Shown: positions 1 through 64,000 of the stretch, piece by piece
Layout: each line of letters opens with the position of its first letter
Numbering within the stretch: position 1 is the stretch's first letter
DNA from: Pelagicoccus sp. SDUM812003
Lineage (GTDB): Bacteria > Verrucomicrobiota > Verrucomicrobiia > Opitutales > Opitutaceae
Direction: 5' to 3'
Assembly: GCF_031127815.1 (NCBI RefSeq)
Contig: NZ_JARXHY010000002.1
Coordinates: 124,001 to 188,000, forward strand
Length of the DNA stretch: 64,000 nucleotides
Made by a program: the position numbers and the translations under genes
The notes under the pieces: model-generated
What the model saw: the letters and a program-made list of their open reading frames with translations, nothing else
The model's database searches: none
What the model was told of the DNA's origin: nothing

Positions 1-2
1 AT

Positions 3-215
3 CGCGGCTTCAACCCGGCCGAACCCATCCGCTTCTCCCTGCTCTACTTCAGCGGCTGGGCCATCAACAGCGTGGTGCACGATCTGACCGCAGCCGATGC
101 GAACGGCTCCAATCCGGCTTTCATCGCCGCCACCTTCGTCTGGGCAGTTTGGAACTTCATCGGCCAGAAGCTCTTCGTCTTCCGAGACCGGGAACGATCC
201 CGATACACCGACTAA
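3..215 (+). CDS. GtrA-like membrane protein, C-terminal fragment
   Basis: An open frame enters from the left edge and ends at the TAA at 213-215, giving about 70 residues. It is rich in aromatic and hydrophobic residues (FSLLYFSGWAIN, then FVWAVWNFIGQKLFVFRD), which looks like the last two membrane helices of a GtrA-type flippase. Members of that family typically end with an Asn-Phe followed by a Val-Phe-Arg motif at the membrane edge, as here. The family is thought to help move lipid-linked sugars across the inner membrane. The 5' part lies outside the window, so the assignment rests on a short tail only. Confidence 0.5.
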   Translation, partial: RGFNPAEPIRFSLLYFSGWAINSVVHDLTAADANGSNPAFIAATFVWAVWNFIGQKLFVFRDRERSRYTD

Positions 216-271
216 GCAAAAACGGTTGCCAGCGCTCCCTGCTCGCCTTTTCTTGCACCCTTTTTTCAACC

Positions 272-1000
272 ATGAGCGCAACCGAAATCGCAAACGCCAC
301 TCTGCAATCCCACGTCGCCGACAATCCCTACCCGGGACGCGGACTGATCATCGGCAAGGCCGCAAACGGCTCCGCCTGGCAGCAGGTCTACTGGATCATG
401 GGCCGCAGCCCCAATAGCCGAAATCGCCAGTTCGCGCTCGAGGGATCCACCCTGAGAACCGAACCCTTCGACCCATCCAAGGTGGAAGACCCGAGCCTCA
501 TCATCTACGAAGCCATGCTGGAGCTCCCTGGAACGTTTCTGCTCAGCAACGGGGATCAGACCCGCACCCTCTGCGACGGACTCGCCGCCGGGAAAAGCAT
601 GAAAGACGCCCTCGCCTCTCGCGAGCGCGAGCCAGACGCCCCTAACTACACCCCGCGCATCACCGGCATGCTGGATTTCACCGGAGCGCAGCCGGAGATC
701 GGTCTATCCATCCTCAAGGCCAACAAGATCGACCCGACCTTCACCGATCGCCACTACTACTTTCCTCAAGCTCCCGCCAACGGCATCGGCTACGGCCTCA
801 CCACTTACATGGGAGACGGAAACCCGCTGCCGACCTTCGACGTCGATCCGCTCCTGCTCCCCATCGCGGACACTGCGGAACAGACGCTAGAACTCTACTG
901 GAACAAGCTCGACGCGGAAAACCGCATCTCCCTCGCGGTCAAGGAAGTCGCCCTCGACGGCTCCAGCTCCCGCGTCGTGCTGAAAAACAAGTACGTCTAG
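272..1000 (+). CDS. purO: IMP cyclohydrolase, PurO-type
   Basis: This 242-residue cytoplasmic protein is predicted to close the ring of FAICAR to give IMP, the last step of de novo purine synthesis. The N-terminal NPYPGRGLIIGK, YWIMGRS and NSRNR motifs fit the PurO-type family, which replaces the cyclohydrolase half of PurH in archaea and some bacteria. A longer frame opens at 149, but it overlaps the end of the preceding gene; the ATG at 272 gives a normal family start (MSATEI). The gene stands alone and runs toward the convergent SDR gene. I cannot see from the window whether a PurH is also present elsewhere. Confidence 0.8.
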   Translation: MSATEIANATLQSHVADNPYPGRGLIIGKAANGSAWQQVYWIMGRSPNSRNRQFALEGSTLRTEPFDPSKVEDPSLIIYEAMLELPGTFLLSNGDQTRTLCDGLAAGKSMKDALASREREPDAPNYTPRITGMLDFTGAQPEIGLSILKANKIDPTFTDRHYYFPQAPANGIGYGLTTYMGDGNPLPTFDVDPLLLPIADTAEQTLELYWNKLDAENRISLAVKEVALDGSSSRVVLKNKYV

Positions 1001-1010
1001 GCAACCCCGC

Positions 1011-1079
1011 GGCCGCCCTCCGCGGCCAGCCCTCCGTGGCTAGCCCTCCGTAGCCAGCTTTCCGTAGCCGCCTTCCTGC
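1011..1079. repeat. Degenerate 14-bp tandem repeat between convergent genes
   Basis: Five head-to-tail units of about 14 bp (1011-1023, 1024-1037, 1038-1051, 1052-1065, 1066-1079) follow the pattern RGCYAGCCCTCCGT. The first unit is one base shorter and the last two have drifted. The array begins ten bases after the purO stop codon. Confidence 0.7.
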
Positions 1080-1086
1080 GGAAGGC
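1070..1086. terminator. Hairpin in the convergent purO/SDR gap
   Basis: A perfect 7-bp stem GCCTTCC/GGAAGGC with a 3-base loop closes the tandem-repeat tract. It lies between the 3' ends of two convergent genes, so it may stop transcription from either side. There is no strong T-run on the plus strand, so the call is tentative. Confidence 0.4.
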
Positions 1087-1134
1087 TCCAAAAACCCTAC
1101 TTCCGCTGGAGCTCCTCCTCAGCGGCGCCGCCCC

Positions 1135-1866
1135 TCACACGGCCCGCATCAAACGCTGGGCCATCCGAGGGCTGACGCGATCGATCGCCGCCAACAGGCA
1201 GGCCTTGCCAATCGCCGCGTCCACCCGCTCTTCTTCCACGACTTCGATCAGCTCTTTTGCCGCTTGCTCGGCGGTGATCTTGCCCTTGCCTCGTCCAGCG
1301 GTCATGGCCGTATCCACCAGCGGCAGCATGGCATGCAACACCCTCACTCCTCGATCCCACAACTGGTATCCAATCGATCGCGACAAGCTGCGCAGTCCAG
1401 CTTTCGTCGAGCAATACATCGGCGAGCTCGCTTTGGGAGCGATCGCCAAGGCCGAACCCACATTTAGGATCGCTCCTCCCTTGTCGCGTCGACTCATCTC
1501 GCAGGCCGCGAGCTTGGTCAGACAAGCGGGCGCCAGTAGATTGAGCCTCAATTCCCTTTCCATCGATTCGAAATCGTAACGCTGCGAGAGAAAACCGTCC
1601 GAGACCTGAATCGCCGCATTGTTTATCAGCAGGTCCACTCCCTCGAAGATCCAGGAGCTCTGCTCCAAGCGTCTCAACTGATCCGCATCCCCTAGGTCGC
1701 AAGCTAACGTATCCACATTTTCTTTACGAGTTTTCAAGGCCTCCAAGCGCTCGCTCTGTCGCGCGATCACCAGAAGCGTATTGTCCGCCTGCAAAGCTTC
1801 CACCAAAGCGAGGCCCACGCCGGAAGTTCCCCCGGTCAAAACGATTTCCTTTCCTTTTAGCTCCAC
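1135..1866 (-). CDS. Short-chain dehydrogenase/reductase
   Basis: A 243-residue classical SDR, an NAD(P)-dependent oxidoreductase of unknown substrate. The Rossmann nucleotide-binding motif TGGTSGVG is at residues 12-19, NNAA near 82-85, and the catalytic Ser and Tyr-x-x-x-Lys appear as GSALA and YCSTK. It resembles the DltE/short-chain oxidoreductase subgroup in length and in the 'INNAAIQ' strand. The start is GTG at 1864-1866, supported by an AGGAG ribosome-binding site at 1874-1878 on the minus strand. It is divergent from a Crp/Fnr-type regulator, which suggests that the regulator controls it. The substrate cannot be told from sequence. Confidence 0.85.
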   Translation of the reverse strand: MELKGKEIVLTGGTSGVGLALVEALQADNTLLVIARQSERLEALKTRKENVDTLACDLGDADQLRRLEQSSWIFEGVDLLINNAAIQVSDGFLSQRYDFESMERELRLNLLAPACLTKLAACEMSRRDKGGAILNVGSALAIAPKASSPMYCSTKAGLRSLSRSIGYQLWDRGVRVLHAMLPLVDTAMTAGRGKGKITAEQAAKELIEVVEEERVDAAIGKACLLAAIDRVSPRMAQRLMRAV

Positions 1867-1942
1867 AATCAGTCTCCTTTCAGTAGGGTTTAAACGATTC
1901 AGATAAGGCCTGCGAGTCTAGCAGTTCGCCCTACCGTTCGCC

Positions 1943-1956
1943 TTAACTTGGGTTAA
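1943..1956. promoter_or_regulatory. Inverted repeat in SDR/Crp divergent promoter region
   Basis: TTAAC-TTGG-GTTAA is a perfect 5-bp inverted repeat with a 4-bp spacer. Its end is 21 bases before the regulator ATG, in the divergent gap. The symmetry and position fit an operator for the adjacent Crp/Fnr-type protein or another dimeric regulator. A GTTTAAAC palindrome lies at about 1888. Confidence 0.35.
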
Positions 1957-1977
1957 CTTTTTCCAACTCCCTCCAAG

Positions 1978-2538
1978 ATGCGCTTCTCCGAATTCCTTCA
2001 ACGCCACGGCACGCCCGTCACGATTTCAAAAGGGAGCCATTTCTTTCGCCAAGGCGACGACCTGAGCCGCCTCGCCTTCGTCAAGCGCGGAGTGCTCCGG
2101 GCCTACTATCTGACTCAAAGCGGGAGCGAACGCATCAAATCCTTCATCGCGGAGGGCGAAATCATCGGATCGCTGCGGGCGAATACGCACGCCATGCCAA
2201 ATCCGTTTTCCGTGGTCGCCGCCGAAGACTGCGAGCTCGTCCAGTTCAGCTTCGACTGCTTCGAGTCCATCGCGTCAAGCGACCTGGAACTCGCCAACGA
2301 AGCCCTGCACACCTTGATCGATCTAGCCATCAAGAAGGAACGCCGCGAATTCGAGTTTCTCTGCCTGAGCCCGGAACAGCGCTACCGCTCTCTTTTCGAG
2401 ACGAAACCGGCCTGGCTAGATCGCGTCACCCAGGCAGACATCGCACTCTACATCGGCATCACACCCGAAGCCCTTTCCCGCATCCGCCGACGCTCCACTC
2501 GCGCGCCCTCGTCCCAGACAATGTCACCGCTTTTCTGA
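1978..2538 (+). CDS. Crp/Fnr-family transcriptional regulator
   Basis: A 186-residue protein with an N-terminal cyclic-nucleotide-binding-type beta-barrel (SKGSHFFRQGDDLSRLAFVKRG, then AEGEIIGS) and a C-terminal helix-turn-helix (TQADIALYIGITPEALSRIRRR, residues about 150-171). The recognition-helix end 'SRIRRR' is common to the Crp/Fnr subgroup near PRK/Fnr-like sensors. There are no Cys ligands for an Fnr iron-sulfur cluster. It is divergent from the SDR gene across a 111-bp gap that contains an inverted repeat, so it probably regulates that gene, itself, or both. The ligand is unknown. Confidence 0.8.
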   Translation: MRFSEFLQRHGTPVTISKGSHFFRQGDDLSRLAFVKRGVLRAYYLTQSGSERIKSFIAEGEIIGSLRANTHAMPNPFSVVAAEDCELVQFSFDCFESIASSDLELANEALHTLIDLAIKKERREFEFLCLSPEQRYRSLFETKPAWLDRVTQADIALYIGITPEALSRIRRRSTRAPSSQTMSPLF

Positions 2539-2598
2539 TACAGATTTCCAATCCGACCCGCCTCGCGAACCCTCCTAGCCAACTGAACCCTGCTTTCC

Positions 2599-3240
2599 AT
2601 GAACGGACCCGATCCCTCGAATCCTCACCCGATGGAAGGATTCCCACAAATCTGCTACATCAAGAACACCGTTTCCAATCCCAACATCGTCGTCGGCGAC
2701 TACACCTACTACGACGATCCGGACGATTCCGAAGGCTTCGAACGCAACGTGCTCTACCACTTTCCCTTCATCGGCGACAAGCTGGTCATCGGAAAATTCT
2801 GCGCCATCGCTCGCCAGGCCAAGTTCATCATGAACGGGGCCAACCACAAACTGTCCGGCCTCTCCACCTACCCCTTTCAGATCTTCGGAAACGGCTGGGA
2901 ATCCGTCATGCCAAAACCGGGAGATCTGCCATACAAAGGCGACACCATCGTCGGAAACGATGTCTGGATCGGCTACGACGCCCTGATCATGCCGGGCGTC
3001 AATATCGGCGACGGAGCCGTGGTTTCGTCCCGCTCGGTGGTAGTGAAGGACGTGCCGCCCTATTGCGTGGTCGGCGGCAACCCCGCCAAGGTGATCAAGC
3101 GGCGCTTCGAGCAAGACGCCATCGAATCCCTGCTGGAAATCAAATGGTGGGATTGGCCCATCGAAACCATCACCCGCCACCTCCCGGTCATCGTCTCGCC
3201 CGACATCGAAAAGCTACAAGCGATCGCTAAAAGCCTCTAG
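2599..3240 (+). CDS. Vat/CatB-type xenobiotic acetyltransferase
   Basis: A 213-residue left-handed beta-helix acetyltransferase of the xenobiotic acetyltransferase family, which includes streptogramin A acetyltransferases (Vat) and CatB chloramphenicol acetyltransferases. The match to Vat is strong over the whole length: the early 'HPMEGFPQ' and 'VGDYTYYDD', the catalytic His in NGANH at residue 83, '[12 protein letters not shown]', the hexapeptide repeats ([23 protein letters not shown]), '[12 protein letters not shown]' and 'IKWWDWP'. Environmental relatives are common and need not confer resistance, so the natural acceptor is unknown. It is probably monocistronic; the next gene has its own promoter region. 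Confidence 0.85.
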
Positions 3241-3330
3241 CCGGGAGAAAACCGCCTTCCGCGTCCCGCAAACCGAAGGCGCGCGCGCGTTCCCTATTCA
3301 AGGATTTCAGCCAAGCATTGGCCTTCAATC

Positions 3331-3356
3331 TTGACACCGGATTTACCGTTAAACTT
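3331..3356 (+). promoter_or_regulatory. Candidate promoter with LacI-type operator before the GH2 gene
   Basis: TTGACA at 3331-3336 could serve as a -35 box. Just downstream, TTTACCGTTAAA at 3342-3353 is a near-perfect palindrome (5 of 6 pairs) centred on CG, the layout typical of LacI/GalR-family operators. A LacI-family gene lies at the far end of the cluster, so this is a plausible site of repression. The -10 box is not clear. Confidence 0.4.
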
Positions 3357-3380
3357 ACTCCCGTAACTCGAGACCCCCCT

Positions 3381-6215
3381 ATGACACTGTTCACCCGCAC
3401 CCTCATCTTCGCAGCGAGCTGCTTAGCTTCGCAGATTCTCCTGGCCGGCGACCCACAGTTGCTTGACGACGGCTGGCTATTCCACCTCGGCGAGCTCGAA
3501 TCCCCGCAAGCCGCGCTTTCCGTCGACTCCTTCGACGGCGAACGCATCCACATGCCGCACGACTGGGCAGCAGGTGGCGAGTTCGACACAGAAAAGCATG
3601 GCGGCACCGGCAAGCTGCCTTGGCAAGGCGTTGGCTGGTACCGCTACGAGCTTGAGCTTGACGCGAGCGACGCCGGTAAGCGGGTCTACTTGGATTTCGA
3701 TGGCGCCATGGCGTTTCCCGTCATCTATCTCAATGGCGAGGAAGTTGGATCCTGGGATTACGGATACACGCCGTTTCGTATCGACATTTCGGATGCGGCG
3801 AAGTTCGGGGAAAGCAACGTTCTCGCAGTCAAGCTCGACACGCGCAAGTGGTCCTCGCGCTGGTATCCAGGCGCCGGCCTGTACCGAGACGTCTTTTTGA
3901 GCATCGAAAACCCTGTCCACCTCGCCCACTGGGGGCTTTCCGTATCCACCGATGGCGACGAGCTTCTCGGCCTGCCTGCCAAGACCGCCATGCTCGGCAT
4001 AGAGATCGAAAATCACAGCGACACCGATCAGTCGCTCACCATCGAGGCCTCCATCCTCTCGCCCGACGGCAAAACGCTCGCGAGCCAGACCCTTTCTTCC
4101 AACGCCTTGAGCGGCGCCACCACCCATCGCGAGGTGTCTCTCGAAGTGGAAACCCCTCGATTGTGGGACGTAGACGATCCCGCCCTGCACACCGCCGTGG
4201 TGAAAATCATGGATGCGGAGGGGACCGTGCTCGACCAAAAGGAGGAACGCTTTGGCTTCCGCACCTTCGCGTTCACCGCCGACGACGGGTTCCATCTAAA
4301 CGGACGTCGCGTTCAGCTGTACGGCGTCAATCTCCACTCCGACCTTGGTCCCATCGGCATGGCCTACAACTCCACCGCCATGCGGCGTCAGCTGGAGATC
4401 ATGATGGAGATGGGCGTCAACGCCATCCGCGCCTCCCACAATCCGCCTGCCAAGGATTTTCTAAGGCTCTGCGACGAGCTAGGACTTGTGGTTTGGGACG
4501 AAGTCTTCGACAAGTGGGCCTGGACCGCCGGGCGCGACGATTTCGACCCGCCCCTGCCGGGCTTCGCGTTTCGCCAGATCGAGAATACCATGCGACGCGA
4601 CCGCAATCATCCGAGCGTAGTGGTCTGGTCCTTCGGAAACGAAGTTGGCGGAGGCGACGAGGGAGAAGGCGTCACTCCGGCGCGCGCAGCCATGATGGCG
4701 GGCTTCATGCGCAACGTCGACGACACGCGTCCCATCGGCATGGCGTGCCACATTCCCTCGCTCGTCGATGGCGAGAATTTCGCCTCCATGGACCTGGCCG
4801 GCTGGAACTACGCCCGACGCTACGCCCGTTATCGCGAGGTTTGGCCGGAAAAGCCCATCATCTACAGCGAATCCGCCTCCGCGGTCAGCACCCGTGGCTA
4901 CTACGATCCGGAGTTTCCCAGCCGTCCTGCCGACTACGGCGACGGGTACAAGATCAGCTCCTACGATCTCAACGCGGCCTTCTGGTCGGACGTGGTCGAC
5001 GTGGAATTCGACTTGATGGAAAAGGACTCCTACGTGGCGGGCGAATTCGTCTGGACCGGATTCGACTACATCGGAGAGCCGACTCCGCACGACGCGGAAT
5101 CGCGCAGCTCCTACTTTGGCATCGTCGACCTCTGCGGTTTCCCAAAGGACCGCTTCTACCTATATCGATCCCACTGGCGTGACGATGTGAATACCGTGCA
5201 CATCCTTCCGCATTGGAACTGGGAAGGTCGCGAAGGCCAGAACGTGCCGGTATTCGTCTACACCAACGGCGACTCGGCGGAGCTGTTTCTCAATGGCAAA
5301 TCGCTAGGCAAACGCGTCAAAGGAAACCGCCCGGAACGCTCGCCCAACCTCGCTCTAGAGGGAAAAGCCTTCGCCAGCTCGGGAGCTGAAGCGAGCAAGG
5401 CCATCGACTCCGACCTAAACACGGCTTGGACCGCTAGCCCTGAGGATGAAACGCCTTCGTGGACTATCGAGCTTCCCTCGAAAAGCGCGGTCAGAACCAT
5501 CCAGCTCGAAACGAGCCAGAAGGAGCACCTTTTCGCCTACCACATCCAAGCGTCCACCGACGGAGAGAATTGGCAGACCATCGTGGAAAAAGCAGCCTCC
5601 CAGCTGGACCCATGGCAGGGCACCCAGCGCATCCTACACCACCTCGACGCCCAAGCGAAGTGGCTCAGACTCACCTTTCACGAAAGGACTGGAGACGCCA
5701 TTCCAGGGCTCGCGGATTTCCGCGTATACGATCAGCCCACCACCAACGACTACTACGACATCACCTATGACTATCGTCTGCGCTGGGACCAGGTCAGCTA
5801 TCAGCCAGGCACCCTCAAAGCCGTCGCCTACAAAGACGGCAAACGGATCGGCGTCGCCAAGGTGGAAACCACCGGGAAACCAGTGGCCTTGCGACTTTCC
5901 GCCGATCGCAAGCAGCTGCAGGCCGATGGCAAGGACCTCGCGTTTGTCACCGTGGAAGCTGTGGACGCAAAAGGCCGCGTCTGCCCGCTCGCCGACAATC
6001 TCGTCACCATCGAAGTGTCCGGCGCAGGAGCCTTCGAAGCTTCCGGAAATGGCGATCCGCATTCCTTCGTCTCTTTCAGCTCCCCCACGCGCGAGCTCTT
6101 CTACGGCAAAGCCCTCGCAATCGTACGTCCCGAAAAGGGGGAAAGCGGGAAGATAACCGTTTCCGCCAGCTCGGATGGGCTCGCGACCGCGACGCTCGAT
6201 CTCACCACCCGCTAA
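3381..6215 (+). CDS. GH2 beta-galactosidase-like enzyme with inserted F5/8C domain
   Basis: A secreted 944-residue glycoside hydrolase family 2 protein, likely to remove beta-linked galactose or a similar sugar from oligosaccharide side chains. The ATG at 3381 gives a clean signal peptide (TLIFAASCLASQILLAG). Order: GH2 jelly-roll sugar-binding domain, Ig-like domain, TIM barrel with acid/base Glu421 in SFGNE and probable nucleophile Glu497 in IIYSES, then a DUF4982-type domain (about 615-645 and 795-825) split by an F5/8 type C (discoidin-like) carbohydrate-binding domain (about 654-785), and a C-terminal Ig-like domain. It heads the GH2-GH31-GH3 cluster. The alternative start at 3318 would bury the signal peptide. 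Exact substrate is inference from the neighbours. Confidence 0.85.
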   Translation: MTLFTRTLIFAASCLASQILLAGDPQLLDDGWLFHLGELESPQAALSVDSFDGERIHMPHDWAAGGEFDTEKHGGTGKLPWQGVGWYRYELELDASDAGKRVYLDFDGAMAFPVIYLNGEEVGSWDYGYTPFRIDISDAAKFGESNVLAVKLDTRKWSSRWYPGAGLYRDVFLSIENPVHLAHWGLSVSTDGDELLGLPAKTAMLGIEIENHSDTDQSLTIEASILSPDGKTLASQTLSSNALSGATTHREVSLEVETPRLWDVDDPALHTAVVKIMDAEGTVLDQKEERFGFRTFAFTADDGFHLNGRRVQLYGVNLHSDLGPIGMAYNSTAMRRQLEIMMEMGVNAIRASHNPPAKDFLRLCDELGLVVWDEVFDKWAWTAGRDDFDPPLPGFAFRQIENTMRRDRNHPSVVVWSFGNEVGGGDEGEGVTPARAAMMAGFMRNVDDTRPIGMACHIPSLVDGENFASMDLAGWNYARRYARYREVWPEKPIIYSESASAVSTRGYYDPEFPSRPADYGDGYKISSYDLNAAFWSDVVDVEFDLMEKDSYVAGEFVWTGFDYIGEPTPHDAESRSSYFGIVDLCGFPKDRFYLYRSHWRDDVNTVHILPHWNWEGREGQNVPVFVYTNGDSAELFLNGKSLGKRVKGNRPERSPNLALEGKAFASSGAEASKAIDSDLNTAWTASPEDETPSWTIELPSKSAVRTIQLETSQKEHLFAYHIQASTDGENWQTIVEKAASQLDPWQGTQRILHHLDAQAKWLRLTFHERTGDAIPGLADFRVYDQPTTNDYYDITYDYRLRWDQVSYQPGTLKAVAYKDGKRIGVAKVETTGKPVALRLSADRKQLQADGKDLAFVTVEAVDAKGRVCPLADNLVTIEVSGAGAFEASGNGDPHSFVSFSSPTRELFYGKALAIVRPEKGESGKITVSASSDGLATATLDLTTR

Positions 6216-6268
6216 GCCAATGCGACTCAATCTTTCATCAGGATCTCGTTTGATTAGTCCCTAAAATC

Positions 6269-6366
6269 GCAGGGCGTAATCGCCGATTTTCGAATTCGCT
6301 TGTCCGATCGACCCAGGCGCCGGTCGGTAGATCGAAATCGAAATGCTCGTCGGCGATTCGCCCTGC
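6269..6366. repeat. Long inverted repeat between GH2 and GH31 genes
   Basis: GCAGGGCGTAATCGCCGA at 6269-6286 is the reverse complement, apart from one inserted base, of TCGGCGATTCGCCCTGC at 6350-6366. The arms are separated by about 63 bp. The element ends 52 bp before the GH31 start. It could form a long stem in mRNA, or be a small non-autonomous repeat element. Confidence 0.6.
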
Positions 6367-6418
6367 CTCCCTTATCCAAACCACTTCTTCAGCAATCACG
6401 AAAACGTCCCTCTTCTAA

Positions 6419-9295
6419 ATGTCTCAATCCCCACCAAACGATGGCGCCGTGATGGATGGCTCGCAGTACGCTTCCCGCGATCTGGTGGAGTTCGAAGAAA
6501 GCCGTACGGCGCTCGTATCCAATCCGTCATGGCGCCGGACGGACAAAGGGCTCGAGTTCATCTACGAGCAGGGCCTCCTCAGATTGGAAGTGGTCAACGA
6601 GGATATTATTCGCGTTCTCTGCACGCCCCTGAATCAGTGGCCGGCCAAGCAAAGCTGCATGGTCCTCGAGCAAACGTCCCGCTCCGCGACGAAATGGGAA
6701 ATACGCGAACGGGAAAACACCGTATCGCTTGAAACGAATACCATAGAGGCCCGCGTATCCAAGTTCTCGACACGCGTAAGCTTTTTCGATAAAAACGGAT
6801 TCGAGCTGCTCGCGGAATCCCCGAACGGTCGGATTTTCATCCCATCCACCGTACTGGGCGAAGAAACCTATCAGATCGAACAGCGCTTCGACGCTCCTTC
6901 CGTTAGGACCATCCACGGTCTCGGCAGTCACCAAAACCGCGTTGCGAACTACAAGGGCAAAGACGTCCTGCTATCGCAGCAAAACGTCGTCGCTGCCACC
7001 TCCTTTTTCGTCACCGACCAGCGTTGGGGACTGCTATGGGACAACGATTCCATCACCCGCTTCGGCGACCCGCGCCCGATGACCGATCTTTCCGCCCTGG
7101 TTCTTCGCGGAAGGGACGGCCAAACCGGCGGTCTCAGCGCAACCTACTACAAGGATGCCGATTTCCAGGAAGCGCTCGCAATGCGACTGGAGAGCGAGCA
7201 GGCCTACGAGTTCATTCCCGACATTCCCGGCGACGCGCCGAAGGATTTCAGCTTTCAAACCGGAAGTATCCGCTGGGAGGGTACGATCGAAGCCAAACAA
7301 TCCGGTACGCATAGATTTCAGCTGTATGGCTCCTCCTATACGAAAATCTGGGTGGACGGAAAACTGCTGGTCGATCGCTGGCGCCAGAACTGGATGCCGT
7401 GGACCAACGAATTCGAGCTGGATCTCGAAACGGGAGCCCCCCTCGTCATCCGGATCGATTGGATCTGCGACGACGGGTACCACGCCTTCAAATGCCTCCC
7501 TCCTGCTCCTGATTCGCTCGCAGAGCAAATCATTCTCAATTCGGAAGTGGGCGAGCTGATTGACTACTATTTCGTTCATGGACAAACTCCAAACGAAGTA
7601 GTATCGAACTACCGAATACTCACCGGTCGAGCACCATTGATGCCACGCTGGGCGTACGGCTTCTGGCAATGCCGCGAGCGCTACCAAACGCAGCAGGAGC
7701 TGCTCGACACCGCGCGAAGGTTCCGAGAACTGGGATTGCCCTTGGACAACATCGTGCAGGATTGGTTCTACTGGCCGGAGGACTCCTGGGGAGATCATGA
7801 ATTCGACCCAGAGCGCTATCCAGACCCGCAAGCGATGGTGGATACGATTCACCAGGATTTGAATGCTCACCTCATGATCTCGGTTTGGCCAAAGTTCTAT
7901 ACTTCAACCGAGAACTACAAATCGATGAACGCAAACGGCTGGATCTATCCTCGAAATGTGGAACTTGGAGAAAAAGACTGGGTTGGACCGGGCTATGTAT
8001 CCAGCTTCTATGACGCGTTCAACCCGGAAGCTGGCAAGGCCTTCTGGCAGGGGATCAGTGAAAAGCTCTTCTCGCTCGGCGTCGACGCCTGGTGGATCGA
8101 TGCGACGGAAGCGGACATTCACTCCAACACCTCTGTATTGGAGCGAAAACTACGGATGAACCCGACGAGCAAAGGGAGCGGGGCTCGCGTTTTCAACGCA
8201 TACTCGATCCATGCGTCACAGTCCGTCTATGAGGGGCAGCGAAGCGAAAAGCCGGATCAGCGCGTCTTCATTCTTACCCGCTCTTGCCACTCCGGACAAC
8301 AACGCTACAGTGCCACGACTTGGAGCGGCGACGTCGCCGCAAGCTGGCAGGACCTGGCGAACCAAATCACCGCTGGCTTCAATTTCTGCGCTTCCGGCAT
8401 TCCCTATTGGACCAGCGACATCGGAGGGTTCGCGGTCGAGCCGCGCTTCGAGCGCCCGAGCAGCGACGCCGATAGAGAGGAATGGAGAGAGCTGCAGCTT
8501 CGCTGGTTCCAGTTCGGCGCCTTCTGCCCCATCTTTCGCTCGCACGGACAGTTCCCTCCGCGCGAGCCTTTCAACATCGCGCCTCCTGGTCACCCCGTCT
8601 ATCAGTCGATGCTCCGCTACACAAAGTTCCGGTATCGACTTCTCCCCTACATCTATTCGCTCGCCGGGGCGGTCACTCATCGTGGATCATCCATCATGAA
8701 GCCGCTCGCCTTCGACTTCCCGGAGGACGAGCGAGCGGCCCATGTCCAAGACCAGTTTCTTTTCGGCGATTGCTTGATGGTGGCTCCGGTTGTCGAACAT
8801 CAAGCGCGCCAGCGATCCGTCTACCTTCCGCACGGCAGCGATTGGTTTCACTTGCAGAGCAATCGCCGATTCTCTGGAGGGCGAAGCGTGACCGTCGAAG
8901 CGCCCTTAGAGGATCTCGCTCTCTTCGCACGGGCAGGCAGCTTTCTCTTCCTCGGCCCAGAGCAGCAGTTCACCGGACAGCACGCGAACGAGACCGTTGA
9001 AGTTAGGATTTATCCCGGAGCGGATGCGACCTTCCTTCTCTACGAGGACGACGGCCTTTCCTATCAGTATGAAAATTTCAAATACACTTGCATCGAGTTT
9101 CGCTGGAGCGACCGTGACCGCGAGCTCAGCATCGGCGAACGTCAGGGCGCTTTTGAGGGCATGCTAGAGAAGCGTTTTTTCAAAATCGTAGATGGCAGCA
9201 GAATCGAAGGCGACGCCTTCGAGCATGCGTCGCTGAGCGAAACGAGAATCAGCTACAACGGAAAAGCCTGCAGCGTTTCGCTCCCGCGCGACTGA
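6419..9295 (+). CDS. GH31 alpha-xylosidase/alpha-glucosidase with PA14 domain
   Basis: A 958-residue family 31 glycoside hydrolase, probably an alpha-xylosidase that trims xylose from the non-reducing end of xyloglucan oligosaccharides. It has an N-terminal beta-sandwich, a PA14-like insert at about residues 235-365 (LSATYYKD, GSIRWEG, KIWVDGKLLVDRW), a TIM barrel starting near MPRWAYGFWQCRERY, the nucleophile Asp561 in WWIDATEAD and the acid/base Asp638 in WSGDVAASW. A PA14 insert in this position is known from the Cellvibrio japonicus xyloglucan alpha-xylosidase Xyl31A. No signal peptide is visible, unlike the GH2 and GH3 neighbours. GH31 also contains alpha-glucosidases, so the specificity is inferred. 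Confidence 0.87.
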   Translation: MSQSPPNDGAVMDGSQYASRDLVEFEESRTALVSNPSWRRTDKGLEFIYEQGLLRLEVVNEDIIRVLCTPLNQWPAKQSCMVLEQTSRSATKWEIRERENTVSLETNTIEARVSKFSTRVSFFDKNGFELLAESPNGRIFIPSTVLGEETYQIEQRFDAPSVRTIHGLGSHQNRVANYKGKDVLLSQQNVVAATSFFVTDQRWGLLWDNDSITRFGDPRPMTDLSALVLRGRDGQTGGLSATYYKDADFQEALAMRLESEQAYEFIPDIPGDAPKDFSFQTGSIRWEGTIEAKQSGTHRFQLYGSSYTKIWVDGKLLVDRWRQNWMPWTNEFELDLETGAPLVIRIDWICDDGYHAFKCLPPAPDSLAEQIILNSEVGELIDYYFVHGQTPNEVVSNYRILTGRAPLMPRWAYGFWQCRERYQTQQELLDTARRFRELGLPLDNIVQDWFYWPEDSWGDHEFDPERYPDPQAMVDTIHQDLNAHLMISVWPKFYTSTENYKSMNANGWIYPRNVELGEKDWVGPGYVSSFYDAFNPEAGKAFWQGISEKLFSLGVDAWWIDATEADIHSNTSVLERKLRMNPTSKGSGARVFNAYSIHASQSVYEGQRSEKPDQRVFILTRSCHSGQQRYSATTWSGDVAASWQDLANQITAGFNFCASGIPYWTSDIGGFAVEPRFERPSSDADREEWRELQLRWFQFGAFCPIFRSHGQFPPREPFNIAPPGHPVYQSMLRYTKFRYRLLPYIYSLAGAVTHRGSSIMKPLAFDFPEDERAAHVQDQFLFGDCLMVAPVVEHQARQRSVYLPHGSDWFHLQSNRRFSGGRSVTVEAPLEDLALFARAGSFLFLGPEQQFTGQHANETVEVRIYPGADATFLLYEDDGLSYQYENFKYTCIEFRWSDRDRELSIGERQGAFEGMLEKRFFKIVDGSRIEGDAFEHASLSETRISYNGKACSVSLPRD

Positions 9296-9440
9296 GAGTC
9301 CTTTGCGCCAGCGAGCCGTCGCCGGGGAGCCGCGTTCTCCTGAAGACGGTCACGCCAGTCGGACCTAGACCTCGCTCTGCCTCTTCATCCATGCAGCCAT
9401 CCTTTCAAACGACCCCGAGCATCTAACAGACCATTTCACC

Positions 9441-11603
9441 ATGAAGCACCTAACATCCTTACTTGCGGGAGCGCTGCTCCTTTCCTCAAACAGCCTCGCT
9501 GCGAGCGACGAAACAGAACCGTTTTTCAGCCGCGTTAGCGACGCCGAAGTGGAGGCCGTGCTCGATCAGCTGACACTGGACGAAAAGGTGTCGTTGCTGC
9601 ACGGCTCCGGCATGTTCTACTCGGGCGGCGTTCCTCGTCTAGGCATTAGCGAGATGGCCTACACGGATGGCCCCATCGGCGTGCGCGAGGAGATCGAACG
9701 CGACTCCTGGAATCCCGCTGGACGCGACGACGACTATGCCACCTATTTTCCAAGCGGCACCGCTCTGGCCGCCACCTGGGATCCGGACCTGGCCGAACGC
9801 TACGGCGCGGCGATCGGAGCCGAAACGCGGGCCCGCGGAAAGGACATGCTGCTGGCTCCCTCCATCAACGTGATCCGCACCCCGCTCTGCGGTCGAAACT
9901 ACGAGTACTTCAGCGAAGAGCCCTTTCTGACTGCGAGCTTGGCGGGTCCCTACGTCAAAGGCGTGCAAAGCCAAGACGTCTTCGCGTGCGTGAAACACTT
10001 CGTGGCCAACAATCAGGAAACCAATCGCGGCTCGATCAGCGTGGAGGTCGACGAAACCACCTTCCGCGAACTCTATCTGCGGCCGTTTGAAAGCATCGTC
10101 AAAACCTACCAGCCGGGAGCCGTCATGGGAGCCTACAATCGCATCCGCGGAACCTACGCTTGCGAAAACCCATACCTGCTGGACGAGATTCTGAAAGGCG
10201 AATGGGCCTACCCGGGCATCGTCGTATCCGATTGGGCCGCCACCCACTCCACCAAAGCGTCCATCGAAGCCGGGCTCGACGTGGAGATGGGCACCGAAGC
10301 GGACTTCGAAAACTACTATTTCGCCCAGCCGCTCATCGAAGGGGTGAAATCCGGAGCGGTCGCTCGATCCGAGGTCGACGAAGCGGCCCGACGCGTCCTG
10401 CGGGTGATGCTGGCCACCGGCAAGACCGATCCGGATCGAGCCCAAGGGGCGATCAACACCAAGGAGCATTCCGCGCTGGTGCGAGAAGTCGCTCGAAACG
10501 CCATCGTGCTGCTGAAAGACCACGCCAAACTGCTGCCGCTCGATCCGAGCAAGTACCAGCGCATCGCCGTCATCGGAGACAACGCCACCCGCCAGCAAGC
10601 CATGGGCGGCTTCGGAGCCAGCGTCAAAGCTCGCTACGAAGTCACTCCCCTGCAGGGTCTGCAAAACGCCATCGGCGATTCGGTTGAACTGACCTACGCC
10701 CGCGGCTATCGTCCCAACTATTTCAAGACAGGTGAAGGCTGGGTCCCGATTTGGGAGCAAACCATCGACCAGGCCCTCGATCCTGCTCTACTCGAGGAAG
10801 CGATCGAAACCGCTCGAGCCGCCGACCTCGTCATCTTCGTAGCCGGCACCAACCGGGATGTGGAATCCGAAGCCGCCGATCGCAAAAACCTGACCTTGCC
10901 CTTCGGACAAGACGCCTTGCTCACCGTTCTCAAGGCGGTTAATCCCAACATCCTCACCGTAGTGGTAGCCGGAGCTCCGGTCGATCTCAACATAGTGGAC
11001 GCCAAGAGCGACACCTTGGTCTGGGCCTGGTACAATGGATCGGAAACCGGCAACGCCCTGTCCGACGTCCTGCTGGGCAAAGCGAATCCCAGCGGCAAGC
11101 TCCCCTTCACCCTTCCCAAAAGTCTGGACCAGATCGGGGCGCACGCCCTTGACGCCTTTCCGGGAGACGGCGAGACCGTGCGCTACAAGGAGGGATTGCT
11201 CGTGGGCTACCGATGGCTCGACGCCCACCAGCTGGAGCCGCTCTACCCCTTCGGCCACGGCCTTAGCTATTCGCAGTTCGAGCTTGGGGACGCCCATGTA
11301 TCGGATGGATCGATACAGCTGGAAATCACAAATTCGAGCGACCTATCCGGAGCCGAAACCGTGCAAGCCTATATCGAGTTTCCGGATACGCTCGACAATC
11401 GTCCCGTTCGTCAACTGGCCGCCTTTCGCAAGGTCGACCTCGACGCTGGGCAAAGCAAGCTCGTAAGCCTCGACCTGCCGGAATCCGTTTTTCAGCATTA
11501 CGACGAGCAGCAGGCCGCCTTTCGCATCGAGTCGGGAGACTATGTCATCCGCATCGGAAGCTCGTCTCGCGACCTGCCGCTTTCGGTCACGGTGAGGCGC
11601 TAG
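9441..11603 (+). CDS. GH3 beta-glucosidase-like enzyme
   Basis: A 720-residue secreted family 3 glycoside hydrolase, expected to release glucose (or xylose) from beta-linked oligosaccharides. It has a signal peptide (LTSLLAGALLLSSNSLAAS), the (beta/alpha)8 domain with KHFVANNQE and the nucleophile Asp264 in VVSDW, the alpha/beta sandwich domain (AIVLLKD, LVIFVAGTNRDVESEAADR) and a C-terminal fibronectin-III-like domain. It closes the GH2-GH31-GH3 series and is followed by a convergent LacI-family gene. In xyloglucan use, a GH3 enzyme would take over after galactose and xylose are removed. The 145-bp gap upstream suggests it may have its own promoter. Confidence 0.88.
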   Translation: MKHLTSLLAGALLLSSNSLAASDETEPFFSRVSDAEVEAVLDQLTLDEKVSLLHGSGMFYSGGVPRLGISEMAYTDGPIGVREEIERDSWNPAGRDDDYATYFPSGTALAATWDPDLAERYGAAIGAETRARGKDMLLAPSINVIRTPLCGRNYEYFSEEPFLTASLAGPYVKGVQSQDVFACVKHFVANNQETNRGSISVEVDETTFRELYLRPFESIVKTYQPGAVMGAYNRIRGTYACENPYLLDEILKGEWAYPGIVVSDWAATHSTKASIEAGLDVEMGTEADFENYYFAQPLIEGVKSGAVARSEVDEAARRVLRVMLATGKTDPDRAQGAINTKEHSALVREVARNAIVLLKDHAKLLPLDPSKYQRIAVIGDNATRQQAMGGFGASVKARYEVTPLQGLQNAIGDSVELTYARGYRPNYFKTGEGWVPIWEQTIDQALDPALLEEAIETARAADLVIFVAGTNRDVESEAADRKNLTLPFGQDALLTVLKAVNPNILTVVVAGAPVDLNIVDAKSDTLVWAWYNGSETGNALSDVLLGKANPSGKLPFTLPKSLDQIGAHALDAFPGDGETVRYKEGLLVGYRWLDAHQLEPLYPFGHGLSYSQFELGDAHVSDGSIQLEITNSSDLSGAETVQAYIEFPDTLDNRPVRQLAAFRKVDLDAGQSKLVSLDLPESVFQHYDEQQAAFRIESGDYVIRIGSSSRDLPLSVTVRR

Positions 11604-11660
11604 AGCCGCTCGCGCCGTCCGGTCGAATTCGCCAAGAAGCCGACCGGCGGGCTTTCCAGA

Positions 11661-12734
11661 CTAGGACGCGCTGAGATCGCGCACCGAGCTGCGCTCCACC
11701 AATACGGTGGGGTGCACCACCACCTTGCCCAGGTCCTTGATGGCGTCTTCGCCATTGGAGATCCGTTTCATCAAAATGTCGACCGCCTCCGCTCCCATCG
11801 CCTTGAGCGGCTGGCGCACGGTGGTCAATTGAGGCACCGTGGCGCGGGCGATAAGGGTATCGTCGAATCCGCAAACCGACACGTCGTCCGGCACCCGAAT
11901 GCCCGCTTCCGCGAGCGCTTCGATGCAGCCGAGAGCGATCGAGTCGTTGGCGCAGAAAATGGCGTCGGGCAAATCCAGGCCCTGATTCTTCTTAAGCCAA
12001 GCCCGCATTTTGGAACGCCCTCCTTCCTCCGAATAGTCCGTGGACACCAGCAGCTTCTCTTCCGGCTTCACGCCCTGCGCCTGCAAGGCCTCGCGGTACC
12101 CGTCGATGCGGCGCTCGACGCCGATCAACCCCCTCGGACCGCTCAGGTGCATGACGCGACGGTGCCCTTTTCGCAGCAGCAGCTCGACCATCTCACGCGC
12201 TCCAGTCCGCTCGTCCGACTCGATGTTGATCATGCCATCCACCTCGGCGTTGGCGTGCAGCGATACCGCTGGAATATTCGGATCGAGCCCGCTAGCGAAC
12301 TCCGCCGTGACTACTGGAGCGATGAGGATCATGCCGTCGATTCGGCCATCGAAGGCTTTTTCGAGCTGCGACTTGGCATCGGACCAAGTATCCAAAGTGA
12401 AAACCGTCACGTTCTGCTGATACTTGGACGCGGCGTCGATGATGCCGTTGAAAACCGCGAGGAAGTAGTTGTTCAACTCGTGGTCCTCCACCACGAAGAA
12501 CACGCCCAGCGTGTTCATGCGACGATTGACCAGGGCCCGGGCCGCGATGTTCGGGCGGTAGTTCAGCTCCTTCGCCGCTTTTCGAATCCGCTTCTGCGTT
12601 TCTTCGGAAATGCGGACAGAGGAGCTCGCACCATTGAGGACAGCGGAAACCGCCATGGCGGAAACACCTGCGGCGCGTCCTACGTCGGCAAGAGTCGGGG
12701 CGCGTTTTCGGGGATTGTTGCGAGGTATCGGCAT
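11661..12734 (-). CDS. LacI/GalR-family transcriptional regulator
   Basis: A 357-residue repressor-type protein. Its N-terminal helix-turn-helix (TLADVGRAAGVSAMAVSAVLNG, residues about 13-34) and hinge helix (YRPNIAARAL) are followed by a periplasmic-binding-protein-like sugar-sensing domain ending near PTVLVERSSV. The frame extends 26 codons upstream, but the ATG at 12732-12734 gives the usual short lead before the HTH. It converges on the GH2-GH31-GH3 genes and probably senses a sugar released by them; the palindrome at 3342-3353 is a candidate target. The inducer is unknown. Confidence 0.88.
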   Translation of the reverse strand: MPIPRNNPRKRAPTLADVGRAAGVSAMAVSAVLNGASSSVRISEETQKRIRKAAKELNYRPNIAARALVNRRMNTLGVFFVVEDHELNNYFLAVFNGIIDAASKYQQNVTVFTLDTWSDAKSQLEKAFDGRIDGMILIAPVVTAEFASGLDPNIPAVSLHANAEVDGMINIESDERTGAREMVELLLRKGHRRVMHLSGPRGLIGVERRIDGYREALQAQGVKPEEKLLVSTDYSEEGGRSKMRAWLKKNQGLDLPDAIFCANDSIALGCIEALAEAGIRVPDDVSVCGFDDTLIARATVPQLTTVRQPLKAMGAEAVDILMKRISNGEDAIKDLGKVVVHPTVLVERSSVRDLSAS

Positions 12735-12870
12735 GGGATGGCAACACCCAAACAGACTAAGGGAAACTTTCAATCCGTTTCTGCGTGCGCGTCTAGCTAG
12801 AACTCCATACAAACACCTACGCCACTACGCTGAGGGGATTGGCCCGTCGCTGAGGGCTAGCAGCCCCGAG

Positions 12871-13794
12871 TCAGGCTCTCGGATGGGCCTGATCGAAAAC
12901 GTCCTTCAAGCGGCCGATGTTGACGTGGGTATAGATCTGGGTGGTGGACAGTTTGCTGTGCCCGAGCAGCTCCTGCACCAGGCGCAGGTCCGCACCGTTG
13001 TCCAGCAAGTGGGTGGCGTAGGAATGACGGATCTTGTGCGGCGTCAGGTCCATAGGCAGATCCGCGAGAGCGAGGTACTTCTTGAGCAGCAGCTGGATGG
13101 CGCGTGGCGACCACTTCGCCCCTTTGTTGCTCACCACTACCGGAGCGTCGTAGGCGGTGGATGCGGCGAATTCGCGTCTCCACTTTCCCAGCACGGCCAT
13201 GGCGACGCGGCCGAGCGGACAGAGGCGCGACTTGCCGCCTTTGCCTACGATACGGGCGACACCTTCGTCGAAGCTCACCTGCCCGTAGGTCAGCCCGCAT
13301 AGCTCGCTCACCCGAAAGCCCGCCCCATAGAGTAGCTCCAACACGAGACGATCGCGCCAGGCCTGAAACGGGGAAATCGCCTCGTTTTCCAGCAGCCGCA
13401 TCGGGCCTTCGAGCAGCAGCTTGATCTGGCGCTCGGTCATGAACGCGGGCAGCTTCTTGGGCAGCTTCGGCAAGGTGAGCCCCGTCAATGGGCTGCGCTC
13501 CAGCTCCCCTTTGCGTATCCAAAACTTGAAGAAGGTCCGCAGGCCGGAAACGTAGTTGTGCACCGTGCGGCGCGAGACGCGTCGCTGCTGCTCGATCACG
13601 AAATCCCTCGAATCGGCGAGGGAGATTCGCTTCACATCCCCGTTCCAGTTCGACTCGGTCCGCAGAAACTGGAAAAAGGTTTCCAAGGCGGCCATGTAGT
13701 TGCGAACCGTATACACGGATAGACGGCGCTCCCCCGACAGGTGCCTTTCGAAAGGCTCCAGCCAACGGGACCGCCAATCCTGATTCGCGCTCAT
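12871..13794 (-). CDS. xerC: XerC/XerD-type tyrosine recombinase
   Basis: A 307-residue site-specific recombinase of the XerC/XerD group, which resolves chromosome dimers at dif sites. It has an N-terminal SAM-like core-binding domain (residues about 9-95) and the full catalytic set: Arg161 (GFRVSEL), Lys188 (GKGGKSR), His253 and Arg256 (TPHKIRHSYATH), His279 (LLGHSKLSTTQIYTH) and Tyr288. It is 19 bp downstream of mazG on the same strand, so the two are probably co-transcribed. No integrase-associated phage genes are nearby, which favours a housekeeping Xer protein. XerC and XerD cannot be separated from this alone. Confidence 0.88.
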   Translation of the reverse strand: MSANQDWRSRWLEPFERHLSGERRLSVYTVRNYMAALETFFQFLRTESNWNGDVKRISLADSRDFVIEQQRRVSRRTVHNYVSGLRTFFKFWIRKGELERSPLTGLTLPKLPKKLPAFMTERQIKLLLEGPMRLLENEAISPFQAWRDRLVLELLYGAGFRVSELCGLTYGQVSFDEGVARIVGKGGKSRLCPLGRVAMAVLGKWRREFAASTAYDAPVVVSNKGAKWSPRAIQLLLKKYLALADLPMDLTPHKIRHSYATHLLDNGADLRLVQELLGHSKLSTTQIYTHVNIGRLKDVFDQAHPRA

Positions 13795-13813
13795 CTCGGA
13801 CTCGAACGATCGA

Positions 13814-14488
13814 TCAGCCCGCCTGCCCCTGAGCCTTGGGCTCGTTCGTCAACGCCTCGCTTTCGGCCATGACGCGACGGGCGAACTTGCGAGCGGCGCT
13901 TTCCGGGTCGATGCCTTTCAGTCGGCACGCCGCGGCGATTTCAAACAGGATGTGTCCCGCCGATTCCTCGTCCAGCTCCGAGGCCATGGCCTCGATCGCC
14001 TCCATATCCACGCTGCGCCCAACCGGCAACGCCTTCTTCTTGATCTGCTTGAAAACGTCGTACGCGAACAGCAGCGACGGCAGGGCGGGAGGCAGGTCCT
14101 TGAAAACCGTTTCCTTCTTCGCTCCGTCGAGCTTTTCGGTGGCTTTGATCTGCTCCCATTGCCGCAGCACCTGATCGGAGTCCTCCAGATCGACATCGCC
14201 AAAGACGTGCGGGTGGCGGCGGATCAGCTTTTCGTTCACCTCGGCCGCGACCGCCTCGAAATCGAAATGCCCCTCCTCCTTGGCCAGCTGCGCGTGGAAA
14301 ACGACCTGCAGCAGCACGTCTCCCAACTCCTCGCGCATGTGATCCATGTCGAGCGTGTCTATCGTCTCCAACAGTTCGCTACATTCGTCGATCAGGCATT
14401 GGGCGATCGACTGGTGGTCCTGCTCGATATCCCAAGGGCACCCGCCGGGGCCTCGCAGTCGAGCCATCGTTTCAAGCAATTGTTCCAT
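13814..14488 (-). CDS. mazG: Nucleoside triphosphate pyrophosphohydrolase MazG
   Basis: A 224-residue two-domain MazG that hydrolyses (d)NTPs to monophosphates and pyrophosphate and is thought to clean the nucleotide pool. The metal-binding motifs DECSELLE and EELGDVLLQVVFHAQLA are in the first domain, with RRHPHVFGD between and the characteristic LPSLLFAYDVFKQIKKK and EESAGHILFEIAA in the second. The open frame continues to 14689, but the start at 14488 gives the classic MazG beginning (EQLLETMARLRGPGGCPWD); a second ATG at 14506 is possible. Divergent trpC starts 162 bp away. Confidence 0.87.
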   Translation of the reverse strand: MEQLLETMARLRGPGGCPWDIEQDHQSIAQCLIDECSELLETIDTLDMDHMREELGDVLLQVVFHAQLAKEEGHFDFEAVAAEVNEKLIRRHPHVFGDVDLEDSDQVLRQWEQIKATEKLDGAKKETVFKDLPPALPSLLFAYDVFKQIKKKALPVGRSVDMEAIEAMASELDEESAGHILFEIAAACRLKGIDPESAARKFARRVMAESEALTNEPKAQGQAG

Positions 14489-14650
14489 TGAACTCACGCG
14501 CCCCATCAAGCGCGAGCCACCGCCCTGAAGCAATGCCAGATTGCGAACCTCCTGGGCGACCGGAAAACCCAAGTCGCTCGGGGACGCGGAAAACGTTCGC
14601 ATTGACAGGGCGTTCCCATCATGTGGCATAGCTTCTTTTTTCCCAACGCT

Positions 14651-15445
14651 ATGGACAAGCTCACCGAGATCATGAATTGGAAGGCGCAAGAGATCGCCGA
14701 TCGCATCCGCCCGGTCGACGATGGCGAACTGGCCGCGTTCGCTCCCAAGGCGGCGCAGCGCGGCAGCTTTTTGCAGGCCCTCGAGGCGCCGACAGGCCTC
14801 GCCGTCATCTCGGAGATCAAGCGACGCTCGCCCTCCGCCGGAGCGATCAAGGACCTCGGACCTTCGGTCGAGCAGGCCGAGACCTACCTTTCGGCCGGAG
14901 CCGACTGCCTATCCATTCTCACCGACGGCAAATACTTCGGCGGCGCCTTGGAAGACCTCAGCTCGGTCACCGAGAAGTTTAAGAACGAGTCTCGCGGCAT
15001 CCCCTGCCTGCGCAAGGACTTCATGCTGCACCCGATTCAAGTGCTGGAAGCGGCCCAAGCCGGAGCCTCCGCCATCTTGATCATCGTGCGAGCCTTGAGC
15101 GACGAGCAGATGACCGCGCTGCGGCGCGCCGCCGACCTGGCGGGCCTCGATTCGCTCTACGAGATCCATAGCGAATCGGAACTGGAGCGGGCCGTGAAAC
15201 AGAACGCCACGATCATCGGCGTCAACAATCGCGATCTGGCCGTTTTCAAGACCGATCTGGGATTCTCCGAACGCCTCATCCCCCAGTTTCCCAAAGGCGT
15301 CATCGCCGTCTCAGAAAGCGGCATCTGGAATCGCGAGGACGCGGTTCGCGCTCGGGCCTGCGGCGCCAAGGCCATCCTGGTAGGCGAAGCCCTCATGAAG
15401 GCGCCAGACACCGCCCAGCTGATGAAGGACTTCCATCAAGCGTAG
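14651..15445 (+). CDS. trpC: Indole-3-glycerol phosphate synthase
   Basis: A 264-residue (beta/alpha)8 enzyme that converts the anthranilate-derived CdRP to indole-3-glycerol phosphate in tryptophan synthesis. Family motifs are all present: ISEIKRRSPS with the catalytic Lys57, SILTDGKYFGG, PCLRKDFMLHPIQVLEA, IIGVNNRDL, AVSESGI and AILVGEALM. The ATG at 14651 is chosen over one at 14621 because family members begin close to 'DKLTEI'. No other trp genes are adjacent, so the pathway is scattered in this genome or the rest lies elsewhere. The next gene, ksgA, starts 46 bp later. Confidence 0.93.
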   Translation: MDKLTEIMNWKAQEIADRIRPVDDGELAAFAPKAAQRGSFLQALEAPTGLAVISEIKRRSPSAGAIKDLGPSVEQAETYLSAGADCLSILTDGKYFGGALEDLSSVTEKFKNESRGIPCLRKDFMLHPIQVLEAAQAGASAILIIVRALSDEQMTALRRAADLAGLDSLYEIHSESELERAVKQNATIIGVNNRDLAVFKTDLGFSERLIPQFPKGVIAVSESGIWNREDAVRARACGAKAILVGEALMKAPDTAQLMKDFHQA

Positions 15446-15491
15446 CCCCCGATCCGAACCTCGCTTCGCCCCATCTAATCCTCGTCCGAGC

Positions 15492-16310
15492 ATGCCTCTC
15501 TCGCCCTCACAGACCCGAGCCTTGCTGGAGCAGCTGGGACACCGACCGAAGAAGCAGCTGGGTCAAAACTTTCTCATCGATGGAAACATCGTGCGCAAGT
15601 CGCTGGAGCTCGCTCAGGTGGCGCCGGGCGACGCCGTGGTGGAGATCGGTCCGGGTCTGGGGACCTTGACTCGCGCCCTGCTGGAGGCCGGCGCTGTCGT
15701 CCACGCGGTGGAAAAGGATCCCGTTCTGGGAAACCATATGCAGAGCATCGCCGAGGAGACTGCGAACCTGCACCTGATCAAGGGCGACGCGCTGGACTTT
15801 CCGCTGGGCGACCTACCCCAAGAGGCTCCTGACTACAAGATCGTGGCCAACCTGCCCTACGCCATTTCGACGCCGTGGATGGCGGCCGTGCTGGAAGGGA
15901 GGCTTCCCAGCGTGATGACGCTCATGCTGCAGAAGGAGGCCGCTCAGCGCTACGCCGCCCAAGCGGGCACCAAGCAGTTTGGAGCGATCAGCGTGTTTCT
16001 GCGCGCCGCGTTCGAGGTGCTGCCCGGTCACGACGTTTCTGGCTCCTGCTTCTACCCGAAACCCGATGTCGGCTCCACGTTGCTCCACTTGAGACGCAAG
16101 CAGACTCCCTACCGCTTCTCTGCAGATGGGGCCAAGCTCCTGCGGGAAATCTTTCAGCAGCGACGCAAGCAAATCAGCTCTCTGCTGCGTCGCGCGAAAT
16201 CGGATACGGCATCCAAATGGCTGCAGCGACTCGACACCGCTCAGATCGAGCCCAACGCCCGTCCGGAACAGATCGACACGACGCGTTGGATCGTCTTGGA
16301 TCGCGACTGA
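15492..16310 (+). CDS. rsmA: 16S rRNA dimethyladenosine transferase KsgA/RsmA
   Basis: A 272-residue SAM-dependent methyltransferase that dimethylates two adjacent adenosines near the 3' end of 16S rRNA in late 30S assembly. It shows KKQLGQNFLID at the start, the SAM-binding VVEIGPGLGTLT (residues about 49-60), GDALDF and the catalytic NLPY motif, followed by the C-terminal helical domain (FYPKPDVGSTLLHLRR, RRKQISSLLR). Length is normal for the family. It probably shares a transcript with trpC. Confidence 0.94.
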   Translation: MPLSPSQTRALLEQLGHRPKKQLGQNFLIDGNIVRKSLELAQVAPGDAVVEIGPGLGTLTRALLEAGAVVHAVEKDPVLGNHMQSIAEETANLHLIKGDALDFPLGDLPQEAPDYKIVANLPYAISTPWMAAVLEGRLPSVMTLMLQKEAAQRYAAQAGTKQFGAISVFLRAAFEVLPGHDVSGSCFYPKPDVGSTLLHLRRKQTPYRFSADGAKLLREIFQQRRKQISSLLRRAKSDTASKWLQRLDTAQIEPNARPEQIDTTRWIVLDRD

Positions 16311-16519
16311 AAGCCGTTGCAAATCGCAGCGCAGCCGGTCCGCTCAGGCGGCGACGCCATGCGACATCCGCAAAATAACGGACTGTCATGAGCTTGAGCT
16401 GAGCGCTGAAATCGCTATGGTTTGAGCCTTATGAGGTAGTAGTCTCCCCAACGCGCTTCACCCGACCGACCTGCCTCGGCGCCAAAGGCGTCCCCCATTC
16501 ATCTCATCCCCGAACCATC

Positions 16520-18400
16520 ATGTACGAACTCCGACTACCCAAACTCGGATTGCTTCTTGCATCCGCTTGCGTCCTCACGGCCAGCGTCTTCGCTGATTCC
16601 ACCCGCTTTCTCATCCAACCGGTTTTCAGCGAGGTCTCCCTCTCTCCCAGCGGGAAATACATCGTGTCCTTCGAGGACTCCAGCGAAGAGAATCGCCGTA
16701 TCCAAATCATCTCCACTGCCGACATGAAGTCGGAACCGCTCAGCGTGAGCAACGGCAAAGGGGGAAACGCCCGAGTCACCGATATCCGATGGCTGACCGA
16801 CGAGTACCTCGCCATTATGAGCGAAGGCGATGATCAGGCGAACTGGCTGCATACCTACAAGTTGGGCGACCGCGCCCCCGAGCGCGTCGCCAAGGAAGGA
16901 AAGCGATCCATCCTGCGCGTGATCCCGAAATCCACACGCTTTCTGGTCCTGGAAACCGAAAGCCCGGATGCCGATGGCATGAAGCGCGTTTATGAATACG
17001 ACGCAACGCGCCCCACGCAGCCCAAGCTGGTCTACCAAGCGGACAGCCAAGCTTTGGAGGCGGTGGCAGACGTCTCCGGACAACTCAGAATGGTGAAGCG
17101 CGACGACGGGGATGGACTCAGCTGGTACGCCCTCGCCACCGACGACCACGCAGAGACAAAACTCAACAAGCTGCAACAATGGCACAAAGTCCACGGCATC
17201 GTGAAAACGAGCGACCAGGCGATCGTATCCGGCCAGATCAATACACCGCTTCCCTCCGTATACCTGTATGATATTTTTGAGGACGAGCCGAAACAGGTGC
17301 TCGCCGACCAGGATCAGTATTCCATCGACACTTTCGGCCGTACCGTGTTCGAACCCGCCACCGGCGAAGTGCTCGGGTTGCATTTCGACTCCACCATTAG
17401 GACAACCTTCTGGTCCGACCCCGAAATGCAAAAGATTCAGGATACCGTCGACGGAAAGCTCCCGGGCTCCGTGAACCGCCTGATCGACTGGAATCGAGAG
17501 CGCACGAAGGTGATGATCGAACGATTCATCCCCATGCTCCCGACCCAATTCATCTACGCGAACCTCGAGTCAGAAACCTACACCGCCGTATTCATAAACG
17601 GAGGACGCGTCAAGCCAGGCGAATCCGGAGTCTCACGACTTGTGGAAATCCCGAATCGCGACGGCCAGAACCTCACCGCCATCCTCACCGTCCCAGCGGA
17701 ACGCGGCGGCAAGCCCTCGCCGCTGCTCATCTGGATCCGAAAAGGAGTCTGGACCGACCTTGATCGCCCCGAATGGCACCCAGAAGCAAACTACTTCGCC
17801 GATTCCGGATTCGTTGTATTGAGAATCAACTACAGCGGCAGCGAAGGCGTGCTCGGCCCCCTTGCCATCGATACCTCGACCAAGGCGGGCGTGCAGCAAA
17901 CCCTGGAGGACATCGAGGACGCAGCCAAGGTCCTTATCGAAACCGGGCTGGTCGATTCCGAGAAAATAAACATCGGAGGAGAGGGATCCGGAGCTTGGCT
18001 GGCTGCCTACGCGCCGATCCATTCTCCAGGCCTCTATCAATCCGTGGTTTGCATCAACGGTGTCTACGATCTCGTGGATCTGCGAAAAAATGACAAGGCG
18101 AGCGGCGGCAACTATCTCTCCCTCGCCTCGAAAGACAGTTCTCTGAGCGAAAGCGATCTCGCCAAGCTTTCGATCTCGTCCCCACCTGACAGCTATCCGA
18201 AAGACGTCTTCGTAGCCTACGGGAAGTGGTCGGAAAACGACTACAAGTCGCATGTGAACTCCTTCGTCAAAACGGTCAAGAAAGCAGGGGCCAAAGTGAA
18301 GGTCCACCTCGACGACTGGTGGGGCACCGGACTCGAAGGCGTACAAAGAATCAAAGCCTTCGAACGGGCCAACAGCATGCTCGTTCAAGCGAACAAGTAG
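16520..18400 (+). CDS. Secreted S9-like (prolyl oligopeptidase fold) protein without catalytic triad
   Basis: A 626-residue protein with a signal peptide (LLLASACVLTASVFA), a propeller-like N-terminal half (LSPSGKYIVSF, RWLTDEYLAIM) and an alpha/beta-hydrolase-like C-terminal half as in S9 peptidases (PLLIWIRKGVW, YFADSGFVVLRINYSGSEG, LEDIEDAAKVLIETGLVD). The expected Gly-x-Ser-x-Gly nucleophile elbow reads IGGEGSGAW, which puts Gly489 in the Ser position. The segment that normally carries the Asp reads AYGKWSEND (Ser571), and the one that carries the His reads WWGTG (Thr603). It is therefore probably not an active serine peptidase and may bind peptides or act as a scaffold. It appears monocistronic, followed by a palindrome. 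Confidence 0.7.
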   Translation: MYELRLPKLGLLLASACVLTASVFADSTRFLIQPVFSEVSLSPSGKYIVSFEDSSEENRRIQIISTADMKSEPLSVSNGKGGNARVTDIRWLTDEYLAIMSEGDDQANWLHTYKLGDRAPERVAKEGKRSILRVIPKSTRFLVLETESPDADGMKRVYEYDATRPTQPKLVYQADSQALEAVADVSGQLRMVKRDDGDGLSWYALATDDHAETKLNKLQQWHKVHGIVKTSDQAIVSGQINTPLPSVYLYDIFEDEPKQVLADQDQYSIDTFGRTVFEPATGEVLGLHFDSTIRTTFWSDPEMQKIQDTVDGKLPGSVNRLIDWNRERTKVMIERFIPMLPTQFIYANLESETYTAVFINGGRVKPGESGVSRLVEIPNRDGQNLTAILTVPAERGGKPSPLLIWIRKGVWTDLDRPEWHPEANYFADSGFVVLRINYSGSEGVLGPLAIDTSTKAGVQQTLEDIEDAAKVLIETGLVDSEKINIGGEGSGAWLAAYAPIHSPGLYQSVVCINGVYDLVDLRKNDKASGGNYLSLASKDSSLSESDLAKLSISSPPDSYPKDVFVAYGKWSENDYKSHVNSFVKTVKKAGAKVKVHLDDWWGTGLEGVQRIKAFERANSMLVQANK

Positions 18401-18422
18401 CCCGTATCCAATCGACAAAGAC

Positions 18423-18492
18423 AGAAAGGCTCGGGAAGCGCTTCCCGAACCTTTCTGGCCCTTGCGCAAGCCGATTCCCTCGAAAGCGAGGG
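18423..18492. terminator. Hairpin series between convergent genes
   Basis: A 17-bp near-perfect palindrome at 18423-18456 (AGAAAGGCTCGGGAAGC and its mirror, one G-U pair) is followed by CTTGCGCAAG and by a CCCTCG-AAAG-CGAGGG hairpin at 18477-18492. They sit between the S9-like gene on the plus strand and two small genes on the minus strand, as expected for a two-way terminator. No T-run follows the stems on the plus strand. Confidence 0.5.
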
Positions 18493-18528
18493 AGCCGTTC
18501 ATTCCTGCGGCCGACCTCCTCTTTCCAG

Positions 18529-18690
18529 CTAGGACACCCAGTCCGTCGCCTTGACGAGGCAGCCACTGGAGCCCAGTAGCAAGCGGCGCTGACGGCGAAG
18601 TCGAATCATAGCTGGCAGCTCGAGCAATCGTCTCACCATGTTTTCGCTGCGGCTGTCCAGCATCAGAATGCTCTTCTCTTGCTTACTCAT
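18529..18690 (-). CDS. Small basic hypothetical protein, overlaps upstream ORF
   Basis: A 53-residue ORF whose ATGAG start overlaps the TAA stop of the preceding 96-residue ORF (shared ATGAGTAA at 18683-18690), a layout typical of translational coupling. The protein has a strongly basic centre (MIRLRRQRRLLLGSS) and two nearby Arg pairs (MVRRLLELP), with no recognisable domain. Codon choice (CTG, GAC, CGC, GTC) resembles the other genes here. It ends 37 bp from a palindrome that may act as its terminator. I do not recognise the family; the basic stretch could bind nucleic acid or membrane, but that is a guess. Confidence 0.4.
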   Translation of the reverse strand: MSKQEKSILMLDSRSENMVRRLLELPAMIRLRRQRRLLLGSSGCLVKATDWVS

Positions 18691-18973
18691 CATTCCCTCC
18701 ATCCACATACAAGGTTTCGAAGACCTTGATCAAGTCGCCGAGGCTCGCGGCGCCAGCATCGAGACGAGCGTCGATGCGTCCCTGCCGATTCAGCAACTCC
18801 TTGCTCGCCAAGCTCCAGCCGGTTCGACGTGCCTCAGGCTCCTTCTGCGTCGATTCGCTCTCAGCGAAAAAGTTGAACTCGTCTTGCGTTCCGAGGTCCC
18901 AATTGGGGCTCCATGTCTCTTCCAGTCGATTGATCTGATTCATGGCACGAGAATACCACCCAGGGTCAGACAT
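18683..18973 (-). CDS. Hypothetical acidic protein, first gene of a two-ORF unit
   Basis: A 96-residue ORF starting with ATG at 18971-18973, with AGGACAGGCT just upstream as a possible ribosome-binding site. The protein is hydrophilic and rich in Trp, Glu and Asp (ETWSPNWDLGTQDEFNFFAESES), with a helical C-terminal part (LASKELLNRQGRIDARLDAG, then DLIKVFETLY). Codon usage matches neighbouring genes. A longer frame reaches 19162 but would run through a terminator-like hairpin, so the internal start is preferred. The plus strand also has an open frame here with less natural composition. No known domain is recognised. Confidence 0.4.
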   Translation of the reverse strand: MSDPGWYSRAMNQINRLEETWSPNWDLGTQDEFNFFAESESTQKEPEARRTGWSLASKELLNRQGRIDARLDAGAASLGDLIKVFETLYVDGGNDE

Positions 18974-19092
18974 AGCCTGTCCTATGCTAGAAATGTTAAG
19001 CAATTTCTCGGAGCCAAAGAGAGCTTGAAAAGGCGCCGAGCTCATCCTAGCTTCGAAGCCAAAATTTCCCACCCACACACAACACACCACCC

Positions 19093-19128
19093 TGCCAGGC
19101 CGTTCCCTCGACGGCCTGGCAACTTTTT
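19093..19128 (+). terminator. Rho-independent terminator
   Basis: TGCCAGGCCGT and ACGGCCTGGCA form a perfect 11-bp GC-rich stem with a 7-base loop, followed by CTTTTT on the plus strand. No annotated plus-strand gene ends within 650 bp upstream, so it may close a small untranslated RNA or mark an extended 3' UTR. Confidence 0.65.
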
Positions 19129-19191
19129 GGGCGGGGAAGACCCGGCATTGAAGCTTGCTCAAAGGAGCGGCGCCGATTCATTTCCTATCCC

Positions 19192-19674
19192 ATGTTGAAT
19201 CGGTTTCTGCTACCCTTGGCGATTTCGCTCTCCATCGTTCTAGGCTTGTCGGCCTGCAAGGAGACGAACCCTCCCCACGAAGCGGTCTCCAGCGATCTGC
19301 CCCTCATTTCGGTGGGCGACGTCACGCTGAAGATGGAGCTTGCCCTGACGCGCGAGCAGCAGCGACGCGGCTTGATGTATCGCGACGGCATCGAGCCCGA
19401 CCATGGCATGCTCTTCGTTTTCAAGGAGCCCCAGGAAATGTCGTTTTGGATGAAGAACGTCGATTTCCCGATAGACATCGGCTACTTCACCGCTGACGGC
19501 GTGCTGCGCGAAATCTATCCCATGTATGCCAACGACACGCAGGGTCGCCGCTCCATTCGCGACGATCTGCTCTACGTGCTGGAGGTCGAGTCGGGGTGGT
19601 TCAAAAAAAACGGCGTGCGACCGGGGGCGCTGCTCGACCTGGCGGCGCTTCAGCGAGCGCTCGAGAATCGATAG
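19192..19674 (+). CDS. DUF192-domain lipoprotein
   Basis: A 160-residue predicted lipoprotein. The signal peptide ends in a lipobox (VLGLSAC, Cys near residue 21), then a short linker leads into a DUF192 (COG1430) domain: ALTREQQRRGLMYRD, HGMLFVFKEPQEMSFWMKNVDFPIDIGYF, and the closing GVRPGALLDL. The family is widespread and small, with a conserved fold but no settled biochemical role. It is just downstream of a terminator and convergent with pilC. Confidence 0.85.
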   Translation: MLNRFLLPLAISLSIVLGLSACKETNPPHEAVSSDLPLISVGDVTLKMELALTREQQRRGLMYRDGIEPDHGMLFVFKEPQEMSFWMKNVDFPIDIGYFTADGVLREIYPMYANDTQGRRSIRDDLLYVLEVESGWFKKNGVRPGALLDLAALQRALENR

Positions 19675-19709
19675 TTGCGAGCCAACGGCGCTGCCAGAGC
19701 GGCGCGGCG

Positions 19710-20963
19710 CTACCCGTTTCCAAAGCTTTGCATGATTTCGATGAACGGGAGAAAGAGAGCGAGCACGATCAACACCACCGCAATGGCGAGGGTCACGATC
19801 ATCAAGGGCTGCACCAGGGAGGTGAGCGAGGAGATCGCGTTGTCCACCTCCTCGTCGTAAACGTCCGCTATCTGGTTGAGCATGTCGGGCAGGTCTCCCG
19901 TTTCCTCGCCCACTTCGATCATGCTTGGCACCATGGTAGGAAATATCTTCGTCGCCAGCAGGGTGCTAGCGATGCCCTCGCCGTCCTTCACCCGGAGACG
20001 CACCCGCTCCACGGCGTTCATCACATGCGTATTGCCACAGCCATCGCGAGTGATGCGCAAGGCCTCCAGTATCGGTACGCTGCTCTCGATCAGGGTCCCC
20101 AGCATGCGAGAGAAACGAATCACGTAGACCTTAGTGCTCAAGTCGCCCAAGCCGGGCAGGCGCAGGGTCAGCCAATCATAGACGCTTCGCCCCAAAGGCG
20201 TCATCCCGAACAGCTTCTTCAGTAGGTATAAAACGAATACACCGCCGAAAACCAGATACCAATGGCGCACCAGATACCCGCTAACGCCGAGCACGTAAAC
20301 GGTGAGCTTAGGGATCGCGTCCTCGCCTAGTTCGTCCACGAAGATCTGCTGGAAGTTCGGCACCACGAAGATCAGCAGACCGACCACGATCAGGCTGGAT
20401 ACGATCATCACCACCGTGGGATAGGTCATAGCGGAGGCCAGCCGGGCCTTCATGCGCTCGGTTTTTTCCAAGTAGGTCGCCAGACGAGCCAAGGAAACCT
20501 CGAGCATGCCGCTCGCTTCGCCAGCTCGAGCCATGTTGACGTAGAGAAAGTCGAATTCGCGGGGAAACTTCGCCAAGGCGTCGGAAAAGGTGCTGCCGGA
20601 CTGGATGCTTTCGGTCAGCTCCAACAGGATCCAGCGGAAGACCACGTTTTTCTCCTGGTCGATAAGGACCTCCAACGAGCGCAGCAAAGTGAGGCCTGCC
20701 TGCAGCAAGGTGGCCAGCTTGCGGGTGAACTCCGCCAAAGCCTTCTTCTTGATGGCGGAGCCGAAGTACATCGGCTTTTTGGAGGAACGTACCCGTACCG
20801 TGCCATCGCCGCTGGTATTCTCAGTCTTCGCCACATGGACGCGAGCCGGCGTCAGTCCATAGCTGCGTATCTGCTTGGATGCCTGCTGCCTCGAAGGGGC
20901 CTCGATCATGCCCCGACGCTCCCGGCCTTCGCCATCGACTGCTGTGAACTTGAATTTCGCCAT
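19710..20963 (-). CDS. pilC: Type IV pilus/type II secretion inner-membrane protein, PilC/GspF
   Basis: A 417-residue polytopic inner-membrane protein that forms the platform of type IV pilus or type II secretion machines. It contains two GspF domains: the first around residues 70-190 (FTRKLATLLQAGLTLLRSLEVL, FPREFDFLYVNMARAGEASGML) and the second around 270-400 (RFSRMLGTLIESSVPILEALRIT, FPTMVPSMIEVGEETGDLPDML), each followed by long hydrophobic helices (TVVMIVSSLIVVGLLIFVVP; IVTLAIAVVLIVLALFLP). It begins 11 bp after the PilB-type ATPase on the same strand, so the two form an operon. PilC versus GspF cannot be settled without the rest of the machine. Confidence 0.92.
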   Translation of the reverse strand: MAKFKFTAVDGEGRERRGMIEAPSRQQASKQIRSYGLTPARVHVAKTENTSGDGTVRVRSSKKPMYFGSAIKKKALAEFTRKLATLLQAGLTLLRSLEVLIDQEKNVVFRWILLELTESIQSGSTFSDALAKFPREFDFLYVNMARAGEASGMLEVSLARLATYLEKTERMKARLASAMTYPTVVMIVSSLIVVGLLIFVVPNFQQIFVDELGEDAIPKLTVYVLGVSGYLVRHWYLVFGGVFVLYLLKKLFGMTPLGRSVYDWLTLRLPGLGDLSTKVYVIRFSRMLGTLIESSVPILEALRITRDGCGNTHVMNAVERVRLRVKDGEGIASTLLATKIFPTMVPSMIEVGEETGDLPDMLNQIADVYDEEVDNAISSLTSLVQPLMIVTLAIAVVLIVLALFLPFIEIMQSFGNG

Positions 20964-20974
20964 CTGCTTCTCTC

Positions 20975-22663
20975 TCAGGAGTATCGTATCACCTCGTCCA
21001 CCGAAGTGACACCCGTGAAAATGTTTCTCAGCCCATCCTCACGCAGGGTGCGCATGCCTTCGTGGATCGCTTGCTCGCGGATGGCCACGGCCGGCTTGCC
21101 TTCGCTGATCAGCTCCCGCACGGACTCCGAAATCCGCAGCATCTCGAAAATGCCCAAACGACCGGAATAGCCCGTATTGGCGCAGGTCTCGCAGCCAGTC
21201 CCCTGAAAAAACTCCTTCTGCTGCAGGATGGTCGGATCCAGGTTGAGCTGCTGCAGCAAAGCGGCATCGGGCAGATAGGCGCGGCGGCAATCCGAGCAAA
21301 TCCTGCGAAGCAGCCTCTGGGCCAGCACCGCCTCCAGCGAGGACGAAATCAGGAACGGCTCGATCCCCATGTCCATCAGCCGCGTCACCGCTCCGGAGGC
21401 GTCGTTGGTGTGCAAGGTCGTCAAAACCAGATGCCCCGTGAGCGAAGCTTGGATGGAAATCTGGGCCGTATCCAAATCCCGGATCTCGCCGACCATGATG
21501 ATGTCCGGGTCCTGTCGCAGAAACGATTTCAGCACGCTGGAAAAGCTCAAGCCGATGTGCGCGTTCACCGCGACCTGCATGATGCCGTCGATCTCGTATT
21601 CGATGGGATCCTCGGCGGTCATGAGCTTGGACTCCACCAGATTGAGCCGCTTCAAGCAGCTGTACAAGGTCGTGGTCTTACCGGACCCTGTCGGGCCGGT
21701 GGAAATGAATATCCCGTTGGGTCGCGCGATCGAGAGCTCCACCGCCTCACGCACATCGTCGGGCATGCCCAGAGTCATCAGATCGAGCGAGGTAGCGCTC
21801 TGGTCGAGCACACGGAGCACCACGCTCTCGCCGAACTGCGTGGGCAAGGTGGAAATGCGTAGATCCACATGCCGCCCCGACACCACCAGCCGCACCTTGC
21901 CGTCCTGCGGAACCCGCCGCTCCGCGATGTTCAACGCCCCAATGACCTTCACCCTTGAGATGATCGGCACCGCCAGCTCGCGAGGCGGCGGAGACATCTC
22001 GTAGAGCGCCCCATCGATGCGGTAGCGAATCTTGAACTCCTTCTCGAATGGCTCGAAATGGATGTCGGAGGCCTTGTCCTTGATGGCCTGGGCCAACACC
22101 AGATTCACGAAACGGATGATCGGCGTCTCCCCCGCTCGGCTGAGCAGATCGTCCGCTGTCAGGTCCTCCTCGCCTCCCAGCTCGTCCAGATCGATCTCTT
22201 CGAGTATGCCCGTATAGTCGACGTTCTTTGGGCGGTAGTAGACATCCAGCAGCTCCCCAACCACCTGCGGATCCAGTACCCGCATCACCACATCCCGATT
22301 CACCGAAAAGGCCACATCCTCCACCACGCTAGTGTTGAACGGGTCTTCCGACACGATGACCAGCCGACGCTCGTCGGAATCGACGGGCACCACGCCATGC
22401 ATGCGCGCCAAGCTAGGCTCGATCAAAGCCACCGTCTCCGTCGGGATGTCGTAAGGAGCCTCCTTCAAGCGCTCCAATCCAAGATAGCTCGCCACCGTAT
22501 CCAGAAAAACAGACCGCGAAACGGCTTTGCTTTGAAGGATCTCATCCGCCAGCGAATGGCCTCTCGCCTGCGCGGCGGCCTTGAGCGATGCTAGCTGCTT
22601 TTCACCCAAGAGGTTGTGGATGAGACAAAGGTCCGAAACCGCCTGATTGTGGGAATTGAACAT
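20975..22663 (-). CDS. pilB: Type IV pilus/type II secretion assembly ATPase, PilB/GspE
   Basis: A 562-residue cytoplasmic hexameric ATPase that powers pilus or pseudopilus extension. It has an N-terminal MshEN-like domain (residues about 55-150), then the RecA-like core with Walker A GPTGSGKTTTLYS, the Asp box (TAEDPIEYEIDGI), Walker B (DIIMVGEIRDLDTA) and the His box (TGHLVLTTLHTND). The tetracysteine zinc motif is present as CSDCRR and CETCANTG. It lies directly before pilC. The ATG at 22661-22663 follows a double hairpin, so this operon probably has its own promoter. Confidence 0.93.
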   Translation of the reverse strand: MFNSHNQAVSDLCLIHNLLGEKQLASLKAAAQARGHSLADEILQSKAVSRSVFLDTVASYLGLERLKEAPYDIPTETVALIEPSLARMHGVVPVDSDERRLVIVSEDPFNTSVVEDVAFSVNRDVVMRVLDPQVVGELLDVYYRPKNVDYTGILEEIDLDELGGEEDLTADDLLSRAGETPIIRFVNLVLAQAIKDKASDIHFEPFEKEFKIRYRIDGALYEMSPPPRELAVPIISRVKVIGALNIAERRVPQDGKVRLVVSGRHVDLRISTLPTQFGESVVLRVLDQSATSLDLMTLGMPDDVREAVELSIARPNGIFISTGPTGSGKTTTLYSCLKRLNLVESKLMTAEDPIEYEIDGIMQVAVNAHIGLSFSSVLKSFLRQDPDIIMVGEIRDLDTAQISIQASLTGHLVLTTLHTNDASGAVTRLMDMGIEPFLISSSLEAVLAQRLLRRICSDCRRAYLPDAALLQQLNLDPTILQQKEFFQGTGCETCANTGYSGRLGIFEMLRISESVRELISEGKPAVAIREQAIHEGMRTLREDGLRNIFTGVTSVDEVIRYS

Positions 22664-22737
22664 GAAAGGTGGAAGCGGAGCCCAAGCTGCCCTGCCCCGC
22701 CCCAGCTAGCAACCTAAATATAAGAACCGCCTCGCCC

Positions 22738-22767
22738 GCGCCCGAAGCGGGCGCAGACCGCCGGTCT
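22738..22767 (-). terminator. Double hairpin between aldo/keto reductase and pilB
   Basis: GCGCCCG-AAG-CGGGCGC (22738-22754) is directly followed by the palindrome AGACCG-C-CGGTCT (22755-22767). They lie in the 113-bp gap after the aldo/keto reductase stop codon on the minus strand and before pilB. No strong T-run is present. Confidence 0.45.
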
Positions 22768-22776
22768 GGCCGCTCC

Positions 22777-23961
22777 CTAATCGCTCTGACTCAGGCGCTT
22801 TACTTCCACGTCGTTGAACATCTCGTGAGCTTCCTCGAGAATGTCCGGGATGCGGTCGGCGAAGGGGCTGCCGTTTAGCTTCTCCTTCATCTCGCCGCGA
22901 TCGTAGTCGCTCACCTTCTCTCCCGGAAACCAATGGCCCGCGTTGCCGAGCAGGTTGTAGCGCATCTTGCCCCATGGCACGAGGTCGAGAGCTTTGGCGT
23001 AGGTCCACAGTCGCAGGATCTCCTTCACGTTCACCCCCTTGGGCAACTCGTCCCACTCCGGCAATCCCTTCCACCAGCCAGCGCACCAGTCCGACCCGTG
23101 CGTCTTCTCCAGCTCGGCCCGCAGCTTCCTTTCGATGGGAGCCATCACCTCGTAGGCGTTGTCGTAGTGGTCAAGCATCTCGAGGTGCGTATCGAAATCC
23201 TGAGGACAGCTCACTCCCATGCTTAGGGTATGAACTTCCGGACGCGAGAGACAAAACAGAGCGTTCCACTGCATGGGATGCAGGTCGCCGCACAGCTCGA
23301 CGAGCTTTTCCGAGGGTTCGTACAATTTGCCCCCTTTATCGTTCGGGCTGATGATGAAAACGCCCATGTCGTTGCCAGCTGCGACTTCGATGGCCTCCCA
23401 ATTGAGCTCGTTGACGAAGTACCAATGCACGTTGCAGTAGTCGAAGGCGTTACTGGCGTTTGCCGCGCAGATCACCTTTTCGCTGGCATGGGTGGAATAG
23501 CCGATGTGCCTCACCCGCCCTTGCTCCTTGAGCTTGAGGGCAACCTCCATGCATCCTCCGTCGCGCAAGGTCCAGTCGAGCAGCTCCTGATTGTTGATCC
23601 CATGGATGGAAAACAGGTCAACGTAGTCGGTTTTCAGATACGCCATGGATTTCTCGAAGTTTTCCAAAAACACCTTCGCATCCTCCTCGGGGCATACCTT
23701 GGTCTGCAGGATAAGCTCTTCGCGATTCAATCGCGGCAGCACCTGGCCTAGCTGCATCTCGGAAGTCCCGTACCCGCGGGCGGTCTCGATATGGTTGGCC
23801 CCGACTTCTAGAGAAAAGCGGATCGCCGCCTCGAGATTGGCCTGCCCACCCCTCTTGATCTCTTCCATGGGCATATCCGACCAGGACTGCTGAAACCGCA
23901 TCCCTCCACAGGTGATCACGGGCATCTCGATTTCAGTGCGGCCATATCTGCGATACTTCAT
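22777..23961 (-). CDS. Aldo/keto reductase
   Basis: A 394-residue aldo/keto reductase of the long COG1453-like type, an NAD(P)H-dependent carbonyl reductase of unknown substrate. The N-terminal YRRYGRTEIEMPVITCGGMRF, the barrel motifs HIETARGYG (Tyr kept, the usual Asp replaced by Glu), ILQTKV (Lys) and DLFSIHGIN (His), and ALFCLSRPEVHTLSMGVS are visible. Relatives often end in a ferredoxin-like domain with CxxC clusters; here the C-terminal part keeps the length but not the cysteine clusters. It is divergent from the sugar-acid gene set starting at 24214 and may be co-regulated with it. Confidence 0.83.
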   Translation of the reverse strand: MKYRRYGRTEIEMPVITCGGMRFQQSWSDMPMEEIKRGGQANLEAAIRFSLEVGANHIETARGYGTSEMQLGQVLPRLNREELILQTKVCPEEDAKVFLENFEKSMAYLKTDYVDLFSIHGINNQELLDWTLRDGGCMEVALKLKEQGRVRHIGYSTHASEKVICAANASNAFDYCNVHWYFVNELNWEAIEVAAGNDMGVFIISPNDKGGKLYEPSEKLVELCGDLHPMQWNALFCLSRPEVHTLSMGVSCPQDFDTHLEMLDHYDNAYEVMAPIERKLRAELEKTHGSDWCAGWWKGLPEWDELPKGVNVKEILRLWTYAKALDLVPWGKMRYNLLGNAGHWFPGEKVSDYDRGEMKEKLNGSPFADRIPDILEEAHEMFNDVEVKRLSQSD

Positions 23962-24213
23962 GGCCGAAACCGTTCATCAAAGTCCCGCAAGTTTCCACCT
24001 CAAAATCCCTGACGTGAAGCGATCTGCAGCGAATCGCCGGCGCTCTCACAAATTAGCTTCGCCAGATTTGAACGTTTCCCTACGCTCGGTTTCCGCTCCG
24101 CCGACTCTTTCCCTAGGACTCCTCTCCCTGACCCATGCTAATCCACTTCCTGCGGTCGCCTCGCCGCGGACCAACCCCTATGCTCGCCGCTCGCGGCAAA
24201 TAAGAAAAGTTCC

Positions 24214-25029
24214 ATGTACCTGACGCGTCACTCCACTCCCGACCAACCTCGCTGGGCTTTGAACGGCTCATGGCTTCCGCCAGAGTTCAGCCTCTCCCGC
24301 CTGCTCGCGACGCCGCTCGACGAAGCTCGCAAGAGCTTGAGCGAGCTCGCCACGTCCGAACCGACCGGCGAAGCGCCGCTGCTGCCTCCTATCGAAACCG
24401 ATCAGGAGGTCTGGGCCAGCGGCGTCACCTACCTCAGCAGCCGCATGGCCCGAGAGGCGGAATCGCAAAGCAAGGACGTCTACCAGAAGGTTTACGAAGC
24501 GGAGCGGCCAGAGCTGTTTTTCAAAGCCACCGGCTGGCGGGTGAAAGGCCACCAGCAGCCGATTCGAGTGAGGGCCGACAGCGCCTGGGACGTGCCGGAG
24601 CCGGAGCTCACCTTGGTGCTCACTCGTCATGGCGAGATCCTAGGCTACACCGTGGGAAACGACGTTTCCTCCCGCAGCATCGAAGGCGAAAACCCGCTCT
24701 ATCTGCCGCAGGCGAAAGTCTACGACGGATCCTGCGCCCTCGGCCCAGGCATTCGGATCGCGGACCAAAGCGAGCTGAGCGATCTACCGATTCGGCTGGA
24801 AATCCTGCGCCTAGGCGAAACCGCCTTCAAAGGCGAAACCCGCACCTCGCAGATCAAACGTCCCTTTTCCCAGCTCGCCGACTTTCTGGTCAGGGAGCTC
24901 GACCAGCCAAACGGGGCCTTCCTCATGACCGGTACCGGCGTGGTGCCGAGCGAAGCCTTCACTTTGAACTCAGGCGACCGAGTTCGCATCGACATCGACG
25001 GCCTGGTCCTGGAGAATCCCGTCGATTGA
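24214..25029 (+). CDS. FAH-family 2-keto-3-deoxy-pentonate dehydratase
   Basis: A 271-residue member of the fumarylacetoacetate hydrolase superfamily. The segments [69 protein letters not shown] and [17 protein letters not shown] carry the acidic metal ligands (EPE and the later Asp) and resemble archaeal and bacterial 2-keto-3-deoxy-D-xylonate/L-arabinonate dehydratases, which give 2,5-dioxopentanoate. The following gene encodes the enzyme for that product, which supports the call. It is first in a run of sugar-acid genes and divergent from the aldo/keto reductase. Other FAH hydrolase activities remain possible. Confidence 0.78.
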
Positions 25030-25084
25030 CGAACAGGTTACCCTGTACCTTAGCCCGAAGACCTAACCGCAACCCGACTTTACT

Positions 25085-26665
25085 ATGCAAAACTTACTCG
25101 TCAACGGACAGTGGCTCGCCGCCAAAAAACCGGAAGACAGCTTCCACGCTCGCAACCCATCCGACCGCTCGACCCTTAGCGAGCGCGAATTCCCGGTGTC
25201 CAGCTGGCAGGACATCGAAGCGATGATCGGCCACGCTTCCGAAGCCGCTCGCGTCCTCGCGAAAACACCCACCGAAGCCATCGCGTCGTTCCTGGATGAA
25301 TACGCGCGACTCATCGAAACGCGAACCGAAGAGCTGGCCAAGACCGCCCATCTGGAAACGGGCCTTCCCGTTCGTCCTCGTCTCGCCGAAGTCGAAATCC
25401 CCCGCACCGTCAATCAACTCCGTCAGGCCGCCGCCGCCGCTCGAGCGGGCGACTGGGCTCGCCCCACCATCGACACCACGGCCAACATCCGCTCGGTGCA
25501 CGGGCCGCTAGGCGGGCCAGTCGTAGTGTTCGGCCCAAACAACTTTCCTTTCGCCTACAACGGAATCGCCGGCGGTGATTTCGCGGCAGCCATCGCAGCG
25601 GGGAATCCGGTCATCGCCAAATCGCACCCGGCCCATCCCCACACCACCGAACTGCTAGCTCAGCTGGCCAATCAAGCCGTGAAAACGGCAGGGCTTCCGC
25701 AAGCCACGGTGCAGCTTTTCTATCACGTCGCGCCGGAGAACGGCAAACGTCTGGTCTCGCATCCCGACGTCGCGGCCGCCGCCTTCACCGGGAGCCGAAC
25801 AGGTGGACTCGCCCTCAAAGAGGCTGCCGACAAGGCGGGCACGCCCATCTACCTAGAGATGTCGAGCGTGAATCCGGTTTTCGTATTGCCGGGATCACTA
25901 CAGGAACGCGGCAGCGAAATCGCCGATGAGCTGCATGGCTCCTGCAACCTCGGAGCGGGCCAGTTCTGCACCAAGCCTGGTCTGGTCATCCTGCCCAGCG
26001 GGGCGAAGACCGACGAGTTCATCCAGCAGCTTAAAAACAAGTTTCAGCAAACCGCGCCAGGCGTCTTGCTCACCGAAGGCGGAGAAAAGACGGTGGCGGA
26101 GACAGTTGGCAAACTGGTCGACTCCGGAGCGGAAATCCTGGCAGGCGGCGAGCCCGCTTCGCAAACGCACTTCGGCTACCGATCGACCTTGCTGCGCGTC
26201 TCCGGAAGCCAGTTCCTGAAAAATCCCGAGCAGCTGCAAAGCGAAGCCTTCGGAGCAGTCTGCCTGCTGGTCGCTGCGGAAAGCCTCAAGCAAATGCAGG
26301 CCATCGTGACGGTTTTGGAAGGAAACCTGACCGGCTGCATCTACTCCAGCAAATCGTCCACCGACGACGAAGCCTATCAAGCGATCGCTAGCGAGCTTCG
26401 CTTCAAAGTCGGCCGCTTGCTCAACGACAAGGTGCCAACCGGCGTAGCGGTCAGTCCCGCCATGAATCACGGTGGCCCGTATCCATCGACTGGACACCCG
26501 GGATTCACAGCGGTCGGCTTCCCGGCCACAGTGATTCGTTTCAGCGCCCTGCATAGCTACGACAATGTGAGGCATGAGCGCCTGCCGCTCGCGTTGCAGG
26601 ACAAGAACCCGACTGGAAAACTGCTTCGCTACATCGACGGAGCCTGGTCCACCAAAGACCTCTAA
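25085..26665 (+). CDS. 2,5-dioxovalerate (alpha-ketoglutarate semialdehyde) dehydrogenase
   Basis: A 526-residue NAD(P)-dependent aldehyde dehydrogenase that would oxidise 2,5-dioxopentanoate to 2-oxoglutarate, the final step of the Weimberg route. The FGPNNFPFAYNGIAGGDFAA and IAKSHPAHPHT motifs are typical of this ALDH subgroup. The general-base Glu258 (YLEMSSVNP) and catalytic Cys295 (GAGQFCTKPG) are intact, and the C-terminal VNDKVPTGVAV-type segment reads LLNDKVPTGVAVSPAM. The start at 25085 follows the FAH gene by 55 bp. Confidence in the specific substrate comes from the flanking dehydratases. Confidence 0.85.
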   Translation: MQNLLVNGQWLAAKKPEDSFHARNPSDRSTLSEREFPVSSWQDIEAMIGHASEAARVLAKTPTEAIASFLDEYARLIETRTEELAKTAHLETGLPVRPRLAEVEIPRTVNQLRQAAAAARAGDWARPTIDTTANIRSVHGPLGGPVVVFGPNNFPFAYNGIAGGDFAAAIAAGNPVIAKSHPAHPHTTELLAQLANQAVKTAGLPQATVQLFYHVAPENGKRLVSHPDVAAAAFTGSRTGGLALKEAADKAGTPIYLEMSSVNPVFVLPGSLQERGSEIADELHGSCNLGAGQFCTKPGLVILPSGAKTDEFIQQLKNKFQQTAPGVLLTEGGEKTVAETVGKLVDSGAEILAGGEPASQTHFGYRSTLLRVSGSQFLKNPEQLQSEAFGAVCLLVAAESLKQMQAIVTVLEGNLTGCIYSSKSSTDDEAYQAIASELRFKVGRLLNDKVPTGVAVSPAMNHGGPYPSTGHPGFTAVGFPATVIRFSALHSYDNVRHERLPLALQDKNPTGKLLRYIDGAWSTKDL

Positions 26666-26727
26666 AACTCAGGGCGTGGCCGCCGTGCCACGCCTCCCCC
26701 CCTAAATCTCTACGCTCCACTTCGCCC

Positions 26728-28728
26728 GTGCCCCAAGACTCAGCTTCGATCCGCTTTCTCCCGTCGCGAGACGCTTTGCTCAACACGCGCACCACAGGCG
26801 AAGGGCCAAGCGGAAAACTGCCCGTAACCGAAGAACAACTACGGGAGTCGCCAAGCGGCGACTTGTTTGGTCTCACGCAAAACGCGGGCATGGGCTGGCG
26901 GGCTTCGGAGATCGGGCGAGACCCTTTCCTCATCGTCAGCACATCGGGAGGCTTGCGAGCCGAGGACGGTTCGCCGATCGCCCTTGGCTACCATACGGGC
27001 CATTGGGAAATCGATCGACTGGTCAAGGAAGCGGCTCGAACCATTTCCGAGCAAGCAGGCCTGCCCTTCGCCGCGACGGTTTCCGATCCCTGCGATGGTC
27101 GCTCGCAAGGCACCACTGGCATGTTCGACAGCCTGCCCTACCGAAACGACGCCGCCATGACCATGCGACGTCTGATTCGCTCCCTGCCACGCCGCAAAGG
27201 CGTCATGGGCGTGGCCACTTGCGACAAGGGATTGCCCGCTACCTTGCTAGCTCTCGCTGGCAGTTCGAAGCTCCCTGGCATCATCGTGCCGGGAGGCGTC
27301 ACCTTGCCGGCGAAGGGGGCGGAGGACGCAGGCAAAGTCCAAACGATCGGAGCTCGCTTCACCCACGGACTCATTTCCTACGACTACGCGGCGGAAATGG
27401 GCTGCAAAGCCTGCGGCTCGCCGGGCGGCGGCTGTCAGTTTCTAGGCACCGCGGCGACAAGTCAGGTTATCTCCGAAGCCCTCGGGCTCTCGCTGCCGCA
27501 CACCGCCCTGTGCCCGTCCGGCGAGCCCGTCTGGCTGGAAATGGCTCGACGCTCCGCCTCAGCGCTGCTGCAGCTCGCCCGGCTCGACATATCCATATCT
27601 CGAATACTGACGCAGGAAGCATTCGAAAACGCCATGCTGGTCCATGCGGCCTTCGGCGGCTCCACCAATTTGCTCCTGCACATCCCCGCCATCGCCCACG
27701 CCGCTGGATTGAAACCTCCTGTCGTAGAGGATTGGATACGCGTCAATCGGGCCACTCCTCGTCTGGTCGATGCCTTGCCCAACGGACCGCGTAACCATCC
27801 AACCGTGCAGGTCTACATGGCGGGCGGCGTGCCCGAGGTGATGCTGCATCTGCGAGAAATGGGCCTGCTGCATTTGGATCTCCTTACCGTGACCGGAAAA
27901 ACCGTGGGCGAGAATCTCGATTTGTGGGAGCGAAGCGAGTCCCGAAAGATCGCTCGTGAGCGCTTGCAGAAGCTCGACGGCGTGGATCCGGACGATGTCA
28001 TCTTCTCGGCCGAAGTCGCCCGAAAGTCCGGATACACATCGGCCCTGGTCTTCCCTACCGGAAACCTCGCCCCGCAGGGTTCAGTCATCAAAGCGACTTC
28101 GATCGACCCCTCCGTAGTGGACTCGGACCAATGCTACCGTTTCCGCGGTCAAGCCCGGGTGTTTTCGAGCGAGCGCGATGCCATTCGAGCCATAAAAGCT
28201 CAGGACGAAAGCGCCCTGCGCCCTGGCCAGGCCATCGTGCTCGCGGGATGCGGGCCGGCGGGCACCGGCATGGAGGAGACCTACCAGCTGACCTCCGCTC
28301 TGAAACACCTGCCCTGGGGCAATCGGATCCCAGTGCTGACCGACGCCCGCTTCTCTGGCGTGTCCACCGGAGCCTGCATCGGACACATCGGTCCGGAAGC
28401 CTTGGCGGGCGGTCCCATCGGCAAGCTGCTCGATGGCGACTTCGTCGAAATCCTAGTGGATCGCCTTCAGCTCACCGGACGCATCGACTTCGTAGGCGAA
28501 GATCCAGAGGCTCCTCTGGATCCAGAGCAAGCGGCGCGCATTCTGGAACGACGACCGATCAACCCGGCCATCGCCGCCCACCCGCAGCTGCCCGACGACA
28601 CGCGGCTCTGGGCCGCGTTGCAGGACGCCAGCGGAGGAACCTGGAGCGGATCGGTCTACGATGTTGATAAAATCATCGCCACCTTGCAGGCTGGAAAAGT
28701 CGCCTTGTCACGCTCCTCGCAGGCCTAG
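26728..28728 (+). CDS. yjhG: D-xylonate dehydratase, YjhG/YagF type
   Basis: A 666-residue IlvD/Edd-superfamily dehydratase with a GTG start. Its sequence follows E. coli YjhG/YagF closely along the whole length: GPSGKLPVTEEQL, SGDLFGLTQNAGMGW, VSDPCDGRSQGTTGMFDSLPYRND, VATCDKGLPATLLAL, CKACGSPGGGCQFLGTAATSQV, AFGGSTNLLLHIPAIAHAAG, GPAGTGMEETYQ, DARFSGVSTGACIGHIGPEALAGGP and SGGTWSGSVYDVDKI. The conserved cysteines would hold the iron-sulfur cluster. It would turn D-xylonate into 2-keto-3-deoxy-D-xylonate, the substrate of the FAH-type enzyme two genes upstream. The gap to the ALDH gene is 62 bp, consistent with one operon. Confidence 0.9.
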   Translation: MPQDSASIRFLPSRDALLNTRTTGEGPSGKLPVTEEQLRESPSGDLFGLTQNAGMGWRASEIGRDPFLIVSTSGGLRAEDGSPIALGYHTGHWEIDRLVKEAARTISEQAGLPFAATVSDPCDGRSQGTTGMFDSLPYRNDAAMTMRRLIRSLPRRKGVMGVATCDKGLPATLLALAGSSKLPGIIVPGGVTLPAKGAEDAGKVQTIGARFTHGLISYDYAAEMGCKACGSPGGGCQFLGTAATSQVISEALGLSLPHTALCPSGEPVWLEMARRSASALLQLARLDISISRILTQEAFENAMLVHAAFGGSTNLLLHIPAIAHAAGLKPPVVEDWIRVNRATPRLVDALPNGPRNHPTVQVYMAGGVPEVMLHLREMGLLHLDLLTVTGKTVGENLDLWERSESRKIARERLQKLDGVDPDDVIFSAEVARKSGYTSALVFPTGNLAPQGSVIKATSIDPSVVDSDQCYRFRGQARVFSSERDAIRAIKAQDESALRPGQAIVLAGCGPAGTGMEETYQLTSALKHLPWGNRIPVLTDARFSGVSTGACIGHIGPEALAGGPIGKLLDGDFVEILVDRLQLTGRIDFVGEDPEAPLDPEQAARILERRPINPAIAAHPQLPDDTRLWAALQDASGGTWSGSVYDVDKIIATLQAGKVALSRSSQA

Positions 28729-28954
28729 CCCTTCCCGGGCATCGATCAGCCCTCGCCCGAAGACGCTCGGAAAACCGATCTTGGGATTCGCAATTCTGAT
28801 ACCCGCACACATGATTTCTAATCGTCGCGCCTCACTAGGAGTCAACGTGTAATCGCTCTTCGGCGATTTTCCTCGAATCTAACCGCTCGTAGGCTATCCG
28901 CATAGCACTTCGCCTGCTGAAGATTGGCGATTGGCAGCAATCTTTCAACGTCAC

Positions 28955-30022
28955 ATGAAACTCGGTCTAGGACTCTACAAACACATGCTTACGAGCGACA
29001 ACTTCCGTTTCGCTCGCCAGGCGGGCGCCACGCACATCGTGGCCCATTTCGTCGATTACTTTCGAGGAAGCGCTCACTCGGACACGGACGACCAGCCGAC
29101 CGGCGACGACTGGGGATGGGGCTTGGCAGGCGACGCGGAGCGGCTTTGGACCTTGGAGGACATGGTTTCTCTGCGCAAGGAAGTGGAGGCCCACGGTCTG
29201 ACGCTGGAAGCCATCGAGAACTTCGACCCGGCCCACTGGCACGACATCCTCCTGGACGGGCCGAAACGCCCCCTGCACATCGAAAACGTGAAGACCATCC
29301 TGCGTCGCATGGGCGAAGCGGGCATCCCAGTGATGGGCTACAATTTTTCCATCGCGGGCGTGGCCGGCCGCACCACCGGTCCCTACGCTCGTGGCGAAGC
29401 TCCTTCCGTCGGCATGGAGGGACCTTACGACAAGCCGATGCATAACGGCATGGTTTGGAACATGATCTACGATCCCGACGCTCCCGAGGGCACGGTGCCT
29501 TCCGCCACCCACGATCAGCTATGGGACCGTCTGCAACGTTTCCTCGACGAGGTTCTGCCCGTCGCGGAGGAGGCTGGCGTGACGCTGGCAGCGCATCCGG
29601 ACGACCCGCCGATGCCGACGGTCCGACAACAGCCGCGCCTCGTCTACCAGCCGAGCCTGTACCAGAAGCTGATCGACTTGAATCCAAGCCAGGCCAACAA
29701 GCTGGAATTCTGCATCGGCTCACTCGCCGAGATGACCGAGGGCGACATCTATGAAACCATCGACACCTACTCCGCTCAGAATCGCTTGGGCTACGTGCAC
29801 TTTCGAAACGTGCGCGGCAAGGTGCCGACCTACAAGGAAACCTTCATCGACGATGGCGACATCGACATGATCAAGGCTCTGGAAATCCTGAAACGGAACC
29901 AGTTCGATGGCGTGCTGATTCCTGACCACTGCCCGTCCATGTCCTGCTCCGCTCCCTGGCACGCTGGCATGGCCTACGCTATGGGCTACATGAAAGCAGC
30001 TCTCAAAATCCTCGGTTGCTAA
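28955..30022 (+). CDS. uxuA: Mannonate dehydratase-like protein (UxuA family)
   Basis: A 355-residue TIM-barrel protein of the UxuA family, which dehydrates D-mannonate to 2-keto-3-deoxy-gluconate in glucuronate breakdown. It has MKLGLGLYKHMLTSDNF at the start, YNFSIAGVAGRT, LAAHPDDPP (metal-binding region), LEFCIGSLAEM, LGYVHFRNVRG and DGVLIPDHCP. The ATG at 28955 is preferred to 28931 because it gives this compact start. It follows the xylonate dehydratase by 226 bp and precedes an SDR by 49 bp. Its location beside pentonate genes suggests a joint sugar-acid module, though substrates other than mannonate are possible. Confidence 0.82.
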   Translation: MKLGLGLYKHMLTSDNFRFARQAGATHIVAHFVDYFRGSAHSDTDDQPTGDDWGWGLAGDAERLWTLEDMVSLRKEVEAHGLTLEAIENFDPAHWHDILLDGPKRPLHIENVKTILRRMGEAGIPVMGYNFSIAGVAGRTTGPYARGEAPSVGMEGPYDKPMHNGMVWNMIYDPDAPEGTVPSATHDQLWDRLQRFLDEVLPVAEEAGVTLAAHPDDPPMPTVRQQPRLVYQPSLYQKLIDLNPSQANKLEFCIGSLAEMTEGDIYETIDTYSAQNRLGYVHFRNVRGKVPTYKETFIDDGDIDMIKALEILKRNQFDGVLIPDHCPSMSCSAPWHAGMAYAMGYMKAALKILGC

Positions 30023-30071
30023 TTCCGCAACGCTTCGCTCACCCTCTCGAAACCTCGCACTCAACACTCCA

Positions 30072-30836
30072 ATGCGTTTTCCACAAATATTCTCTCTCGA
30101 AGGCGAAACCGCTCTCATCACAGGCGGCGGCACCGGCATCGGACAGGCCATCGCCCAATGCATGTACGAAGCGGGGGCTACGGTCGCTCTCGTGGGCCGA
30201 CGCGAAGAAGAGCTTTCCCGCGCGGTGAGCGAACTGGGCGAACGAGCCCACTACTTCGTGCACGACATCACGGAGATGGATCAGGCCGACCGACTGGCTA
30301 CACGCGTGGAAGGAAAGCTCGGCCCCATCACCTGCCTAGTCAACAACGCTGGCAAGCACCTCAAGAAGGCCGCCCTGGAAACCAGCACCGACGAGTTTCT
30401 CGCCGTTCTCAACACCAACGTCATCGGCACCCACGCCCTCATCAAGGCCATCGCGCCCGGCATGGTCGAGCGCCAGAAGGGCAGCATTCTCTTCACCGCG
30501 TCCATGGCTTCGCTGTTCGGCATCCCACAGGTCATCGCCTACAGCGCCGCCAAAAGCGCCCACCTCGGCATGGTGCGTTCCTTGTCCACGGAGCTCTCGC
30601 CGAATGGAGTGAGAGTCAACGCCATCGCTCCAGGATGGATCGAGACCGAGATGTCTCGCAAAGCCTTGGACAACGATCAGGCCCGCAAGGACAAGATCCT
30701 CGGCCGCACGCCGATGCACAAGCTTGGCCAGCCGAGCGACGTGGGCTGGGCAGCGGTCTATCTGGCCTCTCCGGCAGCCGCCTTCATCACCGGCACCATT
30801 CTTCCCGTGGACGGCGGAGCGAGCATCGGCTTCTAG
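30072..30836 (+). CDS. SDR oxidoreductase, candidate fructuronate reductase/gluconate 5-dehydrogenase type
   Basis: A 254-residue classical SDR with TGGGTGIG (residues about 17-24), NNAG, the catalytic Ser (TASMAS), YSAAK, and the Asn-x-Ile-x-Pro-Gly after it (NAIAPGWIETEM), ending TGTILPVDGGASIGF. It resembles gluconate 5-dehydrogenase-like and SDR-type mannonate oxidoreductase proteins. Its close placement after the UxuA-like gene suggests interconversion of fructuronate and mannonate, which would feed that enzyme. It could instead oxidise another aldonate or sugar. A strong inverted repeat follows. Confidence 0.75.
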   Translation: MRFPQIFSLEGETALITGGGTGIGQAIAQCMYEAGATVALVGRREEELSRAVSELGERAHYFVHDITEMDQADRLATRVEGKLGPITCLVNNAGKHLKKAALETSTDEFLAVLNTNVIGTHALIKAIAPGMVERQKGSILFTASMASLFGIPQVIAYSAAKSAHLGMVRSLSTELSPNGVRVNAIAPGWIETEMSRKALDNDQARKDKILGRTPMHKLGQPSDVGWAAVYLASPAAAFITGTILPVDGGASIGF

Positions 30837-30872
30837 TCCACCGCCGACGAGCGAAAGTCTTTTTTTTTCCTC

Positions 30873-30910
30873 AACCCATTTTCGGTTCAACGTATAACCG
30901 AAAATGGGTT
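30873..30910. terminator. 15-bp perfect inverted repeat after SDR gene
   Basis: AACCCATTTTCGGTT (30873-30887) and AACCGAAAATGGGTT (30896-30910) are perfect reverse complements around an 8-base loop. A run of nine T's lies upstream at 30860-30868 rather than downstream, so it is not a textbook terminator for the plus strand. It may still stop transcription between the sugar-acid and one-carbon clusters, or be a two-fold operator. Confidence 0.5.
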
Positions 30911-31111
30911 ATTTGCTTTGAGTCGCTTCACGCTCGCGCTACCTAAGGTTATCTATCCCGTTCCGAAACAGAGCGACGCCCCGAATTCAACGCTCGCCCG
31001 AATCCCTTCACCCCGCCCGCAGCCGCGGCCGCCAGGTCTCCGCCTTCGAGCGACCCAGATTTTCAGCCACAAAGACACGTACCTAAGCCCCCAACGTCTT
31101 CTTAAGCAACT

Positions 31112-32158
31112 ATGAGACCCGAACAGTGGGAAATCTTCAAACGCGCCGCCCGCGGCGAGAAAATGGACAAAATCCCCATGGCGATGATCGTGGACAGCCC
31201 CTGGATCCCGGGCTACTACGGCATCAAGCACATGGACTACTATCTCGATCCGGAGCTTTGGTTCAAAACCAACTTGCGCCTGCACGAGGAGTTTCCCGAC
31301 ATCATCTTCATCCCGTCCTGGTGGGTTGAATACGGCATGGCAGCCGAACCCTCGGCGCTCGGATCGAAAATCAAGTTCTGGCAGGACAACACGCCCTCCG
31401 AGTACCACACCCTCTACCACGTGGAGGACATCGAGAAGTTTCCCGAATACGAGGTGGAAAACGACGCCTTCATGGCCATGACCCTGCACCGCATTCGCAT
31501 GCACCAGCCGCGCATCCTCGACGCAGGCTACATCACCCCCATCGTCACCTCCCGCGGCCCCCTCTGCACAGCTGGCTTCGTGCGCGGCACCACCGAGTTC
31601 ATGATCGACATCGCGGAAAACGGCAAGTGGGCCCACAAGCTGATCGATCTCTGCACCAACCTCATCATCGATTGGCTCAAGGCCCAGCAAAAGGCCATGG
31701 GCGACTGCGTGGAAGGCATCTTCATACTGGACGACATAGTGGGCTTCGTGAACGAAGACCACTACATGGAGTTCGCCCACCCCTACCTGAAGCGCATCAA
31801 CGACGCCTTTCCGGACGATTTCGTAAAGATCTACCACAACGACGCCTCTATCGAAGCCTGCCTCGAACACCTGCCCGACACCGGCTTCAACGTGCTCAAC
31901 TGGGGCAAGCAAACCGAAATCGCCGACGTCAAGGACCGCATCGGCGACCGCATGGTGCTGATGGGGAACGTCAATCCGCTGGAGATCGGCGTACGCGGCG
32001 ATCCCGAAGAGGTCTTCGACGCCACCATGGACGTGCTCGAAGACTCCGAAGGCGAAAACATCATCCTCTCCGTTGGCGGCGGCACCTCGCCCGGCATGCC
32101 GAAAGAAAACATCAAAGCCATGCTCGACGCCCTCCAGGAATACAACGAGGACCGATAG
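31112..32158 (+). CDS. UroD-fold methyltransferase (MtaA/CmuA-like)
   Basis: A 348-residue protein with the uroporphyrinogen-decarboxylase fold used by corrinoid methyltransferases such as MtaA, MtbA and the N-terminal half of CmuA. It moves, or is expected to move, a methyl group to or from a corrinoid protein, and the next gene encodes one. Recognisable stretches include FIPSWWVEYGMAAEP, TSRGPLCTAGFVRGTTEFM and the barrel end LSVGGGTSPGMPKENIKAM. Where MtaA-type enzymes have a zinc-binding His-x-Cys, this protein has His242-Asn-Asp244 (YHNDASIEAC), with Cys250 nearby. It starts a cluster of five one-carbon genes. True heme synthesis (HemE) is unlikely given the context. The methyl donor is unknown. 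Confidence 0.8.
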   Translation: MRPEQWEIFKRAARGEKMDKIPMAMIVDSPWIPGYYGIKHMDYYLDPELWFKTNLRLHEEFPDIIFIPSWWVEYGMAAEPSALGSKIKFWQDNTPSEYHTLYHVEDIEKFPEYEVENDAFMAMTLHRIRMHQPRILDAGYITPIVTSRGPLCTAGFVRGTTEFMIDIAENGKWAHKLIDLCTNLIIDWLKAQQKAMGDCVEGIFILDDIVGFVNEDHYMEFAHPYLKRINDAFPDDFVKIYHNDASIEACLEHLPDTGFNVLNWGKQTEIADVKDRIGDRMVLMGNVNPLEIGVRGDPEEVFDATMDVLEDSEGENIILSVGGGTSPGMPKENIKAMLDALQEYNEDR

Positions 32159-32238
32159 GGCCTATCCGTTCCGAATAGCGCAAACCGTATCCACCTTCTC
32201 ACGACTCCACCTTCACCATTCAGCATTCCGCCCTCCCC

Positions 32239-32892
32239 GTGCCAGACTACGCCCAGATGAATCAATACCTCTACGAAGGCAATGCCGCCGAAGTGGAGAA
32301 GATGACCAAAGACGCCCTGGCCGAAGGGCGCACCCCGCAGGAGATCCTCACCGAAGGTCTCATCGCCGGCATGGCGGTGGTCGGAGAGGATTTTAAGTAC
32401 AATATCCTCTACGTGCCGGAAGTGCTCATCGCAGCCCGCGCCATGAAAGCCGGCATGGGCGTGCTCAAGCCCCTCCTGGCCGCTCGAGACGACGCGGCCA
32501 TCGATGCCGACAGAGCGCCCGTCCTGCTGATGGGCACCGTGCGCGGCGACCTGCACGACATCGGCAAGAATCTCGTCTGCATGATGGCCGAAGGCGCCGG
32601 CTTCGAAGTGCACGACATCGGAGTCGACCAGTCGGTGGAAAAGTTCATGGCGGCGGCGGACAAATGCAAACCCCAGATCATCGGCATGTCTGCCCTGCTC
32701 ACCACCACCATGACCTACATGAAAACCGTCATCGACGGCTTCGAGGAAGCGGGACGCACCGACGTCAGTTTCGCCATCGGCGGCGCTCCGATTTCCCAGA
32801 TGTTCGCCGACGAAATCGGAGCCGACGGCTATGGCGCTGACGCTTCGGCGGCGGTGGAACTCTTTCTGAAACTGGTCGGACACATCGACTAG
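32239..32892 (+). CDS. Corrinoid (methyl-cobalamin) carrier protein
   Basis: A 217-residue corrinoid protein of the MtaC/MtbC/MetH-module type. The N-terminal helical cap (EVEKMTKDALAEGRTPQEILTEGLIAGM, residues about 17-45) is followed by the cobalamin-binding Rossmann-like domain with DLHDIGKN, in which His106 is the lower axial ligand, then IGMSALLTTTM and FAIGGAPIS. It carries the methyl group between the UroD-like enzyme and the pterin-dependent methyltransferase encoded downstream. The start is GTG at 32239. The 80-bp gap from the previous gene suggests co-transcription. Confidence 0.9.
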   Translation: MPDYAQMNQYLYEGNAAEVEKMTKDALAEGRTPQEILTEGLIAGMAVVGEDFKYNILYVPEVLIAARAMKAGMGVLKPLLAARDDAAIDADRAPVLLMGTVRGDLHDIGKNLVCMMAEGAGFEVHDIGVDQSVEKFMAAADKCKPQIIGMSALLTTTMTYMKTVIDGFEEAGRTDVSFAIGGAPISQMFADEIGADGYGADASAAVELFLKLVGHID

Positions 32893-33004
32893 GCCTCGCG
32901 CTTCCATCGCGGCGCCAGAGCCCAGACGGCGTGCCGACACGAGACGCCGCATCGGCCTTTCGTATCCACTTTCCATACACAAACCGCCGACCTTTTCACA
33001 CCCT

Positions 33005-33259
33005 ATGGCCCACTACCAAATACTCTACTGGCAGGACATTCCCACCCAGGTGAAAGCGTGGGACGAGTTTGACGAAGCGAAAGCGCAGCTCGACCCGACC
33101 TTTATGAAACGTGTCGACGCCAGGGCTCAGAAGGAAGGCAAGACGGATTCCGCCAGCTACCTCGGAGCCTTCAAATGGTCGGAACCCCAGGAGCGCCCGG
33201 GCGAGGCCGACGACGTGGCTGACGAAATCAAAGAGGAACTCGAAGCGAAACTTCTATAA
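33005..33259 (+). CDS. Small PF13769-type ('virulence factor') protein of one-carbon clusters
   Basis: An 84-residue protein beginning AHYQILYWQDIPTQVKAWD and ending with an acidic helix (EQ/QERPGEADDVADEIKEELEAKL). This matches the small family labelled 'virulence factor' (PF13769 from memory), a misleading name: members often sit beside MetF/MetV and corrinoid methyltransferase genes, as this one does. The role is not known; a partner of the methylene-THF reductase or corrinoid protein is a reasonable guess. It lies between the corrinoid-protein gene and the MetF-MetV fusion. Confidence 0.7.
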   Translation: MAHYQILYWQDIPTQVKAWDEFDEAKAQLDPTFMKRVDARAQKEGKTDSASYLGAFKWSEPQERPGEADDVADEIKEELEAKLL

Positions 33260-33267
33260 CAAGCCTT

Positions 33268-33337
33268 CCCACGAATTACGCGAATTCCCACCAATTTCTT
33301 TTCAGCGTCATTCGTGAGGATTCGAGCAATTCGTGGG
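33268..33337. repeat. Intergenic inverted repeat with CCCACGAATT ends
   Basis: CCCACGAATT (33268-33277) and AATTCGTGGG (33328-33337) form the ends of a 70-bp element with further ACGAATT/GAATT-type sub-repeats inside. The 3' end reads TTCGAGCAATTCGT, which recurs in the element at 35944-35986. It overlaps the GTG at 33333, which argues for the downstream ATG as the start of the next gene. Confidence 0.6.
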
Positions 33338-33347
33338 CAAAACTAAA

Positions 33348-34880
33348 ATGCGATCTCTCCGCGAAAAGCTCCATGAATCCACCGACTTTCTCACCGGGGT
33401 CGAGCTCGTTTCCATTCGCGGAACCATGGCCGCCAAAAGCGCCCTCAAAGCCCGACGTTTCGCCCACGAACTCGTCGAGTGCGATCGCGTCGACTGGATT
33501 TCCATCACCGACAACGCAGGAGGAAACCCGCAGCTGGCGCCCCACTCCCTTGGCAAGCCCATCCTCTACGCGGGCAAGGAAGTGGTGATCCACCTCACCT
33601 GCAAGGACCTCAACCGCAACGGCCTCGAATCCGAAGCCTGGGCCTTGCACAGCGAAGGATTTCAAAACATTCTCGCTATGACCGGCGACTATCCGGTCGC
33701 GGGAAACGACGGGCTGGCCAAACCGGTCTTCGACATCGATTCGGTCGGCCTGATCGCTATGCTCAGCAAGATGAACCGCGGCTTCGACCATACGGAGCTG
33801 GTCGATCCGAGCCACGAGCCAAAGTACGAGAAAACCGCTTTCAATATCGGTGCCGTCACCACCAACTTCAAGCGGCTCGAAGGCGAGCTCGTCCCGCAGT
33901 ACCTGAAGCTACGCCGCAAGACCCAGGCCGGCGCATCCTTCATCATCAACCAGATCGGCTACGACTCGCGAAAGATCCATGAGCTCAGAGTCTACATGGA
34001 TCATCATGGCATGAAACGAATCCCCCTGATCGGAAACGTCTATCTGCTCAACCCCCGCGTAGCCAAGCTTTTCAACTCCCAGCGAATACCGGGAGTCGTC
34101 GTATCCGATAAGCTCCTACAACTTTGTCAAAAGCAGGCGGACTCGCCGGACAAGGGAAAAGCCTTCTTTCTCGAGCTCGCGGCCAAGCAAGTCGCCATCT
34201 ACCGCGGACTTGGATACCGAGGGGCTTACATAGGCGGAGCGCACGACGCGGAAACGATCCGTCGCGCCCTCGACATCGAAAAGAGCTTCTCTGACGATGA
34301 TTGGAAACGCTTCGCCAGGGAGATATGCTTCTCCCAGCCAGGCGAGTATTTCCACTATCAGGAGGATTCCTCCACAGGGCTGGCCGACCCCGAAGCGCCG
34401 ACCGCTCCAACGCCAAAGTCGTCGCCAAGTTTCCACTACAGCCTATCCAGGTGGATGCACGATCACGTCTTCGCCCCGGAAACGACTTTCGCGAGGCTCG
34501 GACGAAAAGCCTGCGCCAACGCCAAGGACCCCGCCCAAGGCCCCGCTCCGCTTCGCGTCCTCGAGCACGCGTCCAAGGCGATGCTCTACCGTTGCCGCGA
34601 CTGCGGCGACTGCTCCCTGCCGGATATCGCCTACCTGTGCCCCGAATCCCAGTGCGCCAAGAACCAACGCAACGGCCCTTGCGGCGGCACGCGCGACGGA
34701 CGATGCGAGGTCGATGGCTACGGCGACTGCATCTGGCTGAGGGCTCACGAGCGCCTGAAGGCGGCCGGAAACGTTGATTCGCTGCTCACCCATCGCGCCA
34801 TGGTGCAGAACCAGGGACTTCGTCACACCTCCGCCTGGGCCAACAACTGGTTGAAGCGCGACCATCACGCGAAACCGTAG
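33348..34880 (+). CDS. metF: Methylenetetrahydrofolate reductase fused to MetV-like zinc/cysteine domain
   Basis: A 510-residue protein. The N-terminal two thirds form a MetF-type barrel (LTGVELVSIRG, LTCKDLNRNGLESEAWALHSEGFQNILAMTGDYP, GASFIINQIGYD, IPLIGNVYLL), the flavin enzyme that interconverts 5-methyl- and 5,10-methylene-THF. The C-terminal part (about residues 395-480) is rich in cysteines (CRDCGDCSLP, CPESQCAKNQRNGPCGGTRDGRCE, DCIW), as in MetV, the partner subunit of MetF in acetogens and in fused forms. In this cluster it could oxidise methyl-THF produced from methyl-corrinoid. The ATG at 33348 is preferred to GTG 33333, which falls in a repeat. Confidence 0.87.
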   Translation: MRSLREKLHESTDFLTGVELVSIRGTMAAKSALKARRFAHELVECDRVDWISITDNAGGNPQLAPHSLGKPILYAGKEVVIHLTCKDLNRNGLESEAWALHSEGFQNILAMTGDYPVAGNDGLAKPVFDIDSVGLIAMLSKMNRGFDHTELVDPSHEPKYEKTAFNIGAVTTNFKRLEGELVPQYLKLRRKTQAGASFIINQIGYDSRKIHELRVYMDHHGMKRIPLIGNVYLLNPRVAKLFNSQRIPGVVVSDKLLQLCQKQADSPDKGKAFFLELAAKQVAIYRGLGYRGAYIGGAHDAETIRRALDIEKSFSDDDWKRFAREICFSQPGEYFHYQEDSSTGLADPEAPTAPTPKSSPSFHYSLSRWMHDHVFAPETTFARLGRKACANAKDPAQGPAPLRVLEHASKAMLYRCRDCGDCSLPDIAYLCPESQCAKNQRNGPCGGTRDGRCEVDGYGDCIWLRAHERLKAAGNVDSLLTHRAMVQNQGLRHTSAWANNWLKRDHHAKP

Positions 34881-34958
34881 CCCGTATCCACCTTTCACTG
34901 TCACTTCGTCACACCTCCCCTAAACCTGTCAACTCCACCTGCTAGAACGCTGTTTCCC

Positions 34959-35912
34959 ATGATCTCAACCAAACAGAAACTCCACGTCATCGGCGAATTG
35001 ATGAACAACTCCTACGCTCGCGCTCGACGCGCCTTCAAAAGCCGAGATCTGGAAGCGTTTCAGCGGCTCGCCCAAGGACAGTCCGAACTCGGAGCCGCAT
35101 TTCTTACCCTCAACATAGATGGGACGCAGCGTATCCAAGTAAAACTACAGGAGATGCTGGACTTTCTCCCCACTCTCATTCCGGCTATCCAGCAAGCCTG
35201 CGACACTCCGATCAGTTTCGACAACCCCTCGATCGAATACCACAAGGTCGCCCTCGCCCACTACGATCGCAGCCTCAGCGGAAAACCCATCCTCAACTCC
35301 CTCGCCGCTTCGCGCGAAAACCTCGATGAAATGATCGACCTGGTGAAAGACTACGACACCAAAGCCATCGTCATGGCCTCGGAAAAATTCGTAGACGGCG
35401 GCGGAGCCCAGTGCCTCAATCCGCTGGATTCCTACGAGGCCGCCAAGCGATTCGTGGAAATGCTGGTGGAACGTGCGGACCGCTCCACGGACGACATCAT
35501 CATCGACACCGGACTTGCCCCTGTCGGCGCCGACACCTACGGCTTGGTGAATATCGGCCTCGACGCCATGCAGCTCATTTCCAACGACCCGGATATGAAG
35601 GGCGTGCACATGATGGTAGGCCTGTCCAACTTTTCCTTCGGCACCCCGAAACACATGCGCGAGAAACTGGAAGGCGCCTACCTGACTCTCGCCATGCAGC
35701 GTGGGCTCGACTTCGCTCTGGCCAATCCCGAAAAATCCCCCGCGCCCCTACCTCCCGAGGATCCCATCGTGGCCGGCCTGCAAAACGCGCTCGACCAAGG
35801 CCGCCCTCGCGACGGCGAATCCCAGGAAAGCGCCGGCTTCCGACAGGCGGAAGCGATCCTAGCCCTTTGCGCCCAGCAGGATGATGACGACGATTGGGAC
35901 GACTGGGACTAG
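34959..35912 (+). CDS. Methyl-THF:corrinoid methyltransferase (pterin-binding)
   Basis: A 317-residue DHPS-like TIM barrel of the MeTr/AcsE/CmuB group, which transfers a methyl group between a corrinoid protein and tetrahydrofolate. Motifs: VIGELMNNSYARARRAF, FLTLNIDG, ISFDNPSIEYHKVAL, KPILNSLAASRENLDEMI, IIIDTGLAPVGAD and MMVGLSNFSFGTPKHMRE, the last containing the pterin-contacting Asn. The extreme C terminus is a run of Asp and Trp (DDDDDWDDWD) not needed by the fold. It completes the corrinoid relay begun by the UroD-like and corrinoid-protein genes. Confidence 0.87.
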   Translation: MISTKQKLHVIGELMNNSYARARRAFKSRDLEAFQRLAQGQSELGAAFLTLNIDGTQRIQVKLQEMLDFLPTLIPAIQQACDTPISFDNPSIEYHKVALAHYDRSLSGKPILNSLAASRENLDEMIDLVKDYDTKAIVMASEKFVDGGGAQCLNPLDSYEAAKRFVEMLVERADRSTDDIIIDTGLAPVGADTYGLVNIGLDAMQLISNDPDMKGVHMMVGLSNFSFGTPKHMREKLEGAYLTLAMQRGLDFALANPEKSPAPLPPEDPIVAGLQNALDQGRPRDGESQESAGFRQAEAILALCAQQDDDDDWDDWD

Positions 35913-35943
35913 AGACAGACTCCCGCGCATAAAACGGATGATC

Positions 35944-35986
35944 ACGAATTCCTAAAAGCTAATTCGAGCCGATTCGAGCAATTCGT
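35944..35986. repeat. Second, shorter copy of the ACGAATT inverted repeat
   Basis: ACGAATT at 35944-35950 and AATTCGT at 35980-35986 bracket AATTCGAGCCGATTCGAGC. It shares the block TTCGAGCAATTCGT with the element at 33268-33337, and like it lies between genes of the one-carbon cluster. Confidence 0.5.
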
Positions 35987-36014
35987 CGGCAGCAACACAC
36001 AACCATAGTTCACT

Positions 36015-37286
36015 ATTCACGCTTCATCATCCTCCCTTTCAAAGCAGAACGCCTGGCTTCGCGTCGGCACTCTCATCGACGGCGTATCCTCCTCTCCACT
36101 ACGCGACGCCCATCTCGTCTACAACGATAGCGAGATCCTCTACGTCGGCGCCACCGCGCCTCCTGCCAGGCTCGTCGTCGATCGCTCTATCCCCGATCGA
36201 GAGCTTCCTCGGCACACGATTCTCCCGGGCCTGATCGAATCGCACGCCCACTTGTTCCTTGAAGGAGCGGAGCTGGACTTCGAAAAACGCAAAGCCTACC
36301 TGAAGCAATCTCCCACCATGCTGCTCGCAAAGGCGATCCTGCGCCTCGAAAAGCTGCTGAAACTCGGTATCACCGCGTATCGAGACGCTGGCGACAAGGA
36401 CGGCGTAGGCATCGCCCTGAGCAAGCTCTACCGTTCCCCGAGCCATCCAGCGATGCCTTATGTTGAAAGCCCCGGGCCCGCCATTCACCACCGAGGACGC
36501 TACGGATCCTTCATGGCCGAACCGATCGAAGATCATGCCCATCCCGCTAGTGTGGTCGAACACCGAATCAAGCTAGGGGCAGATCGTATCAAACTTATCC
36601 CTACAGGAATCATCAACTTCAAGAAAGGCCTCGTCACAGCGAAACCTCAGATGGACGCGCAAGAAGTCAAGGCCTTCACCGAAGCGGCCAAGGAGCGAGG
36701 GAAGCAGACCTTCGCCCACGCGTCAGGCTCGGATGGGATCCAAAACGCTATCGATGGCGGCGTGGACTCTGTCGAGCACGGCTTCTTCATCACCGACGAG
36801 CAGCTCGCCCGGATGCGAGATCTCGACATCGCATGGACGCCGACCTTCGCTCCCGTTCAGGTCCAAGTGGACGAAGCGGAACGCATGGGATGGGACCAAA
36901 CCGTCGTTTCCCATTTGCGGCGCATCCTCGAAAGCCATTCGCGCAGCCTGGCGAAGGCGCAGGCACGAGGCGTCAAAATCGTCGCCGGCAGCGACGCTGG
37001 CAGCTGCGGCGTGGGTCATGGCACGCATTTCCTCTCCGAGCTGGAGCTGATGGAGCAGGCCGGCCTCAGTCCGCTTCAGGTCATCAACTCGGCCACTGGC
37101 GTACCGGCTTCCCGACTCGGCTTCAGCGAGCGTTTCGGCAGTTTGACGGCGGGCTGCAAGCCACGCTTCATCCTCACCGAGCACGATCCGCTGGCCTGCG
37201 TTTCCCAGCTAAGGCTGCCCAAGATCACTCACTTCGATGGCCGCGAATTCGTCGGATCGGAGTCCGACGACATCAGCGGGCTCTAG
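36015..37286 (+). CDS. Amidohydrolase (imidazolonepropionase-like) with no canonical start codon
   Basis: A metal-dependent amidohydrolase. Metal ligands are intact: HAH in LPGLIESHAHLF (36243-36251), a Lys in GADRIKLIPTG, His in TFAHASGSDG and VEHGFFITDE, and Asp in VAGSDAGSCGVGHGT. The usual N-terminal beta segment is also readable in this frame (LRVGTLIDGVSSSPLRDAHLVYNDSEILYVGA, from about 36057). However, after the in-frame stop at 36006 there is no ATG, GTG or TTG before the HAH motif; the TTG at 36252 would delete the first metal ligands. The ATT at 36015 is marked as a placeholder start. Either a rare start is used, or the gene has lost its 5' end. Substrate unknown; it follows the one-carbon genes. 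Confidence 0.6.
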   Translation: MHASSSSLSKQNAWLRVGTLIDGVSSSPLRDAHLVYNDSEILYVGATAPPARLVVDRSIPDRELPRHTILPGLIESHAHLFLEGAELDFEKRKAYLKQSPTMLLAKAILRLEKLLKLGITAYRDAGDKDGVGIALSKLYRSPSHPAMPYVESPGPAIHHRGRYGSFMAEPIEDHAHPASVVEHRIKLGADRIKLIPTGIINFKKGLVTAKPQMDAQEVKAFTEAAKERGKQTFAHASGSDGIQNAIDGGVDSVEHGFFITDEQLARMRDLDIAWTPTFAPVQVQVDEAERMGWDQTVVSHLRRILESHSRSLAKAQARGVKIVAGSDAGSCGVGHGTHFLSELELMEQAGLSPLQVINSATGVPASRLGFSERFGSLTAGCKPRFILTEHDPLACVSQLRLPKITHFDGREFVGSESDDISGL

Positions 37287-37405
37287 CCAACCACGGGTCC
37301 AACCTTTTCGTTATGTACAACTTAAGGGATGTCTGAGCCAGCTCGTCCCTGTTTTTACGACTTCTCGCTTGATTTCAGCATTCGCACTGGTTCCTATCTG
37401 CGCCG

Positions 37406-39259
37406 ATGGCAGAATCGAACTATACCGAGTCGAGCATCAAGTCCCTCAGTCCCCGAGAACACATCCGCCTTCGCCCTGGCATGTACATTGGCAAGCTTGG
37501 CGACGGCTCCTCTCCAGACGACGGTATCTACGTGCTCATCAAGGAAATCATCGACAACTCGATCGATGAGCATACCTCCGGACACGGCAATCGGATCGAT
37601 ATCACCATCCAGGACGAAACCGTCACCGTGCGCGATTACGGTCGTGGCATCCCGCTGGGCAAAGTGGTCGACTGCGTTTCCGTCATCAACACCGGAGCCA
37701 AGTACGATTCCGAAACCTTTCAGAAGTCCGTCGGCCTAAACGGCGTCGGCACCAAGGCGGTCAACTTCCTCTCCGAAACCTTCAGCGCAGCCGCCTTCCG
37801 CGAAGGCAAGACCAAACGGGCTGATTTCGAGCACGGCGAGCTGGTCAACGACGGGCGCAAAACCAAGTCCGACGAAAAGGACGGCACCTTCGTGCAGTTC
37901 GTGCCCGACCACAGCATCTTCAAAAACTACACGTTTCGCCTCGAATACGTGGAGGCGATGCTCTGGAACTACGCCTACCTCAACACCGGCCTCACCCTCT
38001 CGCTCAACGGAGAAACCTTCAAGTCGGAGAACGGGCTGAAGGACCTGCTGCAGGACAACCTCTCAGGCGACATTCTCTACCCCATCATCCACTTGAAGGG
38101 AGACGATATCGAAGTCGCCATCACTCACGGGACGCACTACAGCGAGGAGTACTTCTCGTTCGTGAACGGCCAGCACACCACCATGGGCGGCACCCATCAG
38201 GCCGCGTTCCGCGAAGCGATCGTCAAGACCATACGCGAGTTCTTCAACAAGAACTACGATCCGGCGGACGTGCGCACCTCCATCATATCCGCAATCTCAA
38301 TACGCGTGCAGGAGCCGGTGTTCGAGTCGCAAACGAAAACCAAGCTCGGCTCCCAGAACATCGCCCCCAAAGGGCCTTCCATTCGCAACTTCGTCAACAC
38401 CTTCATCAAGAAGGAACTCGACGACCACCTCCACCGCTACCCGCAGACCGCCAAGGCCCTGCAGCAGAAGATCGTCTCTTCCGAAAAGGAGCGCAAGGAG
38501 CTCTCCGGCATCCGCAAGCTTGCTCGCGAAAAAGCCAAAAAGGTCAACCTGCACAACAAGAAGCTTCGCGACTGTAGGGCCCATTTCAATACGAAGCACA
38601 AGCAAGCGGAAGACGCCACGCTTTTCATAGTGGAGGGTGATTCCGCAGGCGGATCCATCACCAAGACTCGGGACGTCAACACCCAAGCAGTCTTCTCGCT
38701 CAAGGGCAAACCGCTCAACGCTTTCGGACTGAGCAAGAAGATCGTGTATCAGAACGATGAATTCAACTGCCTGCAAAGCGCCCTGGATATCGAGGACGGA
38801 CTGGATACGCTGCGCTACAACAAGGTCGTCATCGCCACCGACGCCGACGTCGACGGCATGCACATCCGCATGCTGCTGCTCACCTTCTTCCTGCAGTTCT
38901 TCCCAGATTTGATACGTCAAGGGCACCTGTACATCCTCCAGACGCCCCTCTTCCGCGTCAGAAACAAGAAAAGCACCATCTACTGCTACTCGGAATCCGA
39001 GAAGGAAAAAGCCCTGAAGCAGCTGGGAAAGACCGCGGAGATCACCCGCTTCAAGGGCCTCGGAGAAGCCTCACCCGACGAATTCGCCACCTTCATTGGG
39101 CCGGATATGAAGCTCGATCCCGTCACCATGTCCCACCTGCACAACATCGACGAACTGCTCTCCTTCTACATGGGTAAGAACACGCCGCAGCGACAGGAGT
39201 TCATCATCGAGAACCTGCGCATCGAAAAAGACGTCATAGAGACGGCGGAAGCCGTATAA
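37406..39259 (+). CDS. parE: DNA topoisomerase IV subunit B / GyrB-like
   Basis: A 617-residue type IIA topoisomerase ATPase subunit. It has the GHKL ATPase domain ([48 protein letters not shown]), the transducer domain, and the TOPRIM domain with [11 protein letters not shown] and the metal-binding TDADVDGMH. The short length, the ending [15 protein letters not shown] and its pairing with a subunit A of 672 residues resemble the ParE/ParC pair of Bacteroidetes-type genomes. With ParC it decatenates daughter chromosomes. Transcribed directly ahead of parC with an 82-bp gap. Confidence 0.9.
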
Positions 39260-39341
39260 GCCCTATAGCGTGTCGCTCAAAAGCCCGTAGCCAAAATTCA
39301 GCTACAGACTAATCACCTGCAGACCTCCTACCTGATTCTAA

Positions 39342-41360
39342 ATGTCGGACGACTCCCAAGACGAACTTGACCTGCCCGCAGGCGGCGAAGAGAGCGAATC
39401 TCCCGAAAAGTCGGGAAACGCCAAAGCGCCTCTCGCCTCCAACTACCAGAGCTGGTTCCTCGACTACGCCTCCTACGTCATCCTCGATCGCGCCGTTCCC
39501 GCGCTGAACGACGGCCTCAAGCCCGTGCAGCGTCGCATCATGTACTCGCTCAACGAGCTCGACGACGGACGCTACAACAAGGTCGCCAACGTGGTCGGTC
39601 ACGCCATGCGCTACCATCCGCACGGCGACGCCTCCATCTACTCGGCCATGGTGGGCATGGGACAGCGTAACCTGTTGATCGATACGCAGGGCAACTGGGG
39701 AAACACGCTCACCGGTGACGGAGCCGCGGCGGCTCGTTACATCGAGGCGCGCCTTTCCCCCTTCGCCCGCGAAGTCGTCTTCAATCCCAAGACCACCAAT
39801 TGGCAACTCTCCTACGACGGACGCAACAAGGAGCCGATCAATCTTCCGGTCAAATTTCCGCTGCTTCTCGCCGAAGGCTGCGAGGGCATCGCGGTCGGCC
39901 TCGCCTGCAAGATCCTGCCGCATAACTTCAACGAGATCATCGACGCCGCCATCGCCTACCTGAACAAGGAGGAGTTCGAACTGTATCCAGATTTCGAAAC
40001 GGGCGGAGTTGCCGACTTCACCAACTACAACGACGGCCTGCGCGGCGGTCGCATTCTGGTTCGCGCGGTTTTCGAAAAACTGTCGAAGTACCAGATCGCC
40101 ATCCGAGAGATTCCCTTCGGCTGCACCACCGGTTCGCTCATCGACTCCATCATATCCGCGAACTCCAAGGGCAAGATCAAGATCAAGAAGATCGAGGACA
40201 ACACCTCGGACAAAGCGGAAATCCTCATCACCCTGCCGCCAGGATCCGACGCGGACGCCACCATCGACGCTCTCTACGTCTTCACCGACTGCCAGGTCTC
40301 GATCGCTCCTAACTCCTGTATCATTGAGAATGATACGCCCTACTTCCTGCCCGTTTCGGAAATCCTCCAACGCTCGACCGACAACGTAAAGGGGTTGCTG
40401 AAGCGCGAGCTGGAGATCAAGCTCGCCGAGCTCGAGGAGAAGTGGCACTTCGACTCGCTGGAACGCATCTTCATCGAGGAGCGCATCTACCGACGCATCG
40501 AAGAGTGCGAGACCTGGGAAGCGGTCATTTCAGAAATCCACAAAGGACTCGACCCGTTCAAGAGCCAGCTCAAGCGAGAGGTCACCGATGACGACGTGGC
40601 TCGATTGACCGAAATCCGCATCAAGCGCATTTCCAAATACAACTCCTTCAAGGCCAACGAGGAAATCAAGAAAACCGAGAAGGGAATTCGCGAGACCAAG
40701 CGCCACTTGCGCTCGCTGGTCAAGTTCACCATCGCCTACTTCGAAGCCCTGAAGGAGAAATACGGCAAAGGGCGGGAACGCCGCACCCGTATCGAAAGTT
40801 TCGAGACGATCAAGGCCGCCGAGGTCGCGCTGCCCACCGAGAAGCTCTACGTCAACCGCGAGGATGGCTTCATCGGCTTCTCCCTCAAGAAGGACGAGTT
40901 TCTGTGCGAATGCTCGCAGCTTGACGACGTCATCGCCTTCAGCTCCGACGGCACCTTCCGCGTTTCCCGCGTGGCCGACAAGGTTTTCATGGGCAAGGAT
41001 ATCGTGCACGTCGCCGTCTGGAAGAAAGGGGACGAAGAAACGATCTACGACATGGTCTATCGCGACGGTCCGCGCGGATCGTCCTTCGTGAAGCGCTTCG
41101 TGGTGAACGCCGTCACCCGCGACAAGGTCTACGACCTGACGAAGGGCTCCAAAGGGTCCAGGGTCCACTATTTTCGAGCCAATGCGGACGGCTCCACGCG
41201 CCCGATCAAGGTGCGCCTCACGCCGACCTGCAGCGCCCGCATCAAGGAGTTCGATTTCGACCTCGGCGAGCTCACCGTGAAGGGGCGAGCCAGCAAAGGG
41301 AACCTGCTCACCAAATACGCCATCAAATCGGTACGCGCCCACTTCAATACCGAACTGTAG
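39342..41360 (+). CDS. parC: DNA topoisomerase IV subunit A / GyrA-like
   Basis: A 672-residue type IIA topoisomerase cleavage subunit. The DNA-gate region reads YASYVILDRAVPALNDGLKPVQRRIMYS and GHAMRYHPHGDASIY, and the catalytic Tyr133 follows Arg132 in AAARYIEARL. Coiled-coil and tower regions follow (RRIEECETWEAV, KRISKYNSFKANEEIKKTEKGIRETKRHLRSLV), then a C-terminal beta-pinwheel-like part that is shorter than in E. coli GyrA. The gene lies in tandem with parE. The first about 30 residues are an acidic, low-complexity extension (DDSQDELDLPAGGEESESPEKSG). Confidence 0.9.
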   Translation: MSDDSQDELDLPAGGEESESPEKSGNAKAPLASNYQSWFLDYASYVILDRAVPALNDGLKPVQRRIMYSLNELDDGRYNKVANVVGHAMRYHPHGDASIYSAMVGMGQRNLLIDTQGNWGNTLTGDGAAAARYIEARLSPFAREVVFNPKTTNWQLSYDGRNKEPINLPVKFPLLLAEGCEGIAVGLACKILPHNFNEIIDAAIAYLNKEEFELYPDFETGGVADFTNYNDGLRGGRILVRAVFEKLSKYQIAIREIPFGCTTGSLIDSIISANSKGKIKIKKIEDNTSDKAEILITLPPGSDADATIDALYVFTDCQVSIAPNSCIIENDTPYFLPVSEILQRSTDNVKGLLKRELEIKLAELEEKWHFDSLERIFIEERIYRRIEECETWEAVISEIHKGLDPFKSQLKREVTDDDVARLTEIRIKRISKYNSFKANEEIKKTEKGIRETKRHLRSLVKFTIAYFEALKEKYGKGRERRTRIESFETIKAAEVALPTEKLYVNREDGFIGFSLKKDEFLCECSQLDDVIAFSSDGTFRVSRVADKVFMGKDIVHVAVWKKGDEETIYDMVYRDGPRGSSFVKRFVVNAVTRDKVYDLTKGSKGSRVHYFRANADGSTRPIKVRLTPTCSARIKEFDFDLGELTVKGRASKGNLLTKYAIKSVRAHFNTEL

Positions 41361-41365
41361 CGCCC

Positions 41366-42238
41366 ATGCCCGACATCGTCGCCGAAACGCTCGCCAAGGC
41401 CATCTCCCTGGAGCACGAGGGCAAGCCCGACGCTGCGCTGAAGATCTACGAAGAGGCGATCGGATCGGGAGCGGAGGAGGTTTTGCTGCACAGCAACCGC
41501 GGCCTCCTTCTGGATCGCATGGGCAAGGTGGAGCTCGCCTTGGCCGACTTCCGCAAGGCGAACCTCATATCGCCCAACTTTCGCGACCACTACAATGCGG
41601 GAAACATGCTGATGAAACTCGATCGCTTCGAGGACGCGCTCTCGGAATTCGAAGCGTCGCTTTCCTACCGAAACGACTACCCGGACTGCTGGGCCAACAA
41701 AGGCATCGCTCACCACGCGCTCTCGCAGCTCGAAGAGGCCCGCGAATCCTTCGACCGGGCCCTGCAGCTCAATCCAGACTTCGCGCCCGCCCATCGCTGT
41801 CTGGCGATCCTGCATCGCTCCCTCGGACGCGACTCGCTGGCCATCGGACACTTCAAAAAGGCTGCCGAAGCGGCGCCGGAAAACGCCAACGCTTGGTTCG
41901 AATACGGCTGCGCGCTCTACAAGGCGCTCGACGGCGAAACGGTCTCCTTCGATCCCTCCGGACCCGAGGGCCAGGCCGTCAACGCCTTCGATCGCGTGAT
42001 CGAGCTCGCCCCTGCAAACGCCGGCGCTTGGGGCCGAAAGATCGGCGTGCTCTTTCGGCTAGCCGACGCCGCTCAAGCGGCCGACGCGCAAGCTTCCGAC
42101 GAAGCCCCGCAGCTGGTGCAGCTGATCCTGGCGGATCTGGCCTCGACGCTGACCCTGGCCAGGGAGCAGTTTCCCCACGACGACTGGTTCGCGAAGCGCC
42201 AGCAGGATCTTGCGAATTTCCAGCAAGATTCGCCCTAG
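41366..42238 (+). CDS. TPR-repeat protein downstream of parC
   Basis: A 290-residue soluble protein built of about six tetratricopeptide repeats (for example ALKIYEEAIGSGAEEVLLHSN, DALSEFEASLSYRNDYPDCWANKGIAHHAL, ARESFDRALQLNPDFAPAHRCLAILHRSLG). No signal peptide or membrane segment is visible. The start codon follows the parC stop by five bases, so the gene is translated from the same mRNA, but TPR proteins are general adaptors and a link to topoisomerase function is not implied. Partner unknown. Confidence 0.8.
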   Translation: MPDIVAETLAKAISLEHEGKPDAALKIYEEAIGSGAEEVLLHSNRGLLLDRMGKVELALADFRKANLISPNFRDHYNAGNMLMKLDRFEDALSEFEASLSYRNDYPDCWANKGIAHHALSQLEEARESFDRALQLNPDFAPAHRCLAILHRSLGRDSLAIGHFKKAAEAAPENANAWFEYGCALYKALDGETVSFDPSGPEGQAVNAFDRVIELAPANAGAWGRKIGVLFRLADAAQAADAQASDEAPQLVQLILADLASTLTLAREQFPHDDWFAKRQQDLANFQQDSP

Positions 42239-42435
42239 CCGACGGTTCGTGAGAGCTTTTCGCCAATCACTCGCTTCGGTGACCTTGTATTGTCTCCGTT
42301 TCTAGTTAGGTTTGCCCTGAACATGCGTCTTTCGTTTCGTAGGAAGCGAAATGCGACCACCGCCAGATCGCCCTTGAGCCAAGGGCTTAGAGACCGGGAG
42401 CGCGCCACGCCGACTTCTGACCAACCACCGCAGAT

Positions 42436-45400
42436 TTGCCAACTTCAACTCAAAGCTCGCCCTCGGTTCGACGGTGCCTCGCCCTGCTCGCAAGCGCTTG
42501 CATCGCCTTTTTCGCGAGCGCCCAAGCGGAGCGTGACTCCTTCCTCGGCAGCCCCTACTTCTCCGTATACGAACCGACCTCGATCGGGAGCCAGCACGGC
42601 CTCAACCACATTTCCATCGATCCGTTCGGTCGCATCCTAGTAGCCAGCGGGGCCAACGTGTTGGCCTTCGACGGCAACGTCTGGCTCACCTACACGCCCA
42701 AGGAATTGAGCGTGAGCCAAGAGAGCTTCTCGATCCACACCATCGGGCTGGCTCCGAACGGCAAACTGTACGCGAGCACCACCACCGGCATCCACCAGTT
42801 GAGCTTCGCCGCGGGTAAGCGCTACGAGCTCCGGTCCATCGCCGATGTCGAACAGCACCATCACCAAGGGGTATCCACCTTGCTCGAGCTCGTGACGGAT
42901 GGCGACATCTTCTACTTCTACGGGCAAGGATCCATCGCGGAGCTCGATACCGCCACCGAATCGGTAAGGTTCGTGCAGGAGACGTCCAGTAGCATCGCCA
43001 GCGCCGCCTTGCACCAGAACAGCCTCTACGCCTTCGGCGTCGATGGAAAGGCTTTGAAACGAGAGGGAAATCAATGGAGAGCCTTAGGCAGCGGAGAGAT
43101 ATTGCGCTACCGCGAAGGCATACGGTCCGCCGAGTCCTGGCCGGGAGTCGGCCTGCTGCTGGGACCTGACATCAGCGGATTGCAGCGCCTCGACGAGGAA
43201 GCCGGCATCGTGCCGTGGCCCAGCGAGATCGACCAGCTGGAAACGCACCGCATCCTGGACATGGAGCCGATCTCAGACCAAGTGCTCGCCCTCTCGGTGG
43301 CGAACAACGGCATCTTCCTAATCAACCGAAAGGGCGAAGTCATCCAGTGCCTCAGTCGCAGCATCGACTATCGTTTCGGCCAGGCAAACCACCTGATCCA
43401 CGCAGGGAACGGCGTAGTTTGGGCCATCTCCGAATCGTCCGTGATCCGAGTCGACTTTCTCAAGCCGCTCACGGATATCTCAAAACTACTCCCCTACGCC
43501 ACCACCTACCCGCGCATCTTCTGGCATCGCGATCGCATGCATGTGGTTTCCGACTCGAAGCTCGTAGGCGCCATCACCTCCCAAGGCGGGGCCTTGCTGG
43601 GATTCGAGCGTCTGGCAAGCGAGCTCCCTAGCAGGATCCTCAATGCGATTTCGGTGGAGGACGGCATCCTTTGCGCCACGGTGGACGGCGTGTTTCTCCT
43701 TCGAGACGACCAACGCGCCCAGCAAATAGCCGGCGTGGCCGAGTCGACCTTGGTAGTGCGGCATCCTGACTACCCGAACCAAGCGGTAGCCATCGGAGGC
43801 CAAGAGTATCGGCTGCTGAAACGGGAGGATGGGCAATGGAGGGCCACTTCGTTTTCACGTCCCTCACGTGGGTTGAGCTACGACGCGGTTCTGGACAAGG
43901 ACGGCGTGATTTGGCTCGAACTCGGGGTGGGAGCCGTGGCCCGATTGGAGATGCGTCCGGACTCCTTCGACGTTCGGCGGCTCGGAGCAGCCGAGGGGCT
44001 GGCGAACTATTGGGTCAACATTTGGCAACTGGGCGAGCGCACCCTTTTCGGAGTGGGAAGCGACATGGAGTATCAAGTATGGGATGCCAACACCCAAGCG
44101 TTCACACCGGTGAAGGAAAAGATAGCGAGCGGAATCTTCAGAGACTATCCTGGCGTCACCCGCCCCGTTCTCGACTCTGAATCAAGATTGTGGGTACCGA
44201 CCAACTCGAACCACGTGATCCTTAGGATGGAGGAAGACGGCTCGATATCTCGCGATACCGAAACGCTCGCCTCCATACAAAACGAGCGATTGCTCTGGGT
44301 CAGAGCGCGCGGCGAAGGGATTTGGCTCACCGGCAAGAACAAGATCTTCCACTTCAATACCGCATACGAAAAGCCGCTGCCGAACCTTCCTGAAACCTCG
44401 ATTGTGAGTATCGAAGATCCCAACACGGACACCCTTCTCTTCGACGGGCTTTCCGACCAACTCAGCGACGAACGCGCCATCGCCTACCGAAACAACAGTC
44501 TGCTGATTCATGCCGCCACTCCCACCATCGCCTACCCCCACGACATCTCGCACCAGTACCGCATCCTGGGGAAGTCTCGCTACTGGCATCGTTTCTCCAC
44601 GCCGGAAAGCTTGGCATTGACCAACCTGCTCGAAGGCGACTATCGCATTCAGATCCGCGCCGTATCCAACAATACATACGGCGCCCCAACGGAGTTCTCG
44701 TTCACCATCTTCCCTCCGTTCTACAGATCAGCGTACGCGTACTTTCTCTATCTTCTCACCTTCGGAATCCTGCTGTACATCGGAGTGCGCTTCATCCGGA
44801 CTCGAGCCGAGCGACGCAACAAGTTGCTCCAATCCGTAGTCGACCTGCGCACGAGAGAGCTGCGCGTGGCCAACGACGAGCTGAAGACGCTCGTTCGCAA
44901 GGCCGAATCCGCGACCATCGCCAAAACCGCTTTCCTTCACAACGTGAGTCACGAGATGAGAACGCCGCTCAACGGAATCATCGGCCCTTCCACCCTATTG
45001 CTTAGATCCGCCAAGGACGCCGACAGCAGGACCCTGGCTAAACTCGCCAAGGAATCAGGAGAGAGACTGGCAGGCATTATCGAGAAGCTGCTTCTTTTCG
45101 CTGAAGCCGAGGGCAACGACCTAAATTCGGATGTATCCTCTTTCCATATACAGGAAACTCTATCGGAACTGCTCTCGGAATTCGAGGAAATCGCCCAGCA
45201 AAAGCAGCTCGAACTTCAGCTTCGCATCGAACCGAGCACGCCCCGATACTGGTTCGGCCAATCAGCGAAAGTTCGTCAGGCTCTTCGCATCCTGCTGGAG
45301 AACGCGCTTAAGTTCACCGAATCCGGCTGCGTGAACCTCTCCGCCCAGAGGATAACGAACATCAAGGAAGGCGAGTTTCTGGTGATCGAAGTTTCGGATA

Positions 45401-45639
45401 CGGGAATCGGAATCAAAAAAGAGCTGTTGAAATCTCTGTTCGAACCCTTTCAACAGGGCCGAGACAAGGGAGGCAACAAGCACAGCGGCACTGGCATCGG
45501 TCTTGCAATCTGCCAGCAGCTGGTGCTTTCTATGAACGGCCAGATCGAAGTCGAAAGCGAGGAGGAAAACGGAGCGTTGTTTCGTATCACCCTACCACAA
45601 AACGTCTTATCCAAAAACAAGCGACAGAGCGCGATCTGA
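42436..45639 (+). CDS. Sensor histidine kinase with periplasmic two-component-regulator propeller
   Basis: A 1067-residue membrane histidine kinase. A signal peptide (LALLASACIAFFASAQA) follows a TTG start; no better upstream start is in frame. The periplasmic region (about 45-700) is a beta-propeller of the two-component-regulator type with a Y_Y_Y-like Ig domain (YRILGKSRYWHRFS, LLEGDYRIQIRAVSN). One membrane helix (about 757-780: YFLYLLTFGILLYIGVRFI) leads to a HisKA domain with His839 in NVSHEMRTPLNG and a HATPase_c domain (ENALKFTESG, VSDTGIGIKKELL, GTGIGLAICQQLV). There is no receiver or DNA-binding domain, unlike hybrid two-component systems of Bacteroides. It heads a unit with GH105 and a glycosyltransferase, so it may sense a polysaccharide fragment. 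Confidence 0.85.
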   Translation: MPTSTQSSPSVRRCLALLASACIAFFASAQAERDSFLGSPYFSVYEPTSIGSQHGLNHISIDPFGRILVASGANVLAFDGNVWLTYTPKELSVSQESFSIHTIGLAPNGKLYASTTTGIHQLSFAAGKRYELRSIADVEQHHHQGVSTLLELVTDGDIFYFYGQGSIAELDTATESVRFVQETSSSIASAALHQNSLYAFGVDGKALKREGNQWRALGSGEILRYREGIRSAESWPGVGLLLGPDISGLQRLDEEAGIVPWPSEIDQLETHRILDMEPISDQVLALSVANNGIFLINRKGEVIQCLSRSIDYRFGQANHLIHAGNGVVWAISESSVIRVDFLKPLTDISKLLPYATTYPRIFWHRDRMHVVSDSKLVGAITSQGGALLGFERLASELPSRILNAISVEDGILCATVDGVFLLRDDQRAQQIAGVAESTLVVRHPDYPNQAVAIGGQEYRLLKREDGQWRATSFSRPSRGLSYDAVLDKDGVIWLELGVGAVARLEMRPDSFDVRRLGAAEGLANYWVNIWQLGERTLFGVGSDMEYQVWDANTQAFTPVKEKIASGIFRDYPGVTRPVLDSESRLWVPTNSNHVILRMEEDGSISRDTETLASIQNERLLWVRARGEGIWLTGKNKIFHFNTAYEKPLPNLPETSIVSIEDPNTDTLLFDGLSDQLSDERAIAYRNNSLLIHAATPTIAYPHDISHQYRILGKSRYWHRFSTPESLALTNLLEGDYRIQIRAVSNNTYGAPTEFSFTIFPPFYRSAYAYFLYLLTFGILLYIGVRFIRTRAERRNKLLQSVVDLRTRELRVANDELKTLVRKAESATIAKTAFLHNVSHEMRTPLNGIIGPSTLLLRSAKDADSRTLAKLAKESGERLAGIIEKLLLFAEAEGNDLNSDVSSFHIQETLSELLSEFEEIAQQKQLELQLRIEPSTPRYWFGQSAKVRQALRILLENALKFTESGCVNLSAQRITNIKEGEFLVIEVSDTGIGIKKELLKSLFEPFQQGRDKGGNKHSGTGIGLAICQQLVLSMNGQIEVESEEENGALFRITLPQNVLSKNKRQSAI

Positions 45640-45668
45640 CCCGCCACACGAATCGATTCCCCCCAAAT

Positions 45669-46739
45669 ATGAGAGCCTTATCACGCTTCGCTCCGCCACT
45701 GCTTTGCCTCGTCGCTTTCGCTAGCCACGTTCAAGACACCCGAGCCGGGCAAACGATCAATACTGGAGCCTTGCTCGTAGACAATCTCCTGCAGAGGGAG
45801 GATTACATGCGCTACGGCGAACACGGCCTACACTATGCGGAAGCTTGCGCCGCAATAGGAGCCATGCGCTTTTGCAGCGCAACCGAAGATCGAGCCCGAC
45901 TGGAAGCGATCGCCTCCCGCTACCAAAAGCTGCTGGAACCCGGCAGCGATTTGATCAGCGCGGAGCCTCACGTGGACTTCAGCGTGATCGGGGCAATCCC
46001 GCTGCAAGCGTATCTATCGACTGGAGACAAAACGCAACGCGCCTTCGGATTGCGGTTCGCCGATCGCCAATGGGAGGATCCGCTTCCGAGCGGACTAACC
46101 TCCGAAACGCGTTGGTGGATCGACGACATGTACATGGTCGGCTTGCTGCAAATGCAGGCGTTTCGCGCCACCGAAGACCCGACCTACGCGGACCGAGCAG
46201 CTCGTTTCCTTCATGCCTACCTTTCTCGCCTCCAGCAAGAAAACGGGCTCTTCCATCACGGGCCCGACGCTCCCTTCCTTTGGGGTCGCGGCAACGGCTG
46301 GTGCGCCTCGGCCTTGGCAGAGGTACTGTCATCGCTGCCGGAAACCCATCCGCTCTTCCCAGAGATCCTAGCCCGCTATCGAACCATGATGCGGTCGCTG
46401 CTCGACTATCAGCAGGTATCCGGCATGTGGACACAGCTCATCGATCGCCCGGATTCCTGGGAGGAGAGTTCTTGCACCGCCATGTTCGCGTACGCCATGC
46501 AAGTCGGTATCAACCACGGCTGGCTGGACGCCCACGCCTACCAAGCCCCTGTGGACAAAGCTTGGACTAGCCTCTTGCGGCGCCTCGACGAGCAAGGGGA
46601 CCTGCAGGACATCTGCGTCGGCACCGGTCAAAGCAAGGACGCCAGCTATTATCTAAATCGGCCTCGACACTCGGGCGATTTCCACGGACAAGCTCCCATG
46701 CTTTGGCTCGCCACGCAACGCCTGAAAATCCGACCATGA
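45669..46739 (+). CDS. GH105-type unsaturated glucuronyl/galacturonyl hydrolase
   Basis: A 356-residue secreted (alpha/alpha)6-barrel hydrolase of family GH105 (YteR/YesR type; GH88 is related), which removes the unsaturated uronic acid left by polysaccharide lyases. There is an N-terminal hydrophobic signal-like segment (LLCLVAFASHVQDTRA). Visible motifs are RWWIDDMYMVGLLQMQAF, with the catalytic Asp at residue 152 or 153, FLWGRGNGWCASALAEVL, and HGQAPMLWLATQRL at the end. It is 29 bp after the histidine kinase and 4 bp before the glycosyltransferase. The target is probably a pectic or uronic-acid-containing marine glycan. Confidence 0.85.
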   Translation: MRALSRFAPPLLCLVAFASHVQDTRAGQTINTGALLVDNLLQREDYMRYGEHGLHYAEACAAIGAMRFCSATEDRARLEAIASRYQKLLEPGSDLISAEPHVDFSVIGAIPLQAYLSTGDKTQRAFGLRFADRQWEDPLPSGLTSETRWWIDDMYMVGLLQMQAFRATEDPTYADRAARFLHAYLSRLQQENGLFHHGPDAPFLWGRGNGWCASALAEVLSSLPETHPLFPEILARYRTMMRSLLDYQQVSGMWTQLIDRPDSWEESSCTAMFAYAMQVGINHGWLDAHAYQAPVDKAWTSLLRRLDEQGDLQDICVGTGQSKDASYYLNRPRHSGDFHGQAPMLWLATQRLKIRP

Positions 46740-46743
46740 AGGC

Positions 46744-47964
46744 ATGCGCTGCCTGATCATAGGAAAAGTCTGGCCCGAACCAACCTCTTCAGCCGCAGGA
46801 TCTCGCACCCTCCAGATCGTGAAAAGCCTCCAAGAGGCCGACTGGGACTTGAGCTTCGCTTGCGCCGCTCAAGAAACCGCATACAGCGCGGATCTTGAAG
46901 CAGAATGGGGCATCCCCTGCCATCCCATAGCCGTGAATGACTCGAGCTTCGACCGATGGATCGCCGATCTCGATCCAGAGGTCGTCGTTTTCGATCGATT
47001 CATGACCGAGGAGCAGTTCGGATGGCGGGTCGAAAAGTCCGTCCCTGGCGCCCTTCGCGCGCTCGACACCAGCGACCTCCATTGCCTTCGAATGGCTCGC
47101 CACGAGGCGATGAAGACTGGAAACGAAACCAGCGTCTCCTCGCATCCGATCGCCCTCAGGGAAATCGCCAGTCTCTATCGCTGCGATCTCACCCTCATGA
47201 TTTCGGAATACGAAATCCACCTCCTCGAGACAGAATTCGAAATCAAGGATTTCCTAGTGGCCTACTGGCCATTCGCCTTGCCCGATCCGACCGAAGCGCT
47301 TCTGCCAAGCTTCGATCAGCGGCGAGATTTCGTCATGATCGGCAGCTTCCTGCACGAACCCAACTGGGATGCGGTCCGATACTGTAGCGAATCGATCTGG
47401 CCCAAGATTCGCTCCCTGCTTCCCAAGGCCGAGCTCCACGTCTATGGCTCATACTTGCCCGACAAAGCCAAACGATTGCACCAGCCTGAACTCGGCTTCC
47501 ACCTGCGCGGCCGAGCGGAGCAGGCGGTCGAAACCTTGTCCCACTACCGAGTCAACCTCGCTCCTCTCCGCTTCGGGGCAGGTCTGAAAGGCAAGCTCGC
47601 AGACGGTTTTCTCGCAGGGACACCGAGCCTCGCTAGCCCCATCGCGGCCGAAGGCATGACCGGGAGCCTCCCCTGGGGCAGCGAAATCTGCGAAGACCCG
47701 AATGCCTTCGCCTCCGCCAGCGCCTCGCTCCATGAAGATCCTCTGGCCTGGACGAAAGCTCAGCAATGCGGTTTCGCGATCGCCCGCCAGCGCTTCTCCG
47801 AAAGAGAGTGGCTGCCTAGGCTTCCTAAACTGCTCTCAGAGGCCTTCAGCAAGCGCTGGGAAAACCGTCGAAGCAACTTCATCGGCCAGCTCCTTCGTCA
47901 TCATCAGCATCGAAGCACCGAGTTCATGAGCCGATGGATCGAGGCGAAAAACAAGCGCGCCTGA
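46744..47964 (+). CDS. Glycosyltransferase, GT-B fold
   Basis: A 406-residue cytoplasmic protein with the two-Rossmann GT-B layout of family 1/4-like glycosyltransferases. The N-terminal CLIIGKVWPEPTSSAAGSR and the C-terminal nucleotide-sugar site (FVMIGSFLHEPNWDAVRY, ELHVYGSYLPDKAKRL, VNLAPLRFGAGLKGKLADGFLAGTPSLAS) follow the pattern of GT4/GT1 enzymes, with the E/GxGLKGKL(ADG)F loop in the acceptor half. It starts four bases after the GH105 stop, so it is translationally coupled. Donor and acceptor sugars are unknown. The pairing of a degradative GH with a transferase in one unit is unusual. Confidence 0.8.
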   Translation: MRCLIIGKVWPEPTSSAAGSRTLQIVKSLQEADWDLSFACAAQETAYSADLEAEWGIPCHPIAVNDSSFDRWIADLDPEVVVFDRFMTEEQFGWRVEKSVPGALRALDTSDLHCLRMARHEAMKTGNETSVSSHPIALREIASLYRCDLTLMISEYEIHLLETEFEIKDFLVAYWPFALPDPTEALLPSFDQRRDFVMIGSFLHEPNWDAVRYCSESIWPKIRSLLPKAELHVYGSYLPDKAKRLHQPELGFHLRGRAEQAVETLSHYRVNLAPLRFGAGLKGKLADGFLAGTPSLASPIAAEGMTGSLPWGSEICEDPNAFASASASLHEDPLAWTKAQQCGFAIARQRFSEREWLPRLPKLLSEAFSKRWENRRSNFIGQLLRHHQHRSTEFMSRWIEAKNKRA

Positions 47965-48380
47965 GTTGAAAAACGGTCAGATGCCGGGTGGATTCTAAGA
48001 TGATATGACGGGGATCTAAGATCCGTACACTCTGCACATATCAGACAGGAAATATCAGCTTAGATACACCTGGAAATCTACTATTCGATTGACTTGGAGT
48101 AAGAAAATCCATGGCCTGATTTATCGTTTATTTAGCATTTTTCTCATACTCCAAATGGAGCATTTGAATAGCAATTAAGCACCTGCATCACCCCAATCCA
48201 CTGATCCCAAAACCGACTCTCTACCTGACGCCTGATTCATTGGAAGCGGGCTGAAAGAAAGAGCGCTGATCGTTACCCGATACCCCCTTTTGAAAATGAA
48301 AGCCAGTCCAGCAGGCCGGGGTGATTTAAGGTTATATCTTCCGAATAAGCTTTTCACTAGTCAGACACACAAACACGAAC
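47965..48380 (+). promoter_or_regulatory. AT-rich region upstream of first TonB receptor
   Basis: No gene is visible in this 416-bp AT-rich gap. TGATTTATCG occurs at 48117-48126 and recurs twice before the second receptor. A possible -10 box TATATC lies at 48333-48338, followed at 48361-48376 by TCAGACACACAAACAC, a leader shared base for base with the second receptor gene. There is no obvious sigma-70 -35 box. Confidence 0.5.
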
Positions 48381-51300
48381 ATGAATAACAAACTATGCTA
48401 CCCCTGGAAGAGCCGTTGCGGCTACTTCCTGCTGGCTTGCGCCATGGCTACCTCTGCTAGCTATGGACAAGATTCGGCAAACGACGTGGAGGAGGAAGTC
48501 TTCGAGCTTTCCCCTTTCGAGGTGACCGCGGATGAATCGACCGGCTACGTCGCCACCTCAACATTGGCAGGAAGCCGCATCCGCACCGACCTGAAGGATG
48601 TGGGCTCCGCGATCAGCGTTGTCACCGAGGAATTCCTCAAGGACACCGGAGCGGTCAACAATGAAACCCTTCTGCAATACACGCCGAGCACAGAAGTCTC
48701 GGGTCTTGCCGGCAACTTTGCGGGTTTGGGAAATGGGAATGCTCTCGATGACACGAGCCAACGTATGGCTCCACACGAAAGCACCCGTGTTCGCGGTCTT
48801 AGCCAAGCCGACAATACTCGGGACTTCTTCCTGACAGGAGTGCCCTGGGATTCCTACAACGTGGGAAGAGTCGACCTGCAACGCGGCCCCAACGCCATCT
48901 TGTTTGGCATCGGAGCGCCCGCCGGCATCATCAACACATCTGTAAACAGCGCTCACTTCGAAAACGAAGGCTCTGTCGAGGTCAGATTTGGAAGCTACGG
49001 TTCAACCCGCCTATCTCTAGATAAGAACTTCGTCATCTTGGAAGACGAGCTCGCGTTGCGAGTATCGGTTCTCGATAGCAATACCAAGTACCAGCAGGAT
49101 CCCGCTTTCAACGAAGACCAGCGCATCTTCACCGCTGTCCGCTACGAACCAAAGTTCCTGCAGTCGGAAAGCATGTCGACGCAGTTGAATGTGAAGTACG
49201 AAAACGGCCAGATCGACGCGAACCGCCCTCGCATCATGCCGCCAGGAGACTTGATCTCACCATGGTGGACCAATGCGGATCTCGCAGCTGTTCGCCAAGC
49301 GGGAGGCATGAATCCCCTAACCCTGGGTGAAAGCGATGGACCGACCATTGCGGCCCTGCGCGCGGCGGGCGACCTCGGAGCAGGCATCCGCGGCGACAAC
49401 TCCAAGTACTTCAACAAAGCAGTTGGCGCCTTCGGCCGAAACTACGGCGGTATCGTAGCTGTCTTCGATGATCCAACCAGCGGAGAGCACTCTCTGATGA
49501 CCACGGATATTTCGAAGAACGTAACTTCAGTGGTCACCCTGCCATGGACGATCATGTCGGGCGTGATTGGCCGCAAGGATCTCGAGGGGACTTTGCAGAC
49601 CGCCGACAACTACGACTTCTACAAGGACGAGCGTTTGCAGGACACTTCCATCTTCGACTTCCGCAACAAGCTGATCGACGGTCCCAACAAGAGCGAATGG
49701 TCGAACTTCGACGTGCTCAATGCGAGCTTCTCGCAGACATTCCTCAACAATAAGGTCGGCTACGATCTTGCTGTGTATGAGGAGAGTCTTGACCGCGGCC
49801 AGACCAACCTCACCTCCGATTTCGGGCAGGCCATCACCATCGACCTGAACAACCACCTCGTCGACGGTTCGGTCAATCCGAACTACGGACGCGCCGCAAT
49901 GATCTCTGATCAGTTCGCCAACAACAGCTACGATTCGGAAAGGTCCGCTCAGAGACTCACCCTCTTCGGGGAGTTTGATGCCGTCGACAGCATGGGAGAT
50001 AGCGCACTCTCGAACTTCATAGGTCGTCACGTGTTCACAGGCCTCCTAAGCAATGACGAGCACCAGTGGGAGAATCGCAACTGGTTCCGCTACGCCGCTC
50101 CGCTCGAATACGGATTGGAGTACATCGGAGGCGATCCTCTTCTCCGAAACAGAACCGTCAATGTGCTCACCTATCTATCCGACAATATAGCCGACCGATC
50201 GAGCATCCGAGGCGCCAACATCGGCCGCTTGTACGCTCCACAGATTCCTAAGAACGGTCCTCTGCCGGTCTTCGATCTGACTTGGAACTCAGACGTCGAC
50301 CCGGACGCCGTGTGGGTCAACCAGTACGGAGATGAGTCAACACAGGCCCAAAATCCAGCAAACTACCTGGGTTGGAACGGTTCCGACTACATGCTCGACC
50401 TGATAAGCGACGTGGAAGGAGATCGCGATCTTCTCACGACCAACGCGTCGCTTAACAAGACAAAAACCGAGTCGTGGGCTCTCAACTGGCAAGGCTACTT
50501 CCTCAACGGGCACGTAGTTCCCAGCATAGGCATCCGTCACGACGAGCAGGAGTCCTACTCTCTCGGCGGCGGCGACTTGCCGCGACGAGCAAATGGCAGC
50601 GATACCATTGCGGTTGAATCTCCAGACTACCGTCTACCTTACTCGCCCGATGTCATCGTCGCGGACGACAGCGAAAGCTACAGCATGGTCGTTCACGTCC
50701 CAGATGCCTGGACTGAAGCCCTTCCATGGGACACCGGAATATCGTTCTCGTACAACAAATCCGAGAACTTTCAGCCGTCCGCCGGAAGAATCGATGTCTA
50801 CGGCAACCCGATCGCTTCCCCGAAAGGCAGCACCGAGGACTACGGTTTCAGAATCTCTATGCTAGAGGATAGAATCTCGTTCCGTGCCACATGGTATGAG
50901 ACCGACGTTTCCGACGCAAAACTCGACAGCTTCGGTGGCGCATACATGATCTGGGGCGCAGAGGCTTGGGGATATGGCTTCGCTCGAGGCAACCTCCTTC
51001 GCGCCAACGTTGGCGGATGGGCAAACTATACCGAAGGCTATGATCCACTCGGTATCGCTGGCGACGAAACACCTGAGGATGGATGGTCCGACGAGGATAT
51101 TGCTTACGCTCAAGCCGTTGGCGACGCCATCACACAGGCCTACATGGACACCCGACTGGAAGACTCCTGGTATAAGCTCTGGGCAATCGACATCGCATCG
51201 GCCGACCAAGGCAACTTCATCGCTGGTTCAGAACCCAACGGCTTCACCGTAACTGGCGATACGCACTCCGAAGGTCTCGAGTTGGAATTCGCTGCTCAGC

Positions 51301-51956
51301 CCACCAACAACTGGAATATCACCGCGAACGCCTCCAAAACCGAAGCCCAGCGCATCAATATGGCGGGATCTCTGGTTGAATGGACGGAAAATCGCTACGA
51401 AATCTACAACACGCCAGTCATGCTCGACGGTGAGCAAGTCGGTGTCGTCGGTGACGTACGCTTCTGGAATGGTGGATACAATCCGAACGAAACCCTGCTG
51501 GGCAAATTCACTCGCGAATACATGTCGGGCTACTGGCTCTACCGAATGCAGGAAGGCGCCAACGTGCCAGAACTACGCCCATGGCGCTTCAACCTCATCA
51601 CCAACTACTCGTTCGAAGACGGAGCTCTCGGCGGCCTGAACATTGGCGGCGCTTACCGTTGGCAGGACGGACAGGTCGTCGGCTACCCGATTCTCGACGG
51701 AGCGACGATCGACGATCCTCGCGCGTTCGATCTGACCGATCCGTATACCAGCCCTGCTGAAAAGAATATCGATATGTGGGTGGGCTACAGTCGCCCTCTC
51801 AATGATCGAGTCGATTGGAGGATCCAGCTTAACGTGCGCAACGTGCTCGACGATGACGACCTTATCCCGATCACGGTGCAGCCAGACGGCAGTCCCGCCG
51901 CCGTACGTATCCCCGAAGGAAGGACTTGGCAGATCTCCAACACCTTCACCTTCTAG
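48381..51956 (+). CDS. TonB-dependent receptor 1
   Basis: A 1191-residue outer-membrane beta-barrel transporter energised by TonB-ExbBD. The N terminus is NNKLCYPWKSRCGYFLLACA (signal peptide ending near SYGQ), then FELSPFEVTADESTGY, which probably serves as the TonB box and recognition segment typical of Opitutae receptors. The plug domain contains LAGSRIRTDLKDVGSAISVVT and GRVDLQRGPNAILFGIGAPAGIINT; the barrel ends in WQISNTFTF with a C-terminal aromatic. It is far longer than siderophore receptors and has no SusD partner; glycan oligomers are the likely cargo. A terminator follows, then two lipoprotein genes. Confidence 0.93.
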   Translation: MNNKLCYPWKSRCGYFLLACAMATSASYGQDSANDVEEEVFELSPFEVTADESTGYVATSTLAGSRIRTDLKDVGSAISVVTEEFLKDTGAVNNETLLQYTPSTEVSGLAGNFAGLGNGNALDDTSQRMAPHESTRVRGLSQADNTRDFFLTGVPWDSYNVGRVDLQRGPNAILFGIGAPAGIINTSVNSAHFENEGSVEVRFGSYGSTRLSLDKNFVILEDELALRVSVLDSNTKYQQDPAFNEDQRIFTAVRYEPKFLQSESMSTQLNVKYENGQIDANRPRIMPPGDLISPWWTNADLAAVRQAGGMNPLTLGESDGPTIAALRAAGDLGAGIRGDNSKYFNKAVGAFGRNYGGIVAVFDDPTSGEHSLMTTDISKNVTSVVTLPWTIMSGVIGRKDLEGTLQTADNYDFYKDERLQDTSIFDFRNKLIDGPNKSEWSNFDVLNASFSQTFLNNKVGYDLAVYEESLDRGQTNLTSDFGQAITIDLNNHLVDGSVNPNYGRAAMISDQFANNSYDSERSAQRLTLFGEFDAVDSMGDSALSNFIGRHVFTGLLSNDEHQWENRNWFRYAAPLEYGLEYIGGDPLLRNRTVNVLTYLSDNIADRSSIRGANIGRLYAPQIPKNGPLPVFDLTWNSDVDPDAVWVNQYGDESTQAQNPANYLGWNGSDYMLDLISDVEGDRDLLTTNASLNKTKTESWALNWQGYFLNGHVVPSIGIRHDEQESYSLGGGDLPRRANGSDTIAVESPDYRLPYSPDVIVADDSESYSMVVHVPDAWTEALPWDTGISFSYNKSENFQPSAGRIDVYGNPIASPKGSTEDYGFRISMLEDRISFRATWYETDVSDAKLDSFGGAYMIWGAEAWGYGFARGNLLRANVGGWANYTEGYDPLGIAGDETPEDGWSDEDIAYAQAVGDAITQAYMDTRLEDSWYKLWAIDIASADQGNFIAGSEPNGFTVTGDTHSEGLELEFAAQPTNNWNITANASKTEAQRINMAGSLVEWTENRYEIYNTPVMLDGEQVGVVGDVRFWNGGYNPNETLLGKFTREYMSGYWLYRMQEGANVPELRPWRFNLITNYSFEDGALGGLNIGGAYRWQDGQVVGYPILDGATIDDPRAFDLTDPYTSPAEKNIDMWVGYSRPLNDRVDWRIQLNVRNVLDDDDLIPITVQPDGSPAAVRIPEGRTWQISNTFTF

Positions 51957-51986
51957 GCGGCCCAAAGCGTATTCGAAAACCCTTTC

Positions 51987-52016
51987 AAAGACCCCTCGCG
52001 CGAGGGGTCTTTTTTC
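51987..52016 (+). terminator. Rho-independent terminator after TonB receptor 1
   Basis: AAAGACCCCTCG and CGAGGGGTCTTT form a strong stem (51987-52013) that runs directly into a T-run ending at 52016. It is 30 bp after the receptor stop codon. Confidence 0.85.
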
Positions 52017-52183
52017 TTCGATCGCTTCAGCTAAAAAGCCCAGACAATCAAGCGCCACGATTGACAGGATTCCAATCCTCCAAGATTCTCGATTCACGAT
52101 CGTCAGCCTGATACAACAAGGATGCGCCTGAATCGCACCATCTCCTACCCCCATTATACAAACGAATTCGCTGAACCTTCGTC

Positions 52184-53461
52184 ATGACTCTTTCAATACA
52201 CCGAATGCTCAAAGCAATATCCTTTCGCATCGTCGCAGGATTGGCCACGCTTCTGCTGGGCGGATGTTCTGCAGAGAAGCAGAATCACCAAGCGAAGTCC
52301 GGTGAAGATGGAGCGATCTCATACTCGAATCGAGAAGTGGGCATCCCCAGCACCGACCGGCCGTGGATTACCCATGTGAACGTGGTTGATCTCGATGGAG
52401 ACGGCTTGACTGACATCCTCGCATGCGACGCCCAGACGAACACCGTCGGCTGGATACGCCAAACCGCTAAAGGGCGCTACCACGAGCGCATAGTCGCAAA
52501 GGACCTGCCCGGACCCGTGCATGTGGAAGCGGTCGATATGGACGGGGACTCCGATCTCGATCTACTGCTCTCCTGCATGGGACAAGTCTTCCCGAACAAC
52601 GATCTTATCGGCTCCGTGATCATCCTAGAAAATCTGGGCAAGGAGACCTTCAAACGACACGACATCATCACCGACACCTACCGGGTAACCGACGTCCGAG
52701 CAGGTGACTTCACTGGTGACGGCCTGCTCGATCTAGCTGTAGGAAAATTTGGATACCAGCAAGGAGAAGTCACTTGGCTGAAAAACAACGGAGGCTGGAA
52801 TTTCGAGGAAAACGATCTATCCAGTCTGCCCGGAGCGGTCAATGTCTGTATCGAAGATCTCAATGGCGATGGCTCACTCGATATTGTAGCTATTATTTCA
52901 CAGCAGTACGAAGAGCTTCACCTCTTTGAGAATGATGGACAGGGCAGCTTTAGCGACCGAATAATCTTTGGGTCCACCAACGAAGACTTTGGAAGCAGCG
53001 GAATCAGCTTGTGCGATCTCAATCAGGATGGAAGCACTGATATCCTCTACACCAATGGCGACGGTTTCGACTACGCTCAGCCTGGCTCTCGTCCGTGGCA
53101 TGGTGTGCAATGGCTTGAAAACGATGGAAAAGGTAATTTCCAGTATCATCGGATTGCCGACTTCGCCGGAGCGTACAGCCCCGTCGGCTCAGATCTGGAT
53201 CTCGATGGAGATATCGACATTGTTTGCGTGAGCGGCTTCAACGATTGGGACAATCCAGCCTCAGTATCCATAACGGCATACATCAATGACGGAAATCAAA
53301 CATTCACTCCACAAGTCATCGCCCATACTCCAACTCATCTTGTAAGCGTCGTCGCCGCCGATCTAGAGGGCGACGCGTATCCGGAATTTGTGACAGGTGG
53401 TTTTCTCGCCTACCCGCCATGGGGGCACGTCAGCCGTGTACACATTTGGAGCAAGAGATAG
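52184..53461 (+). CDS. FG-GAP/VCBS beta-propeller lipoprotein
   Basis: A 425-residue predicted outer-membrane lipoprotein. The signal peptide ends in a lipobox (LATLLLGGC, Cys near residue 29). The rest is a run of FG-GAP/VCBS-type calcium-binding repeats with DxDGDGLxD loops: VDLDGDGLTDIL, VDMDGDSDLDLLL, GDFTGDGLLDLAV, EDLNGDGSLDIV, CDLNQDGSTDIL and SDLDLDGDIDIV, giving a seven-bladed propeller. The gene follows the TonB receptor by 227 bp, past a terminator, and precedes a TPR lipoprotein gene by eight bases. A surface role next to the receptor, such as binding its cargo, is suggested by position only. Confidence 0.8.
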   Translation: MTLSIHRMLKAISFRIVAGLATLLLGGCSAEKQNHQAKSGEDGAISYSNREVGIPSTDRPWITHVNVVDLDGDGLTDILACDAQTNTVGWIRQTAKGRYHERIVAKDLPGPVHVEAVDMDGDSDLDLLLSCMGQVFPNNDLIGSVIILENLGKETFKRHDIITDTYRVTDVRAGDFTGDGLLDLAVGKFGYQQGEVTWLKNNGGWNFEENDLSSLPGAVNVCIEDLNGDGSLDIVAIISQQYEELHLFENDGQGSFSDRIIFGSTNEDFGSSGISLCDLNQDGSTDILYTNGDGFDYAQPGSRPWHGVQWLENDGKGNFQYHRIADFAGAYSPVGSDLDLDGDIDIVCVSGFNDWDNPASVSITAYINDGNQTFTPQVIAHTPTHLVSVVAADLEGDAYPEFVTGGFLAYPPWGHVSRVHIWSKR

Positions 53462-53469
53462 ATTTTTGT

Positions 53470-54849
53470 ATGCCTTTTTCTCGAAAGCCCAATCAATTTG
53501 TAGCGTGCCTGCTCGTTTCTCTTTTTGTCTTCGGGTGCGGAAACGGACCGGACTCTCGAAACATCGACACCCCCCTTCCCGAAGCTCTCTACCACTCCGA
53601 AGTTGAAGCGGCAAAAGAAAGCTCGCTAACCCCTGAGGGAAGACTCGAAGGTCTCAAACGTCTCGCACGCCTGTACCATGCTAATGGATACCAATCAAAA
53701 GCGATTGATGTCTACCGCGAACTCTGCGAGCTCGATCCTCGAAATCCGGTTTGGCCGCATTCCCTCGCAAACCTGCTCGCAGGGTACGGTCGCTTGCAGG
53801 AAGCGCTACCGCTTCAAGCCAAAGCTGTCGAACTCGCCCCAAACGAGCGAGCCCCCAGACTCCGACTCGCCGAAATGCGCCTCAAGAATAACCAGGTCGA
53901 CCAAGCCGAAGAAATCCTTCAGTCCATCCTTGAGAGCGATCCAAATGAAAAATACGCGCTGCTCGGACTTGCTCGCTGCGACGTAGCGAAAGAGAACTGG
54001 GCATCCGCTCGAGGTCGCCTCGAAAACGCAGTCTCCATAGACCCGAATTTTACCGGAGCATGGGCCTTGCTTTCCACCGCGCTCGAGAAGCTGGGCGTGG
54101 ATCAGCTTGCGGAAATAGCGCGCGTCAAATCGTTTGGCCGATACGTCGACTTTCCGGATCCCTGGCTGAACGACCTCTGGAAAGACTGCTTCGACCCCTA
54201 CCAGCTCAGCGTGGCCGCCGCTGTCACTACCGATCGAGAACTCTCGAAATCGCTGCTCGAAAAAGCGATATCCCTCTCCCCTTCGTCAGGCGCCTACCAC
54301 CGCCAACTTGGCAATATCCATCTACAGGAGGGCGAGATGCTGGAAGCGAAAAAACGCTTTGAAATAGCGGTTGAAGCCGACCCGAAGGATGCAGAATCTT
54401 GGTCGTCACTTGTCAACGTCTTGATGCAGCTTGATGACTACAAAGCTCTGAGCCTAGCGCTCGACACCGCCCTTCCGCTTTGTCCGAACTCCGCTTACCT
54501 GCACTACATGAACGGCAGGCGCTACGCTATGGTCGGTCTCTATCAGCAAGCTCAGCGTGAATTCGAAGAATCCAAACGCATCCAGCCACACGAGGGGCGC
54601 TCCTACGTTCAGCTCGCCATGATTTCTCTGATGCAGGGAAACCTTCTCGAAGCGAAGCGCGAAGCTGAGGCTGCAATGATGCGCGAACCTTCCAATCCCG
54701 ACATTTACGTGGTGCTCGCTAAAGCTAGCATCATGGCCAAGAGGCGGGCCGAAGCGCGATTGTGGATCAGCAAGCTGATGGAGCTTCCAAATCACTCTCC
54801 TGAGGACCTCAGAATCCTTAAGGAAAATTTCGAGCAGGCATTCCGATAA
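53470..54849 (+). CDS. TPR lipoprotein
   Basis: A 459-residue lipoprotein with a lipobox ending FVFGC (Cys near residue 24) and roughly ten tetratricopeptide repeats (LARLYHANGYQSKAIDVYRELCELDPRNPVWPHSLANLLAGYGRLQEALPLQAKAVELAPNE is split here over several helices; others are LLGLARCDVAKENWASARGRLENA and LQEGEMLEAKKRFEIAVEADPKD). The ATG at 53470 begins eight bases after the propeller lipoprotein stop; an earlier start at 53419 overlaps that gene. SusD proteins are also TPR-type lipoproteins, though this one lacks SusD features. It may be a functional stand-in for SusD. Confidence 0.72.
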   Translation: MPFSRKPNQFVACLLVSLFVFGCGNGPDSRNIDTPLPEALYHSEVEAAKESSLTPEGRLEGLKRLARLYHANGYQSKAIDVYRELCELDPRNPVWPHSLANLLAGYGRLQEALPLQAKAVELAPNERAPRLRLAEMRLKNNQVDQAEEILQSILESDPNEKYALLGLARCDVAKENWASARGRLENAVSIDPNFTGAWALLSTALEKLGVDQLAEIARVKSFGRYVDFPDPWLNDLWKDCFDPYQLSVAAAVTTDRELSKSLLEKAISLSPSSGAYHRQLGNIHLQEGEMLEAKKRFEIAVEADPKDAESWSSLVNVLMQLDDYKALSLALDTALPLCPNSAYLHYMNGRRYAMVGLYQQAQREFEESKRIQPHEGRSYVQLAMISLMQGNLLEAKREAEAAMMREPSNPDIYVVLAKASIMAKRRAEARLWISKLMELPNHSPEDLRILKENFEQAFR

Positions 54850-54878
54850 ACGCCTCCTGCTACACTCCCCCTTCACCT

Positions 54879-55215
54879 ATGGGGCCCAAGGCTCCGCCTT
54901 CACGTCCCCTGCGTGCGACCATCGACGCTGCAGAGCCTACGATCATCTCAACGATCCCTGAAGGCAATGGTTTGTTCGTATCTTGTTTTTCGATACACAG
55001 GCATTCCTCCAAGTTCCCTATTCAACTGCAGGAACCAACCGTCGCTTTCACGTTGGAGGAGCTGAAGGAAAACCGCACGCAAACCTCCACCCAGCTTTCG
55101 ATGCCGTAGGCTTCAAGGATCGGCGCCATTTCTTCCGCGCGCTTTTGCATGTACTGCGTCCAGGCCGCCCGGGCAGGTCTCGGAGCTTTTGGCACGGAGC
55201 GCCACATACCGGTCA
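54879..55215 (-). pseudogene. Decayed C-terminal copy of the 59839-60759 aldo/keto reductase-like gene
   Basis: Read on the minus strand, this segment matches the last third of the intact gene at 59839-60759 over about 330 bp, at roughly three quarters identity by eye. Shared pieces include AAWTQYMQKRAEEMAPILEAYGIESWVE and FSSSNVKATVGSCS. Right after KATVGSCS an in-frame TGA replaces the Arg codon, and further on the frame shifts within the segment for IVESIEALQRRW. The N-terminal two thirds are missing. It is probably a leftover of an older duplication. Confidence 0.75.
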
Positions 55216-56001
55216 GATGGAAGCAGTGTGTCTCTGGCTTGGTTAGGAATTGCAGGCCCCCACTCGTCGCACAGAGCAAACAGTTCTCAGCGAGACGGAA
55301 GCCCTATGCGGCTGCGAACTAGAAAGCCGTCTTTCAGCTCAGACTATTTCAAGGCGGAACAATCGCTCTTGTTGACACCGGGCCCGCTCATCGAAACGCA
55401 AACCCGGAGGAGCCCTCACTTCGCTCGCATTCAGGAAATATCCAGGCTCGGACCAATCTACTACGCCAGGAGGAAATCAGCCAATCACTACAGCGCCCGC
55501 CTTGTCACCGTAAAAAGACGCCTCGTCCAGCCGAGAGAAGAAACCAGATCCCGCTTCATGCCCGACCCGATTTCTACAAACAGATGCTCAATCGAGATCA
55601 AGAATTGTATGCCAGCAAATACTTATCTTCGAAACCGCGCTTTTCCGGGGAAGACCCTCGTTATTTCACTCTAACAATAGCTTTGACTTGCCGCATCTTT
55701 TCGGTGTTTTGATTTATCGTTATTCCATTGCAAAAGACTAATTTCTACTAGTACTTAGGTTATACTTCGATTTTTCGAAACTCCCCACCCCACGCTTGAA
55801 ATATCCCTCTCCCGGCTCAGAAACCCACCGATTGAGCTAGCCTTGATAGCTTAAAGCAAATCTCTCCGCCTAGAGGGCGTCCCTTCCACTGTACCCCGTT
55901 TCGATTTAGTCATCCACATTCTACACCTTACTGATTTATCGCAACACCCCAATTTAGCGATATATTCCCCATCTCACCAGTCAGACACACAAACACAAAA
56001 T
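55216..56001 (+). promoter_or_regulatory. AT-rich upstream region of second TonB receptor, no gene seen
   Basis: The first part (55216-55680) has an open frame of 161 codons with arbitrary composition and no family match, so I do not call it a gene. The second part is AT-rich and holds TGATTTATCG at 55710-55719 and 55932-55941, a TATATT box at 55961-55966 and the leader TCAGACACACAAACAC at 55981-55996, also found before receptor 1. This is likely the promoter and control region of the receptor. Confidence 0.5.
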
Positions 56002-59000
56002 ATGAATAACAACCCATGCTACCCTTGGAAGAGCCGTTGCGGCTACTTCCTGCTGGCTTGCGCCGCCCCCTTTGCAGCGCAATTCGGCGTCGCGCAGGAC
56101 GAGGTTGACGACGAAGATGAAATCTTCGAACTCTCGCCCTTCGAAGTCACGGCTGATGACTCTGCCGGCTATCGAGCCACAGCGTCCTTGGCCGGTACTC
56201 GTATCAAAACCGACCTGAAGGACATCGCTTCGTCAATCAGCGTCGTCACCAAGGACTTCCTCAAGGACACCAACGCGACCGACAACCAGTCGCTGCTGAC
56301 CTACACCACCAATACTGAAGTTGGCGGCGTGGGCGGAAACTTCGCTGGTGTCGGCAACACCTACATCGATGGTGTGAGCGAAAGCGCCAATTTCGTAGCG
56401 CCCAACAACAACACCCGCGTGCGCGGTCTGGACTCCGCCGACAACACCCGCGACTACTTCCAGTCCGACATCCCTTGGGACTCCTTCAACGTGGAGCGCG
56501 TCGAACTTCAGCGTGGACCGAATTCCATCCTTTTCGGCATCGGCTCTCCAGCTGGCATCATCAATACCGGCATCAACCGGGCGTTCTTCGGGAACGAGAC
56601 CATAGCGGAGCTCGGTTTCGGAAGCTTCGGCTCCATCCGCACCACCTTCGATATGAATAGAACCATCATCGAAGACGAGCTCGCTGTGCGCGTGGCCCTC
56701 CTGAACGAGAACCAGAAGTACCGCCAGAAACCCGCGTTCGAAGACGACAAGCGTATTTTCGTATCGCTTCGCTACAAGCCAAGCGCCCTGCAGACCGACA
56801 GCATCTCGACCCAGATCCGAGGCACCTTCGAAAGCGGAGAAATCGAGGCGAACCGCCCCCGAGTCCTCCCGCCCCAGGACCGCATCTCACCGTTCTTCGA
56901 CCCTAATGCCATCAACAGGCAGACATGGGATCCCTACTACGCTTGGGAAGCGGGCATCATCGGCTACGCCACCACCACAATCGAAGGCGAGACTCAGAAC
57001 TACTGGACCGTGCAGTACCCTGGTCCGGGCATTCAGTCCACGGCGAACCCGATTTTCACCTTCGACAGCTACGATTCCGCCAGCCCCTCCCGCTGGGAAC
57101 AGGCCAGCGCCACGACCTTCTTCGGACTCGGGGCCAACGGTTCCTTGGACGCCGCCATTGACGGCTTCCCCTACGGCTCGAACATCGGTATCGGCAGCTA
57201 CAACGAGTTTGCGAAAAACGCCAACCAGGCGGGCGTGCCAGGTTTCGAGTCGGCCGACTCCGGCTTCTACAAGACGAAGTCGCTCACCGATGACACCGTA
57301 TTCGACTTCTTCAACGTGTTGATCGACGGACCCAACAAGAGGGAATGGCAGAACTGGGACGCTTACAACCTGTCCTGGGAGCAGACCTTCTTCAACAACA
57401 AGCTCGGTTACGAGCTCGTGCTCGACCGCCAGAAGTACGACGACGGCCAAACCCGCAATCTCAACGGCTCCTACATCTCCGTGGATATTCGCGAGAACCT
57501 CATGTACTACCCATGGTACATGGAGGATCAGGTCGTGCCGAATCCGAACGCTGGACGCGCCTTCGTCGGATCAAGCACCCGTGGAACCAACAGCGCTCGC
57601 CTCACCGATCGCGAAAACGATCGTTTGACCGCATTCGCCGACGTGGACTTCCGCGACATCATCGGTCAGGACGGGCTTGGCAAATGGCTCGGTCGCCACG
57701 TTTTCAACGCGGTCTACAGCGAAGAAACCTACGAGACGGAATCGCGCGACTGGGTACGCTACGGCGTTGAAGGCGACTGGATGGAAAACTACACCACCGT
57801 CGCTTCCAACAAAGGTCTCATCAACGGCGATACCATCGTCGACTGGATGACCTACCTCAGCGGCGACCTTCGCGGACGCAGCAGCGCCTCCGGACTCAAC
57901 CTGCCAGGCGTAACCGCAAAGCAGTCCATCGGAGGCGTATACGATATTCCGTACTTCGATTCGCACTGGGACTCCAACGTGGATCCAGGAGCGCCTTGGA
58001 CCGATGGCTCCATCATCAATGGCGAAAGCCAGGATAGCACTCAGGCCGAGAATCCGCTCAACTACGTCGGCTGGGTCTCGGAGCCTTTTAACATCCTCAA
58101 CGCCGACGCAGGCGACATCGACAAGCTGTACACGAACATCTCGAAGAATGAAGTCACCACCGAGTCCAAGGGTATCACTTGGCAGGGCAAGTTCTTCGAC
58201 GGTGTTTTGGTTCCCACCTGGGGCTACCGCGAAGACACGCAATCCCTGCGCGACGCCTCATCGTCCTCTTCCTTCCTGGATGACGGCAAGACTGAAAACC
58301 CATACGGCTACGCCCTCCCGGACCCGCGCTACCTGAAGAGCTCTTTCGAGGTCTCCGACGACAGCACGAGCTGGGGCGTTGTGCTGCATACGCCGAAGAA
58401 TATCGCCGACATGCTCCCATGGGGTACCAGCATCTCCCTCTCCTACAACGAGGGTCGCAACACTCGCGTGCAAAACCGCTTCGGATTCGGCGGAGCCGCT
58501 CTTCCCAACTCGAAGGGCTACACCGAAGACTACGGATTCGTGATCAACACGCTCGACGATCGTCTGACCTTTAAGACGACCTTCTACGAAACCACCGTCA
58601 CCGACGCGAACATCTCCAGCGTCAGCAGCGAAACTGCTACCCTCGGAAACAACACCTACTACCTCCGCAACCTCGAGGCGTGGGGCACCGCTTCCGCGCT
58701 GCTCGACCTCGCGGGACGCGAAGTACAGGCCAACCCAGATGCTTACACCGACGCGGAAAAAGGCGTTCTTGGATGGAACTGGTACTGGAACTGGGCTCTC
58801 GTCGACGGCAATTCCGTTGCCGGCGCCGAGGAATTCCCCGGAGCATGGGACGGCGCCTACAACGACGTCACCAGCGAAACCTTCCTGAACCACCCGTCGA
58901 CGGTCAAGCAGACTGCCGCAATCGAAAGCTGGCTGTCCCAGATGAACGATCAATCCTGGTTCGACGCTTACGGTTTCCCGGTCGATGTGGACCTAGCTGC

Positions 59001-59757
59001 AGCAGGCGACTGGCAGGGAGCTATCAACAGCTGGACGCCAACGTCTGGCGTTGGCGGCGTGCAACCAGCAGGCGGCGGACGCATCAACGGCGTTTGGCCA
59101 ACCGGTACCGTCGACTACGTATCCAAGGGGGTCGAATACGAGCTCCTCGGAAACCTCACCGACAACTGGTCCATCTCCGTGAACGCCTCCAAGACGGACG
59201 CCTATCAGACCAAACTCGGTGACGATCTGGTAGCCTACATCGAAGACGCGTACGAAAAGTACTCCAGCCCGGCAGGCGATCTCCGCCTCTGGTGGGGCGG
59301 CGACAACAGCCTCCGTACCTACTTCAACCAGAACATCTGGTCAGCCTACCAGTTCCAGCTCCAAACCAACGGCAAGCTCGCAGCTGAGCTTTCTCCTTGG
59401 AGCTTCAACATGGTGACCAACTACAACTTCACCGACGGCAAGTTCGCTGGCCTCAATGTCGGTGGTGGCTATCGTTGGAAAGACGGAAAGATCATCGGTT
59501 ACGGTCTAAACGACGCGAAGGACAACCTCGATATCAACAAGCCACACTGGAGCGACGACGAGCAGCACTTCGACCTCTGGGCAGGTAAGGACTTCCGTCT
59601 CACCGACGGCCTCACCTGGCGCATTCAGCTCAACCTGCGCAATATCGGCGAGGAACCCGAGCTGAAGCCTCTCAGCGTTCAGCCAGACGGCTCTCCCGGC
59701 GTATACAGCATCCAGGAAGGCATGACCTGGCAGGTGACCAACACCTTTACGTTCTAA
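56002..59757 (+). CDS. TonB-dependent receptor 2
   Basis: A 1251-residue outer-membrane TonB-dependent transporter, a paralogue of the receptor at 48381. They share NNxxCYPWKSRCGYFLLACA at the start, IFELSPFEVTAD, GTRIKTDLKDIASSISVVT, VERVELQRGPNSILFGIGSPAGIINTG in the plug, a barrel with WGRHVFNAVYSEETYETESRDWVRYG-like strands, and the C-terminal WQVTNTFTF. The barrel is about 60 residues longer than in receptor 1, with extra loops around residues 310-420. It is preceded by the same leader and followed by a terminator and a convergent aldo/keto reductase-like gene. The substrate is unknown. Confidence 0.93.
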   Translation: MNNNPCYPWKSRCGYFLLACAAPFAAQFGVAQDEVDDEDEIFELSPFEVTADDSAGYRATASLAGTRIKTDLKDIASSISVVTKDFLKDTNATDNQSLLTYTTNTEVGGVGGNFAGVGNTYIDGVSESANFVAPNNNTRVRGLDSADNTRDYFQSDIPWDSFNVERVELQRGPNSILFGIGSPAGIINTGINRAFFGNETIAELGFGSFGSIRTTFDMNRTIIEDELAVRVALLNENQKYRQKPAFEDDKRIFVSLRYKPSALQTDSISTQIRGTFESGEIEANRPRVLPPQDRISPFFDPNAINRQTWDPYYAWEAGIIGYATTTIEGETQNYWTVQYPGPGIQSTANPIFTFDSYDSASPSRWEQASATTFFGLGANGSLDAAIDGFPYGSNIGIGSYNEFAKNANQAGVPGFESADSGFYKTKSLTDDTVFDFFNVLIDGPNKREWQNWDAYNLSWEQTFFNNKLGYELVLDRQKYDDGQTRNLNGSYISVDIRENLMYYPWYMEDQVVPNPNAGRAFVGSSTRGTNSARLTDRENDRLTAFADVDFRDIIGQDGLGKWLGRHVFNAVYSEETYETESRDWVRYGVEGDWMENYTTVASNKGLINGDTIVDWMTYLSGDLRGRSSASGLNLPGVTAKQSIGGVYDIPYFDSHWDSNVDPGAPWTDGSIINGESQDSTQAENPLNYVGWVSEPFNILNADAGDIDKLYTNISKNEVTTESKGITWQGKFFDGVLVPTWGYREDTQSLRDASSSSSFLDDGKTENPYGYALPDPRYLKSSFEVSDDSTSWGVVLHTPKNIADMLPWGTSISLSYNEGRNTRVQNRFGFGGAALPNSKGYTEDYGFVINTLDDRLTFKTTFYETTVTDANISSVSSETATLGNNTYYLRNLEAWGTASALLDLAGREVQANPDAYTDAEKGVLGWNWYWNWALVDGNSVAGAEEFPGAWDGAYNDVTSETFLNHPSTVKQTAAIESWLSQMNDQSWFDAYGFPVDVDLAAAGDWQGAINSWTPTSGVGGVQPAGGGRINGVWPTGTVDYVSKGVEYELLGNLTDNWSISVNASKTDAYQTKLGDDLVAYIEDAYEKYSSPAGDLRLWWGGDNSLRTYFNQNIWSAYQFQLQTNGKLAAELSPWSFNMVTNYNFTDGKFAGLNVGGGYRWKDGKIIGYGLNDAKDNLDINKPHWSDDEQHFDLWAGKDFRLTDGLTWRIQLNLRNIGEEPELKPLSVQPDGSPGVYSIQEGMTWQVTNTFTF

Positions 59758-59784
59758 GCGGTAGCAAGCTATAGAACTCTCACG

Positions 59785-59815
59785 AAAGGCTCCTCCGTTC
59801 CGGGGGAGCCTTTTT
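59785..59815 (+). terminator. Rho-independent terminator after TonB receptor 2
   Basis: AAAGGCTCCTCC and the complementary GGGGGAGCCTTT form a stem around a short TTCC-type loop, followed by TTTTT at 59811-59815. It lies 28 bp after the receptor stop codon and can also serve the convergent minus-strand gene. Confidence 0.8.
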
Positions 59816-59838
59816 GTATCCAGAATACCTGATCCACG

Positions 59839-60759
59839 CTACATGGTCCAAGGCTCCGCCTTCACGTCCACTTCGTCCGACCAGCGACGCTGCAAAGCTT
59901 CGATGCTCTCAACGATCTCCGAAGGCAACGGCTCGATCGTATCCTGCTTTCCGATACGCAGGTATTCCTCCAAGTTCTCCACTCGACTGCAGGAGCCCAC
60001 CGTCGCTTTCACGTTGGGAAAACTGAAGGAAAACCGCATGCAAAACTCCACCCAGCTTTCGATGCCGGAGGCTTCAAAGATCGGCGCGACCTCTACCGCG
60101 CGCTCCTGCAAGTACGGCGTCCACGCCGCGCCGGGCACGTCCCGGAGCTTATGGACCGGAGCTCCGCATACCGCTCGCATGCCCACCACCGGAAAATTCC
60201 TCTCCCGTATCAGATCCCAAAGCCTGTTGTCGGCGAATCGCTGCAATGGATTGAGATAGAAAATGAAAGCGTCTATCAGCTCGTGCCCATGTCCCGACGC
60301 CAGGGCCTCGTACGGCGCCTCGGAAGTCCAAGGAAACACTTCGTAGAAGAACGAGCGCACCAATCCGTCCTCCTTGAGGCGACGCAGCTCGTCTTGCGCT
60401 TTGCCTCCCGTCGCAAAGGATTTCGCGAAATCTCCTCCAAGGCAGAGCTGCCCCACGTCGATGTGATCTACGCCCAACGGCTCTATGTTCTCTTTTATGG
60501 TATTGCGAATTTCATCGATGCTGTTGTTACCCAGCTTCACGATGAGTGGCGGCGCCTTGCTTCGATCCTCGTAGAAGGCCTTGCCCAGCGTCTCCAGCGC
60601 GTCGTCATACTGGCGGCTGGTGTGGAACCAGACGCCGGAGTCGATTGCCGCCCGAGCGATGCGCATGCGATCGCCCATCGCTACGTCGGCGTGGCCTAAA
60701 CGCGTGGTGCCATAGACGAATTTGCTGAGCGGTGGAAAGTTTCGTTTCGATTCGTTCAT
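59839..60759 (-). CDS. Aldo/keto-reductase-fold protein with altered catalytic tetrad
   Basis: A 306-residue TIM-barrel protein of the aldo/keto reductase superfamily (FVYGTTRLG at the start; LIVKLGNN; GIESWVEFCMRFSFS; ATVGSCSRVENLEEYL near the end). The usual barrel motif with catalytic Asp and Tyr reads WFHTSRQYDDA, so Asp is replaced by His. Lys is kept in IVKLG. The segment that normally has the catalytic His reads DVGQLCLGGDF, without it. Activity as a standard reductase is doubtful. It ends 23 bp from the terminator of TonB receptor 2, convergent with it, and a decayed copy of its C-terminal part lies at 54879-55215. Confidence 0.7.
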   Translation of the reverse strand: MNESKRNFPPLSKFVYGTTRLGHADVAMGDRMRIARAAIDSGVWFHTSRQYDDALETLGKAFYEDRSKAPPLIVKLGNNSIDEIRNTIKENIEPLGVDHIDVGQLCLGGDFAKSFATGGKAQDELRRLKEDGLVRSFFYEVFPWTSEAPYEALASGHGHELIDAFIFYLNPLQRFADNRLWDLIRERNFPVVGMRAVCGAPVHKLRDVPGAAWTPYLQERAVEVAPIFEASGIESWVEFCMRFSFSFPNVKATVGSCSRVENLEEYLRIGKQDTIEPLPSEIVESIEALQRRWSDEVDVKAEPWTM

Positions 60760-60869
60760 ATCCAGAGAGAGGGCTGCGAGAAGTCTTAAACCGACTCAGC
60801 AAACCCAGGCTCCGCGGACATGCAACGCCTCGACTCGCTATTACCTAAGAAGACCTTCGACGGGCGAGT

Positions 60870-61610
60870 CTAGCTGTTCTCCAGAGCTTCCTTCGCTTCC
60901 CGGTAGTCGGGATTCAGCTCCAACGCTCGCTTGAATTCGGAGACAGCGCCCTCCACATCCTCCAATTCCCGAAGCGATCGACCGAGCTGAAAGTGAAGCT
61001 CCGCGTCGTGGTCGTTCAACTCCACCGCCTTACGGAAAAGGCCGACGGCCTCTGCGTGCTGCTTCTGCAGCTGAAGCACCAATCCCTTTTCCTTGTATCC
61101 GAGAAACGGATTCAACCGAAGGACCTCTTCAGCATGGGCAAGCGCCTTTTTCATACTGCCACCGCCAATCGCTGGAGCGTTGCTATAGTAGCGACTCAGT
61201 CCGATGTGAGCGCTTAAGCAGTCGGGATCGATTGCGATCGCCTTCTTGTAGTCGTCCATGGAGCGCATGAAGACCGGCCCCGCAGCGAACATGTTCATAC
61301 CCATCCCCTTGTAGGTCCTGGCGAGCGCCCGCTGCGAATAGGCGTCCGCGAAGCCTCCATCGACTTCAATTGAAGCGCCTAAGGTCTTGATCGCGTCATC
61401 GTACCTGCCGAGCCCGATCTCCGCCTTCCCTAGGATGTACAAGGCCATGGCGTTGTCCCCGCTTTCCACCAGTGGAGCAAGCGCCTCGGCCGCCTTGTCG
61501 AACGCTCCCGCCGCCACCGCTTCCTTAGCTTGCGATAGTATGGTTTCATCCGAAGCGGACAGGCTGAGGGAAGTGGCGAAAGCCAGCAGAATAATCGTCA
61601 GTGTTTTCAT
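60870..61610 (-). CDS. Periplasmic TPR protein
   Basis: A 246-residue exported protein with a signal peptide (TLTIILLAFATSLSLSAS) and about five tetratricopeptide repeats (AMALYILGKAEIGLGRYDDAIKTLGAS, AEAVGLFRKAVELNDHDAELHFQLGRSLREL, AVSEFKRALELNPDYREAKEALE). The two middle helices are interrupted by a Gly/Met-rich loop (GMGMNMFAAGP). It starts 21 bp after the stop of the FtsX-type permease gene on the same strand, so it is probably co-transcribed and may assist that exporter. No enzyme motif is present. Confidence 0.8.
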   Translation of the reverse strand: MKTLTIILLAFATSLSLSASDETILSQAKEAVAAGAFDKAAEALAPLVESGDNAMALYILGKAEIGLGRYDDAIKTLGASIEVDGGFADAYSQRALARTYKGMGMNMFAAGPVFMRSMDDYKKAIAIDPDCLSAHIGLSRYYSNAPAIGGGSMKKALAHAEEVLRLNPFLGYKEKGLVLQLQKQHAEAVGLFRKAVELNDHDAELHFQLGRSLRELEDVEGAVSEFKRALELNPDYREAKEALENS

Positions 61611-61631
61611 TTTGTATCGATGATTTGGATT

Positions 61632-64000
61632 CTAGTTGGATTTGATAATGTCTTGAGGGTTTGTCCGTGTGATGCGATCGGACACGAACCAGGTCGTGCC
61701 CACACTCGCCAAAGCCACCAGAGCGACCAACGCTAAGCCGCTAAGGTAGAACGCGGTGTCTAGAGTGCCTCCGAATCGACCGTAGTACCGAAACGCCCCT
61801 GCAAACAGGGCGACCCCGAGGGCCATGCCCAAACCGAGTGGTCCGATAAGCTTCAATACCACCAGGCGGTTCAGCTGTCCGATGCGGGCGCCCAGCACCA
61901 ACCGGATTCCCCATTCCCGAGCGCGTTCCGATACGTTGAAAGCCATTTGCGAGCCAATTCCGAATAGTGAAAGAAAAAGCGTGATCAGCCCGAACGCCAT
62001 GAATACAAGATACATCAGCGACTGGATGGAAAGGTGACGATCAAGCACGCTTTCGATGGTCTCGACGGTGATGCCCAGGTCCGGATAGCGATCGCTCATC
62101 TCGGTTCGGAATCGGTCCACACTGAACGTATCCAAGTTTCGAGCGCGCGCTAAAATCGTAGTGAAGATCCATGGGCTTTGCGTGGCAGGTACCAGCACTT
62201 GCGGCTTCGGCGGGTCGCTCACCGTGACCTGCGCGTAATCGTCCACCACTCCGACCACTTGGCGAAATCCCGGCGACATCCAAGGCATGATCTGAATCTG
62301 CTGGCTCAAGGGATCCGAGCCGTCGCTCAGAAACGCTTCCACAAAGGCTTGATTCACCATCGCTACGCGTTGCGACTCCAAGTTATCCCATGCGTTGAAG
62401 CTGCGGCCGTGGAGCAGTTTGATTCCTAGCGTATCGACGTAGTTCAAACTGACGCTGTTGTAACCGGCTGTGACTGCTTCGTCACGCTCCGCTACGAGAT
62501 CCCTCCCCTGTAGTTGAAATCCGAATTCGAGTTCGATTCCCGTCAACGGAGCGCTCGAAGCGGAGGTCGTATTCAGTATCTCTTCACGCCCGCCGATCCA
62601 TTCCTCGAGCTCGCGGTAGTATTCCGATAGCCCTGGCAGATCGAACATCCGGCTTTCCCCCGGAGATATGGTGATCATTACAAGGTTGTTTTCGTCAAAC
62701 CCGAGATCCAAATCCCTCAAGCGCTGGTATTCGTACACCACCACCAATGCCGATAGCAGAATCGCGATCGCGATGCCGATTTGCGCCGCGAGCAGAGCGT
62801 TGCGGCTTCGGCCGCTCTCCTTGCTCAAACCGTGGCGAGCTTCCCCGCTTCTCAAGGCGTCGTTGGGATCGCCTCGGGTTACTTGTATCGCCGGCAATAT
62901 GCCGAAACTGACGCTGGCGACCAACGCGATCACTAGGATTGTCCATCCCAAGTGATTCGAAATTCCCACCTCGTGCAAGCGAGGAAGAAACATATCGGGT
63001 AGCAGCGATCCGATATTCAGGAGAGTCAAGGAGGCCAGGAGCCAACCGAGACCGCACCCCAGCAGGCAGACTACGCTCGATTCGACGAACGCTCGGGTGA
63101 AGGCCTGGTGCACGCTTTCGCCGATGGCCTGCCGGATCCCTAGGTCCGTTTTCCGCTGCAGTCCGCTGATCATCTGTATGTTCGCGAGATTCAGACAAGT
63201 GGCCAGCATCACCAGACTCACCGCGACGAATATCAGGATCAGGGGCGTCGTGAAATCTCCTACGATTATGGTCTGCAAGGCGTCAATGGTGGCGCCTCGA
63301 CCGCGATTGGTGGCTGGATACTGCTCGGCCAGATCGCTCGCGATCTGCTGCACGTCTCGCTTCGCCTCGGCCTCAGACACTCCGCTCTTCAGGCGACCTA
63401 CGACGCTCCAGTATCGAGAATCTCTGATAAAATACTCGCCCGTCACATCGGGAAACGGAGACCAAACGTCGGCGAAGGATGGTTCGTTGAACGACTTGGG
63501 CATGACCCCGACAATGGTGTAGACCTCGTCATCAAACCAAATCGACGAACCAACAATATCCTCGCGGCCGGAAAACTCGTTCTGCCAGAGATCAAAGGAA
63601 ATCACCGCGGATCGGGCGTTTTCGGAAGCGAAATCCTCCTCGCCAAAAAACGACCCCATTTCCGGGTGGATTCTCAATACCTGCGCGAAGTCGCGCGTCA
63701 CCTTGGCTCCAAAGAGCTGGCGTGTGGTGCCGCCCTCTTCCTTGTAGTTCAAAAACTGCCCCCGATAAGCGAACAGACCATCGAAGCTCTCCTGGTTCTC
63801 TCGAAAGTCCCTAAAGTCAGCCAAGGCCATGTAGTTGACGATCTTGCCAGTCTTCTGGTCGACGGACTGGATTCCGTAAAGCTGCTCGCTTTGCGGAAAC
63901 GGCAGTGGTTGTCGCACCACCGTGTCGGTGACAGTCCAGAGCACCGCCACAGCCGCCGTGCCAATCGAGAGAAGGATAATGGAAAAAAGCGCCTGCCAAG
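61632..64000 (-). CDS. FtsX/MacB-type ABC permease (ADOP family), N terminus beyond window
   Basis: An inner-membrane permease of about 790 residues visible, running off the right edge. It has the ADOP layout (large Acidobacteria-type permease): a membrane helix at the start (the frame continues upstream as ALFSIILLSIGTAAVAV), a MacB_PCD-like periplasmic domain (VNYMALADFRDFRENQESFDG, RDFAQVLRIHPEMGSFFGEED), three helices with FtsX motifs (LILIFVAVSLVMLATCLNLANI, FGILPAIQVTRGDP), a second periplasmic domain (NYVDTLGIKLLHGRSF) and a final FtsX helix set (REWGIRLVLGARIGQL). It would be driven by an ABC ATPase that is not in view. MacB-like proteins export lipoproteins, peptides or antibiotics. 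Confidence 0.85.
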   Translation of the reverse strand, partial: WQALFSIILLSIGTAAVAVLWTVTDTVVRQPLPFPQSEQLYGIQSVDQKTGKIVNYMALADFRDFRENQESFDGLFAYRGQFLNYKEEGGTTRQLFGAKVTRDFAQVLRIHPEMGSFFGEEDFASENARSAVISFDLWQNEFSGREDIVGSSIWFDDEVYTIVGVMPKSFNEPSFADVWSPFPDVTGEYFIRDSRYWSVVGRLKSGVSEAEAKRDVQQIASDLAEQYPATNRGRGATIDALQTIIVGDFTTPLILIFVAVSLVMLATCLNLANIQMISGLQRKTDLGIRQAIGESVHQAFTRAFVESSVVCLLGCGLGWLLASLTLLNIGSLLPDMFLPRLHEVGISNHLGWTILVIALVASVSFGILPAIQVTRGDPNDALRSGEARHGLSKESGRSRNALLAAQIGIAIAILLSALVVVYEYQRLRDLDLGFDENNLVMITISPGESRMFDLPGLSEYYRELEEWIGGREEILNTTSASSAPLTGIELEFGFQLQGRDLVAERDEAVTAGYNSVSLNYVDTLGIKLLHGRSFNAWDNLESQRVAMVNQAFVEAFLSDGSDPLSQQIQIMPWMSPGFRQVVGVVDDYAQVTVSDPPKPQVLVPATQSPWIFTTILARARNLDTFSVDRFRTEMSDRYPDLGITVETIESVLDRHLSIQSLMYLVFMAFGLITLFLSLFGIGSQMAFNVSERAREWGIRLVLGARIGQLNRLVVLKLIGPLGLGMALGVALFAGAFRYYGRFGGTLDTAFYLSGLALVALVALASVGTTWFVSDRITRTNPQDIIKSN

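What the first reader, a model, noticed from the sequence alone, without database searches (positions are those of the whole stretch)
31112..35912. Corrinoid methyl-transfer cluster organised like chloromethane utilisation but with split parts
A UroD-fold methyltransferase, a separate corrinoid protein, a small PF13769-type protein, a MetF-MetV fusion and a methyl-THF:corrinoid methyltransferase lie in one direction. In chloromethane users, CmuA fuses the first two activities, CmuB is the last, and MetF2 is alongside. The same logic here would move a methyl group from an unknown donor to THF and oxidise it through MetF-MetV in what looks like an aerobic sugar degrader. No substrate-specific third methyltransferase and no corrinoid-reactivating ASKHA protein is visible, so the donor is open. 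Methyl ethers of sugars, methylated sulfur or nitrogen compounds, or halomethanes are candidates.
Basis: partly seen in the sequence, partly recalled or inferred. Interest (0 to 1): 0.75.

Follow-up and report, generated by a model that had tools for sequence, protein, structure and literature searches.

The report
B12-dependent sugar-acid demethylation gene module
A set of neighbouring bacterial genes looks like a vitamin-B12-based machine that strips the methyl group from a methylated sugar acid of plant hemicellulose (4-O-methylglucuronate) and feeds it into folate and perhaps methionine metabolism, a step for which no enzyme was found in the literature searched.

Summary
A sixth gene, an amidohydrolase, belongs with them. 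The 'missing' reactivator is in the genome: a RACo-type ASKHA protein on contig C12, beside an unnamed protein whose predicted fold partly matches the MetH reactivation domain. FolD and PurU are present, Fhs was not found; formate dehydrogenase was not tested. The UroD protein is not HemE and only 23% identical to CmuA; its clade keeps the His of the usual HxC...C zinc site and replaces both Cys. Orthologues (65-91% identical) occur under seven phylum-level names. Their surroundings point to a donor: GH67 alpha-glucuronidase lies in 19 of 74 loci, GH67, GH115 or UxuA in 28 of 74, and 37 of 44 carrier genomes hold GH67, against 32 of 288 in a phylum sample at the same threshold. In the window UxuA and an SDR lie directly upstream. 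Best reading: a corrinoid O-demethylase for 4-O-methyl-D-glucuronate, or an early derivative, from glucuronoxylan. The parts are of known kinds; the proposed substrate, the enzyme clade and the reactivation pair appear new. Nothing has been assayed.

The parts
25085..26665 (+). aldehyde dehydrogenase, upstream sugar-acid genes (membership uncertain)
   Evidence: PF00171 170 bits; same position in L003 at 66%
26728..28728 (+). YjhG/YagF-type D-xylonate dehydratase (pentose side; membership uncertain)
   Evidence: TIGR03432 1051 bits, cut-off 808; at 300 bits or more near UroD in L003 only, 1 of 74 loci
28931..30022 (+). UxuA-like D-mannonate dehydratase
   Evidence: PF03786 166 bits; NCBIfam PRK03906 139 bits, below its cut-off 191; near UroD in 7 of 74 loci, all same strand, in six of six relatives G091, G274, G099, G143, G271, G010 and in Gemmatirosa at 56%
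30072..30836 (+). SDR oxidoreductase, candidate fructuronate/mannonate-type reductase
   Evidence: PF13561 204 bits; 63-70% identical copies near UroD in four of six relatives, G091, G274, G099, G143
30873..30910 (+). 15-bp inverted repeat before UroD, terminator-like; may separate the transcription units
   Evidence: 4 terminator-like sites in the region, shuffles average 9, so not significant as a class
31112..32158 (+). UroD-fold methyltransferase, proposed MT1 that demethylates the sugar acid
   Evidence: PF01208; model pLDDT 90.4, best PDB match 4AY7, a methylcobalamin:CoM methyltransferase; H242-N243-D244 invariant in 26 of 26
32239..32892 (+). corrinoid protein (B12-binding_2 + B12-binding), GTG start
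   Evidence: 52% to a Paracoccus corrinoid protein, 38% to the CmuA C-terminal part
33005..33259 (+). small PF13769 protein, role unknown
   Evidence: found in 58 of 74 relative loci, all on the UroD strand
33333..34880 (+). MetF-MetV fusion, proposed methyl-THF oxidation
   Evidence: PF02219 56 bits, PF12225 88 bits; matches separate MetF (26%) and MetV (32%) of Paracoccus methylovorus
34959..35912 (+). methyl-THF:corrinoid methyltransferase (MT2)
   Evidence: PF00809; best PDB matches are methyl-THF methyltransferases of methionine synthase and 4O0Q, labelled DHPS there and recalled as the D. hafniense O-demethylase MT2
36015..37286 (+). HutI-type amidohydrolase, sixth member; frame open from 36009, first ATG/GTG/TTG only at 36252, ATT at 36015 a candidate start
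   Evidence: PF01979 73 bits on 36252-37283; upstream frame with SHAHLF motif; 11 of 74 loci

Best explanation
It is a corrinoid-dependent O-demethylase module for 4-O-methyl-D-glucuronate from glucuronoxylan, or for its first derivatives 4-O-methyl-fructuronate and 3-O-methyl-mannonate. Proposed steps: (1) GH67/GH115 release the methylated uronic acid; (2) the UroD-fold protein binds it and places its methyl group before Co(I) of the small corrinoid protein, giving methyl-Co(III) and the free hydroxyl; (3) the MT2 passes the methyl to THF; (4) MetF-MetV oxidises methyl-THF, and FolD and PurU carry it to formate, while a homocysteine methyltransferase encoded with the module in many relatives (and on contig C12 here) can instead make methionine; (5) RACo and a stand-alone MetH-reactivation-like protein restore oxidised cobalt; (6) UxuC, the SDR and UxuA take the demethylated acid to 2-keto-3-deoxygluconate. 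A chemical reason (pathway recalled): O4 of glucuronate becomes O3 of mannonate, the very oxygen that UxuA expels, so the methyl must go first. Shown: genes, domains, synteny, co-occurrence. Inferred: substrate, direction and every reaction.
For: Parts: MT1, corrinoid protein, MT2 and MetF-MetV; RACo; FolD; PurU; UxuC C19:66071, 672 bits; GH67 C5:190012 and three GH115 in the own genome. Donor: GH67 within the fetched flanks in 19 of 74 loci, GH115 in 6 of 74, UxuA in 7 of 74, any of the three in 28 of 74; about 0.3 GH67 expected if 1.5 per 5.5 Mb (loci are related, so no clean P). In a 288-genome phylum sample the orthologue occurs in 7, all with a full-length GH67 domain, against 19 of 281 others (Fisher 2e-8); within the own family 7 of 7 against 5 of 18 (P 0.0016); GH115 7 of 7 against 50 of 281. 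In six of six relatives a GH115 domain lies 5-38 kb away. Across phyla 37 of 44 carrier genomes hold GH67 at E<=0.001, against 32 of 288 in the phylum sample. In Gemmatirosa the order is SDR-UxuA-UroD-Cor-PF13769-RACo-P419-HMT-P110.
Against: No activity is shown for any member. In the window's own genome no alpha-glucuronidase is linked: the nearest on the contig is about 145 kb away, GH67 is on another contig. 46 of 74 loci show none of GH67, GH115, UxuA within their often truncated flanks, and 7 of 44 carrier genomes showed no GH67. MetF-MetV and MT2 lie near UroD in only 16 and 14 of 74. Two relatives, G010 and G143, have no close corrinoid partner (best 46-48% identical, elsewhere). GH67 is near UroD in four of six relatives only (over 700 kb off in G271, another contig in G143). 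The 44 genomes were hand-picked from 74, and the 288-genome background is of one phylum only. Five family members hold GH67 without UroD, so the module is not needed to own the glucuronidase. An alkyl methyl ether is a harder leaving group than the phenolates of known O-demethylases, and the usual zinc triad is missing. A hairpin may split UxuA-SDR from UroD. The YjhG and aldehyde dehydrogenase genes suit pentose acids.
Confidence: 0.68

Rival explanations
1. An O-demethylase for methoxylated aromatics (Mtv/Odm/Vdm kind) met together with xylan in lignocellulose: same MT1/corrinoid/MT2 logic, but the donor is a lignin-type methyl ether.
For: UroD-fold MT1 plus separate corrinoid protein plus MT2 plus activator is the layout of those systems (PMC13222342, sections 8 and 9 read). 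The MT2 matches 4O0Q and the corrinoid protein matches 4JGI; that these are D. hafniense O-demethylase parts is recalled, the calls label them DHPS and uncharacterized.
Against: Repeated neighbours are glucuronate enzymes. Aromatic ring-cleavage neighbours were not systematically sought. MtvB/VdmB/OdmB sequences were not at hand, so the distance to them is untested.
Confidence: 0.12
2. A split methionine synthase: homocysteine methyltransferase, MT2, corrinoid protein and MetH-type reactivation protein make methionine, and the UroD protein is a secondary or regulatory part.
For: HMT near UroD in 45 of 74 loci, P419 in 53, RACo in 51; P419 models partly as a MetH reactivation domain; R. pomeroyi shares MtgC and MtgD between methionine synthesis and betaine demethylation (PMC12478193, Results part 1 and Discussion read).
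Against: The own genome has a MetH-sized protein with a B12 domain (C1:304420, open frame 1305 aa). It does not explain the glucuronidase link. It may be true in part: methionine may be one outlet.
Confidence: 0.1
3. Chloromethane or other halomethane use, as the cmu comparison suggests.
For: Same logic as cmuA/cmuB/metF/purU/folD; an amidohydrolase beside metF in both; CdmB is also a UroD-fold enzyme.
Against: CmuA 22.6% over 195 residues, no CmuB hit at E<=1, metal motif not kept, alpha-glucuronidase context.
Confidence: 0.03
4. The methyl leaves another way: a UxuA-like enzyme expels methanol from 3-O-methyl-mannonate, and the UroD module handles some other methyl donor of plant biomass, such as a different methylated sugar.
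For: UxuA attacks exactly that position (textbook pathway, recalled); the UxuA here scores below the NCBIfam cut-off (139 of 191 bits), so it may be a variant.
Against: It does not explain why UroD carriers so often hold alpha-glucuronidases.
Confidence: 0.07

Closest known systems
Corrinoid O-demethylases MtvB/OdmB/VdmB systems and Cdm (UroD-fold MT1 + corrinoid protein + MT2 + activating enzyme)
   Same: Same four-part logic; UroD-fold MT1, pterin-binding MT2, ASKHA activator.
   Different: Proposed donor is an aliphatic sugar ether; MT1 clade keeps His but lacks both Cys of HxC...C (CdmB too was solved without metal, PMC13222342 section 8); MetF-MetV, HMT, P419 and P110 go with it; glucuronate-pathway context.
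Chloromethane utilisation (CmuA, CmuB, MetF2, HutI, PurU, FolD)
   Same: Methyl to THF and oxidation by a MetF; amidohydrolase beside metF.
   Different: MT1 and corrinoid are separate proteins; 22.6% to CmuA over 195 residues; no CmuB relation detected.
MtgBCDE of Ruegeria pomeroyi and split methionine synthase
   Same: Small corrinoid protein shared between THF-linked demethylation and homocysteine methylation; RamA-type activator; MetF paralogue.
   Different: MT1 is UroD-fold, not PF06253; the partner beside RACo is a MetH-type protein, not DUF1638.
Glucuronate pathway (GH67/GH115, UxuC, UxuB, UxuA)
   Same: UxuA and SDR lie beside the module; UxuC and GH67 elsewhere in the genome.
   Different: The textbook pathway, as recalled, has no step for the 4-O-methyl group.

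Membership tests
MT1/corrinoid/MT2/activator methyl-transfer systems | UroD-fold or other MT1 | tested here: met
   PF01208 and AF2 model best matching a CoM methyltransferase, 4AY7
MT1/corrinoid/MT2/activator methyl-transfer systems | separate B12-binding protein | tested here: met
   PF02607 + PF02310
MT1/corrinoid/MT2/activator methyl-transfer systems | pterin-binding MT2 | tested here: met
   PF00809; PDB relatives are mostly methyl-THF methyltransferases
MT1/corrinoid/MT2/activator methyl-transfer systems | ATP-dependent activator (ASKHA) | tested here: met
   one RACo on contig C12; near UroD in 51 of 74 relative loci
MT1/corrinoid/MT2/activator methyl-transfer systems | methyl transfer from a donor to corrinoid | not testable with these tools
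   needs an assay
MtaA/CmuA-type Zn methyltransferases | HxC...C zinc ligands (motif recalled; seen in CmuA and two other MT1-like rows) | tested here: not met
   HND...GGG in 16 of 16 rows of the clade and its paralogues; HND in 26 of 26
Chloromethane utilisation (Cmu) | CmuA: UroD domain fused to corrinoid domain | tested here: not met
   two separate genes; 22.6% over 195 aa
Chloromethane utilisation (Cmu) | CmuB | tested here: not met
   no BLAST hit between the MT2 and CmuB at E<=1
HemE | MRQAGR motif, HemE model cut-off | tested here: not met
   motif absent; 63 of 303 bits; the genome has a separate protein with 402 bits on PF01208, which groups with HemE
Methoxy-aromatic O-demethylase (MtvB/VdmB/OdmB) | MT1 groups with MtvB/VdmB/OdmB | not tested
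   those sequences were not obtained
MtgBCDE | PF06253 (MttB-like) MT1 | tested here: not met
   the cluster's MT1 is PF01208 and no PF06253 was reported for the 10 proteins scanned; the whole genome was not searched for it
Split methionine synthase | separate homocysteine-binding, folate-binding, B12-binding and reactivation proteins | tested here: inconclusive
   HMT on C12, MT2 and corrinoid and P419, by fold only, are present; activity untested, and a MetH-sized protein exists too

The most novel reading that the evidence does not exclude
A dedicated, widely shared B12 demethylase for an aliphatic sugar ether: a UroD clade without the zinc triad activates the methyl ether of 4-O-methylglucuronate or 3-O-methyl-mannonate, the methyl is shared between folate oxidation and methionine, and cobalt is rescued by a pair that I do not know to be described together, RACo plus a stand-alone MetH-type reactivation protein. 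The HutI-type amidohydrolase might open the imidazolinium ring of methenyl-THF (speculation).
Probability: 0.4. Interest if true: 0.87.

Novelty: new variant of a known kind. Interest (0 to 1): 0.74.

Why it matters
4-O-methylglucuronate is the usual acidic side group of hardwood xylan (recalled), so a very large flow of methyl groups in soils, peat and coastal water passes through it, yet in the papers searched (listings, with passages of two hits) no enzyme that removes the methyl was found. If right, the module would be a genetic marker for this flow under seven phylum-level names, link hemicellulose decay to B12 demand and methionine supply, show Co(I) chemistry on an unactivated alkyl ether, and give roles to two conserved proteins (P419, P110) without a Pfam match.

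Tried and rejected
Rejected: HemE or another porphyrin role; a Cmu-type system; the idea that a reactivator is lacking. A riboswitch (cobalamin, SAM or other) was sought by Rfam in the window, L095, L003 and L118: 0 matches at gathering scores. Promoter-like sites were fewer than in shuffles (1 against 2.6). A suspected dispersed intergenic repeat gave 5 matches against 1.8 expected (3 of 100 shuffles reached 5) and was not pursued. P419 and P110 gave no Pfam match even at E<=10 (three and two members scanned), and P419 no believable sequence match in the PDB; only the fold comparison worked, on a model of moderate quality (pLDDT 79.7, pTM 0.56), and which part of P419 aligns was not reported. 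Two paper hits that joined '4-O-methyl' and 'corrinoid' were opened by passage and proved unrelated. The tree has long branches for CmuA, Acetoanaerobium and Subdoligranulum, so their placement is unsure; I rely on it only for the split from HemE.
Full report
What is there. The window lies in a 5.75-Mb genome (88 contigs, 97.5% complete); the closest named record by the UroD protein is Verrucomicrobiae bacterium DG1235 (91% identical). The five genes of the finding are confirmed at their coordinates with Pfam matches above the curated cut-offs. A sixth gene follows, a HutI-type amidohydrolase. Its reading frame is open upstream of the listed TTG at 36252 to 36009 and includes the SHAHLF metal motif; an ATT at 36015 is a possible start, and DG1235 has an in-frame ATT in a similar place (L003:12974), among other ATT codons. 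Upstream on the same strand lie an aldehyde dehydrogenase, a YjhG-type xylonate dehydratase, a UxuA-like mannonate dehydratase and an SDR.

The missing parts exist elsewhere in the genome. One RACo has a 2Fe-2S domain, the RACo middle region and the RACo C-terminal domain. On the same 18-kb stretch of contig C12 lie, on the same strand, a homocysteine methyltransferase (HMT), P419 and P110, and a GcvT. FolD and PurU (366 bits, cut-off 286) are present, Fhs is not found. B12-binding_2 domains were found only in this corrinoid protein and in a MetH-sized protein. UxuC is on C19, GH67 on C5, GH115 on C2, C5 and C19. Formate dehydrogenase was not tested.

Relatives. A scan of genome contigs with the UroD protein gave 74 loci, 65-91% identical, with record titles naming Verrucomicrobia, Acidobacteria, Bacteroidota, KSB1, Ignavibacteria, Gemmatimonadota and Phycisphaerae (mostly MAGs, names as given). 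By tblastn with bit-score thresholds I set, the loci hold beside UroD: Cor 66 of 74, PF13769 58, P419 53, RACo 51, P110 48, HMT 45, GH67 19, MetF-MetV 16, MT2 14, amidohydrolase 11, UxuA 7, GH115 6; any of UxuA, GH67 or GH115 in 28 of 74. Many contigs end within the flanks, so these are lower bounds. GH67 and GH115 identities were checked with Pfam on three members. In DG1235 the order is ALDH, YjhG, UxuA, SDR, UroD, Cor, PF13769, MetF-MetV, MT2, amidohydrolase and then, on the other strand, P110, P419, RACo; in the window genome the last three lie on C12. In six relatives of the same family the recurring theme is GH115, UxuA, RACo, P419, P110, UroD, Cor, PF13769, with MetF-MetV, MT2 and amidohydrolase in some, and HMT and SDR in most, not in all: G010 and G143 lack Cor, PF13769, MetF-MetV and MT2 in the fetched stretches, and G271 showed no HMT or SDR there. 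A named Gemmatimonadota strain, Gemmatirosa kalamazoonensis, carries an SDR (38% to the one used as query), UxuA (56%), UroD (68%), Cor, PF13769, RACo, P419, HMT and P110 in a row on a 1.1-Mb plasmid.

Donor. In an even sample of 288 genomes of the phylum, orthologues at 69% or more occur in 7, all of the own family; five other hits at E<=1e-60 are 34-36% identical and are set apart. All 7 hold a full-length GH67 domain, against 19 of the 281 others (26 of 288 in all; six further weak hits at E<=0.001 were left out of this count; with them, 32 of 288, the Fisher P is 1e-7 instead of 2e-8). Within the family the count is 7 of 7 against 5 of 18 (P 0.0016), for GH115 7 of 7 against 7 of 18 (P 0.007). 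In the six relatives a GH115 domain lies about 7 kb (G099), 5 kb (G143), 8 kb (G274), 9 kb (G010), 21 kb (G091) and 38 kb (G271) from UroD, and GH67 within 33 kb in four of the six. Of 44 further carrier genomes, picked by hand for spread from the 74 and before the result was known, 37 hold GH67; 30 were not searched, and no background sample of their phyla was taken. Against this: in the window's own genome the nearest alpha-glucuronidase on the contig is about 145 kb away, and 46 of 74 loci show none of the three markers. GH67 and GH115 are known (recalled) to release 4-O-methyl-glucuronic acid from xylan. In the textbook pathway (recalled) O4 of glucuronate becomes O3 of mannonate, the oxygen that mannonate dehydratase removes; a methyl there blocks or diverts that step. 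That makes a demethylase beside UxuA chemically sensible.

The enzyme. The UroD protein scores 98 bits with the MtaA/CmuA model and 63 with HemE, both far below the cut-offs. Its model (pLDDT 90.4) matches the M. mazei CoM methyltransferase 4AY7 best (TM 0.81/0.83) and then HemE structures. In a tree of 23 rows the four HemE rows form one supported group (100/99) and the UroD clade with its distant paralogues another (100/98); the MRQAGR motif of HemE is absent. CmuA, an Acetoanaerobium and a Subdoligranulum protein keep HxC...GC, whereas all 16 rows of the UroD clade and paralogues have HND...GGG. Zinc binding, if any, must therefore use other ligands; CdmB too was solved without metal (PMC13222342, section 8 read). 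Invariant in 26 of 26 aligned rows are, among others, D28, W31, E73, E79, R148, D207, D208, H242, N243 and D244.

Reactivation. P419 has no Pfam match. Its AF2 model (pLDDT 79.7; residues 218-261 poor) matches the MetH activation domain of T. maritima, 1J6R, with TM 0.84 by target length but 0.41 by its own length, so in part; all 15 PDB matches with E<=0.001 are MetH structures that hold that domain. P110 remains unknown. Together with HMT, MT2 and Cor, counterparts of the functional parts of MetH exist as separate proteins, as in the split synthase that R. pomeroyi shares with glycine betaine demethylation (PMC12478193, Results part 1 and Discussion read). I therefore think methionine is a second outlet, not the main purpose; a MetH-sized protein exists as well.

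Known or new. The logic is that of MT1/corrinoid/MT2/activator systems, and membership in that broad kind is met by every part that could be tested. Membership in Cmu, HemE and MtgB kinds fails. Relation to MtvB/VdmB/OdmB was not tested. Searches for a corrinoid or other demethylase of 4-O-methylglucuronate found none (open-licence PMC papers only, seen as listings, so other papers may hold it). Hence: new variant of a known kind, with a testable answer to what happens to the methyl group of glucuronoxylan.

Noticed in passing
window 36015-37286: The amidohydrolase frame has no ATG/GTG/TTG before the metal motif; an in-frame ATT at 36015 is a candidate start and DG1235 (L003:12974) has an ATT in a similar place.
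   Followed up: partly
L087-L091: A second UroD-like subfamily (34-37% identical) in other Verrucomicrobiota shares the HNDA motif; no corrinoid gene was hit by tblastn in the 3-4 kb fetched. Function unknown.
   Followed up: no
L106 13817-15815 (G143): UroD lies in a 610-aa open frame next to a homocysteine methyltransferase, with no close corrinoid gene; possibly a longer or fused form.
   Followed up: no
L095 11818-12921: A glycine-cleavage T protein lies on the same strand about 1.5 kb behind P110, with another ORF between them, on contig C12 of the window genome.
   Followed up: no
window 42436-59757: Sensor kinase (HisKA, HATPase_c, weak Y_Y_Y), GH88 family protein (45669-46739) and two TonB-dependent receptor plugs (48381-51956, 56002-59757): perhaps another uronic-acid polysaccharide locus.
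   Followed up: partly
L118 (Gemmatirosa kalamazoonensis plasmid 1): UroD, Cor, RACo, P419, HMT and P110 sit on a 1.1-Mb plasmid, typed as non-mobilizable, so horizontal spread is possible but not shown.
   Followed up: partly
L119 10397-12600: The chloromethane cluster also has a HutI-type amidohydrolase directly before metF; a shared, unnamed role in methyl-THF oxidation is possible.
   Followed up: partly
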